DNA of 64,000 bases from an uncultured Lachnospiraceae bacterium (lineage in GTDB: Bacteria; Bacillota; Clostridia; Lachnospirales; Lachnospiraceae), in NCBI GenBank assembly GCA_944383265.1, contig CALWOX010000001.1, forward strand, positions 1-64,000. The letters run 5' to 3'. Below, in pieces: positions 1 through 64,000 of this stretch. Below the pieces are notes generated by a model. That model had not been told where the DNA came from, ran no database searches, and saw nothing but the letters and a program-made list of their open reading frames with translations. The first letter of the stretch is position 1. The number at the start of each line of letters is the position of its first letter. The position numbers and the translations under genes are program-made.

Positions 1-38
1 TCCCCTTCGGCGGTTTCCCCCGCCTCGGCAGCTCGTTT

Positions 39-67
39 ATATTAGCACCCGACCGACTTTATGTCAA
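39..67 (-). promoter_or_regulatory. Sigma-A promoter reading off the left edge
   Basis: On the minus strand a perfect TTGACA (62-67) is followed after 17 bases by TAATAT (39-44). Transcription would start near 32 and run out of the window. The visible first bases form a GC-rich stem (GGCGG/CCGCC, 9-24) followed by CCGCCGAAGGGGA. This is more like a structured RNA or leader than a coding start. What it drives is outside the window. Confidence 0.6.
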
Positions 68-106
68 GTACTTTTTTCCTCTTTTTTTTCATCCTCTCGG
101 ATGAAA

Positions 107-194
107 CGCAGAAGGAGGGATTTGAACCCTCGCGCCGGTTGCCCAGCCTACACCCTTAGCAGGGGCGCCTCTTCAGCCTCTTGAGTACTTCTGC
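107..194 (-). tRNA. tRNA-Ser (anticodon GCT)
   Basis: On the minus strand the acceptor arms GCAGAAG and CTTCTGC pair perfectly (188-194 with 108-114). The anticodon loop reads CTGCTAA, giving anticodon GCT, which decodes AGC/AGU. There is a long variable arm, as in class II tRNAs, and a GGTTCGAATCC T-arm. The discriminator base is G, as usual for serine, and CCA is not encoded. Confidence 0.93.
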
Positions 195-666
195 AAGTTA
201 CCCTCGCCAAATTGAGTGCAACATAGATTATAGTTAAATCACCTTTTATTGTCAACGTTTTTTTTATATTTTTTTGAAGTTTTTTTTATCTTATTTTAAC
301 ACTACAATATATGCTGTTTTCTTCTTAAAATATATACAAAATATATTTCCCTTGTTTTATTATTTTATCTTCATTTTCCTTATGTTTCCGGTGAGATTTT
401 TCTCAGATATACGGAATTTATTTCAAATAATATTCTTTTTTAAGATATTGGAAATACGGAATTAAAGTAAATTCGAAGATTTAATATTTTATTATTATTT
501 GAAATTACCCCCAAGAGGTCAATTATAAATTGACGATTGAGGGTAATAATTGAAAGATTAATTCTGATAAATTTTTCTTTTACTATTTATTTACTATATA
601 ATTTTTTACTATACAATTTATTTTCTATACAACATAAATTTTATTATAATTGCATTTTTAATTTTA
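195..666. other. AT-rich gene-free interval downstream of glmS
   Basis: No convincing gene is seen. The interval is very AT-rich. It holds one clear inverted repeat, with inner arms GTCAATT/AATTGAC (518-534) and outer arms TTACCC/GGGTAA (505-546). That repeat could serve as a weak glmS terminator, but neither strand shows a strong T tract after it. Confidence 0.5.
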
Positions 667-2496
667 TCATTCAACAGTTACAGACTTAGCCAAATTTCTG
701 GGCTTATCTACATTGAATCCTTTTCCGTCTGCTGTATAGTAGGCTATGAGTTGTAGTATTACGGCAACTGCAAATACGGCAAACCTGTCGTCCATGGATG
801 GAATTTTTATAAGTATATCGCAGGTTTCCTCGGCTATTTCTTCATCTCCTCTGCTTATCAAGATTACAAAGGCTCCTCTCGCCTTTACTTCCTTCACATT
901 TGAGAGAGTTTTTGCAAATATCTTTTTTTGTGTCGCTATTGCAACTACAGGTGTGTCTTTTTCAATAAGAGCAATCGTTCCATGCTTAAGCTCACCTGCA
1001 GCGCAGGCTTCAGCATGTATATAAGATATTTCTTTAAGCTTTAATGCCCCTTCCAGTGAAAAAGCGTAGTCGAGTCCTCTTCCTATATAGAAAGCATCCT
1101 TTGATTTTATCATGGTTTCGGATACATGCTTACACTGTGCGGGAACATATTCCAACACTTTTTTTACAGTATCACTTATATTTTCAATAGCTTTCGTAAA
1201 CTCTGATGCCTCATCATTTGTAAGACATCCCCTAAGCTCTCCCATTTTTGCAGCCAAAAGATACAGAGCAGCCAGCTGTACTGTATATGCCTTAGTTGAT
1301 GCGACCGATATTTCGGGACCTGCATGAGTATAAAGGACATAATCAGCCTCTCTTGCTATGGTCGATGCCTTTACATTTACTATTGCAAGTGTTTTTGCTC
1401 CTTTTTGTGAGGCAAGCTTCATCGCCTCAAGAGTATCCACTGTCTCTCCTGACTGGGATATTACTATACATAAAGTATTTTTATCAGTTATGACATCCTC
1501 ATATCTGTACTCTGAAGCTATATATACGTTGACGGGGATCTTTAACAAGGGCTCAAATATACTTTTTCCGACAGTTCCCGCATAATTTGCGGTACCGCAG
1601 GCTATAATTATTATTCTTGAGCAATCTGTAAACAGACTGTCGGGAATATTATCTCCTGAAAAATCTGTCATTCCTGATACTATTCTCGGCCTTACGGTCC
1701 TCTCAAGAGCATCAGGCTGCTCATTTATCTCTTTTATCATAAAATGGGGGTATCCTGCCTTTTGCGCAGCCTCAACATCCCAATCCACTGTAAGATAATC
1801 GGGTTCAACCTTTTTTCCGTCCGGTGATCTCAGCTCTATTCCTGTCTTTTTTATCTCAGCTATAACCTTTTCAGGAAGGACAAAGTATTTTTTTGAGTAT
1901 TGTATTAAAGCCGTAACGTCAGATGCTATAAAGGATCCCTTATCGCATGAGGCGGCAACAAGTGGACTTACATTCCTTATGCTGAATATAGTGTCCTTTA
2001 TGTCTGAAAACATTATACAAAAAGAATATGATCCTATTATCACACCTACGGTCCTTTTTATACTCTCAAAAGGATCCTTGGTTTTTTCGTAGTAATAATT
2101 CAAAATATGGCAGGCCACCTCAGAATCGGTCTCGGAGATAAGCTTGTCCTTGAGTTCATAGCTGTTTATAAGCTCCTGATAGTTTTCAATTATTCCGTTA
2201 TGTATAAGGACTACCTTTCCTATATGATGAGGATGAGCATTTACATCTGTAACTCCTCCGTGAGTAGCCCATCTTGTATGTCCTATACCGCAAAATGACT
2301 CTACTCTGTTTTCAAGTACAGCCTTTTCGAGTTCTTTTACAGGTCCTGTTTTCTTAACTATATAAGGAATATCACTGTCTTCTCTCTGAAGAGCTATACC
2401 CGCGCTGTCGTATCCTCTGTACTCCAGCTCCTTAAGTCCCTCAAGAACTACCTTTTCAGCATCAATGTAACCTGAAAATCCTATTATTCCACACAT
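667..2496 (-). CDS. glmS: Glutamine-fructose-6-phosphate aminotransferase (isomerizing)
   Basis: This cytoplasmic enzyme makes glucosamine-6-phosphate from fructose-6-phosphate and glutamine, the first step of UDP-GlcNAc synthesis for peptidoglycan. The protein is 609 residues, the normal family length. It starts MCGIIGF, where Cys2 becomes the N-terminal nucleophile of the glutaminase domain after Met removal. HTRWATHG lies in the glutaminase half. Two SIS sugar-isomerase domains follow (SQSGETVDT, then LKEISYIHAEACAAGELKHG), and the C-terminus DKPRNLAKSVTVE is the conserved family end. An in-frame upstream extension to 2631 exists, but ATG 2496 is chosen because the catalytic Cys must be near-terminal and AAAAGGAG lies just upstream. 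It is single-gene, with a glmS ribozyme in its 5' leader. Confidence 0.97.
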   Translation of the reverse strand: MCGIIGFSGYIDAEKVVLEGLKELEYRGYDSAGIALQREDSDIPYIVKKTGPVKELEKAVLENRVESFCGIGHTRWATHGGVTDVNAHPHHIGKVVLIHNGIIENYQELINSYELKDKLISETDSEVACHILNYYYEKTKDPFESIKRTVGVIIGSYSFCIMFSDIKDTIFSIRNVSPLVAASCDKGSFIASDVTALIQYSKKYFVLPEKVIAEIKKTGIELRSPDGKKVEPDYLTVDWDVEAAQKAGYPHFMIKEINEQPDALERTVRPRIVSGMTDFSGDNIPDSLFTDCSRIIIIACGTANYAGTVGKSIFEPLLKIPVNVYIASEYRYEDVITDKNTLCIVISQSGETVDTLEAMKLASQKGAKTLAIVNVKASTIAREADYVLYTHAGPEISVASTKAYTVQLAALYLLAAKMGELRGCLTNDEASEFTKAIENISDTVKKVLEYVPAQCKHVSETMIKSKDAFYIGRGLDYAFSLEGALKLKEISYIHAEACAAGELKHGTIALIEKDTPVVAIATQKKIFAKTLSNVKEVKARGAFVILISRGDEEIAEETCDILIKIPSMDDRFAVFAVAVILQLIAYYTADGKGFNVDKPRNLAKSVTVE

Positions 2497-2645
2497 TTTA
2501 CACTCCTTTTTGCAGCAAAATAAAATATGCTTTAATAATCTGCATACACATATAAAATCAGCCGCATATATTTTATTTGCACAGAATAATTTTAGGGAGA
2601 TTTTTCGGAGAGCTCCGAGAAAGACGATCACAGGATATTTGTTTT

Positions 2646-2760
2646 GCAGTCACCTGCATATTTGCTCCTGTGTAACGCAGTCGACACTGCGATGGGACAT
2701 CCGCCGAATTTTCGATAATTCCCATACCTCGTTACCCTTATTTAAGGTTCATGGCGCTAA
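2646..2760 (-). ncRNA. glmS ribozyme
   Basis: In the minus-strand leader of glmS the sequence carries the conserved ribozyme core: the cleavage site A|GCGCC (cut between 2758 and 2757), then AATTCGGCGGATG, the pairing strand TCCCATCGCAG, CTGCGTTACAC and GGAGCAAAT, in that order. A closing hairpin TGCAG/CTGCA follows (about 2645-2660). In this family glucosamine-6-phosphate is the cofactor for self-cleavage, which destabilises the glmS mRNA. About 150 bases separate it from the glmS start. The family assignment is firm; the outer ends are approximate. Confidence 0.95.
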
Positions 2761-2782
2761 CTCATATTTTATAATACGGTTT

Positions 2783-2836
2783 TAAAAAAATTATCCGTGT
2801 GCATTGTCTGTTAATAATAGCACAATACACACGGAT
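2783..2836 (-). terminator. Rho-independent terminator of the gyrA operon
   Basis: On the minus strand the arms ATCCGTGTG and CACACGGAT, extended by ATTGT/ACAAT, form a stem (2793-2836). A run of seven T follows. It lies just past the gyrA stop and immediately before the glmS leader, so it separates the two units. Confidence 0.85.
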
Positions 2837-2846
2837 ACGTCAAATT

Positions 2847-5402
2847 TTAAATATCCTCACCCTCAGAGTCATAATCACTATCATTTACAGTATCTTCGGA
2901 TTCTGAGTCTTCGTTTTCATTATCCTCGTCTTCAGATTCTGATGACTCCTGCCTTACCTTTGTAATTCCGGCTATCTTTTCATTCTTTTCGGAATCGATA
3001 TTCATGAGCTTTACTCCGGAGGTATTTCTTCCGATAACGCTTATGTCAGATACCTTGATCCTTATAATTATTCCCTCATTGGTTATAAGCATTATCTCAT
3101 TGTCCTCATCTGTAAGCTTTGCTCCTATGAGATTTCCGGTTTTTTCTGTTATCTTATAACAGAGTACACCCTTACCTCCTCTGTTTTGAGCCTTGAACTC
3201 GGAGAAAAGTGTCCTCTTTCCCATGCCGTTTTCAGAAACCAAGAGCAGATACTCCCCTTGATTTTCAACCTGCATTCCTATGACCTCATCGTCATCCTTT
3301 CCGAATTTCATGCCTATTACGCCCATAGACACTCTTCCGGTATTTCTGACATCTGTCTCATGGAATCTTATTGCCATTCCGAGCTTTGTTACAAGGACCA
3401 CATCCTGGGTATTGTCAGTGAATTTTACCTCTATAAGCTCATCATCCTCTTTGAGAACTATAGCCTGAAGACCATTTTTTCTGACATTTGCATACTCGTT
3501 AAGGGAAGTCTTTTTTACCATGCCCTTCTTTGTTGCCATAAGGAGATACTTGTCATCATCATATTCCTTTATAGGTATTATAGCTGTCACCTTCTCATCA
3601 GGCATGAGCTGAAGAAGATTAACTATTGCGGTACCTCTGGCTGTTCTTCCGGCCTCCGGTATCTCATAAGCTTTAAGCCTGTATACCTTTCCCATATTTG
3701 TAAAGAACATGAGGTAATGATGATTTGTGGTCATAAGCAGATCCTCGATATAGTCATCGTTTATGGTCTGCATACCCTTTATCCCTCTTCCGCCTCTGTT
3801 TTGAGCCTTAAAATTATCAGTCTCCATCCTCTTTATATATCCGAGGCCTGTCATTGCTATAACTGTATCATCATCAGGTATGAGGTCCTCCATATCTATT
3901 TCGCCCTCATAGTATCCTATCTTTGTCCTTCTGTCATCGCCGTATTTGTCGGCTATAGCCTTGATTTCTTCTTTTATGACTCCCAAAAGGATTTTTTTGT
4001 CGGAAAGTATACTCTTATAGTAAGCTATTTTTTCCTCCAGATCCTTATATTCCGATTCTATCTTGTGCCTTTCAAGACCTGTAAGAGCTCTAAGCCTCAT
4101 GTCAACTATAGCCTGAGCCTGAGCATCTGTGAATCCGAAGGCCTCTATTAGTCTGAGCTTTGCCTCATCTCCGTCATCGGAATTTCTTATTATTTTGATT
4201 ATCTCATCTATATGCTCGAGAGCCTTAAGAAGTCCTTCCAGTATATGTGCTCTCTCCTCGCATTTATTCAGATCATATTGTGTGCGTCTTGTGACTACCT
4301 CCACCTGATGCTTCAGGTATTCACAAAGGACCTCCTTTAAGTTCAGAACCTTTGGCTGTCCGTTTACAATGCACAGCATTATAACTCCGAAGGTATCCTG
4401 GAGCTGTGTATGCTTGTAAAGCTGATTTAACACTACCTGAGGATTTACATCTCTCCTCAGCTCTATCTTTATCTTTGAATCCGAATTCTTTCCTACTGTG
4501 TCATTGATAGCTGTGATTCCGTCTATTCTCTTATCCTTTACCAGATCGGCGATGTTTTCTATTACTCTTGATCTGAATACCTGATAAGGGAGCTCCCTTA
4601 CTACTATAACACTCTTACCGTTATGAAGAGTCTCTATATCGCATACGGCTCTCATCCTGATCTTTCCTCTTCCGGTCCTGTATGCCTCTTCTATTCCTTT
4701 TTTTCCGAGAATAGTTGCTCCTGTAGGAAAATCAGGGCCCTTCACTATAGGGAGAAGTTCCTCTATATCTGTATCTCTGTCCTCATTTATTCTGTTGTCT
4801 ATTATCTTTATGGCTGCGTTTATTACCTCGCGAAGATTATGAGGAGGTATATTTGTAGCCATTCCTACAGCAATTCCTGTAGTTCCGTTTACAAGAAGAT
4901 TAGGGAATTTGGCGGGAAGTATAACAGGCTCGTCATATCCCTTTTCGTTCGAGAAATTCGGAACTATGTCTACTGTATTTTTGTTGATACCGTCGAGCAT
5001 TTCCATGGCTATTTTGCTGAGCTTTGCCTCTGTATAACGCATGGCAGCAGGTGAATCACCGTCATCAGATCCGAAATTTCCCTGCTTTTCGATGAGAGGA
5101 TATCTCGTTGTCCAAGGCTGTCCGAGATTTACAAGGGCTCCGTATATAGATGAATCTCCGTGAGGATGATAATGTCCCATAGTCTCTCCGACAATAGTTG
5201 CACATTTCTTTGTCTTTTTGTCCGGAGTGGCACCCATGGTCTGAGCGGCATAGAGAATACGCCTTTGAACAGGCTTTAATCCGTCTCTGACATCAGGAAG
5301 AGCTCTGGATACTATTACAGACATAGCATAGTCTATGTATGAACTCTCCATAGTTCCCTTAAGGTCTACATCTTTAACTTTATCAAAAACATTAGGTTCC
5401 AT
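2847..5402 (-). CDS. gyrA: DNA gyrase subunit A
   Basis: This is the breakage-reunion subunit of gyrase, which introduces negative supercoils with GyrB. The protein is 851 residues. The N-terminus SYIDYAMSVIV is typical. The catalytic tyrosine is in AAMRYTEA. The resistance-determining region reads HPHGDSSIYG, with Ser at the E. coli 83 position and Gly where E. coli has Asp87. The GyrA box QNRGGRG, which marks true GyrA rather than ParC, is in the C-terminal beta-pinwheel. The last 35 residues are an extremely acidic Glu/Asp/Ser tail. ATG 5402 follows AGAAAGGA. It lies 28 bases after gyrB and is probably co-transcribed with recF and gyrB. Confidence 0.97.
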   Translation of the reverse strand: MEPNVFDKVKDVDLKGTMESSYIDYAMSVIVSRALPDVRDGLKPVQRRILYAAQTMGATPDKKTKKCATIVGETMGHYHPHGDSSIYGALVNLGQPWTTRYPLIEKQGNFGSDDGDSPAAMRYTEAKLSKIAMEMLDGINKNTVDIVPNFSNEKGYDEPVILPAKFPNLLVNGTTGIAVGMATNIPPHNLREVINAAIKIIDNRINEDRDTDIEELLPIVKGPDFPTGATILGKKGIEEAYRTGRGKIRMRAVCDIETLHNGKSVIVVRELPYQVFRSRVIENIADLVKDKRIDGITAINDTVGKNSDSKIKIELRRDVNPQVVLNQLYKHTQLQDTFGVIMLCIVNGQPKVLNLKEVLCEYLKHQVEVVTRRTQYDLNKCEERAHILEGLLKALEHIDEIIKIIRNSDDGDEAKLRLIEAFGFTDAQAQAIVDMRLRALTGLERHKIESEYKDLEEKIAYYKSILSDKKILLGVIKEEIKAIADKYGDDRRTKIGYYEGEIDMEDLIPDDDTVIAMTGLGYIKRMETDNFKAQNRGGRGIKGMQTINDDYIEDLLMTTNHHYLMFFTNMGKVYRLKAYEIPEAGRTARGTAIVNLLQLMPDEKVTAIIPIKEYDDDKYLLMATKKGMVKKTSLNEYANVRKNGLQAIVLKEDDELIEVKFTDNTQDVVLVTKLGMAIRFHETDVRNTGRVSMGVIGMKFGKDDDEVIGMQVENQGEYLLLVSENGMGKRTLFSEFKAQNRGGKGVLCYKITEKTGNLIGAKLTDEDNEIMLITNEGIIIRIKVSDISVIGRNTSGVKLMNIDSEKNEKIAGITKVRQESSESEDEDNENEDSESEDTVNDSDYDSEGEDI

Positions 5403-5430
5403 TTATCTTTTCCTTTCTGACGGAATAAGC

Positions 5431-8461
<3,031 letters not shown>

Positions 8462-8477
8462 AATTTTTGTATAAATA

Positions 8478-9602
8478 TTAATATCCTGAAGGATTAAAGT
8501 TTACAGGAAGTATCAAGTATATATATTTACCGTTGTCATCCTTTATAAAGCAGGGAGCCTTTGGATTAGTCATGTAAAGGCTTACCTCCTCATCATCTAT
8601 AACTCTCAGTGCATCCAAAAGAAATCTGGGGTTGAAGCCTATCATTATATCCTTGCCCTGCTTTCTTACAAGGAGCTCCGAGTCCATGCTTCCCAAAATA
8701 GAATTAAGCTTAAGGCTCATAGTTGAATCACTTATATTTATAATAAGGGGTTTCTTGTCATTTTCTCTCACAAGTATAGTAGATCTCTCTATACTGTCAA
8801 GAAAGTCCTTTTTATTTACTACTGTCTTTGTCTCATAATCTGATGAGAGCATCTGGTCTATTTTGAAATATTCTCCGTCTATAAGCCTTGATACCATAAG
8901 AGTATTGTCAAATTTAAAAAGTACATGATTTTTTGAGAAGTAAATTATTACTTCCTTGTCATTGTCTCCTGATATTATTTTGCTTATCTCATTTAAGGTC
9001 TTTCCCGGGATTATGACCTTCATATTTCCATAGTCTTCTTTTAGCTCTGTATTTTTTATTGATATTCTGTGTCCGTCAAGTGATACTACCTTAAGCTCTG
9101 ATCCCTTTACTTCAAAAAGCTCTCCTGTCATCATTTTATTAGAATCATTAGGAGATATGGAAAATATAGTCTGTCTTATGACTTCCTTTAAGGTGTACTG
9201 AGAAAGTGATATATAGTTTTCTTTATCAATAACAGGAAGTGAAGGGAATTGATCCGGGTCCTTATATTGTATCCTGAAGGTAGAGTTATCACTTACTATT
9301 GTTATTATGCTGCTTTCATCTCCTGTTACGGTTATTACGGAATCATCCTCAAGAGATATTTTTCTTATTATTTCAGAGAAAAGCTTTGCGTCTACAGCGG
9401 CTCTTCCTCCTTCAAGGACCTGGCAATTTTCTACACCTGTCTCTATTCCGAGCTCCATGTCATTTGCTGTCAGATAAACTCCTTTTTCAGAAGCATCAAT
9501 AAGTATACATTCAAGTATAGGCATTGTGGTTCTTGATGATACTGCCTTAAGTACTATATTTACTGAATTAAGAAGATCGCTTCTTTTAAAATTTAGTTTC
9601 AT
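8478..9602 (-). CDS. dnaN: DNA polymerase III sliding clamp (beta subunit)
   Basis: This ring-forming processivity clamp holds the replicative polymerase on DNA. The protein is 374 residues with the three-fold repeated clamp architecture. It starts MKLNFKRSDLLNSVNIVLKA, contains the MPILECILI segment near residue 28, and ends YLILPVNF, close to the usual LILPVRL clamp ending. ATG 9602 is preceded by AAAGGAG. It is downstream of dnaA across a 265-base gap that carries DnaA boxes. Confidence 0.96.
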   Translation of the reverse strand: MKLNFKRSDLLNSVNIVLKAVSSRTTMPILECILIDASEKGVYLTANDMELGIETGVENCQVLEGGRAAVDAKLFSEIIRKISLEDDSVITVTGDESSIITIVSDNSTFRIQYKDPDQFPSLPVIDKENYISLSQYTLKEVIRQTIFSISPNDSNKMMTGELFEVKGSELKVVSLDGHRISIKNTELKEDYGNMKVIIPGKTLNEISKIISGDNDKEVIIYFSKNHVLFKFDNTLMVSRLIDGEYFKIDQMLSSDYETKTVVNKKDFLDSIERSTILVRENDKKPLIINISDSTMSLKLNSILGSMDSELLVRKQGKDIMIGFNPRFLLDALRVIDDEEVSLYMTNPKAPCFIKDDNGKYIYLILPVNFNPSGY

Positions 9603-9867
9603 GTTGATAACTCCTTTTAAATTTCCGGGTTTGATTTGTTTAGTATATAGTTATTATTTAAGAAGTATAAGTAGTAGGGATTGTGAAAATGTGGAAATAT
9701 ACTTAAAAGCCTTTATACATGGGAATTTTACAGTGTTTAAAAGCATTTGAAATTATTCACAGCTTATGTTTTTAACCGGGGATTTATCTACATTTCGGTA
9801 TCCGTTAGTATTTCACCGTGCTTTAGACACAATTCATATATATGATTTTCCACATACATATCCACAG
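9603..9867. other. Origin half: DnaA boxes between dnaA and dnaN
   Basis: There is no gene here. DnaA-box-like 9-mers (consensus TTATCCACA) occur at 9753-9761 (TTATTCACA), 9783-9791 (TTATCTACA), 9845-9853 (TTTTCCACA) and 9858-9866 (ATATCCACA). Each is one or two bases off consensus. The dnaA-dnaN gap is the unwinding side of the origin in B. subtilis. Together with 11227-11639 it suggests a bipartite oriC. It also holds the dnaN leader. Confidence 0.7.
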
Positions 9868-11226
9868 CTAATTAGGAGATATTTTTTTCTTTATTATATC
9901 TATCTGGGCTCTCAGATGGTCATTTGACTTCAACTCATCCGTTATTTTGTTTATTCCGTTTATTATTGTGGCGTGATCTCTTCCGCCGAGACATTTTCCT
10001 ATCATTTGAAGAGGTGCGTTTGTCATCTCTCTGCAAAGATACATTGCTATCTGCCTCGGGTAAACTATTTCCTTATTTCTCTTAGGAGAAGCCATATCAA
10101 GAAGATTTATATTAAAATGCTCCGCAACCACTGAGATTATAAGCTCGGGAGTAACAGCCTTTTCGGCGTTGCTTCCTATATAGTCCTCAAGTATTTCCTC
10201 AGCCATCTTTGAATCTATGCTTATATGTTCAAGTCTGGATTTTGCAACTATCTTTGTGAGGGCTCCCTCAAGCTCCCTTATATTTGATTTGATATTGGTG
10301 GCTATGAACTTTATTACCTCGTTGTCAATATTATAGCCCTCCATATCCTCCTTTTTTCTTAAGATAGCCATTCTCGTCTCAAAGTTTGGAGGCTGTATGT
10401 CTACTGTAAGTCCCCATTCAAATCTTGAGCGAAGCCTCTCCTCAAGGTTGTCTATGGCCTTTGGAGGCTTATCTGATGAAAGGATTATCTGCTTTTTGTT
10501 TTCGTAGAGAGAGTTGAAGGTATGGAAAAATTCCTCCTGTGTGCTCTCCTTACCTACTATAAACTGTATGTCGTCTATCAAAAGTACATCTATGTTTCTG
10601 TATTTTGCTCTGAAATCAGCTGTGGTAAAATCACCGCTTCTGTTTCGAATGGATTCTATATAGTCATTTGTAAAGGTCTCTGATGTGACATAAAGTATCC
10701 TTGATGAAGGGTCGTTTTTAAGTATAAAATGGGCTATGGAATGCATAAGATGGGTCTTTCCCAATCCTACTCCTCCATGTATATAAAGAGGATTGTATAC
10801 CTCTCCCGGTGTCTCAGCCACAGCAAGAGCCGCTGCATGGGCAAGATTATTATTCGGACCTACAACAAAGGAATCAAAGGTGTATTTAGGGTTAAGGTTT
10901 GCCTTGCTTATGAGATGAGGATCAACCTTTTTTGAATTATCCTTTATAAGGCTTTCCTGCTTTTTTTCCTCATCCTCGACAATAAAATTCAAGGTAAAAT
11001 GAGTCCCTGTTATTTCCTCAACAGCGACTGTAAGTATTTTCTCATATTTCTTTATAAGATATTGAAGTGTTATTTCATCCGGAACCGACAATGTTACCGT
11101 ATCTCGGCTTGAGCTCAATATTTTAATAGGAACAAACCAGGTTTTGTAGGATACGTCAGACACATCGAATTCTTCTTTTACGTAATCAAGTATACTGTTC
11201 CACTTTTCTTTGACTATATTAGGCAT
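9868..11226 (-). CDS. dnaA: Chromosomal replication initiator DnaA
   Basis: This AAA+ initiator binds DnaA boxes and melts the origin. The protein is 452 residues. Domain I comes first (WNSILDYVKEEF, YKTWFVPI). The AAA+ domain has Walker A GGVGLGKTHL, Walker B LLIDDIQF and sensor I ILSSDKPP. The C-terminal domain IV has GGRDHATIINGI, the DnaA-box recognition helix signature. ATG 11226 opens MPNIVKEKW. It is flanked on both sides by DnaA boxes, so autoregulation is likely. It is transcribed away from rpmH. Confidence 0.97.
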   Translation of the reverse strand: MPNIVKEKWNSILDYVKEEFDVSDVSYKTWFVPIKILSSSRDTVTLSVPDEITLQYLIKKYEKILTVAVEEITGTHFTLNFIVEDEEKKQESLIKDNSKKVDPHLISKANLNPKYTFDSFVVGPNNNLAHAAALAVAETPGEVYNPLYIHGGVGLGKTHLMHSIAHFILKNDPSSRILYVTSETFTNDYIESIRNRSGDFTTADFRAKYRNIDVLLIDDIQFIVGKESTQEEFFHTFNSLYENKKQIILSSDKPPKAIDNLEERLRSRFEWGLTVDIQPPNFETRMAILRKKEDMEGYNIDNEVIKFIATNIKSNIRELEGALTKIVAKSRLEHISIDSKMAEEILEDYIGSNAEKAVTPELIISVVAEHFNINLLDMASPKRNKEIVYPRQIAMYLCREMTNAPLQMIGKCLGGRDHATIINGINKITDELKSNDHLRAQIDIIKKKISPN

Positions 11227-11639
11227 ATACGAGTTTCTTCCTTAATTATTATATATGTAGACTATCTCTATTATTTTATACTAATTCATCCTCGGTTACA
11301 AGAGAAAAGGGAAAAATGAGTGTCAAATAAGGTTGATTACCTGCTTGTTTATACACAAAAATACAGTAAAATCAGGTGGAAAATATAAGGATAAGTAAAT
11401 AGTTTTCCACAAGTTTTAAACAATTTGTGGATTATTCTGAGGAAAAAGATAAAGAATAATTTTGAAAAAAATTTTATGTGGGTAAAATAAATGTTAAAAT
11501 ATAAGGGTTTTGACAGGTTTTCCACATTTGAATGTTGATAAAATCAGATTGTGTGAATTAGTGTTGATTCCGTGGAAAACTCGGAAGAGGATTATCCACA
11601 ATGATGAATTATTTAATTTCAAATTATTGATTTATTATG
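11227..11639. other. Origin half: DnaA-box cluster upstream of dnaA
   Basis: This is a gene-free, AT-rich interval between the divergent dnaA and rpmH. A perfect DnaA box TTATCCACA lies at 11592-11600. Near matches are at 11403-11411 (TTTTCCACA), 11426-11434 (TGTGGATTA, reverse), 11518-11526 (TTTTCCACA) and 11571-11579 (CGTGGAAAA, reverse). The spacing and mixed orientation match a Firmicutes origin. The dnaA promoter (minus) must also lie here, possibly with TATAAA near 11265. Confidence 0.82.
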
Positions 11640-11669
11640 TTGACAGAACAAGGCTTTTATCTATATAAT
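11640..11669 (+). promoter_or_regulatory. Promoter of the rpmH-rnpA operon
   Basis: TTGACA (11640-11645) and TATAAT (11664-11669) are separated by 18 bases, both perfect sigma-A hexamers. Transcription would start near 11676, about 45 bases before the rpmH start codon. Confidence 0.85.
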
Positions 11670-11722
11670 ATATCAGATGTTTCAGACTGTCTATTTTTGA
11701 TTATGATAGGAGGTGGTAAGTC

Positions 11723-11857
11723 ATGAAAATGACCTTTCAGCCTAAGAAGAGACAAAGAGCTAAGGTTCATGGTTTCAGAGCGAGAATGAGCAGCGCAGGC
11801 GGAAGAAAAGTGCTTGCTGCAAGAAGAGCTAAGGGTAGAGCAAAATTATCAGCTTAA
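11723..11857 (+). CDS. rpmH: 50S ribosomal protein L34
   Basis: This 44-residue, highly basic large-subunit ribosomal protein was found by reading the sequence directly. It starts [19 protein letters not shown] and ends AKGRAKLSA, with the conserved GFRARM and GRKVLAARR blocks of L34. The start is preceded by a strong AGGAGGTGG. As in nearly all bacteria it precedes rnpA. A hairpin follows it, so L34 is probably made in excess over RNase P protein. Confidence 0.97.
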
Positions 11858-11867
11858 TTCAGCATAA

Positions 11868-11901
11868 AAGAACCGTATGAAAATGCGGTTCTTCTTTTCT
11901 T
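11868..11901 (+). terminator. Terminator or attenuator between rpmH and rnpA
   Basis: The arms AAGAACCG (11868-11875) and CGGTTCTT (11886-11893) form a perfect 8-bp stem. A pyrimidine-rich T tract CTTTTCTTT follows. It sits between two genes that are normally co-transcribed, so partial termination is likely. Confidence 0.7.
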
Positions 11902-11926
11902 TGTAAGAAAAAGGAATTAACGCTTT

Positions 11927-12292
11927 ATGAAGAGATTTCCTTCAATTAAGAAAAATACTGATTTTGTCACTGTTTACAGAAAAGGAAGATCTTTTTCCGA
12001 AGGTCTTTTTGTCATGTATGCTATGAAAAACGGACTTTCATATAACCGAATAGGGATTTCTGTGAGCAAAAAGGTCGGAAACAGTGTTGTAAGGCACGGA
12101 ATTGCCAGAAAGATAAGAGAAATATTCCGTTTGAACGATATTAATATGAAGACAGGCTACGACATCATAACTGTTATCAGGCCCGCCGCAAGGGAGGCGG
12201 ACTACAAAAATCTTAACGACACATATTGTCGTCTTGCAGGACGTCATAACATTATCATTAAAGCTGATGATAATATTGAGGAATCGAAGTGA
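11927..12292 (+). CDS. rnpA: Ribonuclease P protein component
   Basis: This small basic protein assists the RNase P RNA in cutting 5' leaders from pre-tRNAs. The protein is 121 residues, the normal size. It starts [45 protein letters not shown] corresponds to the RNR motif region, with His-Gly where RNRIKR-type sequences are more usual. The stop at 12292 is 4 bases before the yidD start. Confidence 0.95.
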
Positions 12293-12296
12293 TCTT

Positions 12297-12512
12297 ATGA
12301 TAGCTGATTTTTTTATTATGCTTATAAGGGGATATCAGAAGTATTTGTCTCCTCTTAAGATAAGAACTCACTGTATATACACGCCTACATGCTCTCAATA
12401 CGCCATTGAGGCAATAAAAAAGTACGGCGCGTTTAAAGGAAGTTTGTTGGCGATTTGGAGGATATTGAGATGTAATCCCTTCGCCAAAGGCGGTTATGAC
12501 CCTGTACCTTGA
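12297..12512 (+). CDS. yidD: Membrane protein insertion efficiency factor YidD
   Basis: This is a short protein of 71 residues thought to help YidC-dependent insertion at the membrane. It shows the family core: [11 protein letters not shown], then [15 protein letters not shown] with the conserved cysteines, and the terminal [16 protein letters not shown] 12297 (MIADFFIML) is preferred to an in-frame ATG at 12234, because the longer form would overlap the end of rnpA by 59 bases. It sits in the standard rnpA-yidD-yidC order. Confidence 0.9.
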
Positions 12513-12528
12513 TGAGGAGGTTATTGTT

Positions 12529-13806
12529 TTGACAGCTTTATTTTTGACTAAGACAGGAGGTATTTTAGGGCCTATTGCCGAGATAATGGGCGTTATAATG
12601 GACGCTCTTTTCAGATTTACCCAGACCTTCGGCGTTGTTAATATAGGTCTTTGCATTATTCTTTTTACTCTTGTCACCAGAATCTTGATGTTTCCACTGT
12701 CCTATAAGCAGGCCAAGTCTCAGAAGCTGATGAGCATAGTTCAGCCTGAGGTAATGGCTATACAGAAGAAATACAGCGGCAAGACGGATCAGCAGTCCAT
12801 GATGATGCAGAATGCCGAGATAAAGGCTGTATATGACAAGTACGGGACAAGTATGACAGGAGGATGCCTCCAGCTTGTTATACAGATGCCGATAATATTG
12901 GCACTGTATCAGGTAATACTTAATATTCCCGCTTATGTTCCCTCTGTAAAGCAGTATTTCACAAATATAGTCACAGCTATAGGAGGAGAGAGCGCAATAG
13001 GATCTCTCAGAGAGTTTATAAATTCCTCTGATGAGCTCGTAAATCTTGTAAGCCAGGCAAGGATAAGCGGCGGAGTTGACGGTATAGCCACATCAAATCA
13101 AATTATTGATTTTCTGTACAGGCTCAATCCCTCGCAGTGGGATATGTTTACAGAGCATTTTTCTCAGCAGCTTTCAGGAAACGCTCTTGTAACGGAAAGT
13201 ATAAATAACATTATAAACATGAATAATTTCTTCGGAATAAACCTTGCTACAGCTCCCGGAGCAGGAGGATTGTCAAATCCCAATATAGCTTGGATCATTC
13301 CGATATTGGCAGGTCTTTCACAGTGGTTCTCCACAAAGCTTATCCAGTCCCAACAGGGAACAGGAATGCAGGGAGATGATAACGCCATGGCAAGCACTAT
13401 GAAGACCATGAATATAATGTTTCCTTTAATGTCTGTATGGTTCTGCTTTACTTTTGCTTCAGGTATCGGTGTTTACTGGATCGCCAGCTCTTTTATAATG
13501 GGTATACAGCAGTATTTCTTAAACGCCCATTTCAAAAAAATGGACATTGAAGCCATGATAAAGCAAAATATAGAAAAGACAAATGCAAAGAGGGCTAAAA
13601 AGGGTCTTCCTCCTATAAATGAAAAGGCTACGGAAAGCCAGTTCAAAAAGCTTCAGCAGAAGGAGCAGAGGGAAGAAGAGAAGAGAAATGTAGCTCTTGA
13701 AAAAACAAAGGAAAGAGTTAAGGAGTCAAACAAGTACTATAACACAAGCTCCATAGCAGAGAGAGCTAAGATGGTACAGAAGTATAACGAAAAAAACAAT
13801 AAATAA
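12529..13806 (+). CDS. yidC: Membrane protein insertase YidC/OxaA
   Basis: This inserts and folds inner-membrane proteins with or without SecYEG. Several hydrophobic membrane segments are visible. The family core is present: FPLSYKQAKSQKLM, IQKKYSGK and GGCLQLVIQMPIILALYQV. IGVYWIASSFIMGIQQYFL lies near the last membrane span. The C-terminal tail is long and rich in Lys and Glu. An ATG at 12496 lies inside yidD with no clear ribosome site. A TTG at 12529 follows GATGAGGAGG with ideal spacing, so a TTG start giving 425 residues is chosen; the long form would be 436. Confidence 0.93.
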   Translation: MTALFLTKTGGILGPIAEIMGVIMDALFRFTQTFGVVNIGLCIILFTLVTRILMFPLSYKQAKSQKLMSIVQPEVMAIQKKYSGKTDQQSMMMQNAEIKAVYDKYGTSMTGGCLQLVIQMPIILALYQVILNIPAYVPSVKQYFTNIVTAIGGESAIGSLREFINSSDELVNLVSQARISGGVDGIATSNQIIDFLYRLNPSQWDMFTEHFSQQLSGNALVTESINNIINMNNFFGINLATAPGAGGLSNPNIAWIIPILAGLSQWFSTKLIQSQQGTGMQGDDNAMASTMKTMNIMFPLMSVWFCFTFASGIGVYWIASSFIMGIQQYFLNAHFKKMDIEAMIKQNIEKTNAKRAKKGLPPINEKATESQFKKLQQKEQREEEKRNVALEKTKERVKESNKYYNTSSIAERAKMVQKYNEKNNK

Positions 13807-13817
13807 ATGGGGGTGGA

Positions 13818-14459
13818 ATGATGGAACCGTTGAAAGTGTCCGCTAAGACATTGGATGATGCTATTACAAAAGCATGTATAGAGCTTGGAACTGCCTCTGA
13901 TAATATTGAGTATGATATAATTGAGACCGGTACTTCAGGAATCCTCGGTATAGGCGCAAAGCCCTATGTTATAAGCGTAAGGATCAAGGAAGAGCCTAAA
14001 AAGTCTGCCGAGGATGTAGCCTTTGAATTTTTGTCCTCTGTTTTTGAGGGAATGCAGGCCGATGTAAGTATTTCCGCAAAGTATGATGAAAAAGAGAGAG
14101 AGCTTGACATAAATCTCTCAGGTGACGATATGGGAATACTTATAGGAAAGAGGGGACAGACACTGGATTCACTTCAGTATCTCACAAGTCAGGTAGTTAA
14201 CAAAACTCAGGATTCATATGTAAGAGTTAAGCTTGATACCGAGAATTACAGAGAGAGAAGAAAAGTAACTCTCGAAAATCTTGCGAAGAACATAGCATAC
14301 AAGGTAAAAAGAACAAAGAAGCCTTTTGCATTGGAGCCTATGAATCCTTATGAGAGAAGGATAATACATTCCACTCTGCAAAACGATAACAGTGTAGCCA
14401 CAAGGTCGGAGGGTGAAGAGCCTTACAGACATGTAGTGATATATTTCAAAAAGAAATAA
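13818..14459 (+). CDS. khpB: RNA-binding protein KhpB (Jag)
   Basis: This Jag-type RNA-binding protein affects cell elongation and small-RNA biology in Firmicutes. The order is the N-terminal Jag domain (VSAKTLDDAITKA, then GILGIGAKPY), a KH domain around LIGKRGQTLDSLQYL, and a C-terminal R3H domain with NPYERRIIHSTLQ ending near EPYRHVVIYFK. It is 213 residues from ATG 13818. The adjacent in-frame ATG 13821 is equally possible and better spaced from GGGGGTGG. It follows yidC as usual. Confidence 0.93.
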   Translation: MMEPLKVSAKTLDDAITKACIELGTASDNIEYDIIETGTSGILGIGAKPYVISVRIKEEPKKSAEDVAFEFLSSVFEGMQADVSISAKYDEKERELDINLSGDDMGILIGKRGQTLDSLQYLTSQVVNKTQDSYVRVKLDTENYRERRKVTLENLAKNIAYKVKRTKKPFALEPMNPYERRIIHSTLQNDNSVATRSEGEEPYRHVVIYFKKK

Positions 14460-14474
14460 AATACAACACTTCAG

Positions 14475-14555
14475 ATGCTGCCGCGGAAAAGATCAGTTTA
14501 TTAAACATAATGTTTGGTATAATTGATATTGAGTCCACGGCAGCATTTTATATTT
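14475..14555 (+). terminator. Terminator after khpB
   Basis: ATGCTGCCG (14475-14483) pairs with CGGCAGCAT (14538-14546), and a T-rich tail TTTATATTTAT follows. The 54-base loop is long and AT-rich. It closes the rpmH-khpB unit before the separately transcribed secreted-protein gene. Confidence 0.7.
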
Positions 14556-14672
14556 ATAAAATTATCATGTTGTAAAACTCCGATAAAATAAGAAATTTGT
14601 CAGTAAAATATAATTTTTTTCCTACTCAATCCGGTATAATTAAATATATCTCGTATTCAGGAGGTGTATTAA

Positions 14673-15470
14673 ATGAGAGCATTAAATAAAATAATATTTT
14701 TATCTTTCTGTTTTTCAATTTTGCTTTCAGGAAATGCTTTTGCTTCATGGCAGAAGGATGATACAGGTTTTTGGTGGGATAATGGAGACGGAAGCTATCC
14801 TGCCGGTAAATGGCAGTGGATAGACGGAAATCAGGATGGGACAGCAGAGTGTTACTATTTTGACGATAAAGGATATATGCTTGAAAATACTGTGACTCCG
14901 GATTTATATACTGTTGATGAAAGCGGAGCATGGACAGTAGATGGTGTAGTGCAGAAAAGGATAACAGAAAGTGAATCTGATTTTTCGGAATCAGGTCATG
15001 AATACAAAGTAGGAGATATAAGCTTTAATCCCTCGGGAAGATTTTCACAAATTTCAGCCGACTTTCATGATGACGGAAGTTTATATATAGTTTCAGCAGA
15101 TGGGAGTTCTACAGCTGTAATAATGAATATGGATCTGGAAAGTGATGCTGAGCTCAGAGAAAAGGTGGAATTGGCAGAGGACTTGGGAATTGATTTTAAT
15201 TCTCAGGAAATGCAAAATGAGTTTAACGAAATGTTTATCTCCACTTTCACCTCGGAATTCGGGGAACCTGAAAGTATCAGTGACAGCAGCTTTAATTCAG
15301 GAAATTGGAGATGGATACATTATGGAGATTCATATTATTCTCAGAATGGATTGTATGTAGATATTTTGACAAGATTTTATAATAAGACCATGTATTCCAT
15401 AATGCTTGCATGTGACAGTCCCTGTGATGTAAACGCTTTTATGAATGAATGTATTATAACAACAGATTGA
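14673..15470 (+). CDS. Secreted protein with N-terminal wall-binding-type Trp/Tyr repeats
   Basis: This is a 265-residue protein with a clear signal peptide (MRALNKIIFLSFCFSILLSG, cleavage after NAFA). The next roughly 70 residues contain the pattern WQKDDTGFWWDNGDGSYPAG, WQWIDGNQDG and CYYFDDKGYML. This is the aromatic, Gly/Asp-rich pattern of choline/cell-wall-binding repeats. The rest (about 95-265) matches no family I recognise. The same N-terminal module occurs in the three tandem proteins of the mobile element at 44322-46953, so it is a chromosomal relative of that cargo. It interrupts the usual khpB-mnmG order and is preceded by AGGAGG. The binding role is inferred from the repeats; the C-terminal role is unknown. 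Confidence 0.8.
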   Translation: MRALNKIIFLSFCFSILLSGNAFASWQKDDTGFWWDNGDGSYPAGKWQWIDGNQDGTAECYYFDDKGYMLENTVTPDLYTVDESGAWTVDGVVQKRITESESDFSESGHEYKVGDISFNPSGRFSQISADFHDDGSLYIVSADGSSTAVIMNMDLESDAELREKVELAEDLGIDFNSQEMQNEFNEMFISTFTSEFGEPESISDSSFNSGNWRWIHYGDSYYSQNGLYVDILTRFYNKTMYSIMLACDSPCDVNAFMNECIITTD

Positions 15471-15512
15471 TTGCTTTGCATATAAGTTATTTTTATTGTA
15501 TACTCTTAAATT

Positions 15513-17432
15513 ATGGAAACTAAAAATACTGAAAAAAAGCATATAACAGAATATTGTGATGTGGTAGTAGTAGGGGCAGGTCATGCAGGCTGTGAGGCTG
15601 CCCTTGCCTGTGCACGTCTTGGATTTAATACAGTTGTATTTACTGTAAGTGTGGATTCTATAGCGCTTATGCCCTGCAATCCTAATATAGGAGGATCCTC
15701 CAAGGGGCATCTTGTGTGTGAGCTTGATGCGCTTGGCGGAGAGATGGGAAAGTGTATAGACAAGACCTTTATACAGTCTAAGATGCTCAATAAGTCCAAG
15801 GGACCTGCTGTACACAGTCTGAGAGCTCAGGCGGACAAGCAGAATTATATATCCGAGATGAGAAGAGTTCTCGAGAATACTGAAAATTTGAGAATAAAGC
15901 AGGCGGAAGTTACAGAGCTTATCACGGAAGATAGAGGGAATTCAAAAATTATAAGAGGTGTAAAAACATCCTCCGGAGCTGTTTACTTTGCAAAAAAAGT
16001 GATACTTTGTACCGGCGTATATCTTAAAGCAAGATGTATATATGGCGAGGTGAGCGAATATACCGGTCCTAACGGATTGAGAGCGGCAAATCAGCTTACA
16101 CAATCATTGATTGAAAACGGGATAACGGTAAGAAGATTTAAGACCGGAACTCCGGCAAGAGTTGACGGAAGGACTATAGATTATTCCGAGATGGAAGAAC
16201 AGAAGGGTGATGATTTTATAAGACCCTTTTCGTTTACGAATGAACCTCAGGATATAGAGAGAGAGCAGGTTTCGTGTTGGCTTACCTATACTAATGAGAA
16301 TACCCACAAGATAATAAGGGATAATATAGACAGATCACCGCTTTTTTCCGGTGAGATAGTGGGTACAGGTCCCAGATATTGTCCTTCAATCGAGGATAAG
16401 GTTGTAAAATTTCCTGATAAGGAAAGGCATCAGATATTCGTTGAGCCTGAGGGATATTATACAAATGAAATGTATCTAAGCGGAATGAGTTCTTCACTTC
16501 CTGAGGATGTTCAGCTTGATATGATAAGGACTATGCCGGGATTTTCTCATGCTGAGATAGTAAGGCATGCTTATGCCATAGAGTATGATTGTATAGATGC
16601 AACGGAGCTTAATAATACTCTTGAGTTCAAAAATATAGAAGGCTTGTATTCGGCGGGGCAGATAAACGGGTCATCAGGATATGAAGAGGCTGCAGTACAG
16701 GGACTTATGGCGGGAATAAATGCATCATTGTCTCTTAAGGGTAAAGAAGGACTTGTAATAGACAGGTCTGAAGGATATATAGGAGTTCTTATAGATGATC
16801 TTGTCACAAAGGAGACAAGTGAGCCTTACAGGATGATGACATCAAGGGCAGAATACAGGCTTTTGTTGAGACAAGATAATGCCGATCTGAGATTGACCGA
16901 GAAGGGTCATGATGTAGGACTCATAGATGACGATAGGTATAATAAGCTTATTGTTAAAAAGGATCTTATCGAAAAGGAAATAAAAAGGCTTGAGGAAACT
17001 ATTGCAGGATGCAATGACCTGATAAATGATTTCCTGAAAAAATATGGTTCTGCCGAGCTTAAGGAAGGGGCAGGTCAAAGCTATTCAGAACTTATAAAGA
17101 GACCTGAGTTAAACTATGAGCTCTTAAAGGAAATAGACAGTGAAAGACCTGAGCTTCCATGGAGAGTGAGAGAGCAGGTAAATATAGAGATAAAATATAA
17201 GGGGTATATAGAGAGACAAAAGCAGCAGGTAGAGCACTTTAAAAAGCTTGAGAGAAAAAAGATAAGTCCTGATATAGTATATGAGGATCTTAAGGGTCTC
17301 AGGATCGAGGCTGTTCAGAAGCTGTCAAAGATAAGACCGGAAAATATAGGACAGGCAGGAAGGATATCAGGTGTTTCTCCTGCAGATATATCAGTGCTTC
17401 TTGTGTATCTTGAACAGATGAAAAAGAAATAA
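15513..17432 (+). CDS. mnmG: tRNA uridine-5-carboxymethylaminomethyl modification enzyme MnmG (GidA)
   Basis: With MnmE this FAD protein modifies U34 of tRNAs reading split codon boxes. The protein is 639 residues, about the family length. The dinucleotide-binding motif [13 protein letters not shown] lies at about 20-32. Conserved blocks are [39 protein letters not shown] and [15 protein letters not shown]. The C-terminal helical domain begins near [14 protein letters not shown]. It is followed 24 bases later by rsmG, then mnmE. The gene has the same low GC as its neighbours. Confidence 0.96.
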
Positions 17433-17456
17433 AATTTGTATTTTTATGAGGTGGAA

Positions 17457-18200
17457 ATGACCGATAATTTCAAAAACAATATAGTAAAAGAATCAAAAGA
17501 GCTTGGATTTTCACTTTCTGAGGATCAGATAAATAAACTTTATGTTTATTATTCTATGGTCGTTGAAAAAAATAAGGTAATGAATCTTACAGCTATAACA
17601 GATGAAAATGACTTTTTAGTCAAACATATAATTGACAGTATGGCTGTAATAAAAGCGGGAGATAATATAAAAAATATACTTTATGATTCGAAAAAAAGAA
17701 TTATAGATGTGGGTACAGGAGCAGGAATGCCCGGAATAATTATTAAAATATGTTTTCCGGATTCTAATATAGTTCTTTTTGATTCTCTGAAAAAAAGATT
17801 GAATTTTTTGGATGAGGTTATTTCTGAGCTTTCTTTGAAAAATATATATACGCTTCATGGGAGAGCAGAAGATATAGGCAGAGATAATAAATACAGAGAA
17901 TGTTTTGACCTTGTTGTATCAAGAGCTGTTGCAAATATGTCTACTTTGTCTGAATACTGTATTCCTCTTTTAAAAAAATCAGGTATTTTTCTGCCATACA
18001 AGTCAGGAGATATAGACACAGAGCTTAAAGAGTCGGAAAAGGCAATAAAGATTTTGGGAGGAACTTGCAGAGAAGTTATAAAATATAATTTGCCTGAAAC
18101 AGATATGAAGAGATCACTTCTTATAATAGAAAAATCTGTGAATACTCCCAAGGCTTATCCGAGAAGGGCAGGTATACCTGCAAAGGAACCTTTAAAATAG
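17457..18200 (+). CDS. rsmG: 16S rRNA (guanine527-N7)-methyltransferase RsmG (GidB)
   Basis: This SAM-dependent enzyme methylates G527 of 16S rRNA. The SAM-binding motif is IIDVGTGAGMPGIII near residue 80. NLTAITDENDFLVKHIIDSM and the VSRAVANMSTLSEY block are typical of RsmG. ATG 17457 with GAGGTGG just upstream gives 247 residues. An upstream TTG at 17436 would add seven residues and is less likely. It lies between mnmG and mnmE. Confidence 0.94.
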   Translation: MTDNFKNNIVKESKELGFSLSEDQINKLYVYYSMVVEKNKVMNLTAITDENDFLVKHIIDSMAVIKAGDNIKNILYDSKKRIIDVGTGAGMPGIIIKICFPDSNIVLFDSLKKRLNFLDEVISELSLKNIYTLHGRAEDIGRDNKYRECFDLVVSRAVANMSTLSEYCIPLLKKSGIFLPYKSGDIDTELKESEKAIKILGGTCREVIKYNLPETDMKRSLLIIEKSVNTPKAYPRRAGIPAKEPLK

Positions 18201-18224
18201 TTTTTTGTCAGAGAGGTTTATATC

Positions 18225-19637
18225 ATGAGTGAAACTATTGCTGCTATTGCGACAGGATTAACAGAATCAGGAATAGGAATAGTCAGAATTTCCGGAGATG
18301 ATAGCTATAATATTATTTCAAAAATTTTCAAGTCAAAGTCCGGTAAAAATATAGATTTAAGTGAAAGCCATAAGGTTCATTATGGCTTTATTTATAATGT
18401 TTCACGTGAAACATCAGATGAGGGTAAAAATGATATTTTAGATGAAGTCCTTGTTATAAATATGAAATCACCCAGGTCATATACCGGAGAAGATACTATA
18501 GAGATAGACTGTCATGGGGGTGTCCTCATGATGAAAAAGATATTTGAAAATGTTCTGGCTGCGGGTGCAAGACCTGCTGAGCCCGGTGAATTTACAAAGA
18601 GAGCTTTTATAAACGGAAGAATAGACTTAAGCCAGGCAGAAGCTGTAATTGATATTATTAATGCCAAGAATACAAGAGCATTAAAGGCATCTGTTACTCA
18701 GTTAAAAGGAAGTGTATCTGAAAAAATAAAAAATTACAGAAATACTATACTTGAGGATACAGCTTATATAGAAGCTGCATTAGATGATCCGGAGCATATA
18801 TCCTTAGACGGTTTTTCGGATAAATTGTATTCTGATGTGGATATAGTATCTTCAGGTATAAAGAAGCTTTTGGATTCATCAGAAAACGGCAAGCTGATAA
18901 AAGAGGGAATCAATACAGTCATACTTGGAAAACCCAATGCAGGTAAGTCTTCTCTTATGAATGTTTTGATAGGAGAGGAGAAGGCAATAGTCACAGATAT
19001 TGCAGGTACAACCAGAGATACTCTTGAAGCAAGTATCAATCTTTCAGGCTTGACTTTAAATATAATTGATACTGCGGGAATAAGAAATACTGATGACAAG
19101 GTTGAAAAAATCGGGATAGAGAGAGCTCTCAGTGCGGCAAAAAATGCGGATTTTATAATTTATGTTGTAGATTCAAGCGTTCCCATGGATGAGTCTGATA
19201 AAAAAATAATTGAGTTTATAAATACACATGATAAAAAATCACTTATACTTTTAAACAAGAGTGATCTTGAACAAAAAACAGATGTTAAAAAAATTACTGA
19301 TATGATAAATGATGGTTCTGCTAAAATACTTCAAATTTCTGCTAAAATGTCAATTGGTATAGATGAGCTTGAAAAAACTATAGAGGAGATGTTTTATTCA
19401 GGTGAAATCAACTATAATGATGAGATATTCTTGACTTCTGAGAGACAGAAAACAGCTTTGGCAAACGCATATTCAGCTGTTAATCAGGTAAAAGAATCTA
19501 TTAATGCAGGAATGAGTGAGGACTTCTTTACTATAGATCTTATGAGAGCATATGAGGAGCTTGGATTTATTATAGGTGAAGAAGTAAAAGAAGATCTTGT
19601 AAACGAAATATTCAGTAAATTCTGTATGGGAAAATAA
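18225..19637 (+). CDS. mnmE: tRNA modification GTPase MnmE (TrmE)
   Basis: This dimeric GTPase is the partner of MnmG in U34 modification. The protein is 470 residues. The N-terminal folate-binding domain includes ATGLTESGIGIVRISG and the CHGGVLMMKKI block. The inserted G domain has G1 GKPNAGKSSLMN, G2/G3 TTRDT and DTAGIR, and G4 NKSD. The C-terminus ends FCMGK, carrying the catalytic Cys of the usual FCIGK. A perfect parS site lies inside its coding sequence at 18398-18413. Confidence 0.96.
   Translation: MSETIAAIATGLTESGIGIVRISGDDSYNIISKIFKSKSGKNIDLSESHKVHYGFIYNVSRETSDEGKNDILDEVLVINMKSPRSYTGEDTIEIDCHGGVLMMKKIFENVLAAGARPAEPGEFTKRAFINGRIDLSQAEAVIDIINAKNTRALKASVTQLKGSVSEKIKNYRNTILEDTAYIEAALDDPEHISLDGFSDKLYSDVDIVSSGIKKLLDSSENGKLIKEGINTVILGKPNAGKSSLMNVLIGEEKAIVTDIAGTTRDTLEASINLSGLTLNIIDTAGIRNTDDKVEKIGIERALSAAKNADFIIYVVDSSVPMDESDKKIIEFINTHDKKSLILLNKSDLEQKTDVKKITDMINDGSAKILQISAKMSIGIDELEKTIEEMFYSGEINYNDEIFLTSERQKTALANAYSAVNQVKESINAGMSEDFFTIDLMRAYEELGFIIGEEVKEDLVNEIFSKFCMGK
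18398..18413. other. parS centromere site inside mnmE
   Basis: TGTTTCACGTGAAACA is the exact 16-bp Firmicutes parS palindrome. ParB/Spo0J loads here and spreads. It is embedded in the mnmE reading frame without breaking it (residues about 58-63, NVSRET), and lies about 7 kb from the origin. Confidence 0.95.
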
Positions 19638-19700
19638 ATAATTTATATTTTTCTTTAGTTGCGCGTCTAAATGTGCTATTATTAATAGCGTCTTAAAAAC

Positions 19701-19736
19701 ATAAAGGCATTCTGCCTTTATGTTTCACGTGAAACA
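19701..19736. other. parS centromere site upstream of parA, with adjoining inverted repeat
   Basis: A second exact TGTTTCACGTGAAACA lies at 19721-19736, in the mnmE-parA gap. It shares one base with an inverted repeat ATAAAGGCA/TGCCTTTAT (19701-19721). That repeat could end mnmE transcription or form the parA leader. parS beside parAB allows local ParB autoregulation. Confidence 0.95.
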
Positions 19737-19760
19737 TTAAAAAAGGTAAGGTTAAATATA

Positions 19761-20528
19761 ATGGGGAGAGTTATTGCAATTACTAACCAAAAAGGCGGTG
19801 TAGGTAAAACTACTACTGCCATTAATTTGTCTGCAGCATTGGCAGAGGCAGGACAAAGAGTATTATTAATAGATTTTGATCCTCAGGGAAATACAAGTAG
19901 TGGATTAGCAGCAGATATTGAAGAAGGAAAAACAATATACGACTTAATATGTGGAAATTCAGAGTTTGATAACTGTGTTTTAAAGAATACTGTTGAAAAT
20001 CTTGATTTAATTCCCGCCGACATGAATCTTGCAGGGGCTGAAGTAGAATTTCAGGAGCTTGAACATATGGAAAGCAAGCTTAAGGACGCAATCAAAGACT
20101 ATAAAAAAAATTATGAGTACATAATAATAGATTGCCCACCTTCTTTGAGCGTGCTTACAATCAACGCACTGACTGCCGCAGATACAGCAATAATACCGAT
20201 ACAATGTGAATACTATGCATTGGAGGGATTAAATCAGGTATTAAAAACAATTTATCTTGTGAGGAGAAAGCTTAATCCGGGACTTAAGGTGGAGGGAGTT
20301 CTTTTTACAATGTACGACTCAAGGACAAATCTTTCAGAGCAGGTCGTTGAAACCGTAAAAGAAAATCTGAGAGAAAGTATATACGAAACAGTCATACCGA
20401 GAAACGTAAAGCTTGCGGAGGCACCAAGCCACGGAAAGCCTATAAATCTGTATGACACAAGATCGACAGGAGCGGAGAGCTACAGACTTCTTGCTGCGGA
20501 GATCATGAGCAAGGAATCAGAGTATTAA
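19761..20528 (+). CDS. parA: Chromosome partitioning ATPase ParA (Soj)
   Basis: This Walker-type ATPase binds DNA non-specifically and is stimulated by ParB. It segregates origins and regulates DnaA. The protein is 255 residues. The deviant Walker A is KGGVGKTT with the signature lysine, preceded by ITNQ. The A' motif is LLIDFDPQGN, and Walker B is YIIIDCPPSLSVLT. It is a short ParA of the chromosomal Soj type, without an N-terminal HTH. It lies directly beside parS and 35 bases before parB. Confidence 0.95.
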   Translation: MGRVIAITNQKGGVGKTTTAINLSAALAEAGQRVLLIDFDPQGNTSSGLAADIEEGKTIYDLICGNSEFDNCVLKNTVENLDLIPADMNLAGAEVEFQELEHMESKLKDAIKDYKKNYEYIIIDCPPSLSVLTINALTAADTAIIPIQCEYYALEGLNQVLKTIYLVRRKLNPGLKVEGVLFTMYDSRTNLSEQVVETVKENLRESIYETVIPRNVKLAEAPSHGKPINLYDTRSTGAESYRLLAAEIMSKESEY

Positions 20529-20563
20529 AATCAGCCATAGAAATACGGGAGATATTAAATTAA

Positions 20564-21601
20564 ATGAGTAAAAAAGCATTGGGAAAAGGTTTAGGAGCAA
20601 TTTTTGGAGATGATTTCAGAGAAGAGCTCAGAGAGCCTGAAAAGAAAAAAGAAGAACAATATGTTGAATTGTCATTAAATACCGGAAACAAAACAGATGA
20701 AAATACTGAAACCATAGAGTTAAAAAAAGAAAAAGAAGAAAATAAAGAATTATATAAGTCTTCATCAGAATATACAGAGACAAATTATAATTCGGAAGAA
20801 AATTCTGAAAACAAAAATATTTACTCTGTAAAAATATCAATGATCGAACCAAACAGAAGTCAGCCAAGAAAAAAATTTGATGAAGAAGCTCTGACAGAAT
20901 TGTCAGAGTCAATGAAGAAGTTCGGTGTACTTCAGCCTCTTTTGGTAAAGAAGAGCGGTGAGTTTTACGAGATAATAGCAGGAGAGAGAAGATGGAGAGC
21001 CGCAAAACTCGCAGGACTTAAGGAAATACCTGTAATAATAAAGAAAATAGAAGATAAGGAAGCGGCAGAAATAGCTGTAATAGAGAATATACAGAGAGAA
21101 GATTTAAGTCCAATAGAAGAAGCACTTGCCTACAGAAGATTGATAACCGAATTCGGACTCACACAGGAGGAGGTAGCTGAGAGAGTATCAAAGAATCGAT
21201 CTACAATAACAAACAGTCTCAGACTTTTAAATCTTGATGACAGGGTCAGAGATCTTTTGGAAGAGGGAAAATTATCAAGCGGACATGCAAGAGCGCTTTT
21301 GGCTGTTGAGAATCGTGAGCGTCAATATGAGCTTGCAATGATAATAATTGAAAAGGGGCTGAATGTAAGAGAGACTGAGGCTTTAATAAAAAAAGAAGGA
21401 AGGGGACAAAGATCAAAGAAGATATCAGAATCTGCAGAGGAGTTGAAATTATACCTGGATAATATTGCGGAAGGGCTTACAGAAAATCTCGGAACAAAAG
21501 TAAGCATAGTTCAGGGAAAAAAGAGCAGAGGAAAAATCAGCATAGAATATTACTCATCTGAAGATTTTGAGAGAATAACAGATCTGTTGAGGAGAAAATA
21601 A
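20564..21601 (+). CDS. parB: Chromosome partitioning protein ParB (Spo0J)
   Basis: This CTP-dependent clamp loads at parS and spreads over origin DNA. The protein is 345 residues. It starts with the ParA-stimulating ALGKGLGAIFGD segment. A low-complexity Glu/Lys/Asn linker follows (about 25-85). The ParB/CTPase domain has NRSQPRKKFDEEAL and GERRWRAAKLAG. The HTH domain has LTQEEVAERVSKNRSTITN, and a C-terminal dimerisation region ends the protein. The long charged linker is unusual but plausible. Its stop overlaps the next start (TAATG). Confidence 0.95.
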   Translation: MSKKALGKGLGAIFGDDFREELREPEKKKEEQYVELSLNTGNKTDENTETIELKKEKEENKELYKSSSEYTETNYNSEENSENKNIYSVKISMIEPNRSQPRKKFDEEALTELSESMKKFGVLQPLLVKKSGEFYEIIAGERRWRAAKLAGLKEIPVIIKKIEDKEAAEIAVIENIQREDLSPIEEALAYRRLITEFGLTQEEVAERVSKNRSTITNSLRLLNLDDRVRDLLEEGKLSSGHARALLAVENRERQYELAMIIIEKGLNVRETEALIKKEGRGQRSKKISESAEELKLYLDNIAEGLTENLGTKVSIVQGKKSRGKISIEYYSSEDFERITDLLRRK

Positions 21602-22089
21602 TGGTTAGTTTCACTGTAAATCCGGTAATAATACTGAGCTCTGTTCTCAGTGTTATCAGTATTGCTGCAGCTATATTTGCAATAATAAAATATAAAGAGC
21701 TTTATCATCACTATGACTTGTTTATGAGAGGAAGAGATGCTGAGACTCTCGAGGATTTTATTTACAATGAGAAAGAGGATATAATGGCTCTTCAGGAGGA
21801 AGACAGAAATAATAAGGAAGCCATGAGACTGATGAACAGAAGTATACGGGCTTCATTTCAAAAGAAAGGTATAGTTCACTACGATGCATTTTCAGGAATG
21901 GGAGGAAAAATGTCATTTGCGCTTGCTGTTCTTGATTATACAAATACAGGATTTGTTCTCAATTGTATGCACTCAAGAGAGGGATGCTTTCTTTATATAA
22001 AAGAGGTAGATGCAGGCACAACGGATACGCCTCTCGGTGCGGAGGAAAAGGAAGCGCTGGAGAGAGCGTTGGGATATATTAACGACTGA
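21601..22089 (+). CDS. DUF4446 family membrane protein
   Basis: This 162-residue protein has one N-terminal membrane span (about residues 6-27). A charged segment LEDFIYNEKEDIMALQEE follows, probably helical. The conserved domain contains GIVHYDAFSGMGGKMSFALAVLD and GFVLNCMHSREGCFLYIKEV. I recognise this as DUF4446, which often sits beside parB in Clostridia; its function is not known. It overlaps parB by one base (TAATG) and the next gene by one base (TGATG), so the three are translationally coupled and the products may act together at the membrane. Confidence 0.82.
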   Translation: MVSFTVNPVIILSSVLSVISIAAAIFAIIKYKELYHHYDLFMRGRDAETLEDFIYNEKEDIMALQEEDRNNKEAMRLMNRSIRASFQKKGIVHYDAFSGMGGKMSFALAVLDYTNTGFVLNCMHSREGCFLYIKEVDAGTTDTPLGAEEKEALERALGYIND

Positions 22090-24590
22090 TGGCAAATTTT
22101 AGAAAAAAGACGAGAAAAAAAATAAAAAAGGCATTTTTACTGATAGCTGTATTTGTTGTGGCTTTGGTAGGTTATTTTGTTTGGACATCTCTTAATGCGG
22201 AGAAGGAATATACTGTCTATACTTCAATAGAAGAACCCACATTGCCTGTAATATATGCCTCTACAAAGGGAGGCTATGAGAACAGGCTTTACGGTTATCT
22301 TCAGGATATGGGTAACTCCGCATCAGAGGATTGCATCACCGCACTGCCTGAGGACAGAGTACTGAAGCTGAGAATAGCTGAGTATAACAATATGGTCACT
22401 GAGGTATCCTATGAGATAAGAAGTCTTGATATGAGCCATTTTATTGAGAGGACCGAGGTTGATGAGATGGAAAGGAGAGACGGATTTTTATATGTCGATC
22501 TTCCGATTCAAAACCTGATAGATAAGGACAGACAGTATCTTCTCAGCATTCGCCTGGACACAGGAGAGAGAAACATAAATTACTATACTAAGATAATTTG
22601 GACGGACAATGATTATCCTGAACAAATGTTGGCCTTTGCAGACAGATTTGTAAAGCTGACCTTTGATTATGAAGCAGCGTCAGGAGAGTTGGTTACATAT
22701 CTTGAAAGCTCACAATCCGAAAAGAATGACGATCTCGGATATGTGAATATAAACTCAAACTTTTCTCAGCTGACATGGGCAGGCTCTGATATGAGGCTTA
22801 CTACAGATACAGAGGTAAGGCTGAAAGAATTTGACGGTGTTATGGGAGTGGTTGAGGTCAGATATATGACCGAGAGAACAGACAGCACCGGAAATATCGA
22901 AAGATATCAGGTCAAAGACAGCTTTACCATGAGAATTGGTACAGAGAGGATATATCTTCTTAACTATGAGAGAGAGACAAATCAGATCTTTGAGGGAAGC
23001 AAGCAGCAGTTTGCCGGAAAGAGGATAACACTCGGAATAAGCTCTCCGGGAATGCTTCAATGTGAGGAAAGTGAAAACGAAAGATATATAGCCTTTAAGG
23101 TTGACAGAGAGCTTTGGAGCTACGATGAAGAGAAGAAAACAGCCGTAAATGTATTTTCATTCAGAAGCGGAAATGATGACGGTGTCAGGGCAAATAATGA
23201 CAGGCACGATATAAAGATACTTTCCGTATCAGACAGCGGAGATATAGATTTCGTTGTATACGGATATATGAACAGAGGCAGACATGAAGGTCTTAACGGT
23301 ATAGCATATTATCAGTATAACAGGTCAAGAGATATAATAACGGAAGTCTTCTTCATGCCTGTTACCAATACCTTTGAGCATATAAAGTCGGATATAGATG
23401 TTTTGTGTGCGAAAAATGAAAATGATATGCTCTACCTTTTGCAGAATAACTCCATAGTTGCTATAGAACTCAGATCCGGAGAGATGATGGAGGTGGTTTC
23501 AGGTCTTACGGATGAAAGCTTTTCCGTAAGCAAGGATCAGACGGAGATTGCTTGGATCGACAGTATAGACGGGCATTCAAAGAGACTTCAGATAATGGAT
23601 ATTGCAACAGGAAAAACCGAGACCTTCATTTCAGAGGACGGGGAGCATATAAGGCTTTGCGGCTTTATGGACAACGATATAATATTGGGACTCTGCCGAG
23701 ACTCTGATGTAATGACAGTAAACGGAGTTGAAAGAAGCACCCCTATGTATATGCTGTCAATCAGAGATTCAAATCTTAATGAGCTTAAGAATTACATGAA
23801 GGACGGCATTTATATAGAAAATGTCAGGACAGATGATACAAGGATACATCTTGAGCTTTTCGCAAAAAGCGGAGAAAATTCATATGTCTCTTCAGGTACC
23901 GATACAATAGTATATAAGGAAGGAAGTCAGGACGAAGGTATACCCGGAATAGAAACATCCACATCGGAGACAAAGAAGAAGGAATACTATGTGGCTTTAT
24001 CTGAGGAAATCAAAAATACAAGAAGCTTAAGAATAAGTGTTCCCGGAAGGATATCATACGAAAATTCCGCAAATATCGAGCTTATCGGATCAGAACAGCA
24101 GAGAATAAGCTTTTATGCATACAAGAACGGAAGTCTTGTGGGAAAGAGTAATGATTTTATGAAGGCCTTGAATATGTGCTATGATGATATCGGATATGTA
24201 ATAGCTGACAATAAGAGCATAGTATACAACAGGGCGGCAAAGCTTGGCACAGCCGAGATAAAGGATCCTATGGAAAGGATGCAGGAAGCCCTTTTGCATT
24301 ATCCTGAATTTAAAGATGACAGTATTTATGATGACGGGATCATAATGCTTGACGGAAGAGGAATGGATCTTAATCAGATACAGTATTATGTATACGAGGG
24401 AATGCCGGTTATACTAAGAACAGACAGTGAAGGAGGATATTGCCTCATATCAGGTTATGATGAATTTAATAATGTAAAGATATTCTATCCTGATACAGGG
24501 GAAACCCGTCTTTTTGGAGAGGATGAAGCTTCATCCTACTTCGATTCAAATGAAAACGACTTCATATGTACTGTAAGACAGGTTAGATAA
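22089..24590 (+). CDS. Large single-span extracytoplasmic protein coupled to parB operon
   Basis: This 833-residue protein has a basic start (FRKKTRKKIKKA), one membrane span (about 16-33) and a long outside part. I recognise no firm family. The middle (about 330-650) has repeats of beta-strand-like blocks with alternating Asp/Gly turns, as in a beta-propeller. The C-terminal 80 residues (MPVIL, then GGYCLISGYDEFNNVKIFYP) resemble the end of C39-like papain-fold peptidases. There the His of HYxxxxGY is replaced by Gly-Tyr, so this part would be inactive. The start overlaps the DUF4446 stop (TGATG). A wall- or division-linked role is only inferred from the context. Confidence 0.7.
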   Translation: MANFRKKTRKKIKKAFLLIAVFVVALVGYFVWTSLNAEKEYTVYTSIEEPTLPVIYASTKGGYENRLYGYLQDMGNSASEDCITALPEDRVLKLRIAEYNNMVTEVSYEIRSLDMSHFIERTEVDEMERRDGFLYVDLPIQNLIDKDRQYLLSIRLDTGERNINYYTKIIWTDNDYPEQMLAFADRFVKLTFDYEAASGELVTYLESSQSEKNDDLGYVNINSNFSQLTWAGSDMRLTTDTEVRLKEFDGVMGVVEVRYMTERTDSTGNIERYQVKDSFTMRIGTERIYLLNYERETNQIFEGSKQQFAGKRITLGISSPGMLQCEESENERYIAFKVDRELWSYDEEKKTAVNVFSFRSGNDDGVRANNDRHDIKILSVSDSGDIDFVVYGYMNRGRHEGLNGIAYYQYNRSRDIITEVFFMPVTNTFEHIKSDIDVLCAKNENDMLYLLQNNSIVAIELRSGEMMEVVSGLTDESFSVSKDQTEIAWIDSIDGHSKRLQIMDIATGKTETFISEDGEHIRLCGFMDNDIILGLCRDSDVMTVNGVERSTPMYMLSIRDSNLNELKNYMKDGIYIENVRTDDTRIHLELFAKSGENSYVSSGTDTIVYKEGSQDEGIPGIETSTSETKKKEYYVALSEEIKNTRSLRISVPGRISYENSANIELIGSEQQRISFYAYKNGSLVGKSNDFMKALNMCYDDIGYVIADNKSIVYNRAAKLGTAEIKDPMERMQEALLHYPEFKDDSIYDDGIIMLDGRGMDLNQIQYYVYEGMPVILRTDSEGGYCLISGYDEFNNVKIFYPDTGETRLFGEDEASSYFDSNENDFICTVRQVR

Positions 24591-24632
24591 GAGAGAATAG
24601 GGCATTAAGAAAAATAGAATAAGGCATTTTGA

Positions 24633-24660
24633 TTTACAAATCAGAAAATTGTGTTATAAT
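24633..24660 (+). promoter_or_regulatory. Promoter upstream of murA
   Basis: TTTACA (24633-24638) and perfect TATAAT (24655-24660) are 16 bases apart. Transcription from about 24667 would pass through the hairpin at 24681-24706 before reaching murA. Confidence 0.55.
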
Positions 24661-24680
24661 TGTCATAACATATAAAATAA

Positions 24681-24706
24681 AAGCATCTGTTTAACGGATG
24701 CTTTTT
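24681..24706 (+). terminator. Hairpin with T run in front of murA
   Basis: AAGCATC (24681-24687) pairs with GATGCTT (24697-24703), and a run of six T begins within the arm. It looks like an intrinsic terminator. It ends 16 bases before the murA start and lies downstream of a good promoter. It may therefore be an attenuator in the murA leader rather than only the end of the parB operon. Confidence 0.7.
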
Positions 24707-24722
24707 TACTGAAGAGGTATAT

Positions 24723-26015
24723 ATGGAACAATATATAATTAAAGGCGGCAGGCCGCTTTCAGGAGAAGTAAACATCAGCGGAGCAAAGAACGCTGCGTTG
24801 GGTATCCTTGCTGCGGCTGTAATGACAGACGAGGATGTTATAATAGAGAATCTTCCTGATGTCAGAGATATAAATGTGCTGCTTGAGGCCATCTCAGAGA
24901 TAGGAGCCGATGTAAAGAGGATAGACAGGCATACCGTCAAGATAAACGGCGGAAATATCAAAGAGGTCTCTGTAGATGACGATTATATAAGAAAGATAAG
25001 AGCTTCATATTATTTTATAGGAGCACTTCTCGGAAAGTATAAAAAGGCGCAGGTCCCCTTGCCCGGAGGATGCAATATAGGCTCTCGTCCTATAGATCAG
25101 CATATCAAGGGATTCAGAGCTCTCGGAGCTAAGGTAACTATAGAGAGAGGAGCTGTCATTGCAAATGCTGACAGGCTCAGCTCGGCCCACATATATTTTG
25201 ATGTTGTTTCAGTAGGAGCTACTATAAATGTTATGATGGCGGCGGCTCTTTCAGAGGGAAGGACCATACTTGAGAATGCGGCAAAGGAGCCTCATATTGT
25301 TGATGTAGCAAATTTTTTGAACAGTATGGGTGCAAATATAAAGGGTGCCGGTACGGATACCATCCGTATTACAGGTGTAAAGAGCCTTCACGGAACAGAG
25401 TATTCTATCATTCCCGATCAGATAGAAGCCGGAACCTTCATGTGTATGGCGGCAGCTACAAGAGGAGATGTATTAATAAAGAATGTCATCCCTAAGCATC
25501 TGGAGTCTATATCCGCAAAGCTTATAGAGATGGGAAATGAAGTTATAGAATATGATGAGGCTGTGAGGGTAATAGGAGCGGAGCATCAGAGACATACAGA
25601 CATAAAGACACTTCCTTATCCGGGATTTCCCACAGACATGCAGCCTCAGATGGCTGTAAGCCTTGCCCTTGCAGAGGGAAGCAGCATGGTTACAGAAAGC
25701 ATATTTGAGAATCGTTTTAAATATGTGGATGAGCTTGCAAGAATGGGCGGCAACATAAAGGTAGAGGGAAATGTTGCTGTTATAGACGGAATAGACGGTT
25801 TTACAGGAGCTACTGTAAATGCTCCTGATCTCAGAGCCGGAGCAGCGCTCGTTATAGCGGGACTGTGTGCCGACGGATTTACAGTTGTGGATGAGATCGG
25901 CTATATCCAGAGAGGATATGAGTGCTTTGAGGAAAAGATAAGAGGAATAGGCGGAATCATAGAAAAAGTGGATTCCGAGAAAGAAGCCAGAAAGTTCAAG
26001 CTTAAGGTCAGCTAG
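24723..26015 (+). CDS. murA: UDP-N-acetylglucosamine 1-carboxyvinyltransferase
   Basis: This transfers enolpyruvate from PEP to UDP-GlcNAc, the first committed step of peptidoglycan synthesis and the target of fosfomycin. The protein is 430 residues. [13 protein letters not shown] lies at the N-terminus. The loop [19 protein letters not shown] retains the fosfomycin-sensitive catalytic Cys. AGTFMCMAA and [12 protein letters not shown] are further family blocks. It is an EPSP-synthase-fold protein. The ATG follows GAAGAGG. It is preceded by an attenuator-like hairpin and followed by a strong terminator, so it is single-gene. Confidence 0.96.
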
Positions 26016-26106
26016 TATAAGCTCGGTATAGAGCAGGTAATTTGGCTTATTAAATTGATAAGAGTAATAGGATTAATAAGATAATTTAAAAAATAAGAAA
26101 AACAAT

Positions 26107-26159
26107 ATCCGTGTTTATGGCATAAAAAACGAAAATTATGCTGTAAACACGGATTTTTT
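26107..26159 (+). terminator. Terminator of murA
   Basis: ATCCGTGTTTA (26107-26117) and TAAACACGGAT (26144-26154) form a perfect 11-bp stem. An inner CATAA/TTATG stem adds to it, and a T run follows. Confidence 0.88.
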
Positions 26160-26200
26160 ATTGAATAATTCCAAAGATAAAATTGAGGCATGCATATAGC

Positions 26201-26244
26201 TTGACAAATATTTAACAATATAATAAAATTCAGATATTGTTAAA
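26201..26244 (+). promoter_or_regulatory. adhE promoter with overlapping inverted repeat
   Basis: TTGACA (26201-26206) and TAAAAT (26224-26229) are 17 bases apart. TTTAACAATAT (26211-26221) and ATATTGTTAAA (26234-26244) form a perfect 11-bp inverted repeat around the -10. The half-sites resemble those of the redox repressor Rex (TTGTTAA/TTAACAA) but are in the opposite order to the usual Rex operator. A regulatory site is likely; its binder is uncertain. Confidence 0.6.
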
Positions 26245-26284
26245 AAAATATCATTCTCAATAAAAGAAATCGGAGGAAAAACAA

Positions 26285-28927
26285 ATGTCTGATAAAAAGC
26301 CCTTAATTGTTGATTCCGTTGATAAGCTCAATGAAAAGCTTAAGCTTATGAGAGAGGCGCAGGAGATATTTTCGACTTATTCGCAGGAAAAGGTCGATAA
26401 AATATTCAGAGCCGCCGCAGTCGCCGCAAATCAGGCAAGGATATATCTTGCCAAGATGGCTGTTGAGGAGACAGGCATGGGCGTTGTGGAAGACAAGGTA
26501 ATAAAAAATAACTATGCGGCAGAGTATATATATAATAAGTATAAAAATGAAAAGACCTGCGGAGTTATAGAGGAGGACAAGGCCTTCGGATATAAGGTCG
26601 TGGCTGAACCTCTGGGTATAATAGCTGCAGTAATACCTACCACAAATCCCACATCGACAGCTGTTTTTAAGACTCTTATTGCTTTAAAGACGAGAAATGC
26701 CATTATAATTTCACCACATCCGAGAGCAAAGAAATGTACTATAGAAGCTTCAAGGATAGTTCTTGAGGCTGCTGTTAAGGCAGGAGCGCCGGAAAACATC
26801 ATAGGCTGGATAGATACCCCTACCCTTGAACTTACAAATACCGTAATGCAAGAGGCGGATTGCATCCTTGCAACAGGCGGCCCCGGAATGGTAAAGGCTG
26901 CATACTCATCAGGAAAGCCGGCTCTCGGAGTAGGTGCCGGAAATACGCCTGTGATAATAGATGATACAGCGGATATAGAATCAGCCGTAAGCTCAATAAT
27001 TCATTCAAAAACCTTTGATAACGGAATGATCTGTGCGTCGGAGCAGTCGGTAACAGCTCTTTCTTCAATATATGATAAGGTAAAAGCAGAATTTATAAAG
27101 AGAGGATGTTATGTCCTTACTCCCAAGGAGCTTGACAAGGTAAGAAAGACAATAATCATAAACGGCTCATTGAATGCAAAGATAGTAGGGCAGACAGCCG
27201 AGACTATAGCAGAGCTTTCAGGGATAAAGGTATCTGCAAATACAAAAATACTTATAGGAGAGGTGGAATCTGTAGAGCCATCGGAGGAGTTTGCTCATGA
27301 AAAGCTTTCCCCCGTCCTTGCCCTCTATAAAGCGGAGACCTTTGACGAGGCCATAAAAAAGGCTGAAAGACTTGTGGCTGACGGCGGTTACGGCCATACT
27401 TCATCCCTTTATGTAAATGTAAATGAGACGGAAAAGATAAGAAAGCATTATGAGGCCATGAAGACCTGCAGGATACTCATAAATACACCTTCATCGCATG
27501 GCGGAATAGGAGACCTTTATAACTTTAAGCTGGCTCCTTCTCTCACCTTAGGCTGCGGTTCATGGGGAGGAAATTCGGTTTCGGATAACGTGGGAATCAA
27601 AAACCTTCTTAATTATAAGAAGGTAGCTGAGAGGAGAGAAAACATGCTTTGGATGAGAATGCCTGAAAAGGTTTACTTTAAGAAGGGATGTATGCCTGTC
27701 GCTCTTGATGAGCTGAAAGCATACTACGACAAGAAGAGATGCTTTGTTGTGACAGACAGATTCCTGTTTGAAAACGGATATACAAAGCCTATAGAGTCCA
27801 AGCTTTCCGAAATGGGGATACAGTATACTGTATTTTCGGATGTACAGCCGGATCCCACTCTTGCAAATGCAAAGGCGGGAGTAAAGGTCATGGATAGTTT
27901 CAAGCCCGACTCTATAATAGCCTTCGGCGGAGGCTCGGCTATGGATGCTGCAAAGATCATGTGGCTTCTCTATGAGTATCCTGATGCAGAGTTCAGTGAT
28001 ATGGCCATGCGTTATATAGATATAAGAAAGAAGGTTTATACCTTCCCCAAGATGGGTGAAAAGTGTCTTTTCATTGCGATACCCACCTCATCAGGAACAG
28101 GTTCCGAGGTGACTCCCTTTGCCGTTATCACAGATGAGAGTACCGGAGTAAAATATCCGATCACAGATTATGAGCTTATGCCCAATATGGCGATAATTGA
28201 CACTGACAATATGATGACTCAGCCAAAGTCTCTGACCGCGGCATCAGGAATTGACGCCATGACACATGCTCTCGAAGCGTATGCGTCAATGCTTGCAAGC
28301 GACTATACAGACGGACTTGCAATAAAAGCTATGAAGCTCATATTTGAGTACCTTCCCGAGGCGTATGAGCATGGTGATAATGTAAAGGCGAGAGACCACA
28401 TGGCAAACGCATCCACCATAGCGGGTATGGCCTTTGCTAACGCCTTTTTGGGAGTATGCCATTCAATGGCCCACAAGCTCGGCGCATACCACCACATTCC
28501 TCACGGAATCGCCAATGCGCTTTTGATAAATTATGTGCTTCAGTATAATGCAAGCGAGAAGCCTGTAAAGATGGGTACCTTCCCTCAGTATGAATATCCC
28601 CATACCATTGAGAAATATGCGGACGCGGCAAGGGCCTTGGGAATAGACGGAAAGGATGACAAAGAGGTATTTAAAAAGCTTCTTGATAAGCTTACAGACC
28701 TTAAGCACAGAATAGGAATAAAGGACAGTATAAGAGAATATGGAATTGAGGAAAAGGACTTTCTTAAGACCCTTGACGAGATGACGGAGAATGCCTTCGA
28801 CGACCAGTGTACAGGTGCAAATCCCAGATATCCACTTATGTCTGAAATAAAGAAGCTTTATCTCATGGCATATTACGGAAAGGATTACACAGAGCCGTCA
28901 GAGATAAATGAAAGCGAAATAAAATAA
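26285..28927 (+). CDS. adhE: Bifunctional acetaldehyde-CoA/alcohol dehydrogenase
   Basis: This converts acetyl-CoA to acetaldehyde and then ethanol in fermentation, re-oxidising two NADH. It can form filaments (spirosomes). The protein is 880 residues, the full family length. The N-terminal aldehyde dehydrogenase domain has the catalytic Cys in GMICASEQSV. A linker near 440-460 leads to the iron-dependent alcohol dehydrogenase domain. That domain has GGGSAMDAAK for NAD and the iron-binding His residues in HSMAHKLGAYHHIPHG. The start follows CGGAGG. It is single-gene with its own promoter and a strong hairpin downstream. Confidence 0.97.
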   Translation: MSDKKPLIVDSVDKLNEKLKLMREAQEIFSTYSQEKVDKIFRAAAVAANQARIYLAKMAVEETGMGVVEDKVIKNNYAAEYIYNKYKNEKTCGVIEEDKAFGYKVVAEPLGIIAAVIPTTNPTSTAVFKTLIALKTRNAIIISPHPRAKKCTIEASRIVLEAAVKAGAPENIIGWIDTPTLELTNTVMQEADCILATGGPGMVKAAYSSGKPALGVGAGNTPVIIDDTADIESAVSSIIHSKTFDNGMICASEQSVTALSSIYDKVKAEFIKRGCYVLTPKELDKVRKTIIINGSLNAKIVGQTAETIAELSGIKVSANTKILIGEVESVEPSEEFAHEKLSPVLALYKAETFDEAIKKAERLVADGGYGHTSSLYVNVNETEKIRKHYEAMKTCRILINTPSSHGGIGDLYNFKLAPSLTLGCGSWGGNSVSDNVGIKNLLNYKKVAERRENMLWMRMPEKVYFKKGCMPVALDELKAYYDKKRCFVVTDRFLFENGYTKPIESKLSEMGIQYTVFSDVQPDPTLANAKAGVKVMDSFKPDSIIAFGGGSAMDAAKIMWLLYEYPDAEFSDMAMRYIDIRKKVYTFPKMGEKCLFIAIPTSSGTGSEVTPFAVITDESTGVKYPITDYELMPNMAIIDTDNMMTQPKSLTAASGIDAMTHALEAYASMLASDYTDGLAIKAMKLIFEYLPEAYEHGDNVKARDHMANASTIAGMAFANAFLGVCHSMAHKLGAYHHIPHGIANALLINYVLQYNASEKPVKMGTFPQYEYPHTIEKYADAARALGIDGKDDKEVFKKLLDKLTDLKHRIGIKDSIREYGIEEKDFLKTLDEMTENAFDDQCTGANPRYPLMSEIKKLYLMAYYGKDYTEPSEINESEIK

Positions 28928-28948
28928 AACAAAACAGCAATTTTAAAT

Positions 28949-29003
28949 ACGGGTGATATAATCATAATTTTTGCCAGATATAAAATTTGATTATATCACC
29001 CGT
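28949..29003. terminator. Long hairpin after adhE
   Basis: ACGGGTGATATAATCA (28949-28964) and TGATTATATCACCCGT (28988-29003) form a perfect 16-bp stem. No clear T run follows on the plus strand. It may terminate by hairpin strength or act as a 3' stabiliser of the adhE mRNA. Confidence 0.65.
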
Positions 29004-29178
29004 AAAAATACAAATGTTCGCTGTAGAAAATCAAAAGTATATAGTAAATTCCTGTTGTTTTGTGAAATTTAAGGTTGTATAATGCCGATATTACACGCTG
29101 TTTTATTGATGTAATATGTTCGCTTGATAAAGTAAAAAAGTGAATGGCAAAGCCATCAAAATAAAAAGGAGGACGATT

Positions 29179-30849
29179 ATGAAAAAGAAATTGCTTGGCC
29201 TTTTTCTTTGCTCGGCTCTTGTAGTGTCAATGGCGGCAGGCTGCACAAAGAAAAACGAAGTGCTTGAGAGCTCTCAGGCAGAGGCTGCAGCTTCCGCAGG
29301 TGAGGAAGCCGGCGATGCAGGAGAGACTACAGCGACTGTTGAGCAGAAGGAAGCAACAGAGGAGATGCTCACAGAGTTCGGAGAGATTCCCGCTGATGTT
29401 GACCGTGAGCAGACAATAACCTATGCTCAGGGAGCGGATCCCAGAGGACTTGATCCCGCACTTGTAGATGACGGAGAGTCATCAAAGCCCATAGTACAGA
29501 TGTATGAGGGTCTTCTTCAGTTCGGAGACAGCACAACAGAGGTTGAGCCTTGTCTTGCAGAGAGCTGGGATATAAGTGATGACGGACTTACTTATACTTT
29601 CCACTTAAGACAGGGAGTTAAGTTCCACGACGGAACAGACTTCAACGCCGAGGCGGTTAAGTACAATGTTGACAGACAGACTGTTAACGCTACAGCTGAT
29701 ATGGCTTACGGCTCATTCGTTTACGGGGATGTTGTCGAGTGTAATGTAATTGATGACTATACTGTAGAGTTTGTTCTCAACAAGGCTGTAACACCTTTCT
29801 TAAACAACCTTGCAATGAGCCTTGCGGCTCCCATGGTAAGCCCTACAGCATGTGAAGCTAATAACAACAACCTTAACGAGAACCCCTGCGGAACAGGCCC
29901 TTACAAGTTTGTAAGATGGGACAAGAACGAGGCAGTCGTTATGGAGAGATTTGATGATTACTGGGGAGAAGCTCCCGTTGCAAAGGAGATCGTATTCAGA
30001 ACCATCACAGATAACTCTGCAAGAGTGGTTGCTCTCACAAACGGTGAGGTTGATATAATCGACGGAATCGATGCAAATGTTGTTGATCAGATAACTTCAG
30101 CAGGGTGCAAGCTTTACCAGACAGAGGGAATGAACATCAACTACCTCGCTTACAACATGAACAGAATGACAGACCCTGAGGTAAGAAAGGCACTCTCAGA
30201 GGCTATAAATGTTCCCGAGCTTGTTGCAAGCCTTTACCAGGGATACGCTACAGAGGCTCACACAATACTTCCCAGCTTCATGCCCGGATACAGTGCTGAT
30301 GTTACTCAGACCTCTTACAATCCCGAGGATGCAAAGCAGGTACTTGCAGATAAGGGAATCACATCACTTAAGCTTATGACCTATACCAATCCTAGGCCTT
30401 ATAACACTGCAACAGGACAGACTCTTGCAGAGGCTCTTCAGGGATATTGGGCACAGGTAGGTGTTGATGTAACTATCGACTCATATGACTGGACAACATA
30501 CAAGGAGAGGATCCCTTCAGGAGATTATGATATGTGTCTCTACGGATGGATCGGAGATAACGGTGACCCCGACAACTTCATGTATCTCCTTGCTCATGAT
30601 GATCCTACCATGAATGTAGCAAACTACAAGAACGAGGAATTCAACGAGATGCTTTCAGCAGCGGCTGCACTTCCCAACGGAGATGAGAGAAACGCAGCTT
30701 ACGGCGAGATGGAGCAGCTCATTGCGGATGAGAATGTATGGCTTCCTATTTCACACCAGCAGAACCTTTCAGGATATCTGTCAAATGTTCAGAACTACAT
30801 TGCACATCCTACAGGAAACGTATACCTCGCAAAGACATACAAGAACTAA
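29179..30849 (+). CDS. Oligopeptide ABC transporter, substrate-binding lipoprotein
   Basis: This is the extracytoplasmic solute-binding protein of the downstream permease-ATPase operon (SBP_bac_5 family). The protein is 556 residues from ATG 29179, which follows AAAAAGGAGG. The lipoprotein signal is MKKKLLGLFLCSALVVSMAAGC, with Cys22 the lipidation site (shown here as adjoining parts). A Ser/Ala/Glu-rich linker follows. Family blocks include RQGVKFHDGTDFNAEAVKYN, GTGPYKFVRWDKNEAVVMER and YGWIGDNGDPDNFMY. The substrate is probably peptides; it cannot be read from sequence. Codon use leans to highly expressed forms. Confidence 0.9.
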   Translation: MKKKLLGLFLCSALVVSMAAGCTKKNEVLESSQAEAAASAGEEAGDAGETTATVEQKEATEEMLTEFGEIPADVDREQTITYAQGADPRGLDPALVDDGESSKPIVQMYEGLLQFGDSTTEVEPCLAESWDISDDGLTYTFHLRQGVKFHDGTDFNAEAVKYNVDRQTVNATADMAYGSFVYGDVVECNVIDDYTVEFVLNKAVTPFLNNLAMSLAAPMVSPTACEANNNNLNENPCGTGPYKFVRWDKNEAVVMERFDDYWGEAPVAKEIVFRTITDNSARVVALTNGEVDIIDGIDANVVDQITSAGCKLYQTEGMNINYLAYNMNRMTDPEVRKALSEAINVPELVASLYQGYATEAHTILPSFMPGYSADVTQTSYNPEDAKQVLADKGITSLKLMTYTNPRPYNTATGQTLAEALQGYWAQVGVDVTIDSYDWTTYKERIPSGDYDMCLYGWIGDNGDPDNFMYLLAHDDPTMNVANYKNEEFNEMLSAAAALPNGDERNAAYGEMEQLIADENVWLPISHQQNLSGYLSNVQNYIAHPTGNVYLAKTYKN

Positions 30850-30996
30850 TTATCCATTTTCATAATTAAGGAATCGGATAAAAAGCAAGACTTAATTTAC
30901 AGGCTGATTTTAGATGCCGCAAAAAACGAGCCATCTGAAATCAGCCTTTGCTTGAGATACAGGGCAGCCCCTCCAGGCCTAAGGAAAGGACAAAAG

Positions 30997-32013
30997 ATGT
31001 TAAAGTATATAGGAAAAAGATTATTAATGCTGATACCCGTATTGTTCGGAGTATCCCTTATAGTTTTCTTTTTGATGCGTGTCTGTGCCCCTGACCCCGC
31101 ACCTATAGTTTTGGGTCAGCATGCGACTCAGGAAAGCATGGATGCGTGGAGAGAGGCTAACGGACTCAATGATCCGATAGTTGTTCAATATATTGATTTC
31201 ATAAAGGGCGCACTCACAGGAGATCTTGGAACCTCATACTTCACAAAGGCTCCTGTAACAGAAGAGATAATGGCCAGATTCCCCGCCACAGTCGAGCTTG
31301 CCCTTGTCGCAATAGTACTGGCTTCACTTTTCGGAGTAAGCATAGGTGTTGTCTCAGCCGTAAAGAAGAACTCCATTTTTGATAACGGAGGAATGCTTCT
31401 GTCACTTGTGGGCGTATCCATCCCTATATTCTGGCTGGGAATAATGCTGATAATCCTCTTCTCGGGAATAATGCATTGGCTTCCTTCATCCGGAAGGATA
31501 GACCCCGCATTAAGGCCTGATACCATAACAGGATTTATGCTTATTGACTGTCTCCTTCAGGGAGATATGGAGGCCTTTAAGGATGCGGCGATACATATGG
31601 TACTTCCCGCTATCACCTTAAGCCTTTATTCAATGGCTATTATTGCGAGAATGACGCGCTCGAGCATGCTTGATACTTTAAAGCAGGATTATATAAGAAC
31701 GGCAAAGGCAAAGGGAATAACCGACTCAAAGGTAGATATAAAGCACGCCTTGAGAAACGCTCTTATGCCAATAGTAACTGTAATAGGACTTCAGCTCGGT
31801 TCACTTCTCGGAGGAGCGGTGCTCACAGAGTCTGTTTATTCATGGCCGGGACTCGGAAACTATACAGTTCAGTGTATAATGAAATCCGATTTTCCTGTTA
31901 TTCAGGGAGTTGTGCTTCTTATAGCGGTTATATTCGTTCTGATGAACCTTCTGGTGGATGTGCTTTATGCCTTCCTTGATCCCAGGATAAAATATGCAAA
32001 GAAGGAGGTGTAA
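30997..32013 (+). CDS. Oligopeptide/dipeptide ABC transporter permease (OppB/DppB type)
   Basis: This is an inner-membrane channel subunit of 338 residues with about six membrane spans. The first span is at MLKYIGKRLLMLIPVLFGVS. The conserved N-terminal segment ANGLNDPIVVQYIDFIKGALTGDLGTS is typical of DppB/OppB. The binding-protein-dependent transport domain carries the cytoplasmic EAA-like loop DYIRTAKAKGITDSKV. ATG 30997 follows AAGGAAAGGA and is preferred over an upstream ATG at 30952. Its stop is 4 bases before the second permease. Confidence 0.92.
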   Translation: MLKYIGKRLLMLIPVLFGVSLIVFFLMRVCAPDPAPIVLGQHATQESMDAWREANGLNDPIVVQYIDFIKGALTGDLGTSYFTKAPVTEEIMARFPATVELALVAIVLASLFGVSIGVVSAVKKNSIFDNGGMLLSLVGVSIPIFWLGIMLIILFSGIMHWLPSSGRIDPALRPDTITGFMLIDCLLQGDMEAFKDAAIHMVLPAITLSLYSMAIIARMTRSSMLDTLKQDYIRTAKAKGITDSKVDIKHALRNALMPIVTVIGLQLGSLLGGAVLTESVYSWPGLGNYTVQCIMKSDFPVIQGVVLLIAVIFVLMNLLVDVLYAFLDPRIKYAKKEV

Positions 32014-32017
32014 GGAT

Positions 32018-32926
32018 ATGGCCTTTAAAAAGAATAAAAAGCAGCCTGAAACCAAGACTGTTGACGGCGTAGTTATAGAAAAGCCCGAGTCAAGGCTCAA
32101 GGTAATGTGGGATACATTGAAACAGAATAAGGCCGCTGTTGCGGGACTTGTCGTAATAATCATATTCCTGTTTCTGGCTGTATTCGGAGACCTTCTTGCT
32201 CCATGGGACCCCGAGTATTCAAACATGTCAATGGCATTCATACCTCCCTGTGCGGATCACTGGTTCGGAACTGATCAGCTCGGAAGAGATATCTTTTCCA
32301 GAGTCCTTTCAGGCACCAAGGTGTCTCTTTTTGTAGGACTTGCGGCAGTTGCATATTCACTTGTTATAGGAACAGTGCTTGGCTCTATCGCGGGATATTT
32401 CGGAGGAAAGACAGATCTCATTATAATGAGATGTATGGACATAATGCTTTCCATCCCCTCAATACTCCTTGCCATAACACTTATGGCAGCTCTCGGTAAG
32501 GGACTTGACAAGGCTATAATAGCTATAGGCACAGTATCCATACCCGAGTATGCGCGAATAGTAAGAAGCTCCATACTTTCAGTTAAGGAAAATGATTATG
32601 TTGCTGCGGCAAAGGTAATAGGAAACTCTGACAGAAGGATCATTTTTGTACACATACTTCCTAATGTCATTTCATCAATAGTAGTAAGAGCTACCCTTGG
32701 AATATCTACAGCTATACTTGACACAGCGGCACTCGGATTCCTCGGAATGGGAGTACAGCCTCCCATGGCTGAGTGGGGAGATATGCTGGGACGCGCCAGA
32801 AGCTATATCTTCTCGGCACCCTACACCCTAGTTTTCCCCGGACTCATGATAACCATAGCTGTGCTTGCATTCAATCTTTTCGGAGACGGCTTGAGAGATG
32901 CCCTTGATCCGAAGGAAAGGGTATAA
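32018..32926 (+). CDS. Oligopeptide/dipeptide ABC transporter permease (OppC/DppC type)
   Basis: This is the second channel subunit, 302 residues. A hydrophilic N-terminus is followed by the OppC N-terminal span, then PWDPEYSNMSMAF and HWFGTDQLGRDIFSRVLSGTKVSL, the strongly conserved DppC/OppC signature. The EAA-like loop is NDYVAAAKVIGNSDRRI. It ends RDALDPKERV, as usual for the family. ATG 32018 follows AAGGAGG. It overlaps neither neighbour and is co-transcribed. Confidence 0.92.
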   Translation: MAFKKNKKQPETKTVDGVVIEKPESRLKVMWDTLKQNKAAVAGLVVIIIFLFLAVFGDLLAPWDPEYSNMSMAFIPPCADHWFGTDQLGRDIFSRVLSGTKVSLFVGLAAVAYSLVIGTVLGSIAGYFGGKTDLIIMRCMDIMLSIPSILLAITLMAALGKGLDKAIIAIGTVSIPEYARIVRSSILSVKENDYVAAAKVIGNSDRRIIFVHILPNVISSIVVRATLGISTAILDTAALGFLGMGVQPPMAEWGDMLGRARSYIFSAPYTLVFPGLMITIAVLAFNLFGDGLRDALDPKERV

Positions 32927-32939
32927 GGAGGTGTGCAAA

Positions 32940-33914
32940 ATGCTTCTTGAAGTAAAGAATCTTGAGACTGAATTCAAGGTTAAGAGAGGACTTGTAAAGG
33001 CCGTAAACGGAGTCAGCTTTGAGATAGAAAAGGGCGAGATACTCGCAGTAGTAGGAGAATCCGGTTCAGGAAAGAGCGTTACCTCCCTTTCTGTAATGGG
33101 GCTTATAGAAAAGCCAGGAAGGATCAGTAAGGGAGAGATACTTTTTAACGGAAAGGATCTGACAAAGGTATCAAAGAAGGAGATGCAGGCCATAAGGGGA
33201 GACAAGATCTCCATGATATTCCAGGAGCCCATGACCTCCTTAAACCCTGTATATAAGATAGGAGATCAGATAGTCGAGAGCATACTTACTCACACGAAGA
33301 TGAGCAAGGCTGAAGCTCATAAGCATGCGGTCGAGATGCTGGGACTTGTTGGAATCCCGGACCCTGAGAGAAGGGCTGAGGATTATCCACACCAGATGTC
33401 AGGAGGAATGAGACAGAGAGTTATGATAGCTATGGCTCTCTCCTGCAACCCCGAGCTCCTTATAGCGGACGAGCCCACCACAGCCCTTGATGTTACTATA
33501 CAGGCGCAGATACTTGACCTTATCAACAACCTCAGAGAAAAGCTGAACATGTCTGTACTCCTTATAACCCATGACCTTGGAGTTGTGGCGGAGACCGCGG
33601 ACAAGGTGGCTGTCATGTACTGTGGAAGAGTTGTTGAGAAGGGAACTGTGGAGGAAATATTCACAGAGCCTCTTCATCCTTACACAAGAGGACTTTTGGA
33701 TTCTATTCCCAGAATGGATAAGGATGTAAAGCCTCTGTACATGATAAAGGGAATCGTACCTGACCCTACGAATCTGCCTAAGGGATGTCCCTTTGCGGAT
33801 CGCTGCGACAAGTGCATGGACAAGTGCAGGGAAGCTATGCCTAAGCTTGTGGAGAAGGAAGGCGGCAGAGCGGTCAGATGCTTCCTCGTAAATGACGATA
33901 TTGAGGAGGAATAA
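32940..33914 (+). CDS. Oligopeptide ABC transporter ATP-binding protein (OppD/DppD type)
   Basis: This is the first ATPase of the importer, 324 residues. Walker A is GESGSGKS, the Q-loop follows in MIFQEPMTSLNPV, the signature is MSGGMRQRVMIA, and Walker B is LLIADEPTTALD. The C-terminal oligopeptide-transporter extension holds the Cys cluster CPFADRCDKCMDKC, which can bind an Fe-S cluster in some relatives. ATG 32940 follows AAGGAGG. It is 3 bases before the next gene. Confidence 0.93.
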   Translation: MLLEVKNLETEFKVKRGLVKAVNGVSFEIEKGEILAVVGESGSGKSVTSLSVMGLIEKPGRISKGEILFNGKDLTKVSKKEMQAIRGDKISMIFQEPMTSLNPVYKIGDQIVESILTHTKMSKAEAHKHAVEMLGLVGIPDPERRAEDYPHQMSGGMRQRVMIAMALSCNPELLIADEPTTALDVTIQAQILDLINNLREKLNMSVLLITHDLGVVAETADKVAVMYCGRVVEKGTVEEIFTEPLHPYTRGLLDSIPRMDKDVKPLYMIKGIVPDPTNLPKGCPFADRCDKCMDKCREAMPKLVEKEGGRAVRCFLVNDDIEEE

Positions 33915-33917
33915 GGC

Positions 33918-34898
33918 ATGAGTGAAGAAAAGAAAGAGGTCCTTCTCGAGGTAAAGAACCTTAAAAAGTATTTTACCCTGGAGACAGACATATTCGGAAG
34001 GCCCAAGACTGTGCTTAAGGCGGTCGATGATGTGTCTTTTAAGATATATAAGGGAGAGGCCTTCGGACTTGTTGGTGAGTCCGGATGCGGAAAATCCACT
34101 ATAGGAAAGATGCTTGTGGATCTTTATAAGCCCACAGGGGGACAGATAATATATGACGGAGTCGATTTAGCGGCGCTTCCCGAGCACAAGAGAAGGAAGT
34201 ACTGCAAGGATATACAGCTTATATTCCAGGACCCTTATGCGTCACTTAACCCCAGAAAAACTATAGGTGATATAATTGCCGAGCCCATAAGGATAAATAA
34301 GCTCCTTCCCGAGGATAAGATCGAGGACAAGGTAAATTATCTCTTGGAGTGCGTGGGACTTGCAAACCACCAGAGAAACAGATATCCTCATGAGTTTTCG
34401 GGAGGACAGAGACAGCGTGTGGGAATAGCAAGAGCTCTTGCTGTGGAGCCCAAGCTTATTGTCTGCGACGAGCCGGTATCAGCCCTTGATGTTTCTATTC
34501 AGGCTCAGGTGCTTAACCTTTTGGATGAGCTTAAGGATGAGTTCGGACTTACATATTTGTTTATCGCTCACGGGCTGAATGTCGTAAAGCACATAAGCGA
34601 CAGAGTAGGTGTAATGTATCTCGGAAAGCTCATGGAGATAGCGGGAAAACAGGAGATATATGATGATCCTATGAATCCTTATACTCAGGCTCTGCTTTCG
34701 GCGATACCCTCCGTGGATATAAAGCATAAGAAAAAGAGGATAATCCTTTCAGGAGATGTACCTACACCTATAAATCCCCCTAAGGGGTGCAGGTTCTGTT
34801 CAAGGTGCTTTAACAAATGCGAGAACTGCGATACGGTGGAGCCGGTGCTCAAAGATGTAGGCGGCGGACATTATGTGGCATGTCATCACTATGATTAA
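33918..34898 (+). CDS. Oligopeptide ABC transporter ATP-binding protein (OppF/DppF type)
   Basis: This is the second ATPase, 326 residues. Walker A is GESGCGKST, the Q-loop lies in LIFQDPYASLNPRKT, the signature is FSGGQRQRVGIA, and Walker B is LIVCDEPVSALD. The C-terminal extension again has a cysteine cluster (CRFCSRCFNKC and CENCD in adjacent stretches). It is the last gene of the transporter operon and is followed by a large nested hairpin. Confidence 0.93.
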   Translation: MSEEKKEVLLEVKNLKKYFTLETDIFGRPKTVLKAVDDVSFKIYKGEAFGLVGESGCGKSTIGKMLVDLYKPTGGQIIYDGVDLAALPEHKRRKYCKDIQLIFQDPYASLNPRKTIGDIIAEPIRINKLLPEDKIEDKVNYLLECVGLANHQRNRYPHEFSGGQRQRVGIARALAVEPKLIVCDEPVSALDVSIQAQVLNLLDELKDEFGLTYLFIAHGLNVVKHISDRVGVMYLGKLMEIAGKQEIYDDPMNPYTQALLSAIPSVDIKHKKKRIILSGDVPTPINPPKGCRFCSRCFNKCENCDTVEPVLKDVGGGHYVACHHYD

Positions 34899-34920
34899 AG
34901 GGTAGGATAAATGTTTTAAA

Positions 34921-34994
34921 GGAGAGAAATCCTTTGCTCTTTCGGGCTAAACGCTTACGCTACAAGCCCTCAAGAGCTGAAGGATATTCTCTCC
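34921..34994. repeat. 74-base nested palindrome between convergent genes
   Basis: The outer arms GGAGAGAAATCCTT (34921-34934) and AAGGATATTCTCTCC (34980-34994) and the inner arms GCTCTTTCGGGCT and AGCCCTCAAGAGC nest into one long hairpin with small bulges and a short loop. It lies between the end of the oligopeptide operon and the convergent DUF1848 gene. It may be a bidirectional terminator or a small palindromic repeat element. Confidence 0.7.
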
Positions 34995-35060
34995 TTAATT
35001 TCATCCATTTATCAGTGTGGGAAGTGAGCTTTTTTAAGCCAAAGAATATGCTCCTTCGGT

Positions 35061-36011
35061 TTATTCTAAATTCAGTGTTTGCTGTCCTGTCATTGAGTCT
35101 TTTGCGAGATAGCTTTTTTGTTCGGCTTCGTTTACTGTGTCTCTGGGTTTCAGGTTTCCGAGGAGCATTGGAGAATAGGGGTCGTGGTATTTAAAATTTT
35201 CAAATGCCTTTTTCGAATTTTTGTTTGCATAGCAGTATCTGCAGCCGTTAAGACAGGTGTCATAGGCTCCGATATCTCTGCTTTCTATACAGTGACATCC
35301 TTTACGCATTCCCTTGTGCTTGAGGCTTCTGAAGGTGACATTGTTTGCCTTACCTAAGATATCAAGTGTCATACATCCTGAGGAGTGTATGCCGTATTTT
35401 GTGTAATCTCCGTCAGTCCCGCAGGTCTGAATGTGAATATTATACTTTTTAGCGATGGAACCGAGTCCCTCAGCTATTACATTCCTGTCGTTTTCGGAGA
35501 CGGGGAGCAGTTCAGGCATATTTACCTCCAGCTTCTTATACATTTCAACAAAACTGAAGATGCAGCGGTCAATATACGGATAAAGCTCTGATGCCATATG
35601 TTCAAAGGTCTTAAAGTGTCTTTCAACAGTATACTTTTCTGTGAGAAGTACAGGGTCATAACGCCATGATAAACGCTGTCTTCCCACAATAGAGGAAAGC
35701 TCCTTCAGAGTTTCAATACTTTCATCAATTGTGGGTACTCCGGGCTCCATATCCTTCCCGTAGGCGGTTATTGTATAGTGAAAGTAGGTATTGAATCGGT
35801 CGGTAATCTCATGGAGCCTCGGAAGTATAGGCCTGTAGTTTTTTGAACAGAACACAACGCAATCCACCTTTTTCGGATCAAGCTCATATCGGGTTACCTT
35901 ATCAGGAAAAAGAGGATTCCTTGAGAGGACATAACCTTCGGAAAAGCGTCTTAAAAGCCAATCGGAAAAGTATTGGACGGTATCCGTGCGTCCTCCTGTA
36001 TTTATGATCAT
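35061..36011 (-). CDS. DUF1848 family protein
   Basis: This 316-residue protein starts MIINTGGRTDTVQYFSDWLLRRFSEG, contains VVFCSKNYRPILPRL and LSWRYDPVLLTEKY, and ends with a Cys-rich region. That region includes CHCIESRDIGAYDTCLNGCRYCYAN. I recognise the pattern as DUF1848. The C-x3-C-x2-C spacing of CLNGCRYC near residue 260 equals the radical-SAM cluster motif but sits at the wrong end of the protein. An Fe-S protein is likely; the reaction is unknown. It is transcribed against the upstream operon and diverges from the next gene. Confidence 0.8.
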   Translation of the reverse strand: MIINTGGRTDTVQYFSDWLLRRFSEGYVLSRNPLFPDKVTRYELDPKKVDCVVFCSKNYRPILPRLHEITDRFNTYFHYTITAYGKDMEPGVPTIDESIETLKELSSIVGRQRLSWRYDPVLLTEKYTVERHFKTFEHMASELYPYIDRCIFSFVEMYKKLEVNMPELLPVSENDRNVIAEGLGSIAKKYNIHIQTCGTDGDYTKYGIHSSGCMTLDILGKANNVTFRSLKHKGMRKGCHCIESRDIGAYDTCLNGCRYCYANKNSKKAFENFKYHDPYSPMLLGNLKPRDTVNEAEQKSYLAKDSMTGQQTLNLE

Positions 36012-36148
36012 ATGCAGGTCTCCTTTGGTATTTTCGATAATATTTAACTTATTTTTACCAAAAAATGCGTTGAAAAATCAAGAACACTTTTTTATCTTCT
36101 ATGGTATAATTAAGCCTAAACTTTATTTTATTCGTAATGGAGAGATTT

Positions 36149-37054
36149 ATGCACAATTATTTGAGGGCTATAGGGTTTAATCAACTTAAAACTAATACAG
36201 ATGTGGATAACTTTATTTTTAATGAGGTTGTCTGTGAAAAAAACAAGACTGCCGAGTTTGCCGCTGAGGGCGGATCCATGATAAGGGAATACCGTCTCAA
36301 GGTAGGCGAGGGAATAGGCGTTTGCGCTATAACAGAGAGCTTCAGATCGGGAAGACAGAATATGAGCTATTTTCCTTATCTTAACAATCCTGACGTCTCC
36401 ACCAAGGAAATATGCATTGTGGAAAGATATACGGAAAAAGAGAGCTTTGCAGGCCTTACGGACGAGTATAAGATAGGTCTTTCGCTTATATTTTTTATAA
36501 ATAATCCCTGCGCATACAGACAGCTTCCCGAGGCGGGAAAGGTGACGGAATTCAGAGGGACCTGTCTTTCCGCCTTTTGCAATGCGGGAACAGTATTGCT
36601 GCCTATACAGACCTTTGAAATGGAGGACGAGGTACTAAAGAAAAAGCAGGAGGAGGAAAGCCTCATAGAGAAGGCGAAGAACGGAGACGAGGAGGCTATA
36701 GAGACTCTTACAGTTGCCGATATGGACGCGTATTCTCAGGTTTCAAAGAGAATACAGAATGAGGATCTGTACTCTATTGTTGAGTCCAGCTTTATTCCTT
36801 GCGGTGTTGAGTGCGATCTTTACTCGGTTCTGGGAGAGATCACAGAGGTGAGGACCGCTGTGAATACTTATACGGATGACAAGATATTTAAGCTTAAGAT
36901 CATAAGCAATGAGATAGAATTCCGCCTTGCCATAAGGGAGGAAGATCTGTTGGGAGTCCCCGAGAAGGGCAGGAGATTTAAGGGCAGGATATGGCTTCAG
37001 GGAAAGGTTGACTTTACAAATCCTGTAAGACATGCGGCAGGAGAATCAATGTAA
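36149..37054 (+). CDS. DUF3881 family protein
   Basis: This cytoplasmic protein of about 301 residues has no membrane span or signal. It starts MHNYLRAIGF. It contains RQNMSYFPYLNNPDV and ISLIFFINNP-like blocks, then a charged helical stretch (about residues 165-190). The C-terminus has RFKGRIWLQGKVDF. I recognise it as DUF3881, found mainly in Lachnospiraceae; function unknown. ATG 36149 follows GGAGAG and is preferred to ATG 36137. A TATAAT lies near 36103. Confidence 0.75.
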   Translation: MHNYLRAIGFNQLKTNTDVDNFIFNEVVCEKNKTAEFAAEGGSMIREYRLKVGEGIGVCAITESFRSGRQNMSYFPYLNNPDVSTKEICIVERYTEKESFAGLTDEYKIGLSLIFFINNPCAYRQLPEAGKVTEFRGTCLSAFCNAGTVLLPIQTFEMEDEVLKKKQEEESLIEKAKNGDEEAIETLTVADMDAYSQVSKRIQNEDLYSIVESSFIPCGVECDLYSVLGEITEVRTAVNTYTDDKIFKLKIISNEIEFRLAIREEDLLGVPEKGRRFKGRIWLQGKVDFTNPVRHAAGESM

Positions 37055-37081
37055 AATCTTCGATAAGGAGTCGGACACAGT

Positions 37082-37831
37082 ATGAAAGCCTCAAAGGAAA
37101 TCATAAATACAGTACTCGGAATAGTTTTTGCTGTATGTCTTATATTTACTCTGCTCATAAGCTCGGTGGAGCTGGTGTGCTATTATAATCCCGGATATTT
37201 TGAGAGAGAGTACGAGAAATATGACGTGCTCTCAAGGCTCCCTGAGATGACTATGAGCGATGAGGATGGCCTTATGAAGGTCACAGAGCATATGATGGAC
37301 TATCTGAGAGGTAGAGAGGATGAACTTCAGGTATACGTCATGATGGACGGAGAGGAGAGAGGATTCTTCACAGACAGAGAGATAGCTCATATGGAAGATG
37401 TAAAGGATCTGTTTATGGGGGCCATATTCTTAAGGAGGCTTGCTGTTGCAACTGCGGTGCTTATAGTAATAATACTCGGAGCTATTCATAAAAAAGCCGG
37501 AAAGGTTCTCGGAGTACTCTCAAGGGGAATGCTTGTGGGGACAGTGGCTTCTGCTGTAATATGCGGAGTATTCGGTGCGATAATAGCCACTAATTTTACA
37601 GAGGCCTTTGTTACCTTCCATCATATATTCTTTGACAATGACCTTTGGATTCTTGATCCGAGTGTGGACATGCTCATAAATATTGTACCTGAAGGATTCT
37701 TCTTTGATACAGCTGCAAGGATACTGGGAATCTTTGTCGGATCGATTTTAGTACTTTGTATTCTCAGTGCTTTATATTTGAGACATATGCGCAGAGGCAG
37801 ACAAAGAAGCAAACAAAATAGTGCAAATTAG
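37082..37831 (+). CDS. DUF1461 / TIGR01906 family integral membrane protein
   Basis: This 249-residue protein has four to five membrane spans: about 8-30, 113-135, 148-172 and 210-232. Between the first two is an outside loop with YEKYDVLSRLPEMTMSDEDGLMKVTEHMMDYLRG and FFTDREIAHMEDVK, the conserved blocks of this family (given here in part). Function is unknown. It starts 28 bases after DUF3881, probably in one operon. It ends 62 bases before the tRNA-Arg remnant. Confidence 0.78.
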   Translation: MKASKEIINTVLGIVFAVCLIFTLLISSVELVCYYNPGYFEREYEKYDVLSRLPEMTMSDEDGLMKVTEHMMDYLRGREDELQVYVMMDGEERGFFTDREIAHMEDVKDLFMGAIFLRRLAVATAVLIVIILGAIHKKAGKVLGVLSRGMLVGTVASAVICGVFGAIIATNFTEAFVTFHHIFFDNDLWILDPSVDMLINIVPEGFFFDTAARILGIFVGSILVLCILSALYLRHMRRGRQRSKQNSAN

Positions 37832-37833
37832 CC

Positions 37834-37863
37834 TTGATTAAAGTTGCAGGGCTATGCTATAAT
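37834..37863 (+). promoter_or_regulatory. Promoter of the interrupted tRNA-Arg
   Basis: TTGATT (37834-37839) and perfect TATAAT (37858-37863) are 18 bases apart, ending about 30 bases before the 5' half of the tRNA. The original tRNA promoter is therefore still intact and would now transcribe into the left end of the element. Confidence 0.65.
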
Positions 37864-37893
37864 ATTATAGTTTCATGAGAAACATATATGTGT

Positions 37894-37939
37894 GTTTCCG
37901 TAGCTCAGCAGGATAGAGCGTTCGCCTCCTAAGCGAAAG
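37894..37939 (+). pseudogene. 5' half of tRNA-Arg(CCT), cut at the anticodon
   Basis: GTTTCCG is followed by TAGCTCAGCAGGATAGAGC (acceptor strand and D arm), then TTCGC-CTCCTAA-GCGAA (anticodon stem-loop, anticodon CCT). After AAG the tRNA sequence stops: no T arm or 3' acceptor strand follows. The missing 3' half lies at 47111-47155. Confidence 0.88.
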
Positions 37940-37986
37940 AGACGTACTCACAAATGGCTCAAAATAAGGGTTTTCCGTTTAGGCGG

Positions 37987-38004
37987 TTGAGTGAAAGTGA
38001 GTGA
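37987..38004. repeat. Left-end arm repeats (GAGTGA motifs)
   Basis: TTGAGTGAAAGTGAGTGAT holds two GAGTGA motifs (starting 37987) shortly inside the left core. The same TTGAGTGAAAGT occurs at the right end (about 47042-47053). Repeated short motifs next to both cores are typical arm sites for tyrosine integrases. The role is inferred. Confidence 0.5.
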
Positions 38005-38031
38005 TAGTTAATTATAGGGACATCATTTCGA

Positions 38032-38060
38032 TTTACATGGTCTGAATGATATCCTATAAT
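38032..38060 (+). promoter_or_regulatory. Promoter of the element-borne tRNA-Arg
   Basis: TTTACA (38032-38037) and perfect TATAAT (38055-38060) have the ideal 17-base spacing. The predicted start near 38067 is about 10 bases before the mature tRNA 5' end. Confidence 0.8.
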
Positions 38061-38076
38061 AATAAAAATTGAACAT

Positions 38077-38150
38077 GTCTCAGTAGCTCAGCAGGATAGA
38101 GCGCGCGCCTCCTAAGCGCGAGGTCGGAGGTTCGAATCCTCTCTGGGACG
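38077..38150 (+). tRNA. Complete tRNA-Arg (anticodon CCT) carried by the element
   Basis: The acceptor GTCTCAG pairs with CTGGGAC (38143-38149). The D arm is intact and the anticodon stem CGCGC/GCGCG encloses CTCCTAA, so the anticodon is CCT (reads AGG). The T arm GGAGG-TTCGAAT-CCTCT is intact, and the discriminator is G. CCA is not encoded. It has the same specificity as the interrupted gene but differs in the acceptor and anticodon stems, so it is not a simple copy. It lies inside the element, between the left core and the integrase. Confidence 0.93.
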
Positions 38151-38160
38151 TTCATAGGAA

Positions 38161-39414
38161 TTACCCGACGGCTGAAAGGCTGTCGGGCTTTTCTTTTAAC
38201 ATACGGGAGCGGATATCTCCTAAGGTTCTCCTGTCTGCCAATGAGTAGTGTCTTTCATTGGTCTCAACCGAGTGCCCGAGAAGCAAAGAACGCTCTGCAG
38301 GGCTATAGCCTTCATGGATCAGCTTACTGTTGAGAGCCATGCGAAAAGCATGATTGTTGGTTGTTTCTATACCGAGGGCTCTGCAACGTTTTTTCAGGTA
38401 CTGACCATATCCGTCCTTTTTTATCCATGCTCCATCAGGATCATGAAAGACATAGGCTGAATTACCTTTCAAGGCCCTTGCAAGTTCAAGGATGTTATCA
38501 ATTTCAGGCGTTTTGGGGAACCGTCTTCCGCCATGAGGGTGTTTGCGCTCATCTTTGGTATACAAGACCTCATAGTATCTACGCTGCCCTTTTACGGTAT
38601 TATCCAGTAACTGCTGGCGATGGATATGAATATAGTTCGTTTCTATATCCTCCCATTTGAGTGAACAAAGTTCAGCGCTTCTCATACCTGTTTCAGCAGC
38701 CATGAGCATGATAAGAGCGCGAGGGTTATCGACTCTATTGAAAGCTTCTGTTTTAAGCTTATCTACTTCCTCGGGAGAAAATTCCTTTTCGTCGTCTGTC
38801 TTGATTGAATTATCACATAAGGAATAAAGGTTAGATAAATCAACAGTCAATGCAGGATTTATATAGCACCACTTCTTACGTATTCCAAAGTCAAAAATAG
38901 CTTTGGTATACTGTAATACCTTTTTTAAAGAGCCTTCTTTTGGTATCAAGGCTTTTGTGCGTTGAGCGAATAAGCGCTCAACATTTTCATCTGTGATATC
39001 ACTAAGACATTGCGATTGGAAGTTATCAGGAAAGAATTTGTCAATGACATATCTATAATCCTGAATGGTCTGAGGAGAGCGGTTTTGATTAGTCAATTTA
39101 TAGTCTAACCATGCTTCTTTAGCATACCTAAAAGTATATGAGGCTTTTTCCTGTTCCGAATAATAGGTATAAAGGGCTTCATACAGTTCTTTTTCGGTAG
39201 ACCTTAATAGCTCTTTTCTTGGATTTCCGATATAGGTCTTCCATTTTCCTGCCTTTTTTCCGTTTTCAATGTGCGTTATAGATGCTTTATGTATCTCATC
39301 TACATAAGTTTTCTTTGTGGTAAATAACATATCTTTAAAAATATCTGCATTTACCGCACCACGCTCTAATAATAGCATAATATCGGAAGTGGAGATAGAG
39401 GGGAGAGAAATCAA
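38161..39414 (-). CDS. Tyrosine recombinase (integrase) of the IME
   Basis: This site-specific recombinase is inferred to integrate the element at the tRNA-Arg anticodon loop. The protein is 417 residues. An N-terminal arm-binding region is followed by a core-binding SAM-like domain (about 95-190), then the catalytic domain. The first Arg is in TGMRSAELCSLKW. HAFR is the H-x-x-R box, and LLGHSVETNERHYSL gives the second His and the nucleophilic Tyr. The start is TTG 39414, which overlaps the TGA of the rep gene and follows GGAGGGGG, so translation is coupled to rep. It sits next to the left core, as expected. Confidence 0.93.
   Translation of the reverse strand: MISLPSISTSDIMLLLERGAVNADIFKDMLFTTKKTYVDEIHKASITHIENGKKAGKWKTYIGNPRKELLRSTEKELYEALYTYYSEQEKASYTFRYAKEAWLDYKLTNQNRSPQTIQDYRYVIDKFFPDNFQSQCLSDITDENVERLFAQRTKALIPKEGSLKKVLQYTKAIFDFGIRKKWCYINPALTVDLSNLYSLCDNSIKTDDEKEFSPEEVDKLKTEAFNRVDNPRALIMLMAAETGMRSAELCSLKWEDIETNYIHIHRQQLLDNTVKGQRRYYEVLYTKDERKHPHGGRRFPKTPEIDNILELARALKGNSAYVFHDPDGAWIKKDGYGQYLKKRCRALGIETTNNHAFRMALNSKLIHEGYSPAERSLLLGHSVETNERHYSLADRRTLGDIRSRMLKEKPDSLSAVG
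38164..38197 (+). terminator. Terminator of the element tRNA, inside the integrase 3' end
   Basis: CCCGAC and GTCGGG with GGCTGAAAGGCT between them form a strong stem (38164-38187). CTTTTCTTTT follows. On the minus strand the same bases encode the last residues of the integrase, so the tRNA and integrase units overlap tail to tail. Confidence 0.8.
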
Positions 39415-40259
39415 TCTGCAGCACCCCCTCCAACTAAATGAGGCTGGATACTACCTTCGGTTAAAATATATAGTAACTTTTCTTTGTATCCATTGCCCCT
39501 TTCTACAAAAAAGAAATGGCTTTCTTTTATATTGCAGATATTTGACAAAATGGTGCGTATTTCGGCATCTGTCATCCCACAGCTATTTCTTTTTGTCGGT
39601 GTTAAATTGCGCCCACGATAAACGATACTATGTACTCCTTCAGGTAAAAGAGCTATCTTTTTGTTCTGCGAAAAGTATCTAGCTATTCCCTCCAGATTTT
39701 CAACAAATTCCGCTGAAGCCCATCCTTTGCGGCTCCAACCTAACAGATAATAGGTCTGTCTGCCGTTATTATCTGTTTTACCCTTTTTAATTCGCAAAGC
39801 TTTGCGAGGTAGTTTTTCAAACAGTACATGTACATGATAACCTTTACTACCAGGATTTTTATGGCGAATGGCAAAAATTTTTACATCAGGGTATTTTTTC
39901 CTTAATTTTCTAAAAAAAATGCGTAACTCTGCATTCTGTAGGTCGGGATCACAACGTTTATATTTTGCTCTCCATGTAATGATCGCCATGACAGAAAAAT
40001 TATTCGCAAGGATAGCATCTTTAATTCGGCGACAAGCTTTTTTTATGCGCTCATAAGCACGCTGCTCGTAGCTCATAGGTATTGGTGCCCTAGATGCAGT
40101 GATAATTGATTGAGGGTTATCAATGTAATAATGTGGTGTAAAAGTAACGGCTGAGAAATTTGTCCCATATTGAGTTACATAAACTTCTTTTTTGCCTAGA
40201 CAATAGAGGGACGAGTTAGGACAGAGGTTATAGTTTTTTGTTGCGTCTGGATTTATCAT
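39411..40259 (-). CDS. HUH-type rolling-circle replication initiator
   Basis: This 282-residue protein has an N-terminal Cys/His-containing region. In the middle GYHVHVLFEKLP carries an H-x-H (HUH) metal site. About 65 residues later comes EGIARYFSQNKK, matching the catalytic Tyr/Lys motif of rolling-circle Rep proteins. I infer a nicking-closing endonuclease that starts replication of the excised circle. The name of the family is uncertain: it could also be a phage-type (inovirus or satellite) initiator. The ATG follows AAGGAG inside a palindrome. Its stop overlaps the integrase start. Confidence 0.72.
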   Translation of the reverse strand: MINPDATKNYNLCPNSSLYCLGKKEVYVTQYGTNFSAVTFTPHYYIDNPQSIITASRAPIPMSYEQRAYERIKKACRRIKDAILANNFSVMAIITWRAKYKRCDPDLQNAELRIFFRKLRKKYPDVKIFAIRHKNPGSKGYHVHVLFEKLPRKALRIKKGKTDNNGRQTYYLLGWSRKGWASAEFVENLEGIARYFSQNKKIALLPEGVHSIVYRGRNLTPTKRNSCGMTDAEIRTILSNICNIKESHFFFVERGNGYKEKLLYILTEGSIQPHLVGGGAAD

Positions 40260-40292
40260 TTACGACATCTCCTTATTATTGATGTCGTAAAT
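40258..40292. promoter_or_regulatory. Perfect inverted repeat over the rep start codon
   Basis: ATTTACGACAT (40258-40268) and ATGTCGTAAAT (40282-40292) are perfect 11-base arms around 13 bases. In the minus-strand mRNA the ribosome site AAGGAG falls in the loop and the ATG at the end of the stem. This suits translational autocontrol, or Rep binding to its own gene. The remaining stretch to 40501 is AT-rich, with no gene seen. It could hold the double-strand origin and promoter. Confidence 0.6.
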
Positions 40293-40501
40293 ATGATGAT
40301 TTTAAATCGATTATTGGTTTTGCCCTATATGACAAAAGAACATTGAGAGCGGATTAGATGCAAATAATCTAGTAAAACAGTGTAAATTTGCACATAAAAT
40401 GAGATGAAACAAAGTGTAGAGAAGCTCTTTTTTAGTAAGATTTTACAAAAATTATTTTTTTATATAATTTCAAAGATACTTCATAGGGAAGAAATATAGA
40501 T

Positions 40502-40531
40502 CAAAAACTGCTCAGCCAAAGCAGAGCAGTT
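40502..40531 (-). terminator. Terminator after the coupling-protein gene
   Basis: On the minus strand AACTGCTC and GAGCAGTT (arms 40506-40513 and 40524-40531) form a stem. TTTTTGA follows. It ends the relaxase-coupling protein operon. Confidence 0.8.
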
Positions 40532-40542
40532 GATATTGTTTA

Positions 40543-41952
40543 TCAATGTTTGAAATAGAAATCTTTGTGGAGTCGTAGTATGCCCTCATCATGTAGCAAA
40601 ACAAGCATTTTACCAAGATGTGCGAAATCATGAGGCTCTATGATATATTCCTTACTCTTGCTGTGCGTGCGTGTCGTCGCGTGGGCACTAACGGATATGC
40701 TTGTATTCCGTACATCATGTCTGCCAACAAGACGAGCAAGGTATTCCTGCGTGTCGCTGTCAGATGCACTTAAGACTGCAATATACTTGAAGTTAGCTAG
40801 CATAGATTTTCTCTCAGCCTGTCCATACATCATGTCAAGGTCAGCAATAGACTGAGTCAGTACCATGATCCTTACTTTTCGTTTTCGCAGTTTCCTTAGA
40901 GCCTCGGTAATCTCAAGGTGTCCAAGCGAAACAAATTCGTCCAGTGCCAATAATATAGTTTTATAATTGTCCGTGATCTTGCGTGCAGATAAGAATTCTA
41001 AAGTTTGAGCTGTGATGATGTGAAGCAGGGGAGCGTATAGTTTAAGCTTTGCATCTTCAACTACAATAAATAAGTTATGGTTTTCAAGTGATGCAGGCGT
41101 TATTGCATTCTTTCCTTCGGGAGGACGGCCTATCGATTGTTTAACAGCTTGGTTAGTTGCAAATAGCGTAATGGAAGCAGTACAGCTTTGCATGCATCCA
41201 GAAATGTTTTTCTCGTTACTACCTGCAAAGCCGTTGATATACATTATTGCAGGCGTGTATTTAGTGTTGTCTATGGCTGTAAAAAGCTGCTGCCATGAGG
41301 AGGAAATGATCTTCTCACAGATTTCAACGAAATCCAAACCCTGATGGTAAAATGCTATCAAAGATGCAATCAAAATCTTCCGTCCTTCTGATAAAAAATA
41401 GGAAGCGGCATCATCTGAATTTTTAGTAGGAGGCATTAGCAAGTAGGCAAGCTGCGACAACGCTTCGTCTTTTGCCGTATCATTATGGAACTTGTCTATC
41501 ATGCCAAATATGTTATATGGCACAGTATTTTTACCAGCAGGGTCATATATAAGTTTGTCAGGGGCAGCTACATTTTTGCAGATATCCCCTGAAATATCTA
41601 TCGTCATGAAATGCCCAGTCCACGAGCGTAATGTGGGAATTAGCAGAGCTGATGTTTTACCCAGGCCAGACCCGCCCACCACTGCTATATGACCTTCAGC
41701 TTCCGTCGGGCTATATACGACTTTACGCCCTATCAACCCGAACCGTATGCCTTTCGCCTTTTTATGCCTGGCTTTCCGAAGTGTGCCTAAAGCCTGTTTC
41801 TTTTTTCTGCCAAGTAAATTCGTGATTATATCAGATGCAGCGAAAGATAAGATAACCGCTGCTGCAATAATGATCAACATCCTATCTGTAGCTACTAAAT
41901 TATTCCATGCGGATATGCAAAAGTTTAATGTCTGTCCAAACCATTCTGCCAT
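40543..41952 (-). CDS. VirD4/TraG-type coupling protein
   Basis: This inner-membrane ATPase links the relaxase-DNA complex to a conjugation channel. The protein is about 469 residues. Two hydrophobic spans lie near the N-terminus (WFGQTLNFCISAWNN and the MLIIIAAAVILSF region). Walker A is VGGSGLGKTSALLIPTL. Walker B lies in ILLALDEFVSLGH. The later RKVRIMVLTQSIADLDMMYG is a typical TraG sensor block. ATG 41952 is chosen because it overlaps the relaxase stop (TGATG) and follows GGGGAGG. A GTG at 41961 is possible. No other T4SS gene is in this element, so it probably docks onto a helper system. Confidence 0.9.
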   Translation of the reverse strand: MAEWFGQTLNFCISAWNNLVATDRMLIIIAAAVILSFAASDIITNLLGRKKKQALGTLRKARHKKAKGIRFGLIGRKVVYSPTEAEGHIAVVGGSGLGKTSALLIPTLRSWTGHFMTIDISGDICKNVAAPDKLIYDPAGKNTVPYNIFGMIDKFHNDTAKDEALSQLAYLLMPPTKNSDDAASYFLSEGRKILIASLIAFYHQGLDFVEICEKIISSSWQQLFTAIDNTKYTPAIMYINGFAGSNEKNISGCMQSCTASITLFATNQAVKQSIGRPPEGKNAITPASLENHNLFIVVEDAKLKLYAPLLHIITAQTLEFLSARKITDNYKTILLALDEFVSLGHLEITEALRKLRKRKVRIMVLTQSIADLDMMYGQAERKSMLANFKYIAVLSASDSDTQEYLARLVGRHDVRNTSISVSAHATTRTHSKSKEYIIEPHDFAHLGKMLVLLHDEGILRLHKDFYFKH

Positions 41953-42590
41953 CAGTTCCACCTCCCCACTGAAATATCTTCATTCCGTATATTGACAGTC
42001 CAATCTCTTGTACGCCCTTCTTTAAGCTCCTTTACAGTCCTATTCCCTCCCTGCCGTCGTGTAATACCTGAGGTGATGTTCGCATCTATACCATGTTCTG
42101 ATAAGAACCTATTTAATTCGGGGTGAAAATTACGAAGCTCTCGGCGAGTGAGCACATCATTGGCACATATCTTTTCGCCACCATGTTTATTATCAGTTGA
42201 GGTCGGAATAAAACAGAAATGGAGATGTGGCTGTCCACCTTCATCGCAATGGACAATAGCCTGAATAACATTTTTCTCACCATATTTTTCGCTGAGAAAT
42301 TGATAGCAGGTCTCAAAAAACTTCCTGTGTTCATACAGCGGTAGATCTTTAGGCGCTGTTATTATCCAACCCGCCATCGTTTTTACATCCTTGCGCCTGT
42401 AACAATGAAGCTGAGCTTTCCGCTCTTTATAATAGTCAAAGCTGCTTATGCCCCTTTTTGGAGCAAGGCTATAGTTTTCTCTCGTGCGGTCATGGTCTAT
42501 ATCCTCATTGGAAGGAACCGCTATTATCCTTTCATTATGATTAAGCTGAGCCGCTACTTCGTAGTCTGCAAATTTCTGTACACTTGCCAT
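41952..42590 (-). CDS. Short MobV/Pre-type relaxase
   Basis: This 212-residue protein is of the Mob_Pre type. MASVQKFADYEVAAQLNHNER is the characteristic N-terminal block (HNER). HCDEGGQPHLHFCFIP holds the His triad for the metal ion. NRFLSEHGID follows, near the C-terminus. Most MobV relaxases are about twice as long; the C-terminal dimerisation part is absent here, so it is a minimal catalytic version. ATG 42590 follows AAAAGGAG; an upstream in-frame extension to 42734 runs through the GC-rich oriT-like region and is rejected. It is coupled to the next gene by TGATG. Confidence 0.87.
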   Translation of the reverse strand: MASVQKFADYEVAAQLNHNERIIAVPSNEDIDHDRTRENYSLAPKRGISSFDYYKERKAQLHCYRRKDVKTMAGWIITAPKDLPLYEHRKFFETCYQFLSEKYGEKNVIQAIVHCDEGGQPHLHFCFIPTSTDNKHGGEKICANDVLTRRELRNFHPELNRFLSEHGIDANITSGITRRQGGNRTVKELKEGRTRDWTVNIRNEDISVGRWN

Positions 42591-42625
42591 GTTTTTTTCT
42601 CCTTTTCTTTCTCTGGTTTTGTTCT

Positions 42626-42663
42626 GCCATATACAAGGTATGGCAGATTGTTTCCAATCTGCC
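42626..42663. other. Candidate oriT of the IME
   Basis: Two overlapping inverted repeats lie just upstream of the mob gene: GCCATA/TATGGC (42626-42644) and GGCAGATT/AATCTGCC (42642-42663). A GC-rich stretch to about 42735 stands out from its AT-rich surroundings. MobV oriTs are usually short inverted repeats next to the relaxase gene. The nick site is not identified. Confidence 0.5.
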
Positions 42664-42797
42664 ACCGCCTGCCCTTGACGGTCAGGCTTACCTTGCCGCG
42701 GGAGCACCCGCTGGACACCCCTGCCGCCCCGCATGTCTATATCTACTTTTATGATTTTCCAAAAAGCGGGGCGGAAAGGGCGGGCATTTAAGCCCGC

Positions 42798-43115
42798 TTA
42801 CTCCATCATGCGGTAGATATCGGCCGCTAAGCGGTACGTGTATGTACTGCCACCGACCATGTCCCAGTCACGCAGCACCAGCATGGCTATGCCGCGATAG
42901 GTCTGTACATCCGTATAGTCCTGATGACCTGTGATGTTAGCAAGGGCATTTAGGCATCCGCGCAGGTGATAACTCAGAGGATTATCATGATTGATAAACT
43001 TATCACCTGCAGGGATCATAAGGAGATATAAAAGCTTATGCTTGCCATCAGATTTGTTGTTGCATCCTGCTGCAGCCGTATCCGCAATGCCGATAAAATA
43101 GTTATTCTTACACAT
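42798..43115 (-). CDS. Small protein of unknown function in the mobilization operon
   Basis: This 105-residue protein starts MCKNNYFIGIADTAAAGCNNKSD and contains NPLSYHLRGCLNALANITGH and VLRDWDMVGGSTYTYRLAADIYRMME. There is no signal or membrane span. I do not recognise the family. A strong AGGAGG lies at proper distance upstream, and the gene is upstream of oriT and mob in the same direction. It may be a relaxosome accessory or a regulator, but that rests on position only. Confidence 0.65.
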   Translation of the reverse strand: MCKNNYFIGIADTAAAGCNNKSDGKHKLLYLLMIPAGDKFINHDNPLSYHLRGCLNALANITGHQDYTDVQTYRGIAMLVLRDWDMVGGSTYTYRLAADIYRMME

Positions 43116-43313
43116 AGCGGTGTCCTCCTTTCTTATGTATTCGCTTTAAATTATGCATGGGGGTACATAGCTATAAATTCAAAATGTAAAAGTCTAAAAA
43201 AGTGTACCTTATCGAACACTATCCCAAGACATAATTAAGATATACAAAAAAGTAGAGCTTTGAATTTTTCAAACGTTCAGAAAATAACTATATATTTATG
43301 GAGGGTTTCGATT

Positions 43314-43940
43314 ATGAAATATGGTTACGCAAGAGTCAGCAGTAAAGATCAGCAGTTAGACAGACAGATTGAGCTGATTAAAGAGGCAGGAGTAGAAGAA
43401 AGATATATTTTTTGTGATAAGGCTTCAGGTAAAGACTTTGACCGTAGGGCTTACAATACACTTGTGGGAACGCCTGTTACAGCGCCTATGCTTCGGAGAG
43501 GGGATACGCTTGTTATCTTGTCCCTCGACCGCTTAGGGCGTAATTACCAAATGATACGGCAGGAATGGGAGAAGATAACCCATGAGATAGGAGCCGACAT
43601 TGAAGTTTTAGATATGCCGATTTTGAACACATCTTCAGAAAATAATACTTTGGATAAAAGGTTTGTGTCGGATTTGGTTTTGCAGATACTTTCTTATGTA
43701 GCAGAAAAGGAAAGAAGCAGCATTAAAGAAAGGCAACGGCAGGGCATAGAGACAGCAAAATCGAAAGGTAAGAGATTTGGCCGTCCCATGATCAAAAAGC
43801 CTGAAAATTGGAATAAAGTATATCAGAGATGGCAGTCTGGAGAGATCACCGCTGTTGAAGCAATGCGTATGGCAGGGTTGCGGAAAGGGACATTTTATGC
43901 TTTTGCGAAAGCCGAAAAAGGAAAATCAGCCATACAGTAA
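43314..43940 (+). CDS. Serine recombinase (resolvase family)
   Basis: This 208-residue protein has an N-terminal catalytic domain: MKYGYARVSSKDQQLDRQ with the nucleophilic Ser, then LVILSLDRLGRNYQMI. A KERQRQGIETAKSKGKRFGRP linker leads to a C-terminal HTH (ENWNKVYQRWQSGEITAVEAMRMAG). It is the size of a resolvase/invertase, not a large serine integrase. ATG 43314 follows GGAGGG. In an element with an HUH initiator it probably resolves multimers; inversion of a segment is not excluded. Confidence 0.9.
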   Translation: MKYGYARVSSKDQQLDRQIELIKEAGVEERYIFCDKASGKDFDRRAYNTLVGTPVTAPMLRRGDTLVILSLDRLGRNYQMIRQEWEKITHEIGADIEVLDMPILNTSSENNTLDKRFVSDLVLQILSYVAEKERSSIKERQRQGIETAKSKGKRFGRPMIKKPENWNKVYQRWQSGEITAVEAMRMAGLRKGTFYAFAKAEKGKSAIQ

Positions 43941-43944
43941 CGAA

Positions 43945-44163
43945 CTATATTGGCTGATCGGTATCTGACGGTATATATCTAACGATATCACTAATTTGAC
44001 AGTTTAATATACGGCATAAATCATTCAAAGTTTTAGTTGAAATGTCTTTGTTATGTTTCAATCTATGTAAGGTACTATGAGAAAGATGGTATTTATTAGT
44101 TAGAGTATACCAACTCTCTCCTTTTAATTTTAATGTTTCCCAAAATGGGCTGTAATCTATCAT
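43945..44163 (-). CDS. Small Cro/CI-type HTH regulator
   Basis: This 72-residue protein consists of one HTH domain: SWYTLTNKYHLSHSTLHRLKHNKDISTKTLNDLCRILN (given here in part) followed by CQISDIVRYIP. It resembles the short XRE/HTH_26 regulators. It is convergent with the resolvase (4 bases apart) and divergent from the secreted-protein genes. A palindrome in the shared upstream region is a likely binding site. Confidence 0.85.
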   Translation of the reverse strand: MIDYSPFWETLKLKGESWYTLTNKYHLSHSTLHRLKHNKDISTKTLNDLCRILNCQISDIVRYIPSDTDQPI

Positions 44164-44212
44164 ACCATCACCTTTTCATTTGATAAATTTATGATATGGT
44201 ATGTTCTTACTA

Positions 44213-44241
44213 TTGAATATCTTCGCAATAGCGAATATACT
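44213..44241 (+). promoter_or_regulatory. Promoter with embedded palindrome for the secreted cargo
   Basis: TTGAAT (44213-44218) and TATACT (44236-44241) are 17 bases apart. The spacer holds the palindrome TTCGC-AATA-GCGAA (44222-44235), placed as a repressor operator would be. The leader then contains an ACCCCCT/AGGGGGT stem (44253-44281). The adjacent HTH gene is the obvious candidate binder. Confidence 0.55.
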
Positions 44242-44321
44242 ATATAATATAGACCCCCTTGCCAACATTTTTTGAGGGGGTAAACTATATATAAAGAAAT
44301 GTATGAGGGAGGGGTATTACT

Positions 44322-45164
44322 ATGCATAAAAAGCTGTTGATTACGGCGATGATCATAAGCATGGCTGCAATGATAAATACCACGGCAATGGCTGCAGGAT
44401 GGCAGCAGAATGCAACAGGCTGGTGGTGGCAGAATGACGACGGCACATGGCCTGCAAACACATGGGTATGGCTGGACGGAAACTGGGACGGAATCGCAGA
44501 GTGCTACTATTTCGACGGTAACGGCTATATGGCAGCCAATACGACCACACCTGACGGATATACGGTAGACGCAAACGGCGCATGGACAGTAAACGGAGCC
44601 GTGCAGGTGCAACAGACAACACAGAACAATGAGCAGTCTACGTCAACAGAAAGATATACATATATCGGCGGACCCGGATATGTAGCAAATGACGGAACCC
44701 TTCACGGATCATACAATGAATCGGAAGAGGTATATAATAGCTTAAAAGCATCTGCTGTAGGCATGCACTTTTTCAGCAAGCTTAATCCGGAACATGAAAT
44801 ATATGAACGCAACGGAGATAAACTGACACTTGGATGGGAAACTCCTGTTGGCTTAGCATATGATGGACAGTGGATGATCGACAACACCAAGCCGGAAGCT
44901 CAATACGGAGTAACGAATATCCGTTATCAGTATCCTGACGGAACTTTCGCCGGATACGGATGGCATGGTTGCGGATTTGACGATGAATATATAATGTGGC
45001 GTATAAACAATTACGGCGTTGGTACTCAGGAGTATACAAAGAATAACTATTTCTTTACAGAAGACGGATACTTGGTAAGAAATGCAATCATCACAAGCGA
45101 TTACAGGATATATCCGTACATGGTCGGTATGGACGGCGGATGGCTTGATCGATCAGAATACTAA
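44322..45164 (+). CDS. Secreted wall-binding-type protein, cargo copy 1
   Basis: The protein is 280 residues. The signal peptide is MHKKLLITAMIISMAAMINT, with cleavage after TAMA. Residues 25-100 carry the aromatic module WQQNATGWWWQNDDGTWPAN, WVWLDGNWDG, CYYFDGNGYM and DGYTVDANGAWTVNG. The C-terminal domain (about 115-280) begins YIGGPGYVANDG, contains QWMIDNTKPEAQYG, IRYQYPDGTFAGYGWH and FFTEDGYLVRNA, and ends GGWLDRSEY. The module suggests attachment to wall polymers; the C-terminal domain is unrecognised. It is the first of three tandem paralogs, preceded by GAGGGAGGGG. 179 bases of the module are identical to copy 2. Confidence 0.85.
   Translation: MHKKLLITAMIISMAAMINTTAMAAGWQQNATGWWWQNDDGTWPANTWVWLDGNWDGIAECYYFDGNGYMAANTTTPDGYTVDANGAWTVNGAVQVQQTTQNNEQSTSTERYTYIGGPGYVANDGTLHGSYNESEEVYNSLKASAVGMHFFSKLNPEHEIYERNGDKLTLGWETPVGLAYDGQWMIDNTKPEAQYGVTNIRYQYPDGTFAGYGWHGCGFDDEYIMWRINNYGVGTQEYTKNNYFFTEDGYLVRNAIITSDYRIYPYMVGMDGGWLDRSEY
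44385..44563 (+). repeat. 179-bp direct repeat, copy A
   Basis: This stretch is identical base for base to 45242-45420. It covers the end of the signal peptide and the aromatic module. Flanking sequence in both genes diverges at once. Exact identity, including silent positions, implies a recent duplication or gene conversion. Confidence 0.92.
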
Positions 45165-45181
45165 TTTAATGGTGAAATGAT

Positions 45182-46057
45182 ATGAAGAAGATTATAACAT
45201 TTGCAGCGGCTTTCATGATGATGGCCGCAATGAGTATCACTGCAATGGCTGCAGGATGGCAGCAGAATGCAACAGGCTGGTGGTGGCAGAATGACGACGG
45301 CACATGGCCTGCAAACACATGGGTATGGCTGGACGGAAACTGGGACGGAATCGCAGAGTGCTACTATTTCGACGGTAACGGCTATATGGCAGCCAATACG
45401 ACCACACCTGACGGATATACCGTGGATGGCAACGGCGCATGGACCGTAAACGGAGCAGTACAGGTGCAGCAGACAAACACAGTAACGAATAACACATCTG
45501 ATAACACAAGATATACTGTAATAGGAGGTCCTACAAGAGTTGTACCTACTAACGGGCTTCAGGGAACGTATGATTTTGACAGACCACATTGGAATGATTT
45601 AAAGAATTCCGCCGAAAGCGGGGATGTATATTTTGAGTCTTACGGAGAACCTTCACATCTTTATACTTGGTACAATTATACTGAAAATGGAGAAACCTAT
45701 CGTCTCGGCGAAGATCTTCCAGGAGGAGGAGTCGGCCTTAAAAAAGAAGGACAGTGGTTAATCGATAATACGAAACCTGATGTTGAAAATGGAATATCAA
45801 ACGTAAGGTATCAATACGCTGACGGTTCATTTGCAGGTTATGGATGGCACGTAATGCCTGTAAGTGAGGAGTATTCAAAGGAATGCTCTTGGCTGTATCA
45901 TAATGATGCAAATTATCAAAAATATTCTGGGAAAGCATCTTATATGTTTTCAGAAGATGGATATCTCTATCGAAACTGTTATTTCAATAATTTCGCAGCA
46001 TATGGCCCTACAATGGTCGGATATGACGGTACCTGGCTTGATCGTATGACATTCTAA
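45182..46057 (+). CDS. Secreted wall-binding-type protein, cargo copy 2
   Basis: The protein is 291 residues. The signal peptide is MKKIITFAAAFMMMAAMSIT, cleaved after AMA. The module matches copy 1 exactly over most of its length. The C-terminal domain is homologous but clearly diverged: YTVIGGPTRVVPTNG, QWLIDNTKPDVENG, VRYQYADGSFAGYGWH, MFSEDGYLYRNC and DGTWLDRMTF. It carries an extra loop (WYNYTENGETYRLGEDLPGG). It starts 17 bases after copy 1. Its signal-peptide DNA is closer to copy 3 than to copy 1, so the gene looks like a mosaic. Confidence 0.85.
   Translation: MKKIITFAAAFMMMAAMSITAMAAGWQQNATGWWWQNDDGTWPANTWVWLDGNWDGIAECYYFDGNGYMAANTTTPDGYTVDGNGAWTVNGAVQVQQTNTVTNNTSDNTRYTVIGGPTRVVPTNGLQGTYDFDRPHWNDLKNSAESGDVYFESYGEPSHLYTWYNYTENGETYRLGEDLPGGGVGLKKEGQWLIDNTKPDVENGISNVRYQYADGSFAGYGWHVMPVSEEYSKECSWLYHNDANYQKYSGKASYMFSEDGYLYRNCYFNNFAAYGPTMVGYDGTWLDRMTF
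45242..45420 (+). repeat. 179-bp direct repeat, copy B
   Basis: This is the second copy of the block at 44385-44563, at an offset of 857 bases and in the same orientation, within cargo gene 2. Recombination between the two copies would delete one gene's worth of sequence and fuse copy 1's start to copy 2's end. Confidence 0.92.
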
Positions 46058-46089
46058 ATAAAAAAAATATAAAAGGAATGAGTAACGAT

Positions 46090-46953
46090 ATGAAGAAGAT
46101 TATAACATTTGCAGCAGCTTTCATGATGACAGCTGCAATGAGTATCACGGCTTTTGCCGGCAACGGACAGTGGCTTTCTGATGCAACAGGATGGTGGTGG
46201 TCGTACAATGACGGCGCCGGAGGGTATCCTGTAAATCAGTGGTTATGGATTGACGGCAATAATGACGGGGTATCCGAGTGCTATTACTTTGGCCCTGACG
46301 GATACATGCTCGCAAACACGACTACCCCTGACGGATATCAGGTAAATGAAAACGGAGCATGGGTAAAAGACGGAGTGGTACAGTCACATAACTTCATTCC
46401 TGACCTTGACCAAAGATATGCACCTCTTTCAGAGCTTAAGGGCGGCGAAGTAACAGATCCTTATTCTGTAAGCAAGATCACGGCAGATGAAAGTCTTATT
46501 AAGATGATGTCATCGACTCCATATGTAGGAACCGATATCCCCGAAGGATTTACCATCGGAGAAAAGCTTTATGATGAGCCAATGATGCCTCTCGCTAAGA
46601 GCGCATGGTATGAAATGAGTTACAAAGGAATAACATTCAAAGGGTTAAAAAGTGGAGTTACTCCTGCTATAAGCATTCTTTTTGGACCTGCAAAACTTTT
46701 TATAAACAACATTCCTGAACAAGGTATTGAAGTCAACGCTTTCTTTGAAAACAGTGGATTTGTAGACGGATGGAGTGATGACATGCATGTACATGGAACG
46801 ACTGGACTTATGAGTTACTACTTCGATAATCCTTCCATCAGAGCTGCAAATATTCAGCTTTCCGATAATGATATAAGTGTCGATATTGAGCTTACACAGG
46901 GGACTGATGGGAATTATTATATTTATCCTGATAGTAGAGCATTACTTCATTGA
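46090..46953 (+). CDS. Secreted wall-binding-type protein, cargo copy 3
   Basis: The protein is 287 residues from ATG 46090 (MKKIITFAAAFMMTAAMSIT, cleavage after AFA), chosen to match copy 2. An ATG at 46078 would add four residues. The aromatic module is a diverged version: WLSDATGWWWSYNDGAGGYP, WLWIDGNNDG, CYYFGPDGYM and DGYQVNENGAWVKDG. The C-terminal domain (about 105-287) shows no clear likeness to copies 1 and 2: it has GTDIPEGFTIGEKLYDEPMM and ILFGPAKLFINNIPEQG. So the array keeps the start and varies the end. It is followed by a terminator. Confidence 0.83.
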   Translation: MKKIITFAAAFMMTAAMSITAFAGNGQWLSDATGWWWSYNDGAGGYPVNQWLWIDGNNDGVSECYYFGPDGYMLANTTTPDGYQVNENGAWVKDGVVQSHNFIPDLDQRYAPLSELKGGEVTDPYSVSKITADESLIKMMSSTPYVGTDIPEGFTIGEKLYDEPMMPLAKSAWYEMSYKGITFKGLKSGVTPAISILFGPAKLFINNIPEQGIEVNAFFENSGFVDGWSDDMHVHGTTGLMSYYFDNPSIRAANIQLSDNDISVDIELTQGTDGNYYIYPDSRALLH

Positions 46954-46976
46954 TTAATTTTATTTATTATAAATTT

Positions 46977-47002
46977 GGAACTCCTTATGGGGTTCCTTTT
47001 TT
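46977..47002 (+). terminator. Terminator of the cargo operon
   Basis: GGAACTCC (46977-46984) and GGGGTTCC (46989-46996) form a stem with a four-base loop. Six T follow. It closes the three-gene cargo unit. Confidence 0.88.
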
Positions 47003-47030
47003 GGATTTAAATACTTCATGATTTATAAAT

Positions 47031-47110
47031 TGAGTGAAACCTTGAGTGAAAGTATAAAATGTGGTACGGCAAATGCCCTCCTTTCTTGGTTTTCGTGAGT
47101 GATCACTCAA
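47031..47110. repeat. Right-end arm repeats and 14-bp palindrome
   Basis: TTGAGTGAAACCTTGAGTGAAAG (here read as two TTGAGTGAAA units, from 47031 and 47042) and the perfect palindrome TGAGTGATCACTCA (47096-47109) lie just inside the right core. They share the GAGTGA motif with the left end (37987-38004). Likely integrase or directionality-factor sites. Confidence 0.5.
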
Positions 47111-47155
47111 CTCCTAAGCGAAAGGCCGGCAGTTCGAATCTGCCCAGGGACGCCA
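47111..47155 (+). pseudogene. 3' half of tRNA-Arg(CCT)
   Basis: CTCCTAAGCGAA (anticodon loop and 3' stem) is followed by AGGCC, the T arm GGCAG-TTCGAAT-CTGCC, the acceptor strand CAGGGAC, discriminator G and an encoded CCA. Joined to 37894-37925 it gives a 77-base tRNA-Arg. The two acceptor strands pair poorly: GTTTCCG against CAGGGAC gives one mismatch and two G-U pairs. This strand would pair perfectly with GTCCCTG. No D arm or 5' strand is present here. Confidence 0.88.
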
Positions 47156-47162
47156 AAAACAC

Positions 47163-47206
47163 CGCTGCAAGCCGTTTTTCGCAGGTTTGCAGCGTTTATT
47201 TTTTTC
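47163..47206 (+). terminator. Terminator after the tRNA-Arg 3' half
   Basis: CGCTGCAA (47163-47170) pairs with TTGCAGCG (47187-47194), and TTTATTTTTTTC follows. This was probably the tRNA terminator. Nothing else is seen up to the integrase stop at 47343. Confidence 0.8.
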
Positions 47207-47342
47207 TTCTCCCGGATTTTTCGTTCCAATAAAGCCGGGAGAATTTTATGCGCTGCAAATGTATATCCTGCTAAGAAGAAACGAACGATTTCCACGTTCC
47301 TGCTAAGAAAAATCCTATCTTTGCTAATTGGAATTTTCGGAC

Positions 47343-48603
47343 CTACCTGCCGCCCTGTGCCGCCGAGAGCAGCGCAGCCAGGGTGTTTGCCAGTTCCGGT
47401 GACTGCCGGAGCTGTTCCACCAGGGCCTCCAGATCGAGCGTCGCCGGTGCCGGTTCCTTCGGCTCCTCCGGGGGACGAACTGCGCGCAGGTTGGGATTTG
47501 CGTAGAAGGCGCTCTCGAACTTCTGGGCGTTGATCTTGCGGTCCTCATCCAGGATATGCGCATACACGCTGGTGATCATGTCGATCTCCGCATGGCCCGT
47601 GTCACCCTGGGTGGCCTTCAGGTCGCCGTGGTTCAGTTTCAGCTTGTAGGTGGTGCTGGAATGACGGAGGGAATGAAAGACCACTCTGGGCAGCCCTGCC
47701 TTTTCCCGCAGGATGTAGGCCAGCGTCTTGGGCAGCCATACCTTGCGGATACTGGAATCGGTCTTGGGCTTTTTCAAGATCACTCTTGTGCTGGTGTTGG
47801 GAAACAGCGGCGTAAAGATGTGGTAGACATCCTTCTGCCCCAGCATCTCAATGGCCCGCTTGGAGGCCCGCGCCAGCTCCTTGTCGATGAAAACATAGGC
47901 GTTGTCATCGGCAATATCCTCGTCGGAGATGTGGACGTTGTTCCAGGTCAGGCCCAGGATCTCGCCCATGCGCAGAGAGCAGACAAAGGACAGGTTCATC
48001 GCCACATAGAGCTTGCTGTCCGTACACTGATCCAAAGCGGTGCGGATCATATCGGCGGTCCAGATGTCCCGCTTCTTGTACTCCGTTTTGGGCAGGATCA
48101 CATTTTCAAAGGGGTTCTTGGGCGATCAGCTCCCACCGTACCGCCTGCTTGAAGGCGCAGCGCAGGAGTTTGATGATCTTCTCGATGGTGGCGTTGGTGA
48201 CCAGATCCGTCTTTGCGTGATGGGTCCTGGTATTCACTGCCGGGGTTTTCTGCAGGGTCTGGATGTACTTGTCCACCACCCGCGGCGTGACCTCCTGCAC
48301 CTTCAAATCTCCAATGATGGGGTTGATGTAGTTGGAGATCAGCGAATTCTGGCTGTCGTACATGGACACGCCCCACTTCTTTTCCCCATAGAGAGAAACA
48401 AAGTCCAAAAGAAATTCTGCGATGGTCTGGTTGCTGGGCGGAAGGAAGGTCCCCGTGAACTGCTGGTTCTCCACCTCCGCTTTGCGCTTCAATGCGTCCT
48501 GGTAAGAGGTGCGGGTCTCCCATTTCTGCCGGGTCTCACCGTTCTCGTCCGTATAGTTGTAGACGATGGAATAATTCTTTTTCCGTTTGATAATTGATGC
48601 CAT
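47343..48603 (-). pseudogene. int: Tyrosine integrase of element 2, frameshifted
   Basis: The N-terminal part (48603-48106, 165 residues) has the three-stranded arm-binding domain (KRKKNYSIVYNYTDENGETR) and the start of the core-binding domain. It ends WELIAQEPL then stop. The C-terminal part continues in another frame from about NPFENVILPKTEYKKRDIW (near 48110) to 47343. It has CSLRMGEILGLTW, VVFHSLRHSSTTY and the GDTGHAEIDMITSVYAH box with the Tyr. One extra C in the GCCCAAG stretch near 48120 explains the break: GCC AAG AAC CCC TTT would read through. Repaired length is about 420 residues, Tn916-Int-like. It could be a real mutation or a sequencing error. Confidence 0.85.
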
Positions 48604-48623
48604 AGCGATACTTCCTTTCTAAG

Positions 48624-48830
48624 TCATAGGTCGAGCGACTCCAGCCACTCATCGAATGACCGCTTGGAAATCCGTATGGCGTTGCCAATTCGTACGATCT
48701 TGAAGTGTCCTTCCTTCACGAGAAGATAAGCGGATGTGCGGCCAATACCCAGGATCTGAGTAATGTCCTCTACCGTATAGGTTCTACGTTCCGGGGACTC
48801 CTTCTTCGTACCGTTCCATGCTTGCGACAT
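48624..48830 (-). CDS. xis: Excisionase-like small HTH protein
   Basis: The protein is 68 residues, with YTVEDITQILGIGRTSAYLLVKEGHFKIVRIGNAIRI (given here in part), the MerR-like winged helix (HTH_17) of Tn916-type excisionases, then SKRSFDEWLESLDL. It lies 20 bases upstream of the integrase in the same direction, the usual xis-int arrangement. It would direct excision; with the integrase frameshifted this may be lost. Confidence 0.87.
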   Translation of the reverse strand: MSQAWNGTKKESPERRTYTVEDITQILGIGRTSAYLLVKEGHFKIVRIGNAIRISKRSFDEWLESLDL

Positions 48831-49352
48831 GGCAGCCCCCTTTCTAAAACAAGAACGGCGCGTAGAAGGAAGGTCATAATTTGCCTATCCTCATTTTAAC
48901 GCGCCATTCCGGGTTTGTCTGCTGCTAATCGAAAAGTTTACGAACTATCCATAAACTCAAAGCAACAGGATTTGCTTAAAAAGAGAGAGGCAGAAAACGG
49001 ACGGCTGCTGGCACAGCTCCACGGGAATTTCACCCCGGCCCATGCTGATGGGTGCGGCGCACGATGCTTTGCGGGCGTCCAATGCGCGAGTCTCATTATC
49101 CTGCCTGCGTATCCTCGCCCACAGGCTGCCACACCTGTTTTACGATCCGGTTTTGTCGCTCACCTGTTTAGCAGGGGTCCCGTCCTGCGGACTTGCAACA
49201 GGGTCTTGGCGCACCGGACGACCGGCTCCACGCAGACAGATCGTATCCGTCTGCCTTATACTGCACCGGAGGCCTCCCGCCGGGCTTTCTTTGTCAAGGA
49301 GCTATACAGGGGCACCGCATGGAAAGGTGGACACGCAGCGCTCGGTCCTGGA
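48831..49352. other. 522-base stretch without a convincing gene
   Basis: Open frames exist on both strands, but none shows recognisable motifs with a proper ribosome site. An inverted repeat GGCGCGT/ACGCGCC spans about 48855-48905, near the xis start. A plus-strand frame near 48915-49030 reads KQQDLLKKREAENGRLLAQL, helical and protein-like, then loses sense. It may be a gene remnant. GC is high throughout. Confidence 0.4.
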
Positions 49353-49604
49353 TCAGTTCAGGTCAAAATCCAGGATGGAAATAATCAGCTTTGCTTCCAG
49401 CCGACCGCGCAGATCTTCGTCCACCTGGGGACGGGGATAGCCGTCAGGGCCATAGCTCGTCCGTGTAGACAGCGCGGCGATGTAGCCGGAGTAATGCCGG
49501 ACTACCCGGCTCACCGCTTCGGGGTCTCCCCCGACAGCGGCGGCGATCACCGGGTAAGGGATCAGCGATGCCCGCGTGCACGCAGATTTAGTCATCCGCT
49601 TCAC
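49353..49604 (-). CDS. Tn916 orf8-like HTH protein
   Basis: The protein is 83 residues: LIPYPVIAAAVGGDPEAVSRVVRHYSGYIAAL, then DGYPRPQVDEDLRGRLEAKLI (given in part). This is the conserved pattern of the small helix-turn-helix protein next to the sigma-like gene in Tn916-type elements. It overlaps that gene's 3' end by 17 bases. A role in controlling transfer genes is inferred from Tn916. Confidence 0.82.
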   Translation of the reverse strand: MKRMTKSACTRASLIPYPVIAAAVGGDPEAVSRVVRHYSGYIAALSTRTSYGPDGYPRPQVDEDLRGRLEAKLIISILDFDLN

Positions 49605-49908
49605 CTCCCATCAGCTCCTTCAGCAGCCGATAGGCTTTATGCCTGCGGGTGTTGACCGTCCGGCGGGCCTTATCCATGTACTTGGAGATCTGTTCATCGG
49701 TCATCCGCAGGAACCAGTGCATCATAAAGATTTCCCGGTCCTCCTGGGACAGCCCCGGAAGCGCCTCGGACAGCTCCTCCAAAGACGCGAAACACTTCTG
49801 GCGTCGGCTGATCTGGCGATAGCCGTTGCACGCCTCGCATTTCAGCACCTTCTTGCAGTAGCTGTCAAAGGCGTACTGCTTGTGCTCGTAGTGGCGGTCA
49901 GGTTTCAA
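49588..49908 (-). CDS. Tn916 orf7-like sigma-70 family factor
   Basis: This 106-residue protein resembles a short sigma region 4: FASLEELSEALPGLSQEDREIFMMHWFLRMTDEQISKYM, then ARRTVNTRRHKAYRLLKEL (given in part), with a Cys pair (CKKVLKCEAC) before it. The start is TTG 49908, because GGGAGGTGAG lies just upstream. Longer frames to 50109 read through non-coding-looking sequence. In Tn916 its homolog drives transfer-gene expression. An ACTCGT/ACGAGT palindrome (49964-49977) lies upstream. Confidence 0.8.
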   Translation of the reverse strand: MKPDRHYEHKQYAFDSYCKKVLKCEACNGYRQISRRQKCFASLEELSEALPGLSQEDREIFMMHWFLRMTDEQISKYMDKARRTVNTRRHKAYRLLKELMGGEADD

Positions 49909-50027
49909 GTTCTCACCTCCCTTCGTGCCGGGAGGCAGTTCTTTTCTTCCCCTTTCGCTCACTACTCGTTCACGAGTGGTCCGGTTTGGCCGGTTTTCGG
50001 GATCTATCTGAAAAAATTTTTTGCCGC

Positions 50028-50240
50028 TCACACTTGGCTCCTTTCGTTTCGTTCGGGTTGATAGGCCGGAACGAAACGGGGCGGGGAGCGGTAGCCCACG
50101 CCCAGGCACTCAAAGAGACGGGGTTTGCGAAATATGAGCCACATTATATAAAAAGCGAGCCACGACTCACTTTCATGAGCGTGGCTCGCTGTTGCGTTAT
50201 TGGTATATTTTTCGTAGTGGCATGGGCGTCCGCCGTACAA
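50028..50240 (-). CDS. Possible leader peptide overlapping an attenuator
   Basis: This frame of up to 70 residues reads through HYEKYTNNATASHAHESESW and CLGVGYRSPPRFV. I have an impression of similar short peptides upstream of regulated genes on Firmicutes elements, but cannot confirm it. A terminator hairpin (50146-50190) lies inside it. The start is uncertain: AAAGGAGG at about 50265 has no well-placed ATG. Coding status is unproven. Confidence 0.3.
   Translation of the reverse strand: MYGGRPCHYEKYTNNATASHAHESESWLAFYIMWLIFRKPRLFECLGVGYRSPPRFVPAYQPERNERSQV
50146..50190 (-). terminator. Hairpin terminator/attenuator upstream of the sigma-like gene
   Basis: On the minus strand AGCGAGCCACG (complement of 50180-50190) and CGTGGCTCGCT (50154-50164) form a perfect 11-bp stem. 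TTTTATATAATG follows. It would end minus-strand transcripts before the sigma-like gene unless read through, as in the attenuation control of Tn916. Confidence 0.7.
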
Positions 50241-50313
50241 ACGGTAAACCCCGCCTTATTTTGACCTCCTTTGTGTTGGCACTCTCATCCATATCTCCCT
50301 TTACTCCGAAATA

Positions 50314-50327
50314 TGAGTTATAACTCA
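50314..50327. promoter_or_regulatory. Palindromic operator candidate upstream of the HTH gene
   Basis: TGAGTTATAACTCA is a perfect 14-bp palindrome, 71 bases before the HTH gene start. Related ATGAG motifs occur on both sides (ATGAGCCAC at about 50134). It lies between divergent units and is a natural site for the adjacent HTH regulator. Confidence 0.45.
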
Positions 50328-50397
50328 CTTTACATAAGTTTTATGGTTATTTATATGAGCGGAAGCACACCCTACAATGATGTAGAGGTGATGTGCA

Positions 50398-50727
50398 GTG
50401 AACAATCCGCTGGATCTATTTGCATGGAAGGTGCGGTCAGAACGGAAGCGGCAGCATCTGACGCAGAAGCAGTTGGCTGAACGCCTCGGTATGAACCCCC
50501 GCACGATCATAGATTTGGAGACCTGCCAGAGTAATCCGAAATTTGAAACGGTGGTCCTTGTCGCCAAAGAATTGAATATCAGCGTGGACGCCGCCATCTT
50601 CCCGGAAATGGTAAATCAGACAGTCTCGAAAACAGTCGTGGACTTCTTTGCCGGGAAAAGCGAAGCAGAGATCGAAAAATTTATCGCGCTCTGCAAACAG
50701 GCGGAAGCCTTCCAGAAAGACGAGTAA
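50398..50727 (+). CDS. XRE-family HTH regulator of element 2
   Basis: The protein is 109 residues. The N-terminal HTH is LDLFAWKVRSERKRQHLTQKQLAERLGM with NPRTIIDLETCQSNPKFET (given in parts). A tail DFFAGKSEAEIEKFIALCKQAEAF follows. The start is GTG 50398 after AGAGGTGATG. This type is common in the regulatory block of Tn916-like elements. It is convergent with the DtxR-family gene. Confidence 0.87.
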   Translation: MNNPLDLFAWKVRSERKRQHLTQKQLAERLGMNPRTIIDLETCQSNPKFETVVLVAKELNISVDAAIFPEMVNQTVSKTVVDFFAGKSEAEIEKFIALCKQAEAFQKDE

Positions 50728-50759
50728 CGCGGTCGGGTTCGATGTGCCCGGCCGCGTTA
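50725..50759. terminator. Terminator between convergent HTH and DtxR genes
   Basis: TAACGCGG and CCGCGTTA with inner CGGG/CCCG form a strong stem starting in the stop codon of the HTH gene (50725-50759). No clear T run follows on plus. It lies between convergent genes and may serve both. Confidence 0.6.
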
Positions 50760-50788
50760 CTGTTTCACCCGTTTGCTATGCGGGCAGT

Positions 50789-51160
50789 TTATTCTTCTTT
50801 TGTTTTGTAAGCATTTTTCAGATGCTCGAAGGACTCCTGGCTGATGACATGCTCCATCCGGCAGGCGTCCCTTTCCGCCGTTTCCGGGTCTACGCCGGCC
50901 TCGATCAGCCGGTCGGTAAAGAAGCGGTGCTTTTCGTAGATCTGCTCCGCCACTTCCCGGCCCACATCGGTCAGGTGCAGGAAATAGTCGCTGTCCATCG
51001 TCAGGAAGCCCCCGTCCCGCAGGGTCGCCACCGCATGGCACACGCTTGGCTTGGACACTTCCAGGCGCCGGGCGACATCCACGGAGCGCACCATGCCTTT
51101 TTCTTTTTGCAGCATCAGCACAGCCTCTAAATAGTCCTCGCCCGACGCATGAATCTTCAT
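50789..51160 (-). CDS. DtxR/MntR-family metal-dependent repressor
   Basis: The protein is about 123 residues. The N-terminal winged helix has MKIHASGEDYLEAVLMLQKE and VDVARRLEVSKPSVCHAVATL. The dimerisation and metal domain has HLTDVGREVAEQIYEKHRFFTDRLIEAG with the metal ligands around CRMEHVISQESFEHL. There is no SH3-like third domain, so it is MntR-sized. ATG 51160 is chosen; a GTG at 51172 right after the upstream stop is possible. It is last in the uptake operon. DtxR-box-like palindromes in front of the island operons (55309, 60482) make it the likely iron or manganese sensor. Confidence 0.88.
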   Translation of the reverse strand: MKIHASGEDYLEAVLMLQKEKGMVRSVDVARRLEVSKPSVCHAVATLRDGGFLTMDSDYFLHLTDVGREVAEQIYEKHRFFTDRLIEAGVDPETAERDACRMEHVISQESFEHLKNAYKTKEE

Positions 51161-51172
51161 TCTATCACCCAC

Positions 51173-51760
51173 TCACATAATCCCAGCATTTGCAAACTGC
51201 TTGTTGTAAACCTTTTTTGCAATAACTCCGACAATTATTGAGATAACTACGGTTGCGGCAATAGCAAGAACCATAAACCACGGAGAAGTCAAGGTTGATA
51301 ATATCTCAGCATAATTTGCAGACATTTCTTCGGATGCCTCTGAAATGGCATAGTCAGAGAATACCCATACATACAACGGAGAACCGATATTGCTTAACGA
51401 AAGCAGGATATAACTCATCATGATACCTTTGTAATTCTTATATCCGGCCCATTTCCGAATGATTTCCGCTAAAATAGAACAAGCAATCAAGCTCCCAAGC
51501 AATAGATTCGCAAGCTCCCCAAAAGCCACGAAAGCGATTGCTACAAATAGGTTCATAATGAGAACCACGCCTGCTTTCGGCACTTTTGCCATAACATACA
51601 TATATGGAAGCCATGCCACGAGAGCAATTAAAGCTGTTACAAACAGATAGAGCAATGGGTGTATGCCGCCCATAATCGTAGCTGCCAAAACCACAGCAAA
51701 GTAAATAACGGAAAATACGATTGTCAGACCTAAATCTTTTAAATTCCAGTGTTGTTCCAT
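51173..51760 (-). CDS. MptD/Trep_Strep-type membrane protein (putative ECF S component)
   Basis: The protein is 195 residues with five to six membrane spans. It starts LKDLGLTIVFSVIYFAVVLAA and contains GGIHPLLYLFVTALIALVAWLPYMYV. It has the features of the Trep_Strep/MptD family, predicted substrate-specific components of ECF-type vitamin or metal transporters. No ECF ATPase or T component is seen in the window, so a partner is missing or shared. It is less GC-rich than its neighbours. It lies in the operon between the ABC pair and the DtxR regulator. Confidence 0.75.
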   Translation of the reverse strand: MEQHWNLKDLGLTIVFSVIYFAVVLAATIMGGIHPLLYLFVTALIALVAWLPYMYVMAKVPKAGVVLIMNLFVAIAFVAFGELANLLLGSLIACSILAEIIRKWAGYKNYKGIMMSYILLSLSNIGSPLYVWVFSDYAISEASEEMSANYAEILSTLTSPWFMVLAIAATVVISIIVGVIAKKVYNKQFANAGIM

Positions 51761-51772
51761 AAGATTTCCTTT

Positions 51773-53491
51773 CTATTTTCCTTGCTGTAATTCAACAAGG
51801 TGTGCATATAGACCGCCCTTTTTCATCAGCTCAGCGGGTGTACCCATCTCACTGACCTTGCCATCATCCAGAACAACGATCTTATCAGCATTTGCCACTG
51901 TCCTCATGCGATGGGCAATCAACATGACCGTCTTATCCTTCAGCAACACCGACAAGGCATCCTGCACCAGCGTTTCACTCTCGGCGTCCATAGAGGCAGT
52001 TGCTTCATCAAGCAGGACAATGGGAGCATTTTTCAGCAGAGCGCGGGCAATCGAAATGCGCTGACGCTCGCCGCCAGACAGGGCGCTGCCGTTTTCCCCG
52101 ATGTTCGTCTGATACCCTTGGGGCAGGCGCTGGATAAATTCCTCGCATTGGGCGGCTCTGGCCGCAGCCATCACTTCCTCATCGGTGGCGTCGCCCCGGC
52201 CCAGCCGGATATTCTCCATGACCGTCTCATCAAAGAGCATGACATCCTGGAACACAATGGCATAGTTCTTGAACAGCGTTTCCGGTTCGACCGTTTTGAC
52301 ATCCACACCGCCCAAGGTAATGGTTCCGGAGTCCGCATCCCAAAAGCGGGCCGCCAGTTTGGAGGCGGTGGACTTGCCGCTGCCAGACGGGCCTACCAGC
52401 GCCGTGACCTCGCCCTGCTTTGCCACAAAAGACACGCCCTTCAAAACCGGCTCCTCATTGTAAGAGAACACCACATTCTTAAACTCAATATCGTAGCCCT
52501 TGTTATTGCAGACATTGGTTCCAGTCTGCTCCGGGGTCGCGTCAATCTGTTTCATTCGCTTGACGCTGACAAGGGAGGAAAATACTTCCGCCATCAGCAT
52601 GAAGCAACTGGTGAAGGGGTCATAAATGCGGCCGGCAAACAGCAGGAACAGGATGAACATGGGGATGGACAACGAACCGGCTGTCACCAGAATGCCTCCC
52701 ACCAGCATAACCGCCACAAGGCCAAACCGAAGGATGAATTGAGCCGTAGTTGTAGCGGCACCGGGAGCGATCTCGTTGCGGAAGGAACACTTCACCACAT
52801 AATCCAGCTTCTTTTCCAGCCCTTCCAGGTATTCTTTTTCACGGGAGCAGGACTTCAGCTCCTGGATGGTGTCGAGATATTCCTGTACACCGTCATAGGC
52901 AGCTCTTTTGGCATCCATGTTGGCGCTCTCGGCATTGGACTGGGCTTTCTTTGCCGCAAAGACTACCAGGGCCGCCACAGGCACCGGCACTACAATGCAA
53001 AGGCCCATCCGCCAGTCAAGCGCCAGAAGGCCGATGGCCGTTATAATAAACATGAAGATTGTTCCGAAGAGCTGCGGGATCGCATTGGAGAATACGCGCT
53101 CCAGGGCTGTGCAGTCCCCCATGATGGTGGTGGTCAGATCAGAAAGGTCACGCTGGCCGAAGAAGGAAAGCGGCAGCTTTCGCAGCTTCTCCGCCAGGAC
53201 GATCCGGCGGTTGGCGCTTTCCTCATAAGCCACGGTATAAGTTTTGTTGTACTGGAGCCACTGGGTCAGAAACACAATGATAAACATGACCACTGTACCG
53301 CAAATAAACAAGGCTGCATGATCCCGCATACTGCTTTCCTGCCCGGAAATCACATTCAGCAGTTCCCATATCACCATGACCAGCAGGCTGACCGGAGCAA
53401 TCAGGCACAGATTGCTGAGGGTAGTGGCCGCAATTCCTTTGTTCAAATCTCTTGAGCCCTGATCGCTCAGGGCAAACATTCGTTTCAGCAT
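51773..53491 (-). CDS. ABC half-transporter (permease-ATPase fusion), second of pair
   Basis: The protein is 572 residues. An N-terminal six-span ABC type-I membrane domain (about 20-310) is followed by the ATPase: Walker A GPSGSGKST, Q-loop VFQDVMLFD, signature LSGGERQRISIA, Walker B IVLLDEATASMD and switch IAHRMRT. It overlaps the partner gene by 7 bases, so the two probably form a heterodimer. In DtxR/AraC-controlled islands such pairs (YbtP/YbtQ, IrtA/IrtB) import metal-siderophore complexes despite an exporter fold. That role is inferred from context. A close relative begins at the right edge of the window. Confidence 0.87.
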   Translation of the reverse strand: MLKRMFALSDQGSRDLNKGIAATTLSNLCLIAPVSLLVMVIWELLNVISGQESSMRDHAALFICGTVVMFIIVFLTQWLQYNKTYTVAYEESANRRIVLAEKLRKLPLSFFGQRDLSDLTTTIMGDCTALERVFSNAIPQLFGTIFMFIITAIGLLALDWRMGLCIVVPVPVAALVVFAAKKAQSNAESANMDAKRAAYDGVQEYLDTIQELKSCSREKEYLEGLEKKLDYVVKCSFRNEIAPGAATTTAQFILRFGLVAVMLVGGILVTAGSLSIPMFILFLLFAGRIYDPFTSCFMLMAEVFSSLVSVKRMKQIDATPEQTGTNVCNNKGYDIEFKNVVFSYNEEPVLKGVSFVAKQGEVTALVGPSGSGKSTASKLAARFWDADSGTITLGGVDVKTVEPETLFKNYAIVFQDVMLFDETVMENIRLGRGDATDEEVMAAARAAQCEEFIQRLPQGYQTNIGENGSALSGGERQRISIARALLKNAPIVLLDEATASMDAESETLVQDALSVLLKDKTVMLIAHRMRTVANADKIVVLDDGKVSEMGTPAELMKKGGLYAHLVELQQGK

Positions 53492-55275
53492 ACTTTCACC
53501 TCATTTCCAATGTGCCATTTGGTCGTCTTTGTATAGTTGCTCCACATTTTGGCGTATTCGCCGCCCTGTTTCACCAGCGCGTCATGGGTTCCGCTTTCCA
53601 CCAATTCACCCTGCTTCATTACCAGAATGAGGTCAGCGTCCTGGATGGTGGAGAGTCGGTGTGCGATCATAATGACCGTCTTGCCCTTGACCAGCCCTTC
53701 AAAGGCTTTCTGGATCTGCTGCTCGTTCTCCGGGTCAGCGTAGGCGGTGGCCTCATCTAAGACCACGATGGGGGCATCTTTCAAAATGGCGCGGGCAATC
53801 GCAATGCGCTGTGTTTCGCCGCCGGAAAGATAGACGCCTTTACCGCCCACCACAGTATCAAGGCCATCTGGAAACTTCTCCAGAATATCATCACACTGAG
53901 CCAGATGCGCCGCCTGCAAGACCTCCTCCCGTGTGGCGGAAGGTCTGCCTGCCCGGATATTTTCCAGAAGGGTATCCTTGAACAATTTGGGGTCCTGGAA
54001 TACAAAGGCAACCATCTTCATCAAGTCAGCATGAGGAATTTCCCGAATGTCCACACCGCCGATCTTGACTGCCCCCTGCTGCACATCGTAGAAACGGGGG
54101 ATCAGGCTGGCCGTTGTGCTTTTGCCGGAGCCAGAATGCCCGACTAATGCGGTAGTTGTCCCGGCCTTGGCTGTAAAGCTCAAATGGGATACCGCCGGAT
54201 GGTCCGTATTTTCGTATGCGAAGGTCACATTCTCAAAGGACACATCATAAGTCCTGGGATGTTTGGGTGCAGAAGTCTCCACCTGCGGCTGGGCAGTCAG
54301 GATCATGTCGATGCGGCGCATGGACTCCTCCGCCTGCATTTTGTAGCTGGTCATATACATGATCTTATTGAGCATGACTGCACAGGCAGGAGAGAAGATC
54401 ACATAGAACAGAAAACTTTGCATAAAGCCGATCAGGTCGTTGGAAACGAACCCGATAATAAGCGCCGTGGGCACCAGCACCAGGAAACTGGAATTGATGA
54501 CCGAATTAAAAGCCACCATTCCCTTTTTGCAGGACATCGTGTAGGCCAGAGCAAACTTCCGGTAGGATTTGATGGCGTTATTAAACTTGGTGATAGATTG
54601 CACTGTCTGTCCGAACACCTTGACTACCGAAATGCTCCGGATGTACTCCACCGCCTCATGGTTCATCGTTTCCAGAGAGTCCTGGTAGGTCTGCATGAAT
54701 TTCATGCTGTCCTTCCCCATGAGGGACCCCTGCAAGAAGAAACCGATGCCAAAGAGCAGCAGGAGCGGGATACCTACACGCCAGTCAAAGACCAGCATCA
54801 GCACCAAACTCACAATCATCGTGACCTGTGCGCCCACCAGGTCGGGAAGTTGGTGAGCGATAAAAGTCTCGGTCTGAAAACTGTTATCGTCGATGATCTT
54901 CCGCAGTTTTCCGCTGGGATTTGCGTCAAAGTATCCCATAGGCATTTTTGCGAGATGTTTCAGTGCCGCCATTTTCAGGTTTTTCTCTGTGTGGAACGCT
55001 ACGACATGGGAACAGAGTAATGCCGAGAAATAAAGGAGCAGACCAATCAGCTCCAGCCCCAGGGCGAGCAGGCCCCAGCGGACAAGGCTGTTCGTGTCTA
55101 ACGGCGTCCCAGCAAATACGCCCACCAAGTCACGCGCCGCAAAGTAAACGCAGAGGAAAGGGCCAAGGATAAAGACGGAACTGATGCCGGATAGGATGCG
55201 GGAAACGGTGAGCAGCCCACGGTGTTTTCCCGTGAACTCCATCAACCGTTTGATCCCGCCGGATTTTTGTTTCAT
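53485..55275 (-). CDS. ABC half-transporter (permease-ATPase fusion), first of pair
   Basis: The protein is 596 residues. A membrane domain (about 15-325) with DLVGAQVTMIVSLVLMLVFDWRVGIPLL (in part) is followed by the ATPase: Walker A GHSGSGKST, Q-loop FVFQDPKLFKD, signature LSGGETQRIAIA, Walker B IVVLDEATAYAD and switch IAHRLST. ATG 55275 follows AAGGAGG. It leads a four-gene operon (ABC, ABC, S component, DtxR repressor). A DtxR-box-like palindrome lies about 35 bases upstream and a 16-base repeat about 105 bases upstream. Confidence 0.87.
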   Translation of the reverse strand: MKQKSGGIKRLMEFTGKHRGLLTVSRILSGISSVFILGPFLCVYFAARDLVGVFAGTPLDTNSLVRWGLLALGLELIGLLLYFSALLCSHVVAFHTEKNLKMAALKHLAKMPMGYFDANPSGKLRKIIDDNSFQTETFIAHQLPDLVGAQVTMIVSLVLMLVFDWRVGIPLLLLFGIGFFLQGSLMGKDSMKFMQTYQDSLETMNHEAVEYIRSISVVKVFGQTVQSITKFNNAIKSYRKFALAYTMSCKKGMVAFNSVINSSFLVLVPTALIIGFVSNDLIGFMQSFLFYVIFSPACAVMLNKIMYMTSYKMQAEESMRRIDMILTAQPQVETSAPKHPRTYDVSFENVTFAYENTDHPAVSHLSFTAKAGTTTALVGHSGSGKSTTASLIPRFYDVQQGAVKIGGVDIREIPHADLMKMVAFVFQDPKLFKDTLLENIRAGRPSATREEVLQAAHLAQCDDILEKFPDGLDTVVGGKGVYLSGGETQRIAIARAILKDAPIVVLDEATAYADPENEQQIQKAFEGLVKGKTVIMIAHRLSTIQDADLILVMKQGELVESGTHDALVKQGGEYAKMWSNYTKTTKWHIGNEVKVC

Positions 55276-55308
55276 GGATACAAGACCTCCTTATTAATTC
55301 TTTGATTA

Positions 55309-55321
55309 GTTATTGCTAACC
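55309..55321. promoter_or_regulatory. DtxR-box-like site upstream of the ABC pair
   Basis: On the minus strand GAGGTTAGCAATAACTAAT matches the DtxR/IdeR box (TTAGGTTAG-CTAACCTAA) in the GGTTAG half and in TAACTAA. It has one extra central base. It lies about 35 bases before the start codon, where binding would block transcription or ribosome access. It is related to the sites at 60482 and 61637. Confidence 0.6.
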
Positions 55322-55379
55322 TCGTGGTTTAAGTGTACTTCTTTTGTTTGCCAGCGTCTACGACCTATCGGGTATGTTA

Positions 55380-55395
55380 TACTCCAATCAGGTCA
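55380..55395. repeat. 16-bp direct repeat, copy 1 (candidate AraC operator)
   Basis: TACTCCAATCAGGTCA here is identical to 60612-60627. Read on the minus strand (TGACCTGATTGGAGTA), both copies lie upstream of the start of a transport operon: about 105 bases before 55275 and about 156 bases before 60456. No other copy is evident in the island. Confidence 0.75.
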
Positions 55396-55400
55396 AGAGA

Positions 55401-55434
55401 AAGGAGCAGGCCCATTTAATCGGCCTGCTCCTTT
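55401..55434 (-). terminator. Terminator of the Nik/Opp-type operon
   Basis: On the minus strand AAAGGAGCAGGCC and GGCCTGCTCCTTT (arms within 55401-55434) form a long perfect stem just after the substrate-binding protein stop. A short pyrimidine tract TCTCTTG follows. Confidence 0.82.
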
Positions 55435-55454
55435 TGTCAGTTGATTTGAATAGC

Positions 55455-57113
55455 TCAATTCAGATGGATATTCTGAACGGAAGTAAAGCTGGCATCAGTG
55501 GGGAAGGTATAGCTTGCTACCGCATCGCTGTAAATGGCAAGCTGCCGGGTATAAATCAGCGGTGTAGTCAGGCACTGGTCTGCCATAGTAGTCAGGATGG
55601 TGTTGTAAATTTCCTGGATTCTGGTCTCGTCAGTAGCAGAGTCCAGTTCGTCCACCAGCGCCGCCAGCTCTGGCTGGGACGCCCCGATCTGCATGAGGAT
55701 GGGGTCCATAGAGGTAGACGGGTTGATGTTGGTGATAACCATAGCCGGATCATAGTAGCCGCCCTGGGTCTTGAAGATGGTCAGGCCATAGTCGCCGCTC
55801 TGGATCATGGCATACCAGTCCATCATTTGTGCGGATTGCGGGGTCAGCTCAATGCCGATCTTGCTGGCCTGGTCGCAGATGTAGACAACCATATTATCAT
55901 CGGAGGCGGTGCCGGTCTGATACAGGAAAGCGGCGGACAGCTTCACACCATTCTTTTCACGGATGCCATCCCCATCGGTATCTACATAACCGGCCTCATC
56001 CAGAATTTGATTGGCATGGTCCAGGTCAAAGCCGTACACCGTCTGCTCCACATCGCAGTAGGGCAGGTCACGGGAAAAGAAGGTATCTGCCTTGTCGAAC
56101 AAGCCGCCGTAGATATTTTCTACCACGGCATCCTTATCAATGGCGGAAGAAATGGCCTCACGAACCACTTGGTCGCCAAAGATCTCGCTGCTCAGATTAT
56201 AGCCCACATAATAGGTCTGCAAGGATTTTTCATCGGCCTGAGCGCCGAAACCGTCTGTCTGCTCCATCTGAGCATAGCTCTCGGCGGAAACATTCTTGAT
56301 GCCGGAGAGGAAGTCCACCTCACCATTTTGCATTGCCAAAATCTTGGCGTCGTTGTCAGGAATATACTTGATGGAGAAACTGTCTACTTCGGGAGCATCG
56401 CCCCAGTAATTGGGATTGCGGACAAAATTCCAGGTCTGCCCGTCATTATCCCCGGCGTACATATAGGGGCCGGTTCCATAAGTGGCGTTGCGGAAGCTCT
56501 CCTGCTTGGCAGTCAGATCCTCATTGAACTGCTCGCTGGACACGATGCCGAAGGGGTTGGCAAGGCACAGCTCCCGCAGGGTGTTGTAGTAGGGCTGTGT
56601 CAGGTGCAGTTCCACCGTGTACTCATCGGTGGCCACCGCATCCTCAATGATCGTGGACAGGCGGCCATAAGAGCCGTTGTACTGGCCCAGGTTGACCAGC
56701 ACAGCCAAAATAGACTTTGCCACATCCTCGGCGGTCATGTCAGAGCCGTCAGAGAACTTTATGCCTTGCTTGATTTGGAAGGTATAGGTTTTTCCATCCT
56801 CGCTCATGGACCAATCCTCGGCCAGCACGCCCATGACCTCGCCCTCGGAATTGTACTCAAACAGGGTGTCATAGAAGCTGGTGAGATAGTAGGTAATGTC
56901 GTAACTGGAGGAGGATACCTCCGGGGTGATAATGGTGTAAAAATACTCAAAGCCCCAGCTCTCCGCCAAGTTCAAATGTACTGCCTGAGCCTCGGCGTTC
57001 TCCTGCGGGTTCTGGCTGCTCTCTGTGTTGGTGTCGGTGTTGCCTCCACAGGCGGCCAGAGATACCGCCATGACCGCCGCTGTGAGCATAGCGGCAATTC
57101 GTTTCAGTCTCAT
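55455..57113 (-). CDS. Nickel/peptide-type ABC transporter substrate-binding lipoprotein
   Basis: The protein is 552 residues, SBP_bac_5 family. The lipoprotein signal is MRLKRIAAMLTAAVMAVSLAAC, with Cys22 lipidated (in part). Family blocks: QGIKFSDGSDMTAEDVAKSI, TYGTGPYMYAGDNDGQTWNF and NGEVDFLSGI. An EKNGVKLSAAF insertion follows a DTDGDGIRE calcium-loop-like stretch. This family binds peptides, nickel or metal chelates. Here a metal chelate is favoured by the DtxR-box context. It is the last gene of a five-gene operon; its ATG overlaps the previous stop (ATGA). Confidence 0.85.
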   Translation of the reverse strand: MRLKRIAAMLTAAVMAVSLAACGGNTDTNTESSQNPQENAEAQAVHLNLAESWGFEYFYTIITPEVSSSSYDITYYLTSFYDTLFEYNSEGEVMGVLAEDWSMSEDGKTYTFQIKQGIKFSDGSDMTAEDVAKSILAVLVNLGQYNGSYGRLSTIIEDAVATDEYTVELHLTQPYYNTLRELCLANPFGIVSSEQFNEDLTAKQESFRNATYGTGPYMYAGDNDGQTWNFVRNPNYWGDAPEVDSFSIKYIPDNDAKILAMQNGEVDFLSGIKNVSAESYAQMEQTDGFGAQADEKSLQTYYVGYNLSSEIFGDQVVREAISSAIDKDAVVENIYGGLFDKADTFFSRDLPYCDVEQTVYGFDLDHANQILDEAGYVDTDGDGIREKNGVKLSAAFLYQTGTASDDNMVVYICDQASKIGIELTPQSAQMMDWYAMIQSGDYGLTIFKTQGGYYDPAMVITNINPSTSMDPILMQIGASQPELAALVDELDSATDETRIQEIYNTILTTMADQCLTTPLIYTRQLAIYSDAVASYTFPTDASFTSVQNIHLN

Positions 57114-57922
57114 TGCAAATCAATCCTTTCTTTCGTTTTATCATTCCAGTCTGTTGAAGCGTCCACTAAACCGCTTGCCTCCAAGAGCATCCTGCTGTAT
57201 GGGTCGTGAAATACAGAGTAATCACCGGAGAATGCGGCGCGCTCCACCAGATTAGAATTTCGCATGACAAAAATCTCGTCCGCCACGACCACTGCCAGCT
57301 CCATGTCGTGGGTTATGAAAATCAGCGTAAAACCAAGCTGCTGTTGCAGGTCTATAATTTCATCAATGATTTTCTTCCGCAGCGGCAAGTCAAATCCATT
57401 GGTGGCCTCGTCGAAGATCAGGCATTGCGGCTCAGCGGCCAATGCCCTGGCGATTGCCACCCGCTTTTGTTCTCCACCGGACAGCTCTGATGGAAGGCGG
57501 GTATAGTAGTCCCGCGATAGATTGCAAAGCTCCATCAAGTTCCGGCAGCGTTCCCGCCGTTTCTCTTTCTCCATGTGGAAAAAGCAAAGCAACGGTTCCT
57601 CTATGGATTTACCCACCGGGATCTTGGGGTCCAGGGCAGATGCGGAGTTCTGCTGAATGATCTGCACCTTCCTGAAATGTTCTTTCCCTGCTCGTTTCCG
57701 CCCATAGACAGGTGTGCCATCTACGAACACGGAACCGCCGCTTGGCCGCTGTAATCCTGCGATCATCCGCGCCAGGGTTGTTTTGCCCGAGCCGGACTCT
57801 CCCACGATTGCATACCGGCCGCCATCACTGAAATGGACGCTCAATGGGGACACAGCAGTAAACAGCCCTTTCCCCCAAAATCCATCAGAAAAAGAACAAC
57901 TAACCTCTTTCAGTTCAATCAA
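57110..57922 (-). CDS. Nik/Opp-type ABC transporter ATP-binding protein (NikE/OppF-like)
   Basis: The protein is 270 residues. Walker A is GESGSGKTT, the Q-loop lies in IIQQNSASALDPK, the signature is LSGGEQKRVAIA, and Walker B is CLIFDEATNGFD. It is shorter than OppF, lacking the Cys-rich C-terminal extension, as in NikE. The start is TTG 57922, overlapping the upstream TGA and following GGAGGGAG. The stop overlaps the next ATG. Tight coupling indicates one complex with its neighbours. Confidence 0.88.
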   Translation of the reverse strand: MIELKEVSCSFSDGFWGKGLFTAVSPLSVHFSDGGRYAIVGESGSGKTTLARMIAGLQRPSGGSVFVDGTPVYGRKRAGKEHFRKVQIIQQNSASALDPKIPVGKSIEEPLLCFFHMEKEKRRERCRNLMELCNLSRDYYTRLPSELSGGEQKRVAIARALAAEPQCLIFDEATNGFDLPLRKKIIDEIIDLQQQLGFTLIFITHDMELAVVVADEIFVMRNSNLVERAAFSGDYSVFHDPYSRMLLEASGLVDASTDWNDKTKERIDLQ

Positions 57923-58698
57923 AACATCTCCCTCCTTTCCAGCCGGCAGGCGTTTAACAGATATTTTGTATAGTCCTCTTTGGGGGCGTTTAATATCTGC
58001 TCTGTTTTACCCTGTTCGACAATCTGCCCGCGATCCATCACAAGGATGCGGTCGGACACCGAGGCTGAGCGCAGGTCATGGGTCACGAACAACACAGACA
58101 TTCCATCCTTACAGAAACTTTTCAGTTCCTGCATCAGCCCGATCCGGTTGCAGGCATCTATGGCCGTGGTCGCTTCATCCGCTACCAAAAGAGAGGGCTG
58201 GCACATCAGCGCCGCCGCAATCATCAGCCGCTGGAGCATTCCGCCGGACAGCGTAAAGGGATAACTGTTCAAAATCCGCTGGGTATCTTCCAGCCCCAGC
58301 TTCTGCAAAATGGCGGCAAACAGGCGCTGCATTTCCTGCCTCGGCGTTTTTCCATGATGGAGCAAATAGGTCTTTTCCAACTGACGCCCTACTCGGATGG
58401 ACGGGTTAAAGGCGGTCATGGAGTTCTGCATAATCAGGCAGATTTCTTTCCCATAGAGGGTCTGCCGCTTTCGTTCCGGCAGGTCGAGCAAATCTTCCCC
58501 TTGGAACAGGATTTCGCCATCAGCGCGGTAAGTGTTCCCCAGTAGCCCCATAATTGCTTTGCAGATAGTGGTCTTTCCCGCGCCGGAGCTGCCAACGATG
58601 GAAAGCATTTCCCCCTGGCCTAACTGAAATGATATATGTTCGGCCACGCTTTTCCCGGAAGTTAAAGAGATATTCAGGTCTTTGACCTCAAGCAACAC
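57919..58698 (-). CDS. Nik/Opp-type ABC transporter ATP-binding protein (NikD/OppD-like)
   Basis: The protein is about 259 residues. Walker A is GSSGAGKTT, the Q-loop lies in LIMQNSMTAFNPS, the signature is LSGGMLQRLMIA, and Walker B is LLVADEATTAID. It lacks the C-terminal OppD extension, as in NikD. The start is taken as GTG 58698, well spaced from GGAGGA. The in-frame ATG 58707 sits too close to it. The start overlaps the end of the permease gene. Confidence 0.87.
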   Translation of the reverse strand: MLLEVKDLNISLTSGKSVAEHISFQLGQGEMLSIVGSSGAGKTTICKAIMGLLGNTYRADGEILFQGEDLLDLPERKRQTLYGKEICLIMQNSMTAFNPSIRVGRQLEKTYLLHHGKTPRQEMQRLFAAILQKLGLEDTQRILNSYPFTLSGGMLQRLMIAAALMCQPSLLVADEATTAIDACNRIGLMQELKSFCKDGMSVLFVTHDLRSASVSDRILVMDRGQIVEQGKTEQILNAPKEDYTKYLLNACRLERREMF

Positions 58699-59506
58699 GA
58701 ATATCATCCTCCTTCCCAATGGCATCCCGCAGGCCCTCGCCCAACAGGTTGAAACCCGCGCAGCAGACGATAAGACAGATGCCGGGATAAATCAAAAGCG
58801 CGGGATTTGAGTAAACACTGTTCCTGGCCTCGTTGAGCATTGCTCCCCATTCCGGGGTTCCCGCGATCAGCCCCACGCCCAGGAAAGCAAAACTGGACAC
58901 CGACATGATCGCCGTGGCAATCCCGGTGGTGAAGTACACCACAAACTGCGGGAACACATTGGGGATCAAGTGGCGCAGGACGATGCGAAGGCCGGAGGCA
59001 CCGGCGATCCGGGCCGCCTCAATGTATTCCTTTCCGCACTCAGTCTTTGCATAGGAGCGTACCATCCGCAGAAACCACGCCAGCATAGAAATCCCGATGG
59101 CAATAATGACACTTGCCACAGAATTATCCACCGCCGACACCAACGCCATCGCAATGACGATAAGCGGAAAGGCCATGAGAATATCGCAAAGTATCCGCAT
59201 GACTTCATCCAGCAGGCCACCTTTATAACTGGAATAGCAACCTACAAACAGAGCAAAGGCAGCCAGCACGATCAGCACCGGAATGGTCAGCCCCATAGAG
59301 TACCTTGCTCCATAGAGAAGTCTTGATAGTTCGCAACGGCCCATTTGGTCACAGCCTAGGGGATACTCCGCAGAAGGTGGAGCGTTTTTCAACGCAAGGT
59401 CTGTGGCGTTCGGATCATTGGGTGCCAGCAACGGGGCCGCCAGTGCCATAAGAATAAAAATCAGGATCAAAGCCAGTCCAACAATGATTTGTCCTTTTCG
59501 TTTCAT
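58688..59506 (-). CDS. Nik/Opp-type ABC transporter permease (NikC/OppC-like)
   Basis: The protein is 272 residues. The first span GQIIVGLALILIFILMALAAP is followed by NDPNATDLALKNAPPSAEYPLGCDQMGRCELSRLLYGAR (in part), the OppC/NikC signature (LGTDxLGRD) here as LGCDQMGRC. The EAA-like loop is KEYIEAARIAGASGLRI. About six spans. It ends LLGEGLRDAIGKED, close to the usual family ending. The start overlaps the other permease by 4 bases. Confidence 0.88.
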   Translation of the reverse strand: MKRKGQIIVGLALILIFILMALAAPLLAPNDPNATDLALKNAPPSAEYPLGCDQMGRCELSRLLYGARYSMGLTIPVLIVLAAFALFVGCYSSYKGGLLDEVMRILCDILMAFPLIVIAMALVSAVDNSVASVIIAIGISMLAWFLRMVRSYAKTECGKEYIEAARIAGASGLRIVLRHLIPNVFPQFVVYFTTGIATAIMSVSSFAFLGVGLIAGTPEWGAMLNEARNSVYSNPALLIYPGICLIVCCAGFNLLGEGLRDAIGKEDDIRVA

Positions 59507-60456
59507 ACCGCTTTCCTCCTATACGCAGGGCAGATAGCACTTGAAAGCAGATCTGCCAGGGTGTTGAACAGAACGAACAACACGCCGCACACCAGGATGG
59601 AGCCGGAAATCCCATAGATGTCCATACTCTCGCAGGACTCCATCAGATAAATACCAAGTCCCTGGATGGAGAAAACGCTCTCTACCAGTGCCGAAGTCCC
59701 AAAAAGAGCAGCACAGTATTGGGCGAAAAGTGTGATGGCTGCGGGGAGAGCATTTCTCATCACCTCGCCATACACGATCTTTGTATTGGAGAACCCTCTT
59801 GCTCTGGCATAGGTCACATAGTCACTTTTGAGTTCATTCAGCACTGCCGCCCGCAGCACCCTGGCCGCAATACAGATAATAGGGATCGCCATTGCTACCG
59901 ATGGTAAAATCAAAGATTTGAAACTACCATCTGAGATCACGCTGAAAATGGTGATTTGAACCGCGAAGGCGGTTAGCAGGATCAGCGCCAGCCAAAAGCT
60001 CGGCACGCAAATCCCAATGATACAGATAATCCGCATGACATTATCGAAAATCCCACCTTTTCGTATGACAGAGATGGCGGCAATCAGCACCGTGAAGATG
60101 ATGACCCAAGCCATTGCCATAACCACCAGCATACAGGTTACAGGAAGTGCATCTTTGATATTTTCGATGACTGGCTGGCGGTTTGTGATTGCGGTTCCAA
60201 GGTCGCCGGTCAGAACACCCTTGACGTAGTCGGCATAGCGTTCCAGAAAAGGAGCGTCCAGCCCCAACTCCTCTCGCACAGCCTGGATTTGCTCCTCTGT
60301 TGCAAAGACATTGACCTTGCGGACAATCATCTCTGCCGGATCGGTCCCAGTAAAAACTTGCAGGCAAAAACTGAGTGTAACGACGCCCCAAATAACAAGA
60401 ATAAAATTGATGATGCGCTTGATAATTCTTTTTGCGGTCCCTCCCGCAATCCGCAT
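59503..60456 (-). CDS. Nik/Opp-type ABC transporter permease (NikB/OppB-like)
   Basis: The protein is about 317 residues with six spans. It has IIKRIINFILVIWGVVTLSF at the start, then EELGLDAPFLERYADYVKGVLTGDLGTAI, a NikB/OppB signature (in part). The EAA-like loop is SDYVTYARARGFSNTKI. The ATG 60456 follows GGAGGGA; a TTG at 60471 is less likely. It heads the five-gene operon (B, C, D, E, binding protein). A DtxR-box-like palindrome (60482-60494) lies 26 bases upstream. Confidence 0.88.
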   Translation of the reverse strand: MRIAGGTAKRIIKRIINFILVIWGVVTLSFCLQVFTGTDPAEMIVRKVNVFATEEQIQAVREELGLDAPFLERYADYVKGVLTGDLGTAITNRQPVIENIKDALPVTCMLVVMAMAWVIIFTVLIAAISVIRKGGIFDNVMRIICIIGICVPSFWLALILLTAFAVQITIFSVISDGSFKSLILPSVAMAIPIICIAARVLRAAVLNELKSDYVTYARARGFSNTKIVYGEVMRNALPAAITLFAQYCAALFGTSALVESVFSIQGLGIYLMESCESMDIYGISGSILVCGVLFVLFNTLADLLSSAICPAYRRKAV

Positions 60457-60478
60457 AGGACATCCCTCCAAATTTTAG

Positions 60479-60497
60479 TTAGGTTATGCTAACCGCT
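60479..60497. promoter_or_regulatory. DtxR-box-like site upstream of the Nik/Opp operon
   Basis: On the minus strand CGGTTAGCATAACCTAACT matches the DtxR/IdeR consensus well: GGTTAG, a short centre, then TAACCTAA. The core GGTTAtgcTAACC (60482-60494) is a perfect palindrome with three central bases. It sits just before the ribosome site of the first permease. It is the best of the three sites and probably binds the DtxR-family protein encoded at 50789-51160. Confidence 0.72.
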
Positions 60498-60611
60498 GGT
60501 CAAAAAAAGCAGCCGCGGTTCAGCGGCTGCTCCACAGCGTACTCACCATTGGCACATTAGTAATGATAGCATACCAGAGTGGTACATTCTATAACCGAAT
60601 GGGTCGGATTT

Positions 60612-60627
60612 TACTCCAATCAGGTCA
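60612..60627. repeat. 16-bp direct repeat, copy 2 (candidate AraC operator)
   Basis: TACTCCAATCAGGTCA is identical to 55380-55395. It overlaps the AraC-family gene stop codon (60625-60627). On the minus strand it lies upstream of the Nik/Opp operon, followed by AT-rich sequence and TATGCTATCATT. Its position suits an activator site for the AraC-type regulator. Confidence 0.75.
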
Positions 60628-61596
60628 GCAATATTTGTGACGATATGCTTGCGGGGTCACTCCCATAACAGATTTGAATGCGGCAGAAAACTTGCTTTGA
60701 TTTTCATATCCTGCCACACTTCCAATCTCCCCAATGCTCAAAGTCGGTTCTGAAACCAACATATCGGCAGCGGCCTCCATGCGTTTCGTCTTGATAAAGG
60801 TGCCAATGGATGCCCTGGCAATAGATTTGAAACATCTTTTCAAGCTGGACTCTGCCAGACCGAACATACAGGCCAGATCCTGAATGGTATCTTTGGTAAA
60901 AGGATTTTCAATGATGTACTGGTAAACCTCCTGTGTCCGTTTGGAGATGTCCGCAGAAAATTGTTGTGGCCGGCAAACTGCGCTGCCATCCAGAAGACTT
61001 AAAAACAGCAGCAATTCGATGACCTTGATCCAAAAGTACGGAACCTGGATACGCTCGTCCACTGAGTAAAGCTCGCTGAAGATATGGTCGATTTCGTGCT
61101 TGGATTTGATGATGAGGGAGCGGCCATCCGTACACAATCGCTCTTTGATTTGTTCCAAGCTGATGTGCGCTTGCTGAAAACCCTTATCTAAAGTTTTTTG
61201 AGCCGTTTCCATTTCCAACAGCACAGTGATACCACGATATTTTTTCAGAGGAATGCGGGAGCCACGGAATACCTGCTTATCTTTGGAGAGGTAATCCACA
61301 CAAAGGTCTCCTTCCCCCAGAAAACTGACGGAGCCACCTTCCAGTTCACACTCATAGCATCCCTCCAGACAATGATTGATTTGTAAGAAATCTTTTTCAA
61401 ATCGGATAGGCCGGAAACAGGAGTCCATTTTCAAATCGTTATAGGTAATTTGAATGCCAGGCGCTACTTCAAAACGCTGCATTGTTCCTTCGCCTGACTC
61501 ATTGCCTTCATGTAACACGCCTCTTGTTGTTTCTTTCTCTATCCCTATTTTATAAATATTATGAAACACACCTGTTTCCCCGTTTACATCAAACAT
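60625..61596 (-). CDS. AraC-family transcriptional regulator
   Basis: The protein is 323 residues. The N-terminal part (about 1-215) is a likely ligand-sensing domain with INHCLEGCYECELEGG. The C-terminal double HTH has DTIQDLACMFGLAESSLKRCFKSI, and TLSIGEIGSVAGYENQSKFSAAFKSVMGVTPQAYR (in part), the AraC signature. Similar regulators (YbtA type) activate siderophore uptake genes when the loaded chelate is present. It is divergent from the mobilization gene. A palindrome GTTAtagcTAAT (61637-61648) lies upstream. Confidence 0.88.
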   Translation of the reverse strand: MFDVNGETGVFHNIYKIGIEKETTRGVLHEGNESGEGTMQRFEVAPGIQITYNDLKMDSCFRPIRFEKDFLQINHCLEGCYECELEGGSVSFLGEGDLCVDYLSKDKQVFRGSRIPLKKYRGITVLLEMETAQKTLDKGFQQAHISLEQIKERLCTDGRSLIIKSKHEIDHIFSELYSVDERIQVPYFWIKVIELLLFLSLLDGSAVCRPQQFSADISKRTQEVYQYIIENPFTKDTIQDLACMFGLAESSLKRCFKSIARASIGTFIKTKRMEAAADMLVSEPTLSIGEIGSVAGYENQSKFSAAFKSVMGVTPQAYRHKYC

Positions 61597-61636
61597 TGTA
61601 TTCCTCCTGAGTTCGCATCGCCATTCTTTCGAGTTT

Positions 61637-61648
61637 GTTATAGCTAAT
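61637..61648. promoter_or_regulatory. Weak DtxR-box-like palindrome upstream of araC-type gene
   Basis: On the minus strand ATTAGCTATAAC resembles the other two island sites (core TTAGC-n-ATAAC), about 40 bases before the AraC-family start. It is the poorest match of the three, so a third regulon site is possible but unproven. Confidence 0.4.
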
Positions 61649-61758
61649 TATACCTTCTTATGTGTCGGAATTCAATTCACCTATTTGCCATTTTCGATGC
61701 TCAGAATTGTAGTATTAGTAGAGGGGGAAAACGGAAAAGAGTTACGGTAGCAAGCACA

Positions 61759-61841
61759 GCCAGCGAGTACCCACTGGCGGATTTTCGGTTTAGGGGGACC
61801 CCTGCCCCTAAACACAAAAATTGCTTGCTGGGATAGTCCCA
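61759..61841. other. Candidate oriT of element 2
   Basis: Three inverted repeats lie in series upstream of the mobilization gene: GCCAG/CTGGC (about 61759-61778), GTTTAGGGG/CCCCTAAAC (61788-61813) and TGGGA/TCCCA (61829-61841). The interval has no gene and ends 31 bases before the mob start. Series of hairpins before mobC are typical of MobP oriTs. The nick site is not identified. Confidence 0.55.
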
Positions 61842-61871
61842 GACCCTTATAAGAAACGGAGGCGAAATGGC

Positions 61872-63254
61872 ATGGCAAATCGAAAACGAAATATCCAGAT
61901 GAAGTTCTGGGTGACAGAGGAGGAAAAGCGGCTCATCGACGAGAAGATGAGCCAGCTCCCCACAAAGCGATATGGCGCCTACCTGCGGAAGATGGCGATT
62001 GACGGGTATATCATCCAGGTGGACACCGCCGACATTGAATTTGCCTGGACCCGCCGCCACGCCATCGACAAGGGAACGAACCTGGGCCGGCACCTCATCC
62101 AGGCGTTTGAGCCTGGGGAGGTCACACCGGAGGAAGCCCACCGGATCGGCATGGAGCTGGCGCGGGAGGTCCTGGGCGGCAAATATGAATTTGTCCTCAC
62201 CACCCACATAGACAGGGATCATGTCCATAATCACCTGATTTTCAATGCGGTCAGTTTCCAGGATTACCGGCACTACCACTCCAACAAGAGAAGCTACCAT
62301 GAGATCCGTTGCACCAGCGACCGTATCTGCAAAGAACATGGCCTGTCCGTCATCGTCCCCGGCCGGGACAAGGGCAAGAGCTACATCGAGCACCAGGCGG
62401 AACAGAACGGCACCAGCTACAAGGCGAAGCTGCGCTCCGCCATCGACCGGCTCCTGCCCGGCTGCGCCGACCTGGAGGACCTGCTCCGTCGGCTCCAGCG
62501 GGAAGGATACGAATTGAAACGGGGCAAGTACATCTCCGCCAGGGCTCCGGGCCAGGAGCGGTTCACCCGATTGAAGACCCTGGGCGCCGACTACGCCGAG
62601 GAGGCACTGACCGCCCGGATCGCCGGCAGGCCCAGGCCCTCCCGCCAGCCGCAACAGCGCACCGGGAAGCCCAGCCTGCTCATCGACATCCAGAACAATC
62701 TCAAAGCCCAGCAGAGCGCCGGCTACAAGCATTGGGCGACTATCGAGAATTTGAAACGGGCCGCGGAAACACTGAACTTCCTGACAGAGCATGGCATAGA
62801 AAGTTTAGAGGACCTGTCCGAGCAGTGTGATGGGGCGGCAGCCGCTACCGCCAGGGTGAAGGCCGACCTCCGGGCGACGGAGAAGGAAATGGAGCGGCTG
62901 ACGCTCACTATGAAGCACGCCGCCACCTACCGCCAGCTCCGACCCCTGTATGAAGAATACCGCCAGTCCAAGGATAAGGAGAAGTTCCTCCGGGGGCATG
63001 AGGGCGAGATCATCCTGTTTGAGGCGGCGGCAAGAGAGCTGAAACGCCTGGACGCCGTACCCCTGCCCGCCACCAAGCGGCTCCGGGCCGAGATGGACGA
63101 GCTCACCGCCAGGCGGACCGCTCTGCAATCGGAATATCGAAAGGCACAGCAGAAAGAACGGGAGTACGATACCCTTAGTCAAAACGTCAGCATGTTGCTT
63201 GAACAGCCAAAGGATATTGTACTCCCGAAGGAAAAAACGAATGAACTTGAATAG
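61872..63254 (+). CDS. MobC-relaxase fusion protein (probably defective mobilization protein)
   Basis: The protein is 460 residues from ATG 61872 after CGGAGG. Residues 1 to about 52 (MANRKRNIQMKFWVTEEEKR, then YGAYLRKMAIDGYIIQVD) are the N-terminal ribbon-helix-helix half of a MobC accessory protein. From about TADIEFAWTRRHAIDKGTN onward it is a MobP-type relaxase: FEPGEVTPEEAHRIGMELA, HIDRDHVHNHLIFNAV (His triad) and SYIEHQAEQNGTSYKAKLR, then a long coiled-coil C-terminus. The MobC second half and the relaxase N-terminus, where the nicking Tyr normally lies, are missing. An in-frame deletion is the simplest explanation. It could still bind oriT. Confidence 0.8.
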   Translation: MANRKRNIQMKFWVTEEEKRLIDEKMSQLPTKRYGAYLRKMAIDGYIIQVDTADIEFAWTRRHAIDKGTNLGRHLIQAFEPGEVTPEEAHRIGMELAREVLGGKYEFVLTTHIDRDHVHNHLIFNAVSFQDYRHYHSNKRSYHEIRCTSDRICKEHGLSVIVPGRDKGKSYIEHQAEQNGTSYKAKLRSAIDRLLPGCADLEDLLRRLQREGYELKRGKYISARAPGQERFTRLKTLGADYAEEALTARIAGRPRPSRQPQQRTGKPSLLIDIQNNLKAQQSAGYKHWATIENLKRAAETLNFLTEHGIESLEDLSEQCDGAAAATARVKADLRATEKEMERLTLTMKHAATYRQLRPLYEEYRQSKDKEKFLRGHEGEIILFEAAARELKRLDAVPLPATKRLRAEMDELTARRTALQSEYRKAQQKEREYDTLSQNVSMLLEQPKDIVLPKEKTNELE

Positions 63255-63263
63255 ACGAAATAA

Positions 63264-64000
63264 TTAGCCCAGTTGCCAACGGGCGCTCTCACTCTGGAGT
63301 TCCACCATACGGCGGTAGAGACCTCCGCGTTCCATCAGCTCCACAGGCGTACCCTGCTCGGCCACACGGCCGTTTTCCAGCACTACGATGTGGTCGGCAC
63401 CCGCCACGGTGCGCATCCGGTGGGCAATAACCAGCACCGTCTTGCCTGCCAGCAGGCGGGAGAGCGCACCCTGCACCTTTGTCTCGTTTTCCACATCCAG
63501 GCTGGCAGTGGCCTCGTCCAGCAGGACGATGGGGGCGTTCTTCAAAAGCGCCCGGGCGATGGAGATGCGCTGTCGCTCTCCGCCGGAGAGTTTTGCGCCG
63601 TTTTCCCCGATGGGAGTATTATATCCCTGGGGCAGGCGGCAGATGAACTCCCCGCAGTTGGCGGCCTCGGCCGCGGCCCGCACTTCCTCGTCGGTGGCGC
63701 CTCGCTTGCCCAGACGGATATTCTCCATCACCGTGTCGTCAAAGAGCACCACATCCTGAAACACCATAGAGTAATCGGTCAGCAAGGCCTCCGGGTCCAC
63801 CGTGGAGATGTCCACGCCACCTACCTTGATGCGTCCCTCTGTTACATCCCACAGCCGGGCAGCCAGTCGGGCGCAGGTACTCTTACCGGACCCGGAAGGA
63901 CCCACCAGGGCAGTCACTTCGCCCTCCCGGGCGGTAAAGCTCACGCCGTCCAGCACTTTTTTTTTGTCATAGGCAAACCCCACATGGTCGAACTCAATAT
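63264..64000 (-). CDS. ABC half-transporter, C-terminal ATPase (5' end outside window)
   Basis: The visible part, about 245 residues, is the ATPase domain of a permease-ATPase fusion. The frame is open to the window edge (IEFDHVGFAYDKKKVLDGVS). Walker A is GPSGSGKST, Q-loop VFQDVVLFDD, signature LSGGERQRISIA, Walker B IVLLDEATASLD and switch IAHRMRT. It is closely similar to the domain at 51773-53491, so element 2 carries at least two paralogous transporters. It is convergent with the mob gene, 9 bases apart. Confidence 0.88.
   Translation of the reverse strand, partial: IEFDHVGFAYDKKKVLDGVSFTAREGEVTALVGPSGSGKSTCARLAARLWDVTEGRIKVGGVDISTVDPEALLTDYSMVFQDVVLFDDTVMENIRLGKRGATDEEVRAAAEAANCGEFICRLPQGYNTPIGENGAKLSGGERQRISIARALLKNAPIVLLDEATASLDVENETKVQGALSRLLAGKTVLVIAHRMRTVAGADHIVVLENGRVAEQGTPVELMERGGLYRRMVELQSESARWQLG

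Follow-up and report, generated by a model that had tools for sequence, protein, structure and literature searches.

A host gene for tRNA-Arg(CCT) in an uncultured Lachnospiraceae bacterium is broken within its anticodon loop by inserted DNA that carries a complete tRNA-Arg(CCT) of its own. The inserted DNA comprises two elements, the smaller of which (A) sits inside the replacement tRNA of the larger (B). Our analyses of the window (the whole stretch of 64,000 nucleotides, positions 1 to 64,000 of contig 1) and of other genomes identified the element-free form of the site, and the layout of a half gene followed by a complete tRNA of the same isotype recurs in numerous lineages. We are highly confident in the account proposed here, namely that the element that splits the gene supplies its replacement and that successive elements would take over that role in series.

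The split host gene and the tRNA inside the insertion

The host tRNA-Arg(CCT) gene is broken within its seven-nucleotide anticodon loop CTCCTAA (core 37926-37932). The tRNA sense of the 5' half (37894-37932) ends past the anticodon stem, where the left junction continues as non-tRNA sequence, and the host 3' half is displaced by 39 kb to contig 1:76942-76983, on the same contig and outside the 64-kb window. The sequence CTCCTAAGCGAAAG is common to the host 5' half (37894-37932) and the displaced 3' half at contig 1:76942, and at the right junctions non-tRNA sequence precedes each 3' half (contig 1:76942 and 47111). When the two host halves are joined, 7/7 acceptor and 5/5 anticodon stem positions are paired (12/12), and the product is the intact gene of the same-genus genomes G007, G011 and G017. 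The features of the locus are as follows.

37894..37939, + strand: 5' half of the host tRNA-Arg(CCT), attL of the insertion; identity with the displaced 3' half extends up to 37939
37940..38076, + strand: left arm (P') of element A, containing the tRNA promoter and, at 37987-37996, a putative arm site TTGAGTGAAA
38032..38060, + strand: promoter-like TTTACA-17-TATAAT before the carried tRNA, 11/12 consensus bases
38077..38150, + strand: complete replacement tRNA-Arg(CCT) of element A (ARAGORN tRNA-Arg(cct) at 38076-38151; Rfam tRNA, 65.5 bits)
38164..38197, + strand: terminator-like hairpin and T tail (10-pair stem with T tail at 38164-38187), overlapping the integrase 3' end
38161..39414, - strand: tyrosine recombinase, integrase A, 417 aa (Pfam Phage_integrase, 2.4e-12; PHROG 1 integrase, 4.1e-38)
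40543..41961, - strand: coupling protein of TraG/VirD4 type, element A (Pfam T4SS-DNA_transf, 1.5e-32; under the NCBIfam cut-offs)
41952..42734, - strand: short MobV/Mob_Pre-type relaxase domain, element A (Pfam Mob_Pre, 6.1e-26; 96.6 bits, the NCBIfam cut-off being 100)
43260..43940, + strand: serine resolvase/invertase-type protein, element A (Pfam Resolvase, 2.4e-25)
44322..46953, + strand: three consecutive ORFs, cargo of element A, with starts alike by eye
47030..47110, + strand: right arm (P) of element A, with TTGAGTGAAA at 47030-47039 and 47042-47051 and the palindrome TGAGTGATCACTCA at 47096-47109
47111..47155, + strand: 3' half (with CCA) of element B's replacement tRNA-Arg(CCT), split by A; identical to the 3' half in G241
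47343..48603, - strand: integrase B in two frames, the frame changing near 48110-48119; 72-73% identity to the G241 integrase across the two frames
47111..64000, no strand assigned: part of element B in the window, with ABC transporters, a relaxase (61821-63254) and an AraC-type regulator (60625-61596)

A first-pass annotation of this DNA had described a complete tRNA-Arg(CCT) at 38077-38150 with the anticodon of the broken gene, and both statements stand, as ARAGORN and Rfam agree on the gene and its isotype is that of the split tRNA. It is alone in having a CCT anticodon among the 45 tRNA genes found in the genome assembly (97.5% complete), whose other tRNA-Arg genes have TCT, ACG and CCG anticodons. 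The further claim that it is not a duplicated host copy was borne out on a wider scale, the broken and carried 5' halves being identical in just 11 of 67 distinct junctions.

Examination of same-genus genomes identified the site without the element. In G007, G011 and G020, and also in G017, which bears a relic, there is an intact gene of the host type and one complete CCT tRNA by pattern, which is of that type. The flank upstream of the host 5' half is shared over ~1 kb with G017, whose tRNA is intact, and G021, whose tRNA is split, and partly with G011. The flank to the right of the displaced 3' half provides no independent support, since its same-genus match is confined to the tRNA piece. 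The relic in G017 (L100, G017:C75, 13600-15900) is of a related element, with ~2.2 kb between the tRNA pieces; its carried tRNA is without its 5' half, only the 3' half being left, and the host tRNA is intact. On the evidence of sequence, the host gene of our bacterium was split and the tRNA at 38077 arrived with the insertion.

The C-terminus of the integrase points towards the 3' end of an intact tRNA, as is usual in classical tDNA islands, and it could be proposed that the intact tRNA at 38077 belongs to the host and had its 3' end restored on integration (restoration as described in PMC4383910), that the element lies to its right and that the upstream half is debris. We consider this very improbable, as the half at contig 1:76942 pairs at 12/12 positions with the upstream half, as against only 8/12 for the corresponding half of the 38077 gene, the intact gene of the sister genomes equals the upstream half plus the displaced half, and the shared host flank precedes the half gene and not the 38077 gene. 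An island that restores its target from a tRNA fragment in attP was rejected as a candidate on the pairing and the empty sites.

G021, which is of the same genus, is informative about the signals around the carried tRNA. The window stretch 37953-39399 (arm, tRNA and integrase) is 86.5% identical in G021, in which the carried tRNA is 100% identical and the host flank 72%. Both promoter hexamers, the whole tRNA and the hairpin are conserved there and nearby bases differ; the G021 copy of integrase A is disrupted. The rest of element A has no match in G021 within 8 kb up to the contig end, and since only 37953-39399 matches, the arm, tRNA and integrase suggest a module with exchangeable cargo. 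The promoter that the first-pass annotation had placed at 38032-38060 has 11 of the 12 consensus bases and hexamers conserved in G021, and the terminator that it had nested in the integrase 3' end does overlap that end, its hairpin being conserved. The consensus matches are nevertheless weak on their own, because shuffles of 37800-38300 give 0.8 promoter-like sites (3 observed) and 0.4 terminator-like sites (1 observed).

Elements A and B and their nesting

Element A spans 37926-47110 (9,185 bp), and its integrase faces the carried tRNA. The exact 10-mer TTGAGTGAAA has three copies in the window, one in the left arm and two in the right arm of A, and these fit what would be expected of integrase arm sites; with one mismatch allowed, there are 9 copies against 6.4 expected, which is not above chance. 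The palindrome TGAGTGATCACTCA ends one base short of the core at the right end of A. That right end recurs in G019 (94.8% identity over 96 bp), where it adjoins a different tRNA 3' half.

No match to head or tail families was found in PHROGs for eight proteins (six of A's ten listed ORFs and two of B), and in place of the head/tail match of a temperate phage, A has a relaxase and a coupling protein. We regard A as a small integrative element with conjugation-type genes. An IME would have an integrase and a relaxase of its own but no complete T4SS, and the six of A's ten ORFs that were searched include an integrase, a short MobV-type relaxase domain and a coupling protein. A choline-binding repeat (Pfam Choline_bind_2) and a match to an endolysin family of PHROG occur in the first of the three cargo ORFs and in neither of the others.

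A second 3' half at 47111-47152, absent from the first-pass annotation, divides the inserted DNA into two elements. It is the 3' half of the complete tRNA in a B-type element of G241 (L122/L228), with homology continuing beyond it, and it pairs at 12/12 positions with the 5' half of the G241 tRNA and at 11/12 with that of the host. Because this half matches a B-type tRNA and its left neighbor is the recurrent right end of A, A sits inside B's replacement tRNA. The additional 3' half at 47111, together with the recurrence of A's right end, led us to reject a single 39-kb element.

Element B extends from 47111 to contig 1:76941 (29,831 bp, ~30 kb), and its right end recurs in G232 (L331), where it also adjoins a 3' half. 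B looks to have been acquired from another lineage. Its GC content is 52.8% against 39.7% in the host stretch, and several ABC transporters and a relaxase are present. Since its integrase spans two frames, B may have lost autonomous movement.

B's 5' half and left spacer are absent at the locus, and therefore one extra rearrangement must be assumed. The simplest reading is that they would have been lost by recombination between two direct core copies, before or after A's arrival. Two observations in other genomes may be mentioned here. In G185 (L138/L337, G185:C1:1583739) a complete tRNA with 5/7 acceptor pairs looks joined from two different copies, and in G094 an orphan 3' half (L320, G094:C1:6765220) lies between two others, comparable to the missing 5' half of B.

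We propose that integrase A recombines within the anticodon loop of tRNA-Arg(CCT). As attP shares little beyond that loop, insertion would split the tRNA without restoring it, and this would be why the element carries, 144 bp in from its left end, a whole tRNA-Arg(CCT) equipped with a promoter and a terminator. The carried tRNA would take over the job of the split gene and, because the same core lies within it, would itself be the next attachment site. In the present locus the host gene would first have been broken by B, which brought a tRNA of its own, and A would later have split that tRNA. Repeated in many lineages, such events would produce arrays of 5' halves ending in one intact, newest copy, with 3' halves beyond the elements.

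Recurrence, arrays and diversity of the elements

The layout of a tRNA beside a split tRNA, described in the first-pass annotation for this locus, recurs widely in other Lachnospiraceae. A search for 5' halves in 299 genomes of the family identified 43 places in 36 genomes, and of the 30 places read, 27 are true halves and three are complete tRNAs. A complete tRNA-Arg(CCT) follows on the same strand in 22/22 halves with usable downstream sequence, there being too little of it in the other five of the 27. In the genome_contigs set, at least 118 loci were found and, among the matches listed, 104/118 are true halves and 14/118 complete tRNAs; a complete tRNA-Arg(CCT) follows in 59 of the 61 listed halves with at least 500 bp downstream. 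The downstream sequence is short in 43 of the 104 halves among the matches listed, nine of which still show a complete copy, and the distance from half to complete copy is 73-643 bp (median 114; 68 pairs among the listed matches). The two exceptions are L248, with just a damaged tRNA remnant where the complete copy is expected, and L282, where additional tRNA starts follow and the sequence ends within the last of them. In a Chromatiales contig counted among the short ones (L257), the CCT tRNA lies on the opposite strand, and this locus is possibly unrelated. Because the two sets share some entries (e.g., G196/L212 and G165/L264), their counts were not added.

A half with a complete copy was identified in Hungatella hathewayi, Fusicatenibacter saccharivorans, Ruminococcus sp. 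FMBCY1, Faecalibacterium sp. I4-1-79, Oliverpabstia intestinalis, Caproicibacter fermentans and uncultured Bacilli. Among 29 genomes with a split gene, the pattern finds one complete CCT gene in 25, two in three and none in one, and in the latter a divergent copy was found by ARAGORN. A solitary tRNA-Arg(CCT) that is 95% identical to that of A, with no half gene seen and with AbiE-like ORFs (by eye) next to it, was observed in G003 (L106, G003:C86).

After de-duplication there were 118 arrays (equal to the number of loci by coincidence), containing up to four half genes. In all 64 arrays with a complete copy by pattern, that copy is last, preceded by one half in 46 arrays, two in 12, three in five and four in one. 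The pattern finds no complete tRNA in the other 54 arrays, of which at least two (L118 and L260) hold one by ARAGORN.

Displaced 3' halves were sought in 23 genomes, none being found in six (G029, G061, G165, G310, G269 and G241), and 17, the window's own included, were tested for pairing. At least one displaced 3' half pairs at 12/12 positions with a broken 5' half in 16 of the 17; G330 fails, with 7/7 acceptor and 3/5 anticodon stem pairs. G196 and G129 are uninformative because their broken and intact 5' parts are identical, and in G152, G166, G021 and G063 the 3' half is on a different contig. The order of halves could be followed in three genomes. In G016 the first 3' half past the newest element is compatible with just one of three 5' halves, the innermost, and in G336 a 3' half at a distance of 68 kb is compatible with the outer of two 5' halves and not with the other. 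The single 6.9-Mb contig of G094 has three 3' halves, of which the nearest matches the inner 5' half alone and the farthest suits the outer 5' half and the intact copy equally well; the one between them is an orphan. In this small sample the displaced 3' halves appear to support nesting, albeit not in every genome.

The elements that share this layout are diverse. BLAST linkage of the 67 distinct junctions gave 37 unrelated spacer families, and searches with five query integrases identified tyrosine recombinases of several types in 22 of 75 loci, at a distance of up to 6 kb from the carried tRNA; many of the remaining loci are short. The layout has probably arisen or been exchanged more than once, because there are 37 spacer families and several recombinase types. 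In G057 an integrase-like ORF (by eye) is at the opposite end.

Relatives of integrase A were found in 16 of the 299 family genomes, the window's own included, and the 15 others mostly adjoin tRNA-Leu (e.g., L093-L095), tRNA-Gly or tRNA-Ala. No 5' half was found near the ten relatives tested (0/10), which speaks against our account. One relative (L089, 57% identity over 79 aa, with one stop) adjoins an intact tRNA-Arg(CCT) with no 5' half nearby, another (L082, 44% identity) is on a contig whose end begins with CTCCTAA and a tRNA 3' half, and no tRNA was seen beside L087. Among annotated records only distant integrases were matched by integrase A, 19 of phages (25.8% identity for the best-ranked) and one of a plasmid (24.9%).

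In the viral_contigs set, 36 loci have a complete CCT tRNA, and in two of them, L177 and L185, a core copy lies close before it in a position that fits the layout; in L177 that copy is a 5' half. In 33 of the 36 loci no core copy was found within 900 bp, and in L197 it lies 629 bp upstream of the CCT tRNA. The core of L185, which is without a tRNA half, lies 91 bp before the core of the complete tRNA-Arg(CCT), as would be expected for attP in the uninserted form, and its contig has amidase-like and ParA-like ORFs (by eye).

Role of the carried tRNA and relation to known systems

The carried tRNAs were recognized by ARAGORN or a tRNA pattern, a procedure that favors well-folded copies. Of 47 distinct carried tRNAs, 42 share one register, and in these 875 of the 882 stem cells are paired; the count excludes four whose register is shifted and one that is short. 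Compensated changes were found in the acceptor stem, the anticodon stem and the T stem. A terminator-like hairpin was found downstream of 33 of 58 carried tRNAs, against 11% of shuffles. Promoter-like sites precede 15 of 63 at a threshold of at least 9/12 bases (8.6% of shuffles) and 10 of 63 at one of at least 10/12 (1.1% of shuffles), a modest enrichment that is less clear than that of the terminators; the shuffles in both counts preserve single-base composition only. The carried tRNAs of L205, L215 and L129 have a different scaffold (TTAGTTAAATGGATATAA D arm), unlike the rest, and many spacers end near the tRNA in a AAATTNAATA-like motif (by eye).

An alternative is that the carried tRNA persists chiefly because it renews the landing site, as an intact attB, and that its role in translation is minor, since tRNA-Arg(UCU) could read AGG. 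The last position of the complete copy in all 64 arrays, the later hit on B's carried tRNA in the window and the presence of tRNA-Arg(TCT) are consistent with that idea. An attB should need just the core and its close surroundings, yet the acceptor and T stems are conserved with compensated changes, the scaffolds of L205, L215 and L129 are divergent, hairpins far exceed the shuffles and a renewed site is of no obvious benefit to the resident element. We therefore consider a mere landing site unlikely.

The phenomenon of tRNA genes carried by phages and mobile elements is a common one, and the carried tRNA could likewise be cargo that aids translation of the element's own genes. AGG accounts, however, for only 9.9 codons per 1000 in A and 5.8 in B, compared with 12.9 in the host stretch, and the tRNA found beside the half gene is a complete one of the split isotype in 22/22 readable loci of the family and, among the matches listed in genome_contigs, in 59/61, so that this explanation has next to no credibility for us.

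Replacement of the split gene remains our preferred reading, in which the carried tRNA would be expressed, would complement the lost function and would make the host dependent on the element. Of the 508 codons for arginine in the host stretch, 146 are AGG. tRNA-Arg(TCT) may read AGG by wobble and, since it is present, losing CCT may merely slow AGG decoding.

The closest known system is tRNA-dependent lysogeny, established in actinobacteriophages (Guerrero-Bustamante and Hatfull 2024, PMC10865867). As described there, the phages resemble the present elements in having a tyrosine integrase and an attB within a tRNA gene, in a short core by which that gene is not rebuilt and in carrying a tRNA of the same isotype. 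The mark of that system that the disrupted gene be the only one of its isotype is also found here, with no other CCT among 45 tRNA genes. A further mark, an essential disrupted tRNA whose carried counterpart is required for survival after integration, would have to be reconciled here with the presence of tRNA-Arg(TCT). That system (PMC10865867) is one of phages, whereas here there are elements with a relaxase and coupling protein, mostly in Clostridia. Targets named in that paper include tRNA-Lys(TTT), Ile2(CAT) and Leu(CAA), and the term tRNA-Arg is absent from its text. Here, in contrast to the phages of that account, the target is tRNA-Arg(CCT), the core is the anticodon loop and insertions are stacked in natural genomes. 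The phage system has genetic proof according to the same paper, while ours is known from sequence alone. The present system would seem to work like tRNA-dependent lysogeny, although A, by the genes searched, does not appear to be a phage. The speculation in PMC10865867 that a carried tRNA might act as a second attB is matched by A inside B's tRNA, an instance of that arrangement in a natural genome.

Related cases have been described in prophages. The Lj965 prophage of Lactobacillus johnsonii is said to leave its tRNA unrebuilt and to carry the cognate tRNA, which is the same principle, but in a prophage (PMC10865867). In Sinorhizobium meliloti, phage-related sequences are reported in which a host tRNA gene is replaced by an introduced tRNA of the same isoacceptor (PMC11476347), and phiLM21-like prophages are reported to restore the tRNA (PMC12429752); these are alphaproteobacterial prophages, and nested arrays do not feature in the descriptions consulted (PMC11476347, PMC12429752). 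Among the 2083 tDNA islands of Islander, crossover centered on the anticodon is common (PMC4383910). Those islands resemble ours in their tyrosine integrases and anticodon-centered crossover, but a tRNA fragment in attP restores their target, whereas the target here stays broken (PMC4383910). Because the target is not restored, an Islander-type search would probably miss or misplace these elements. When ICEs and IMEs accrete, elements arrive one after another at a shared site through an att site of the resident (PMC5704250), whereas here the newcomer splits the resident's replacement gene.

The first-pass annotation had considered this combination little described. We agree only partly, since mycobacteriophages were shown in 2024 to follow the same principle (PMC10865867). 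Among the titles and abstracts searched, we found no report of a tRNA-replacing insertion in integrative or conjugative elements or in Clostridia. What is new is its occurrence in conjugation-type elements mostly in Clostridia, the anticodon-loop split of tRNA-Arg(CCT), the high recurrence and the serial takeover; what was known is the principle in phages.

We lean somewhat, and with considerable reservation, towards a broader view in which unrelated elements of Clostridia and some Bacilli compete for the anticodon loop of tRNA-Arg(CCU). Each newcomer would break the working gene and supply the sole copy in the cell, so that the newest element would own this part of AGG decoding, would be protected against imprecise loss and would be the next landing site, the array being a chronology of takeovers. 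If this is true, mobile DNA repeatedly takes over a translation gene, and a "core" tRNA is often not the host's own. The arrays of half genes would then represent an ordered record of successive insertions at a single site. In addition, the principle known from phages would extend to conjugation-type elements, and the dependence of a host on its element would become testable.
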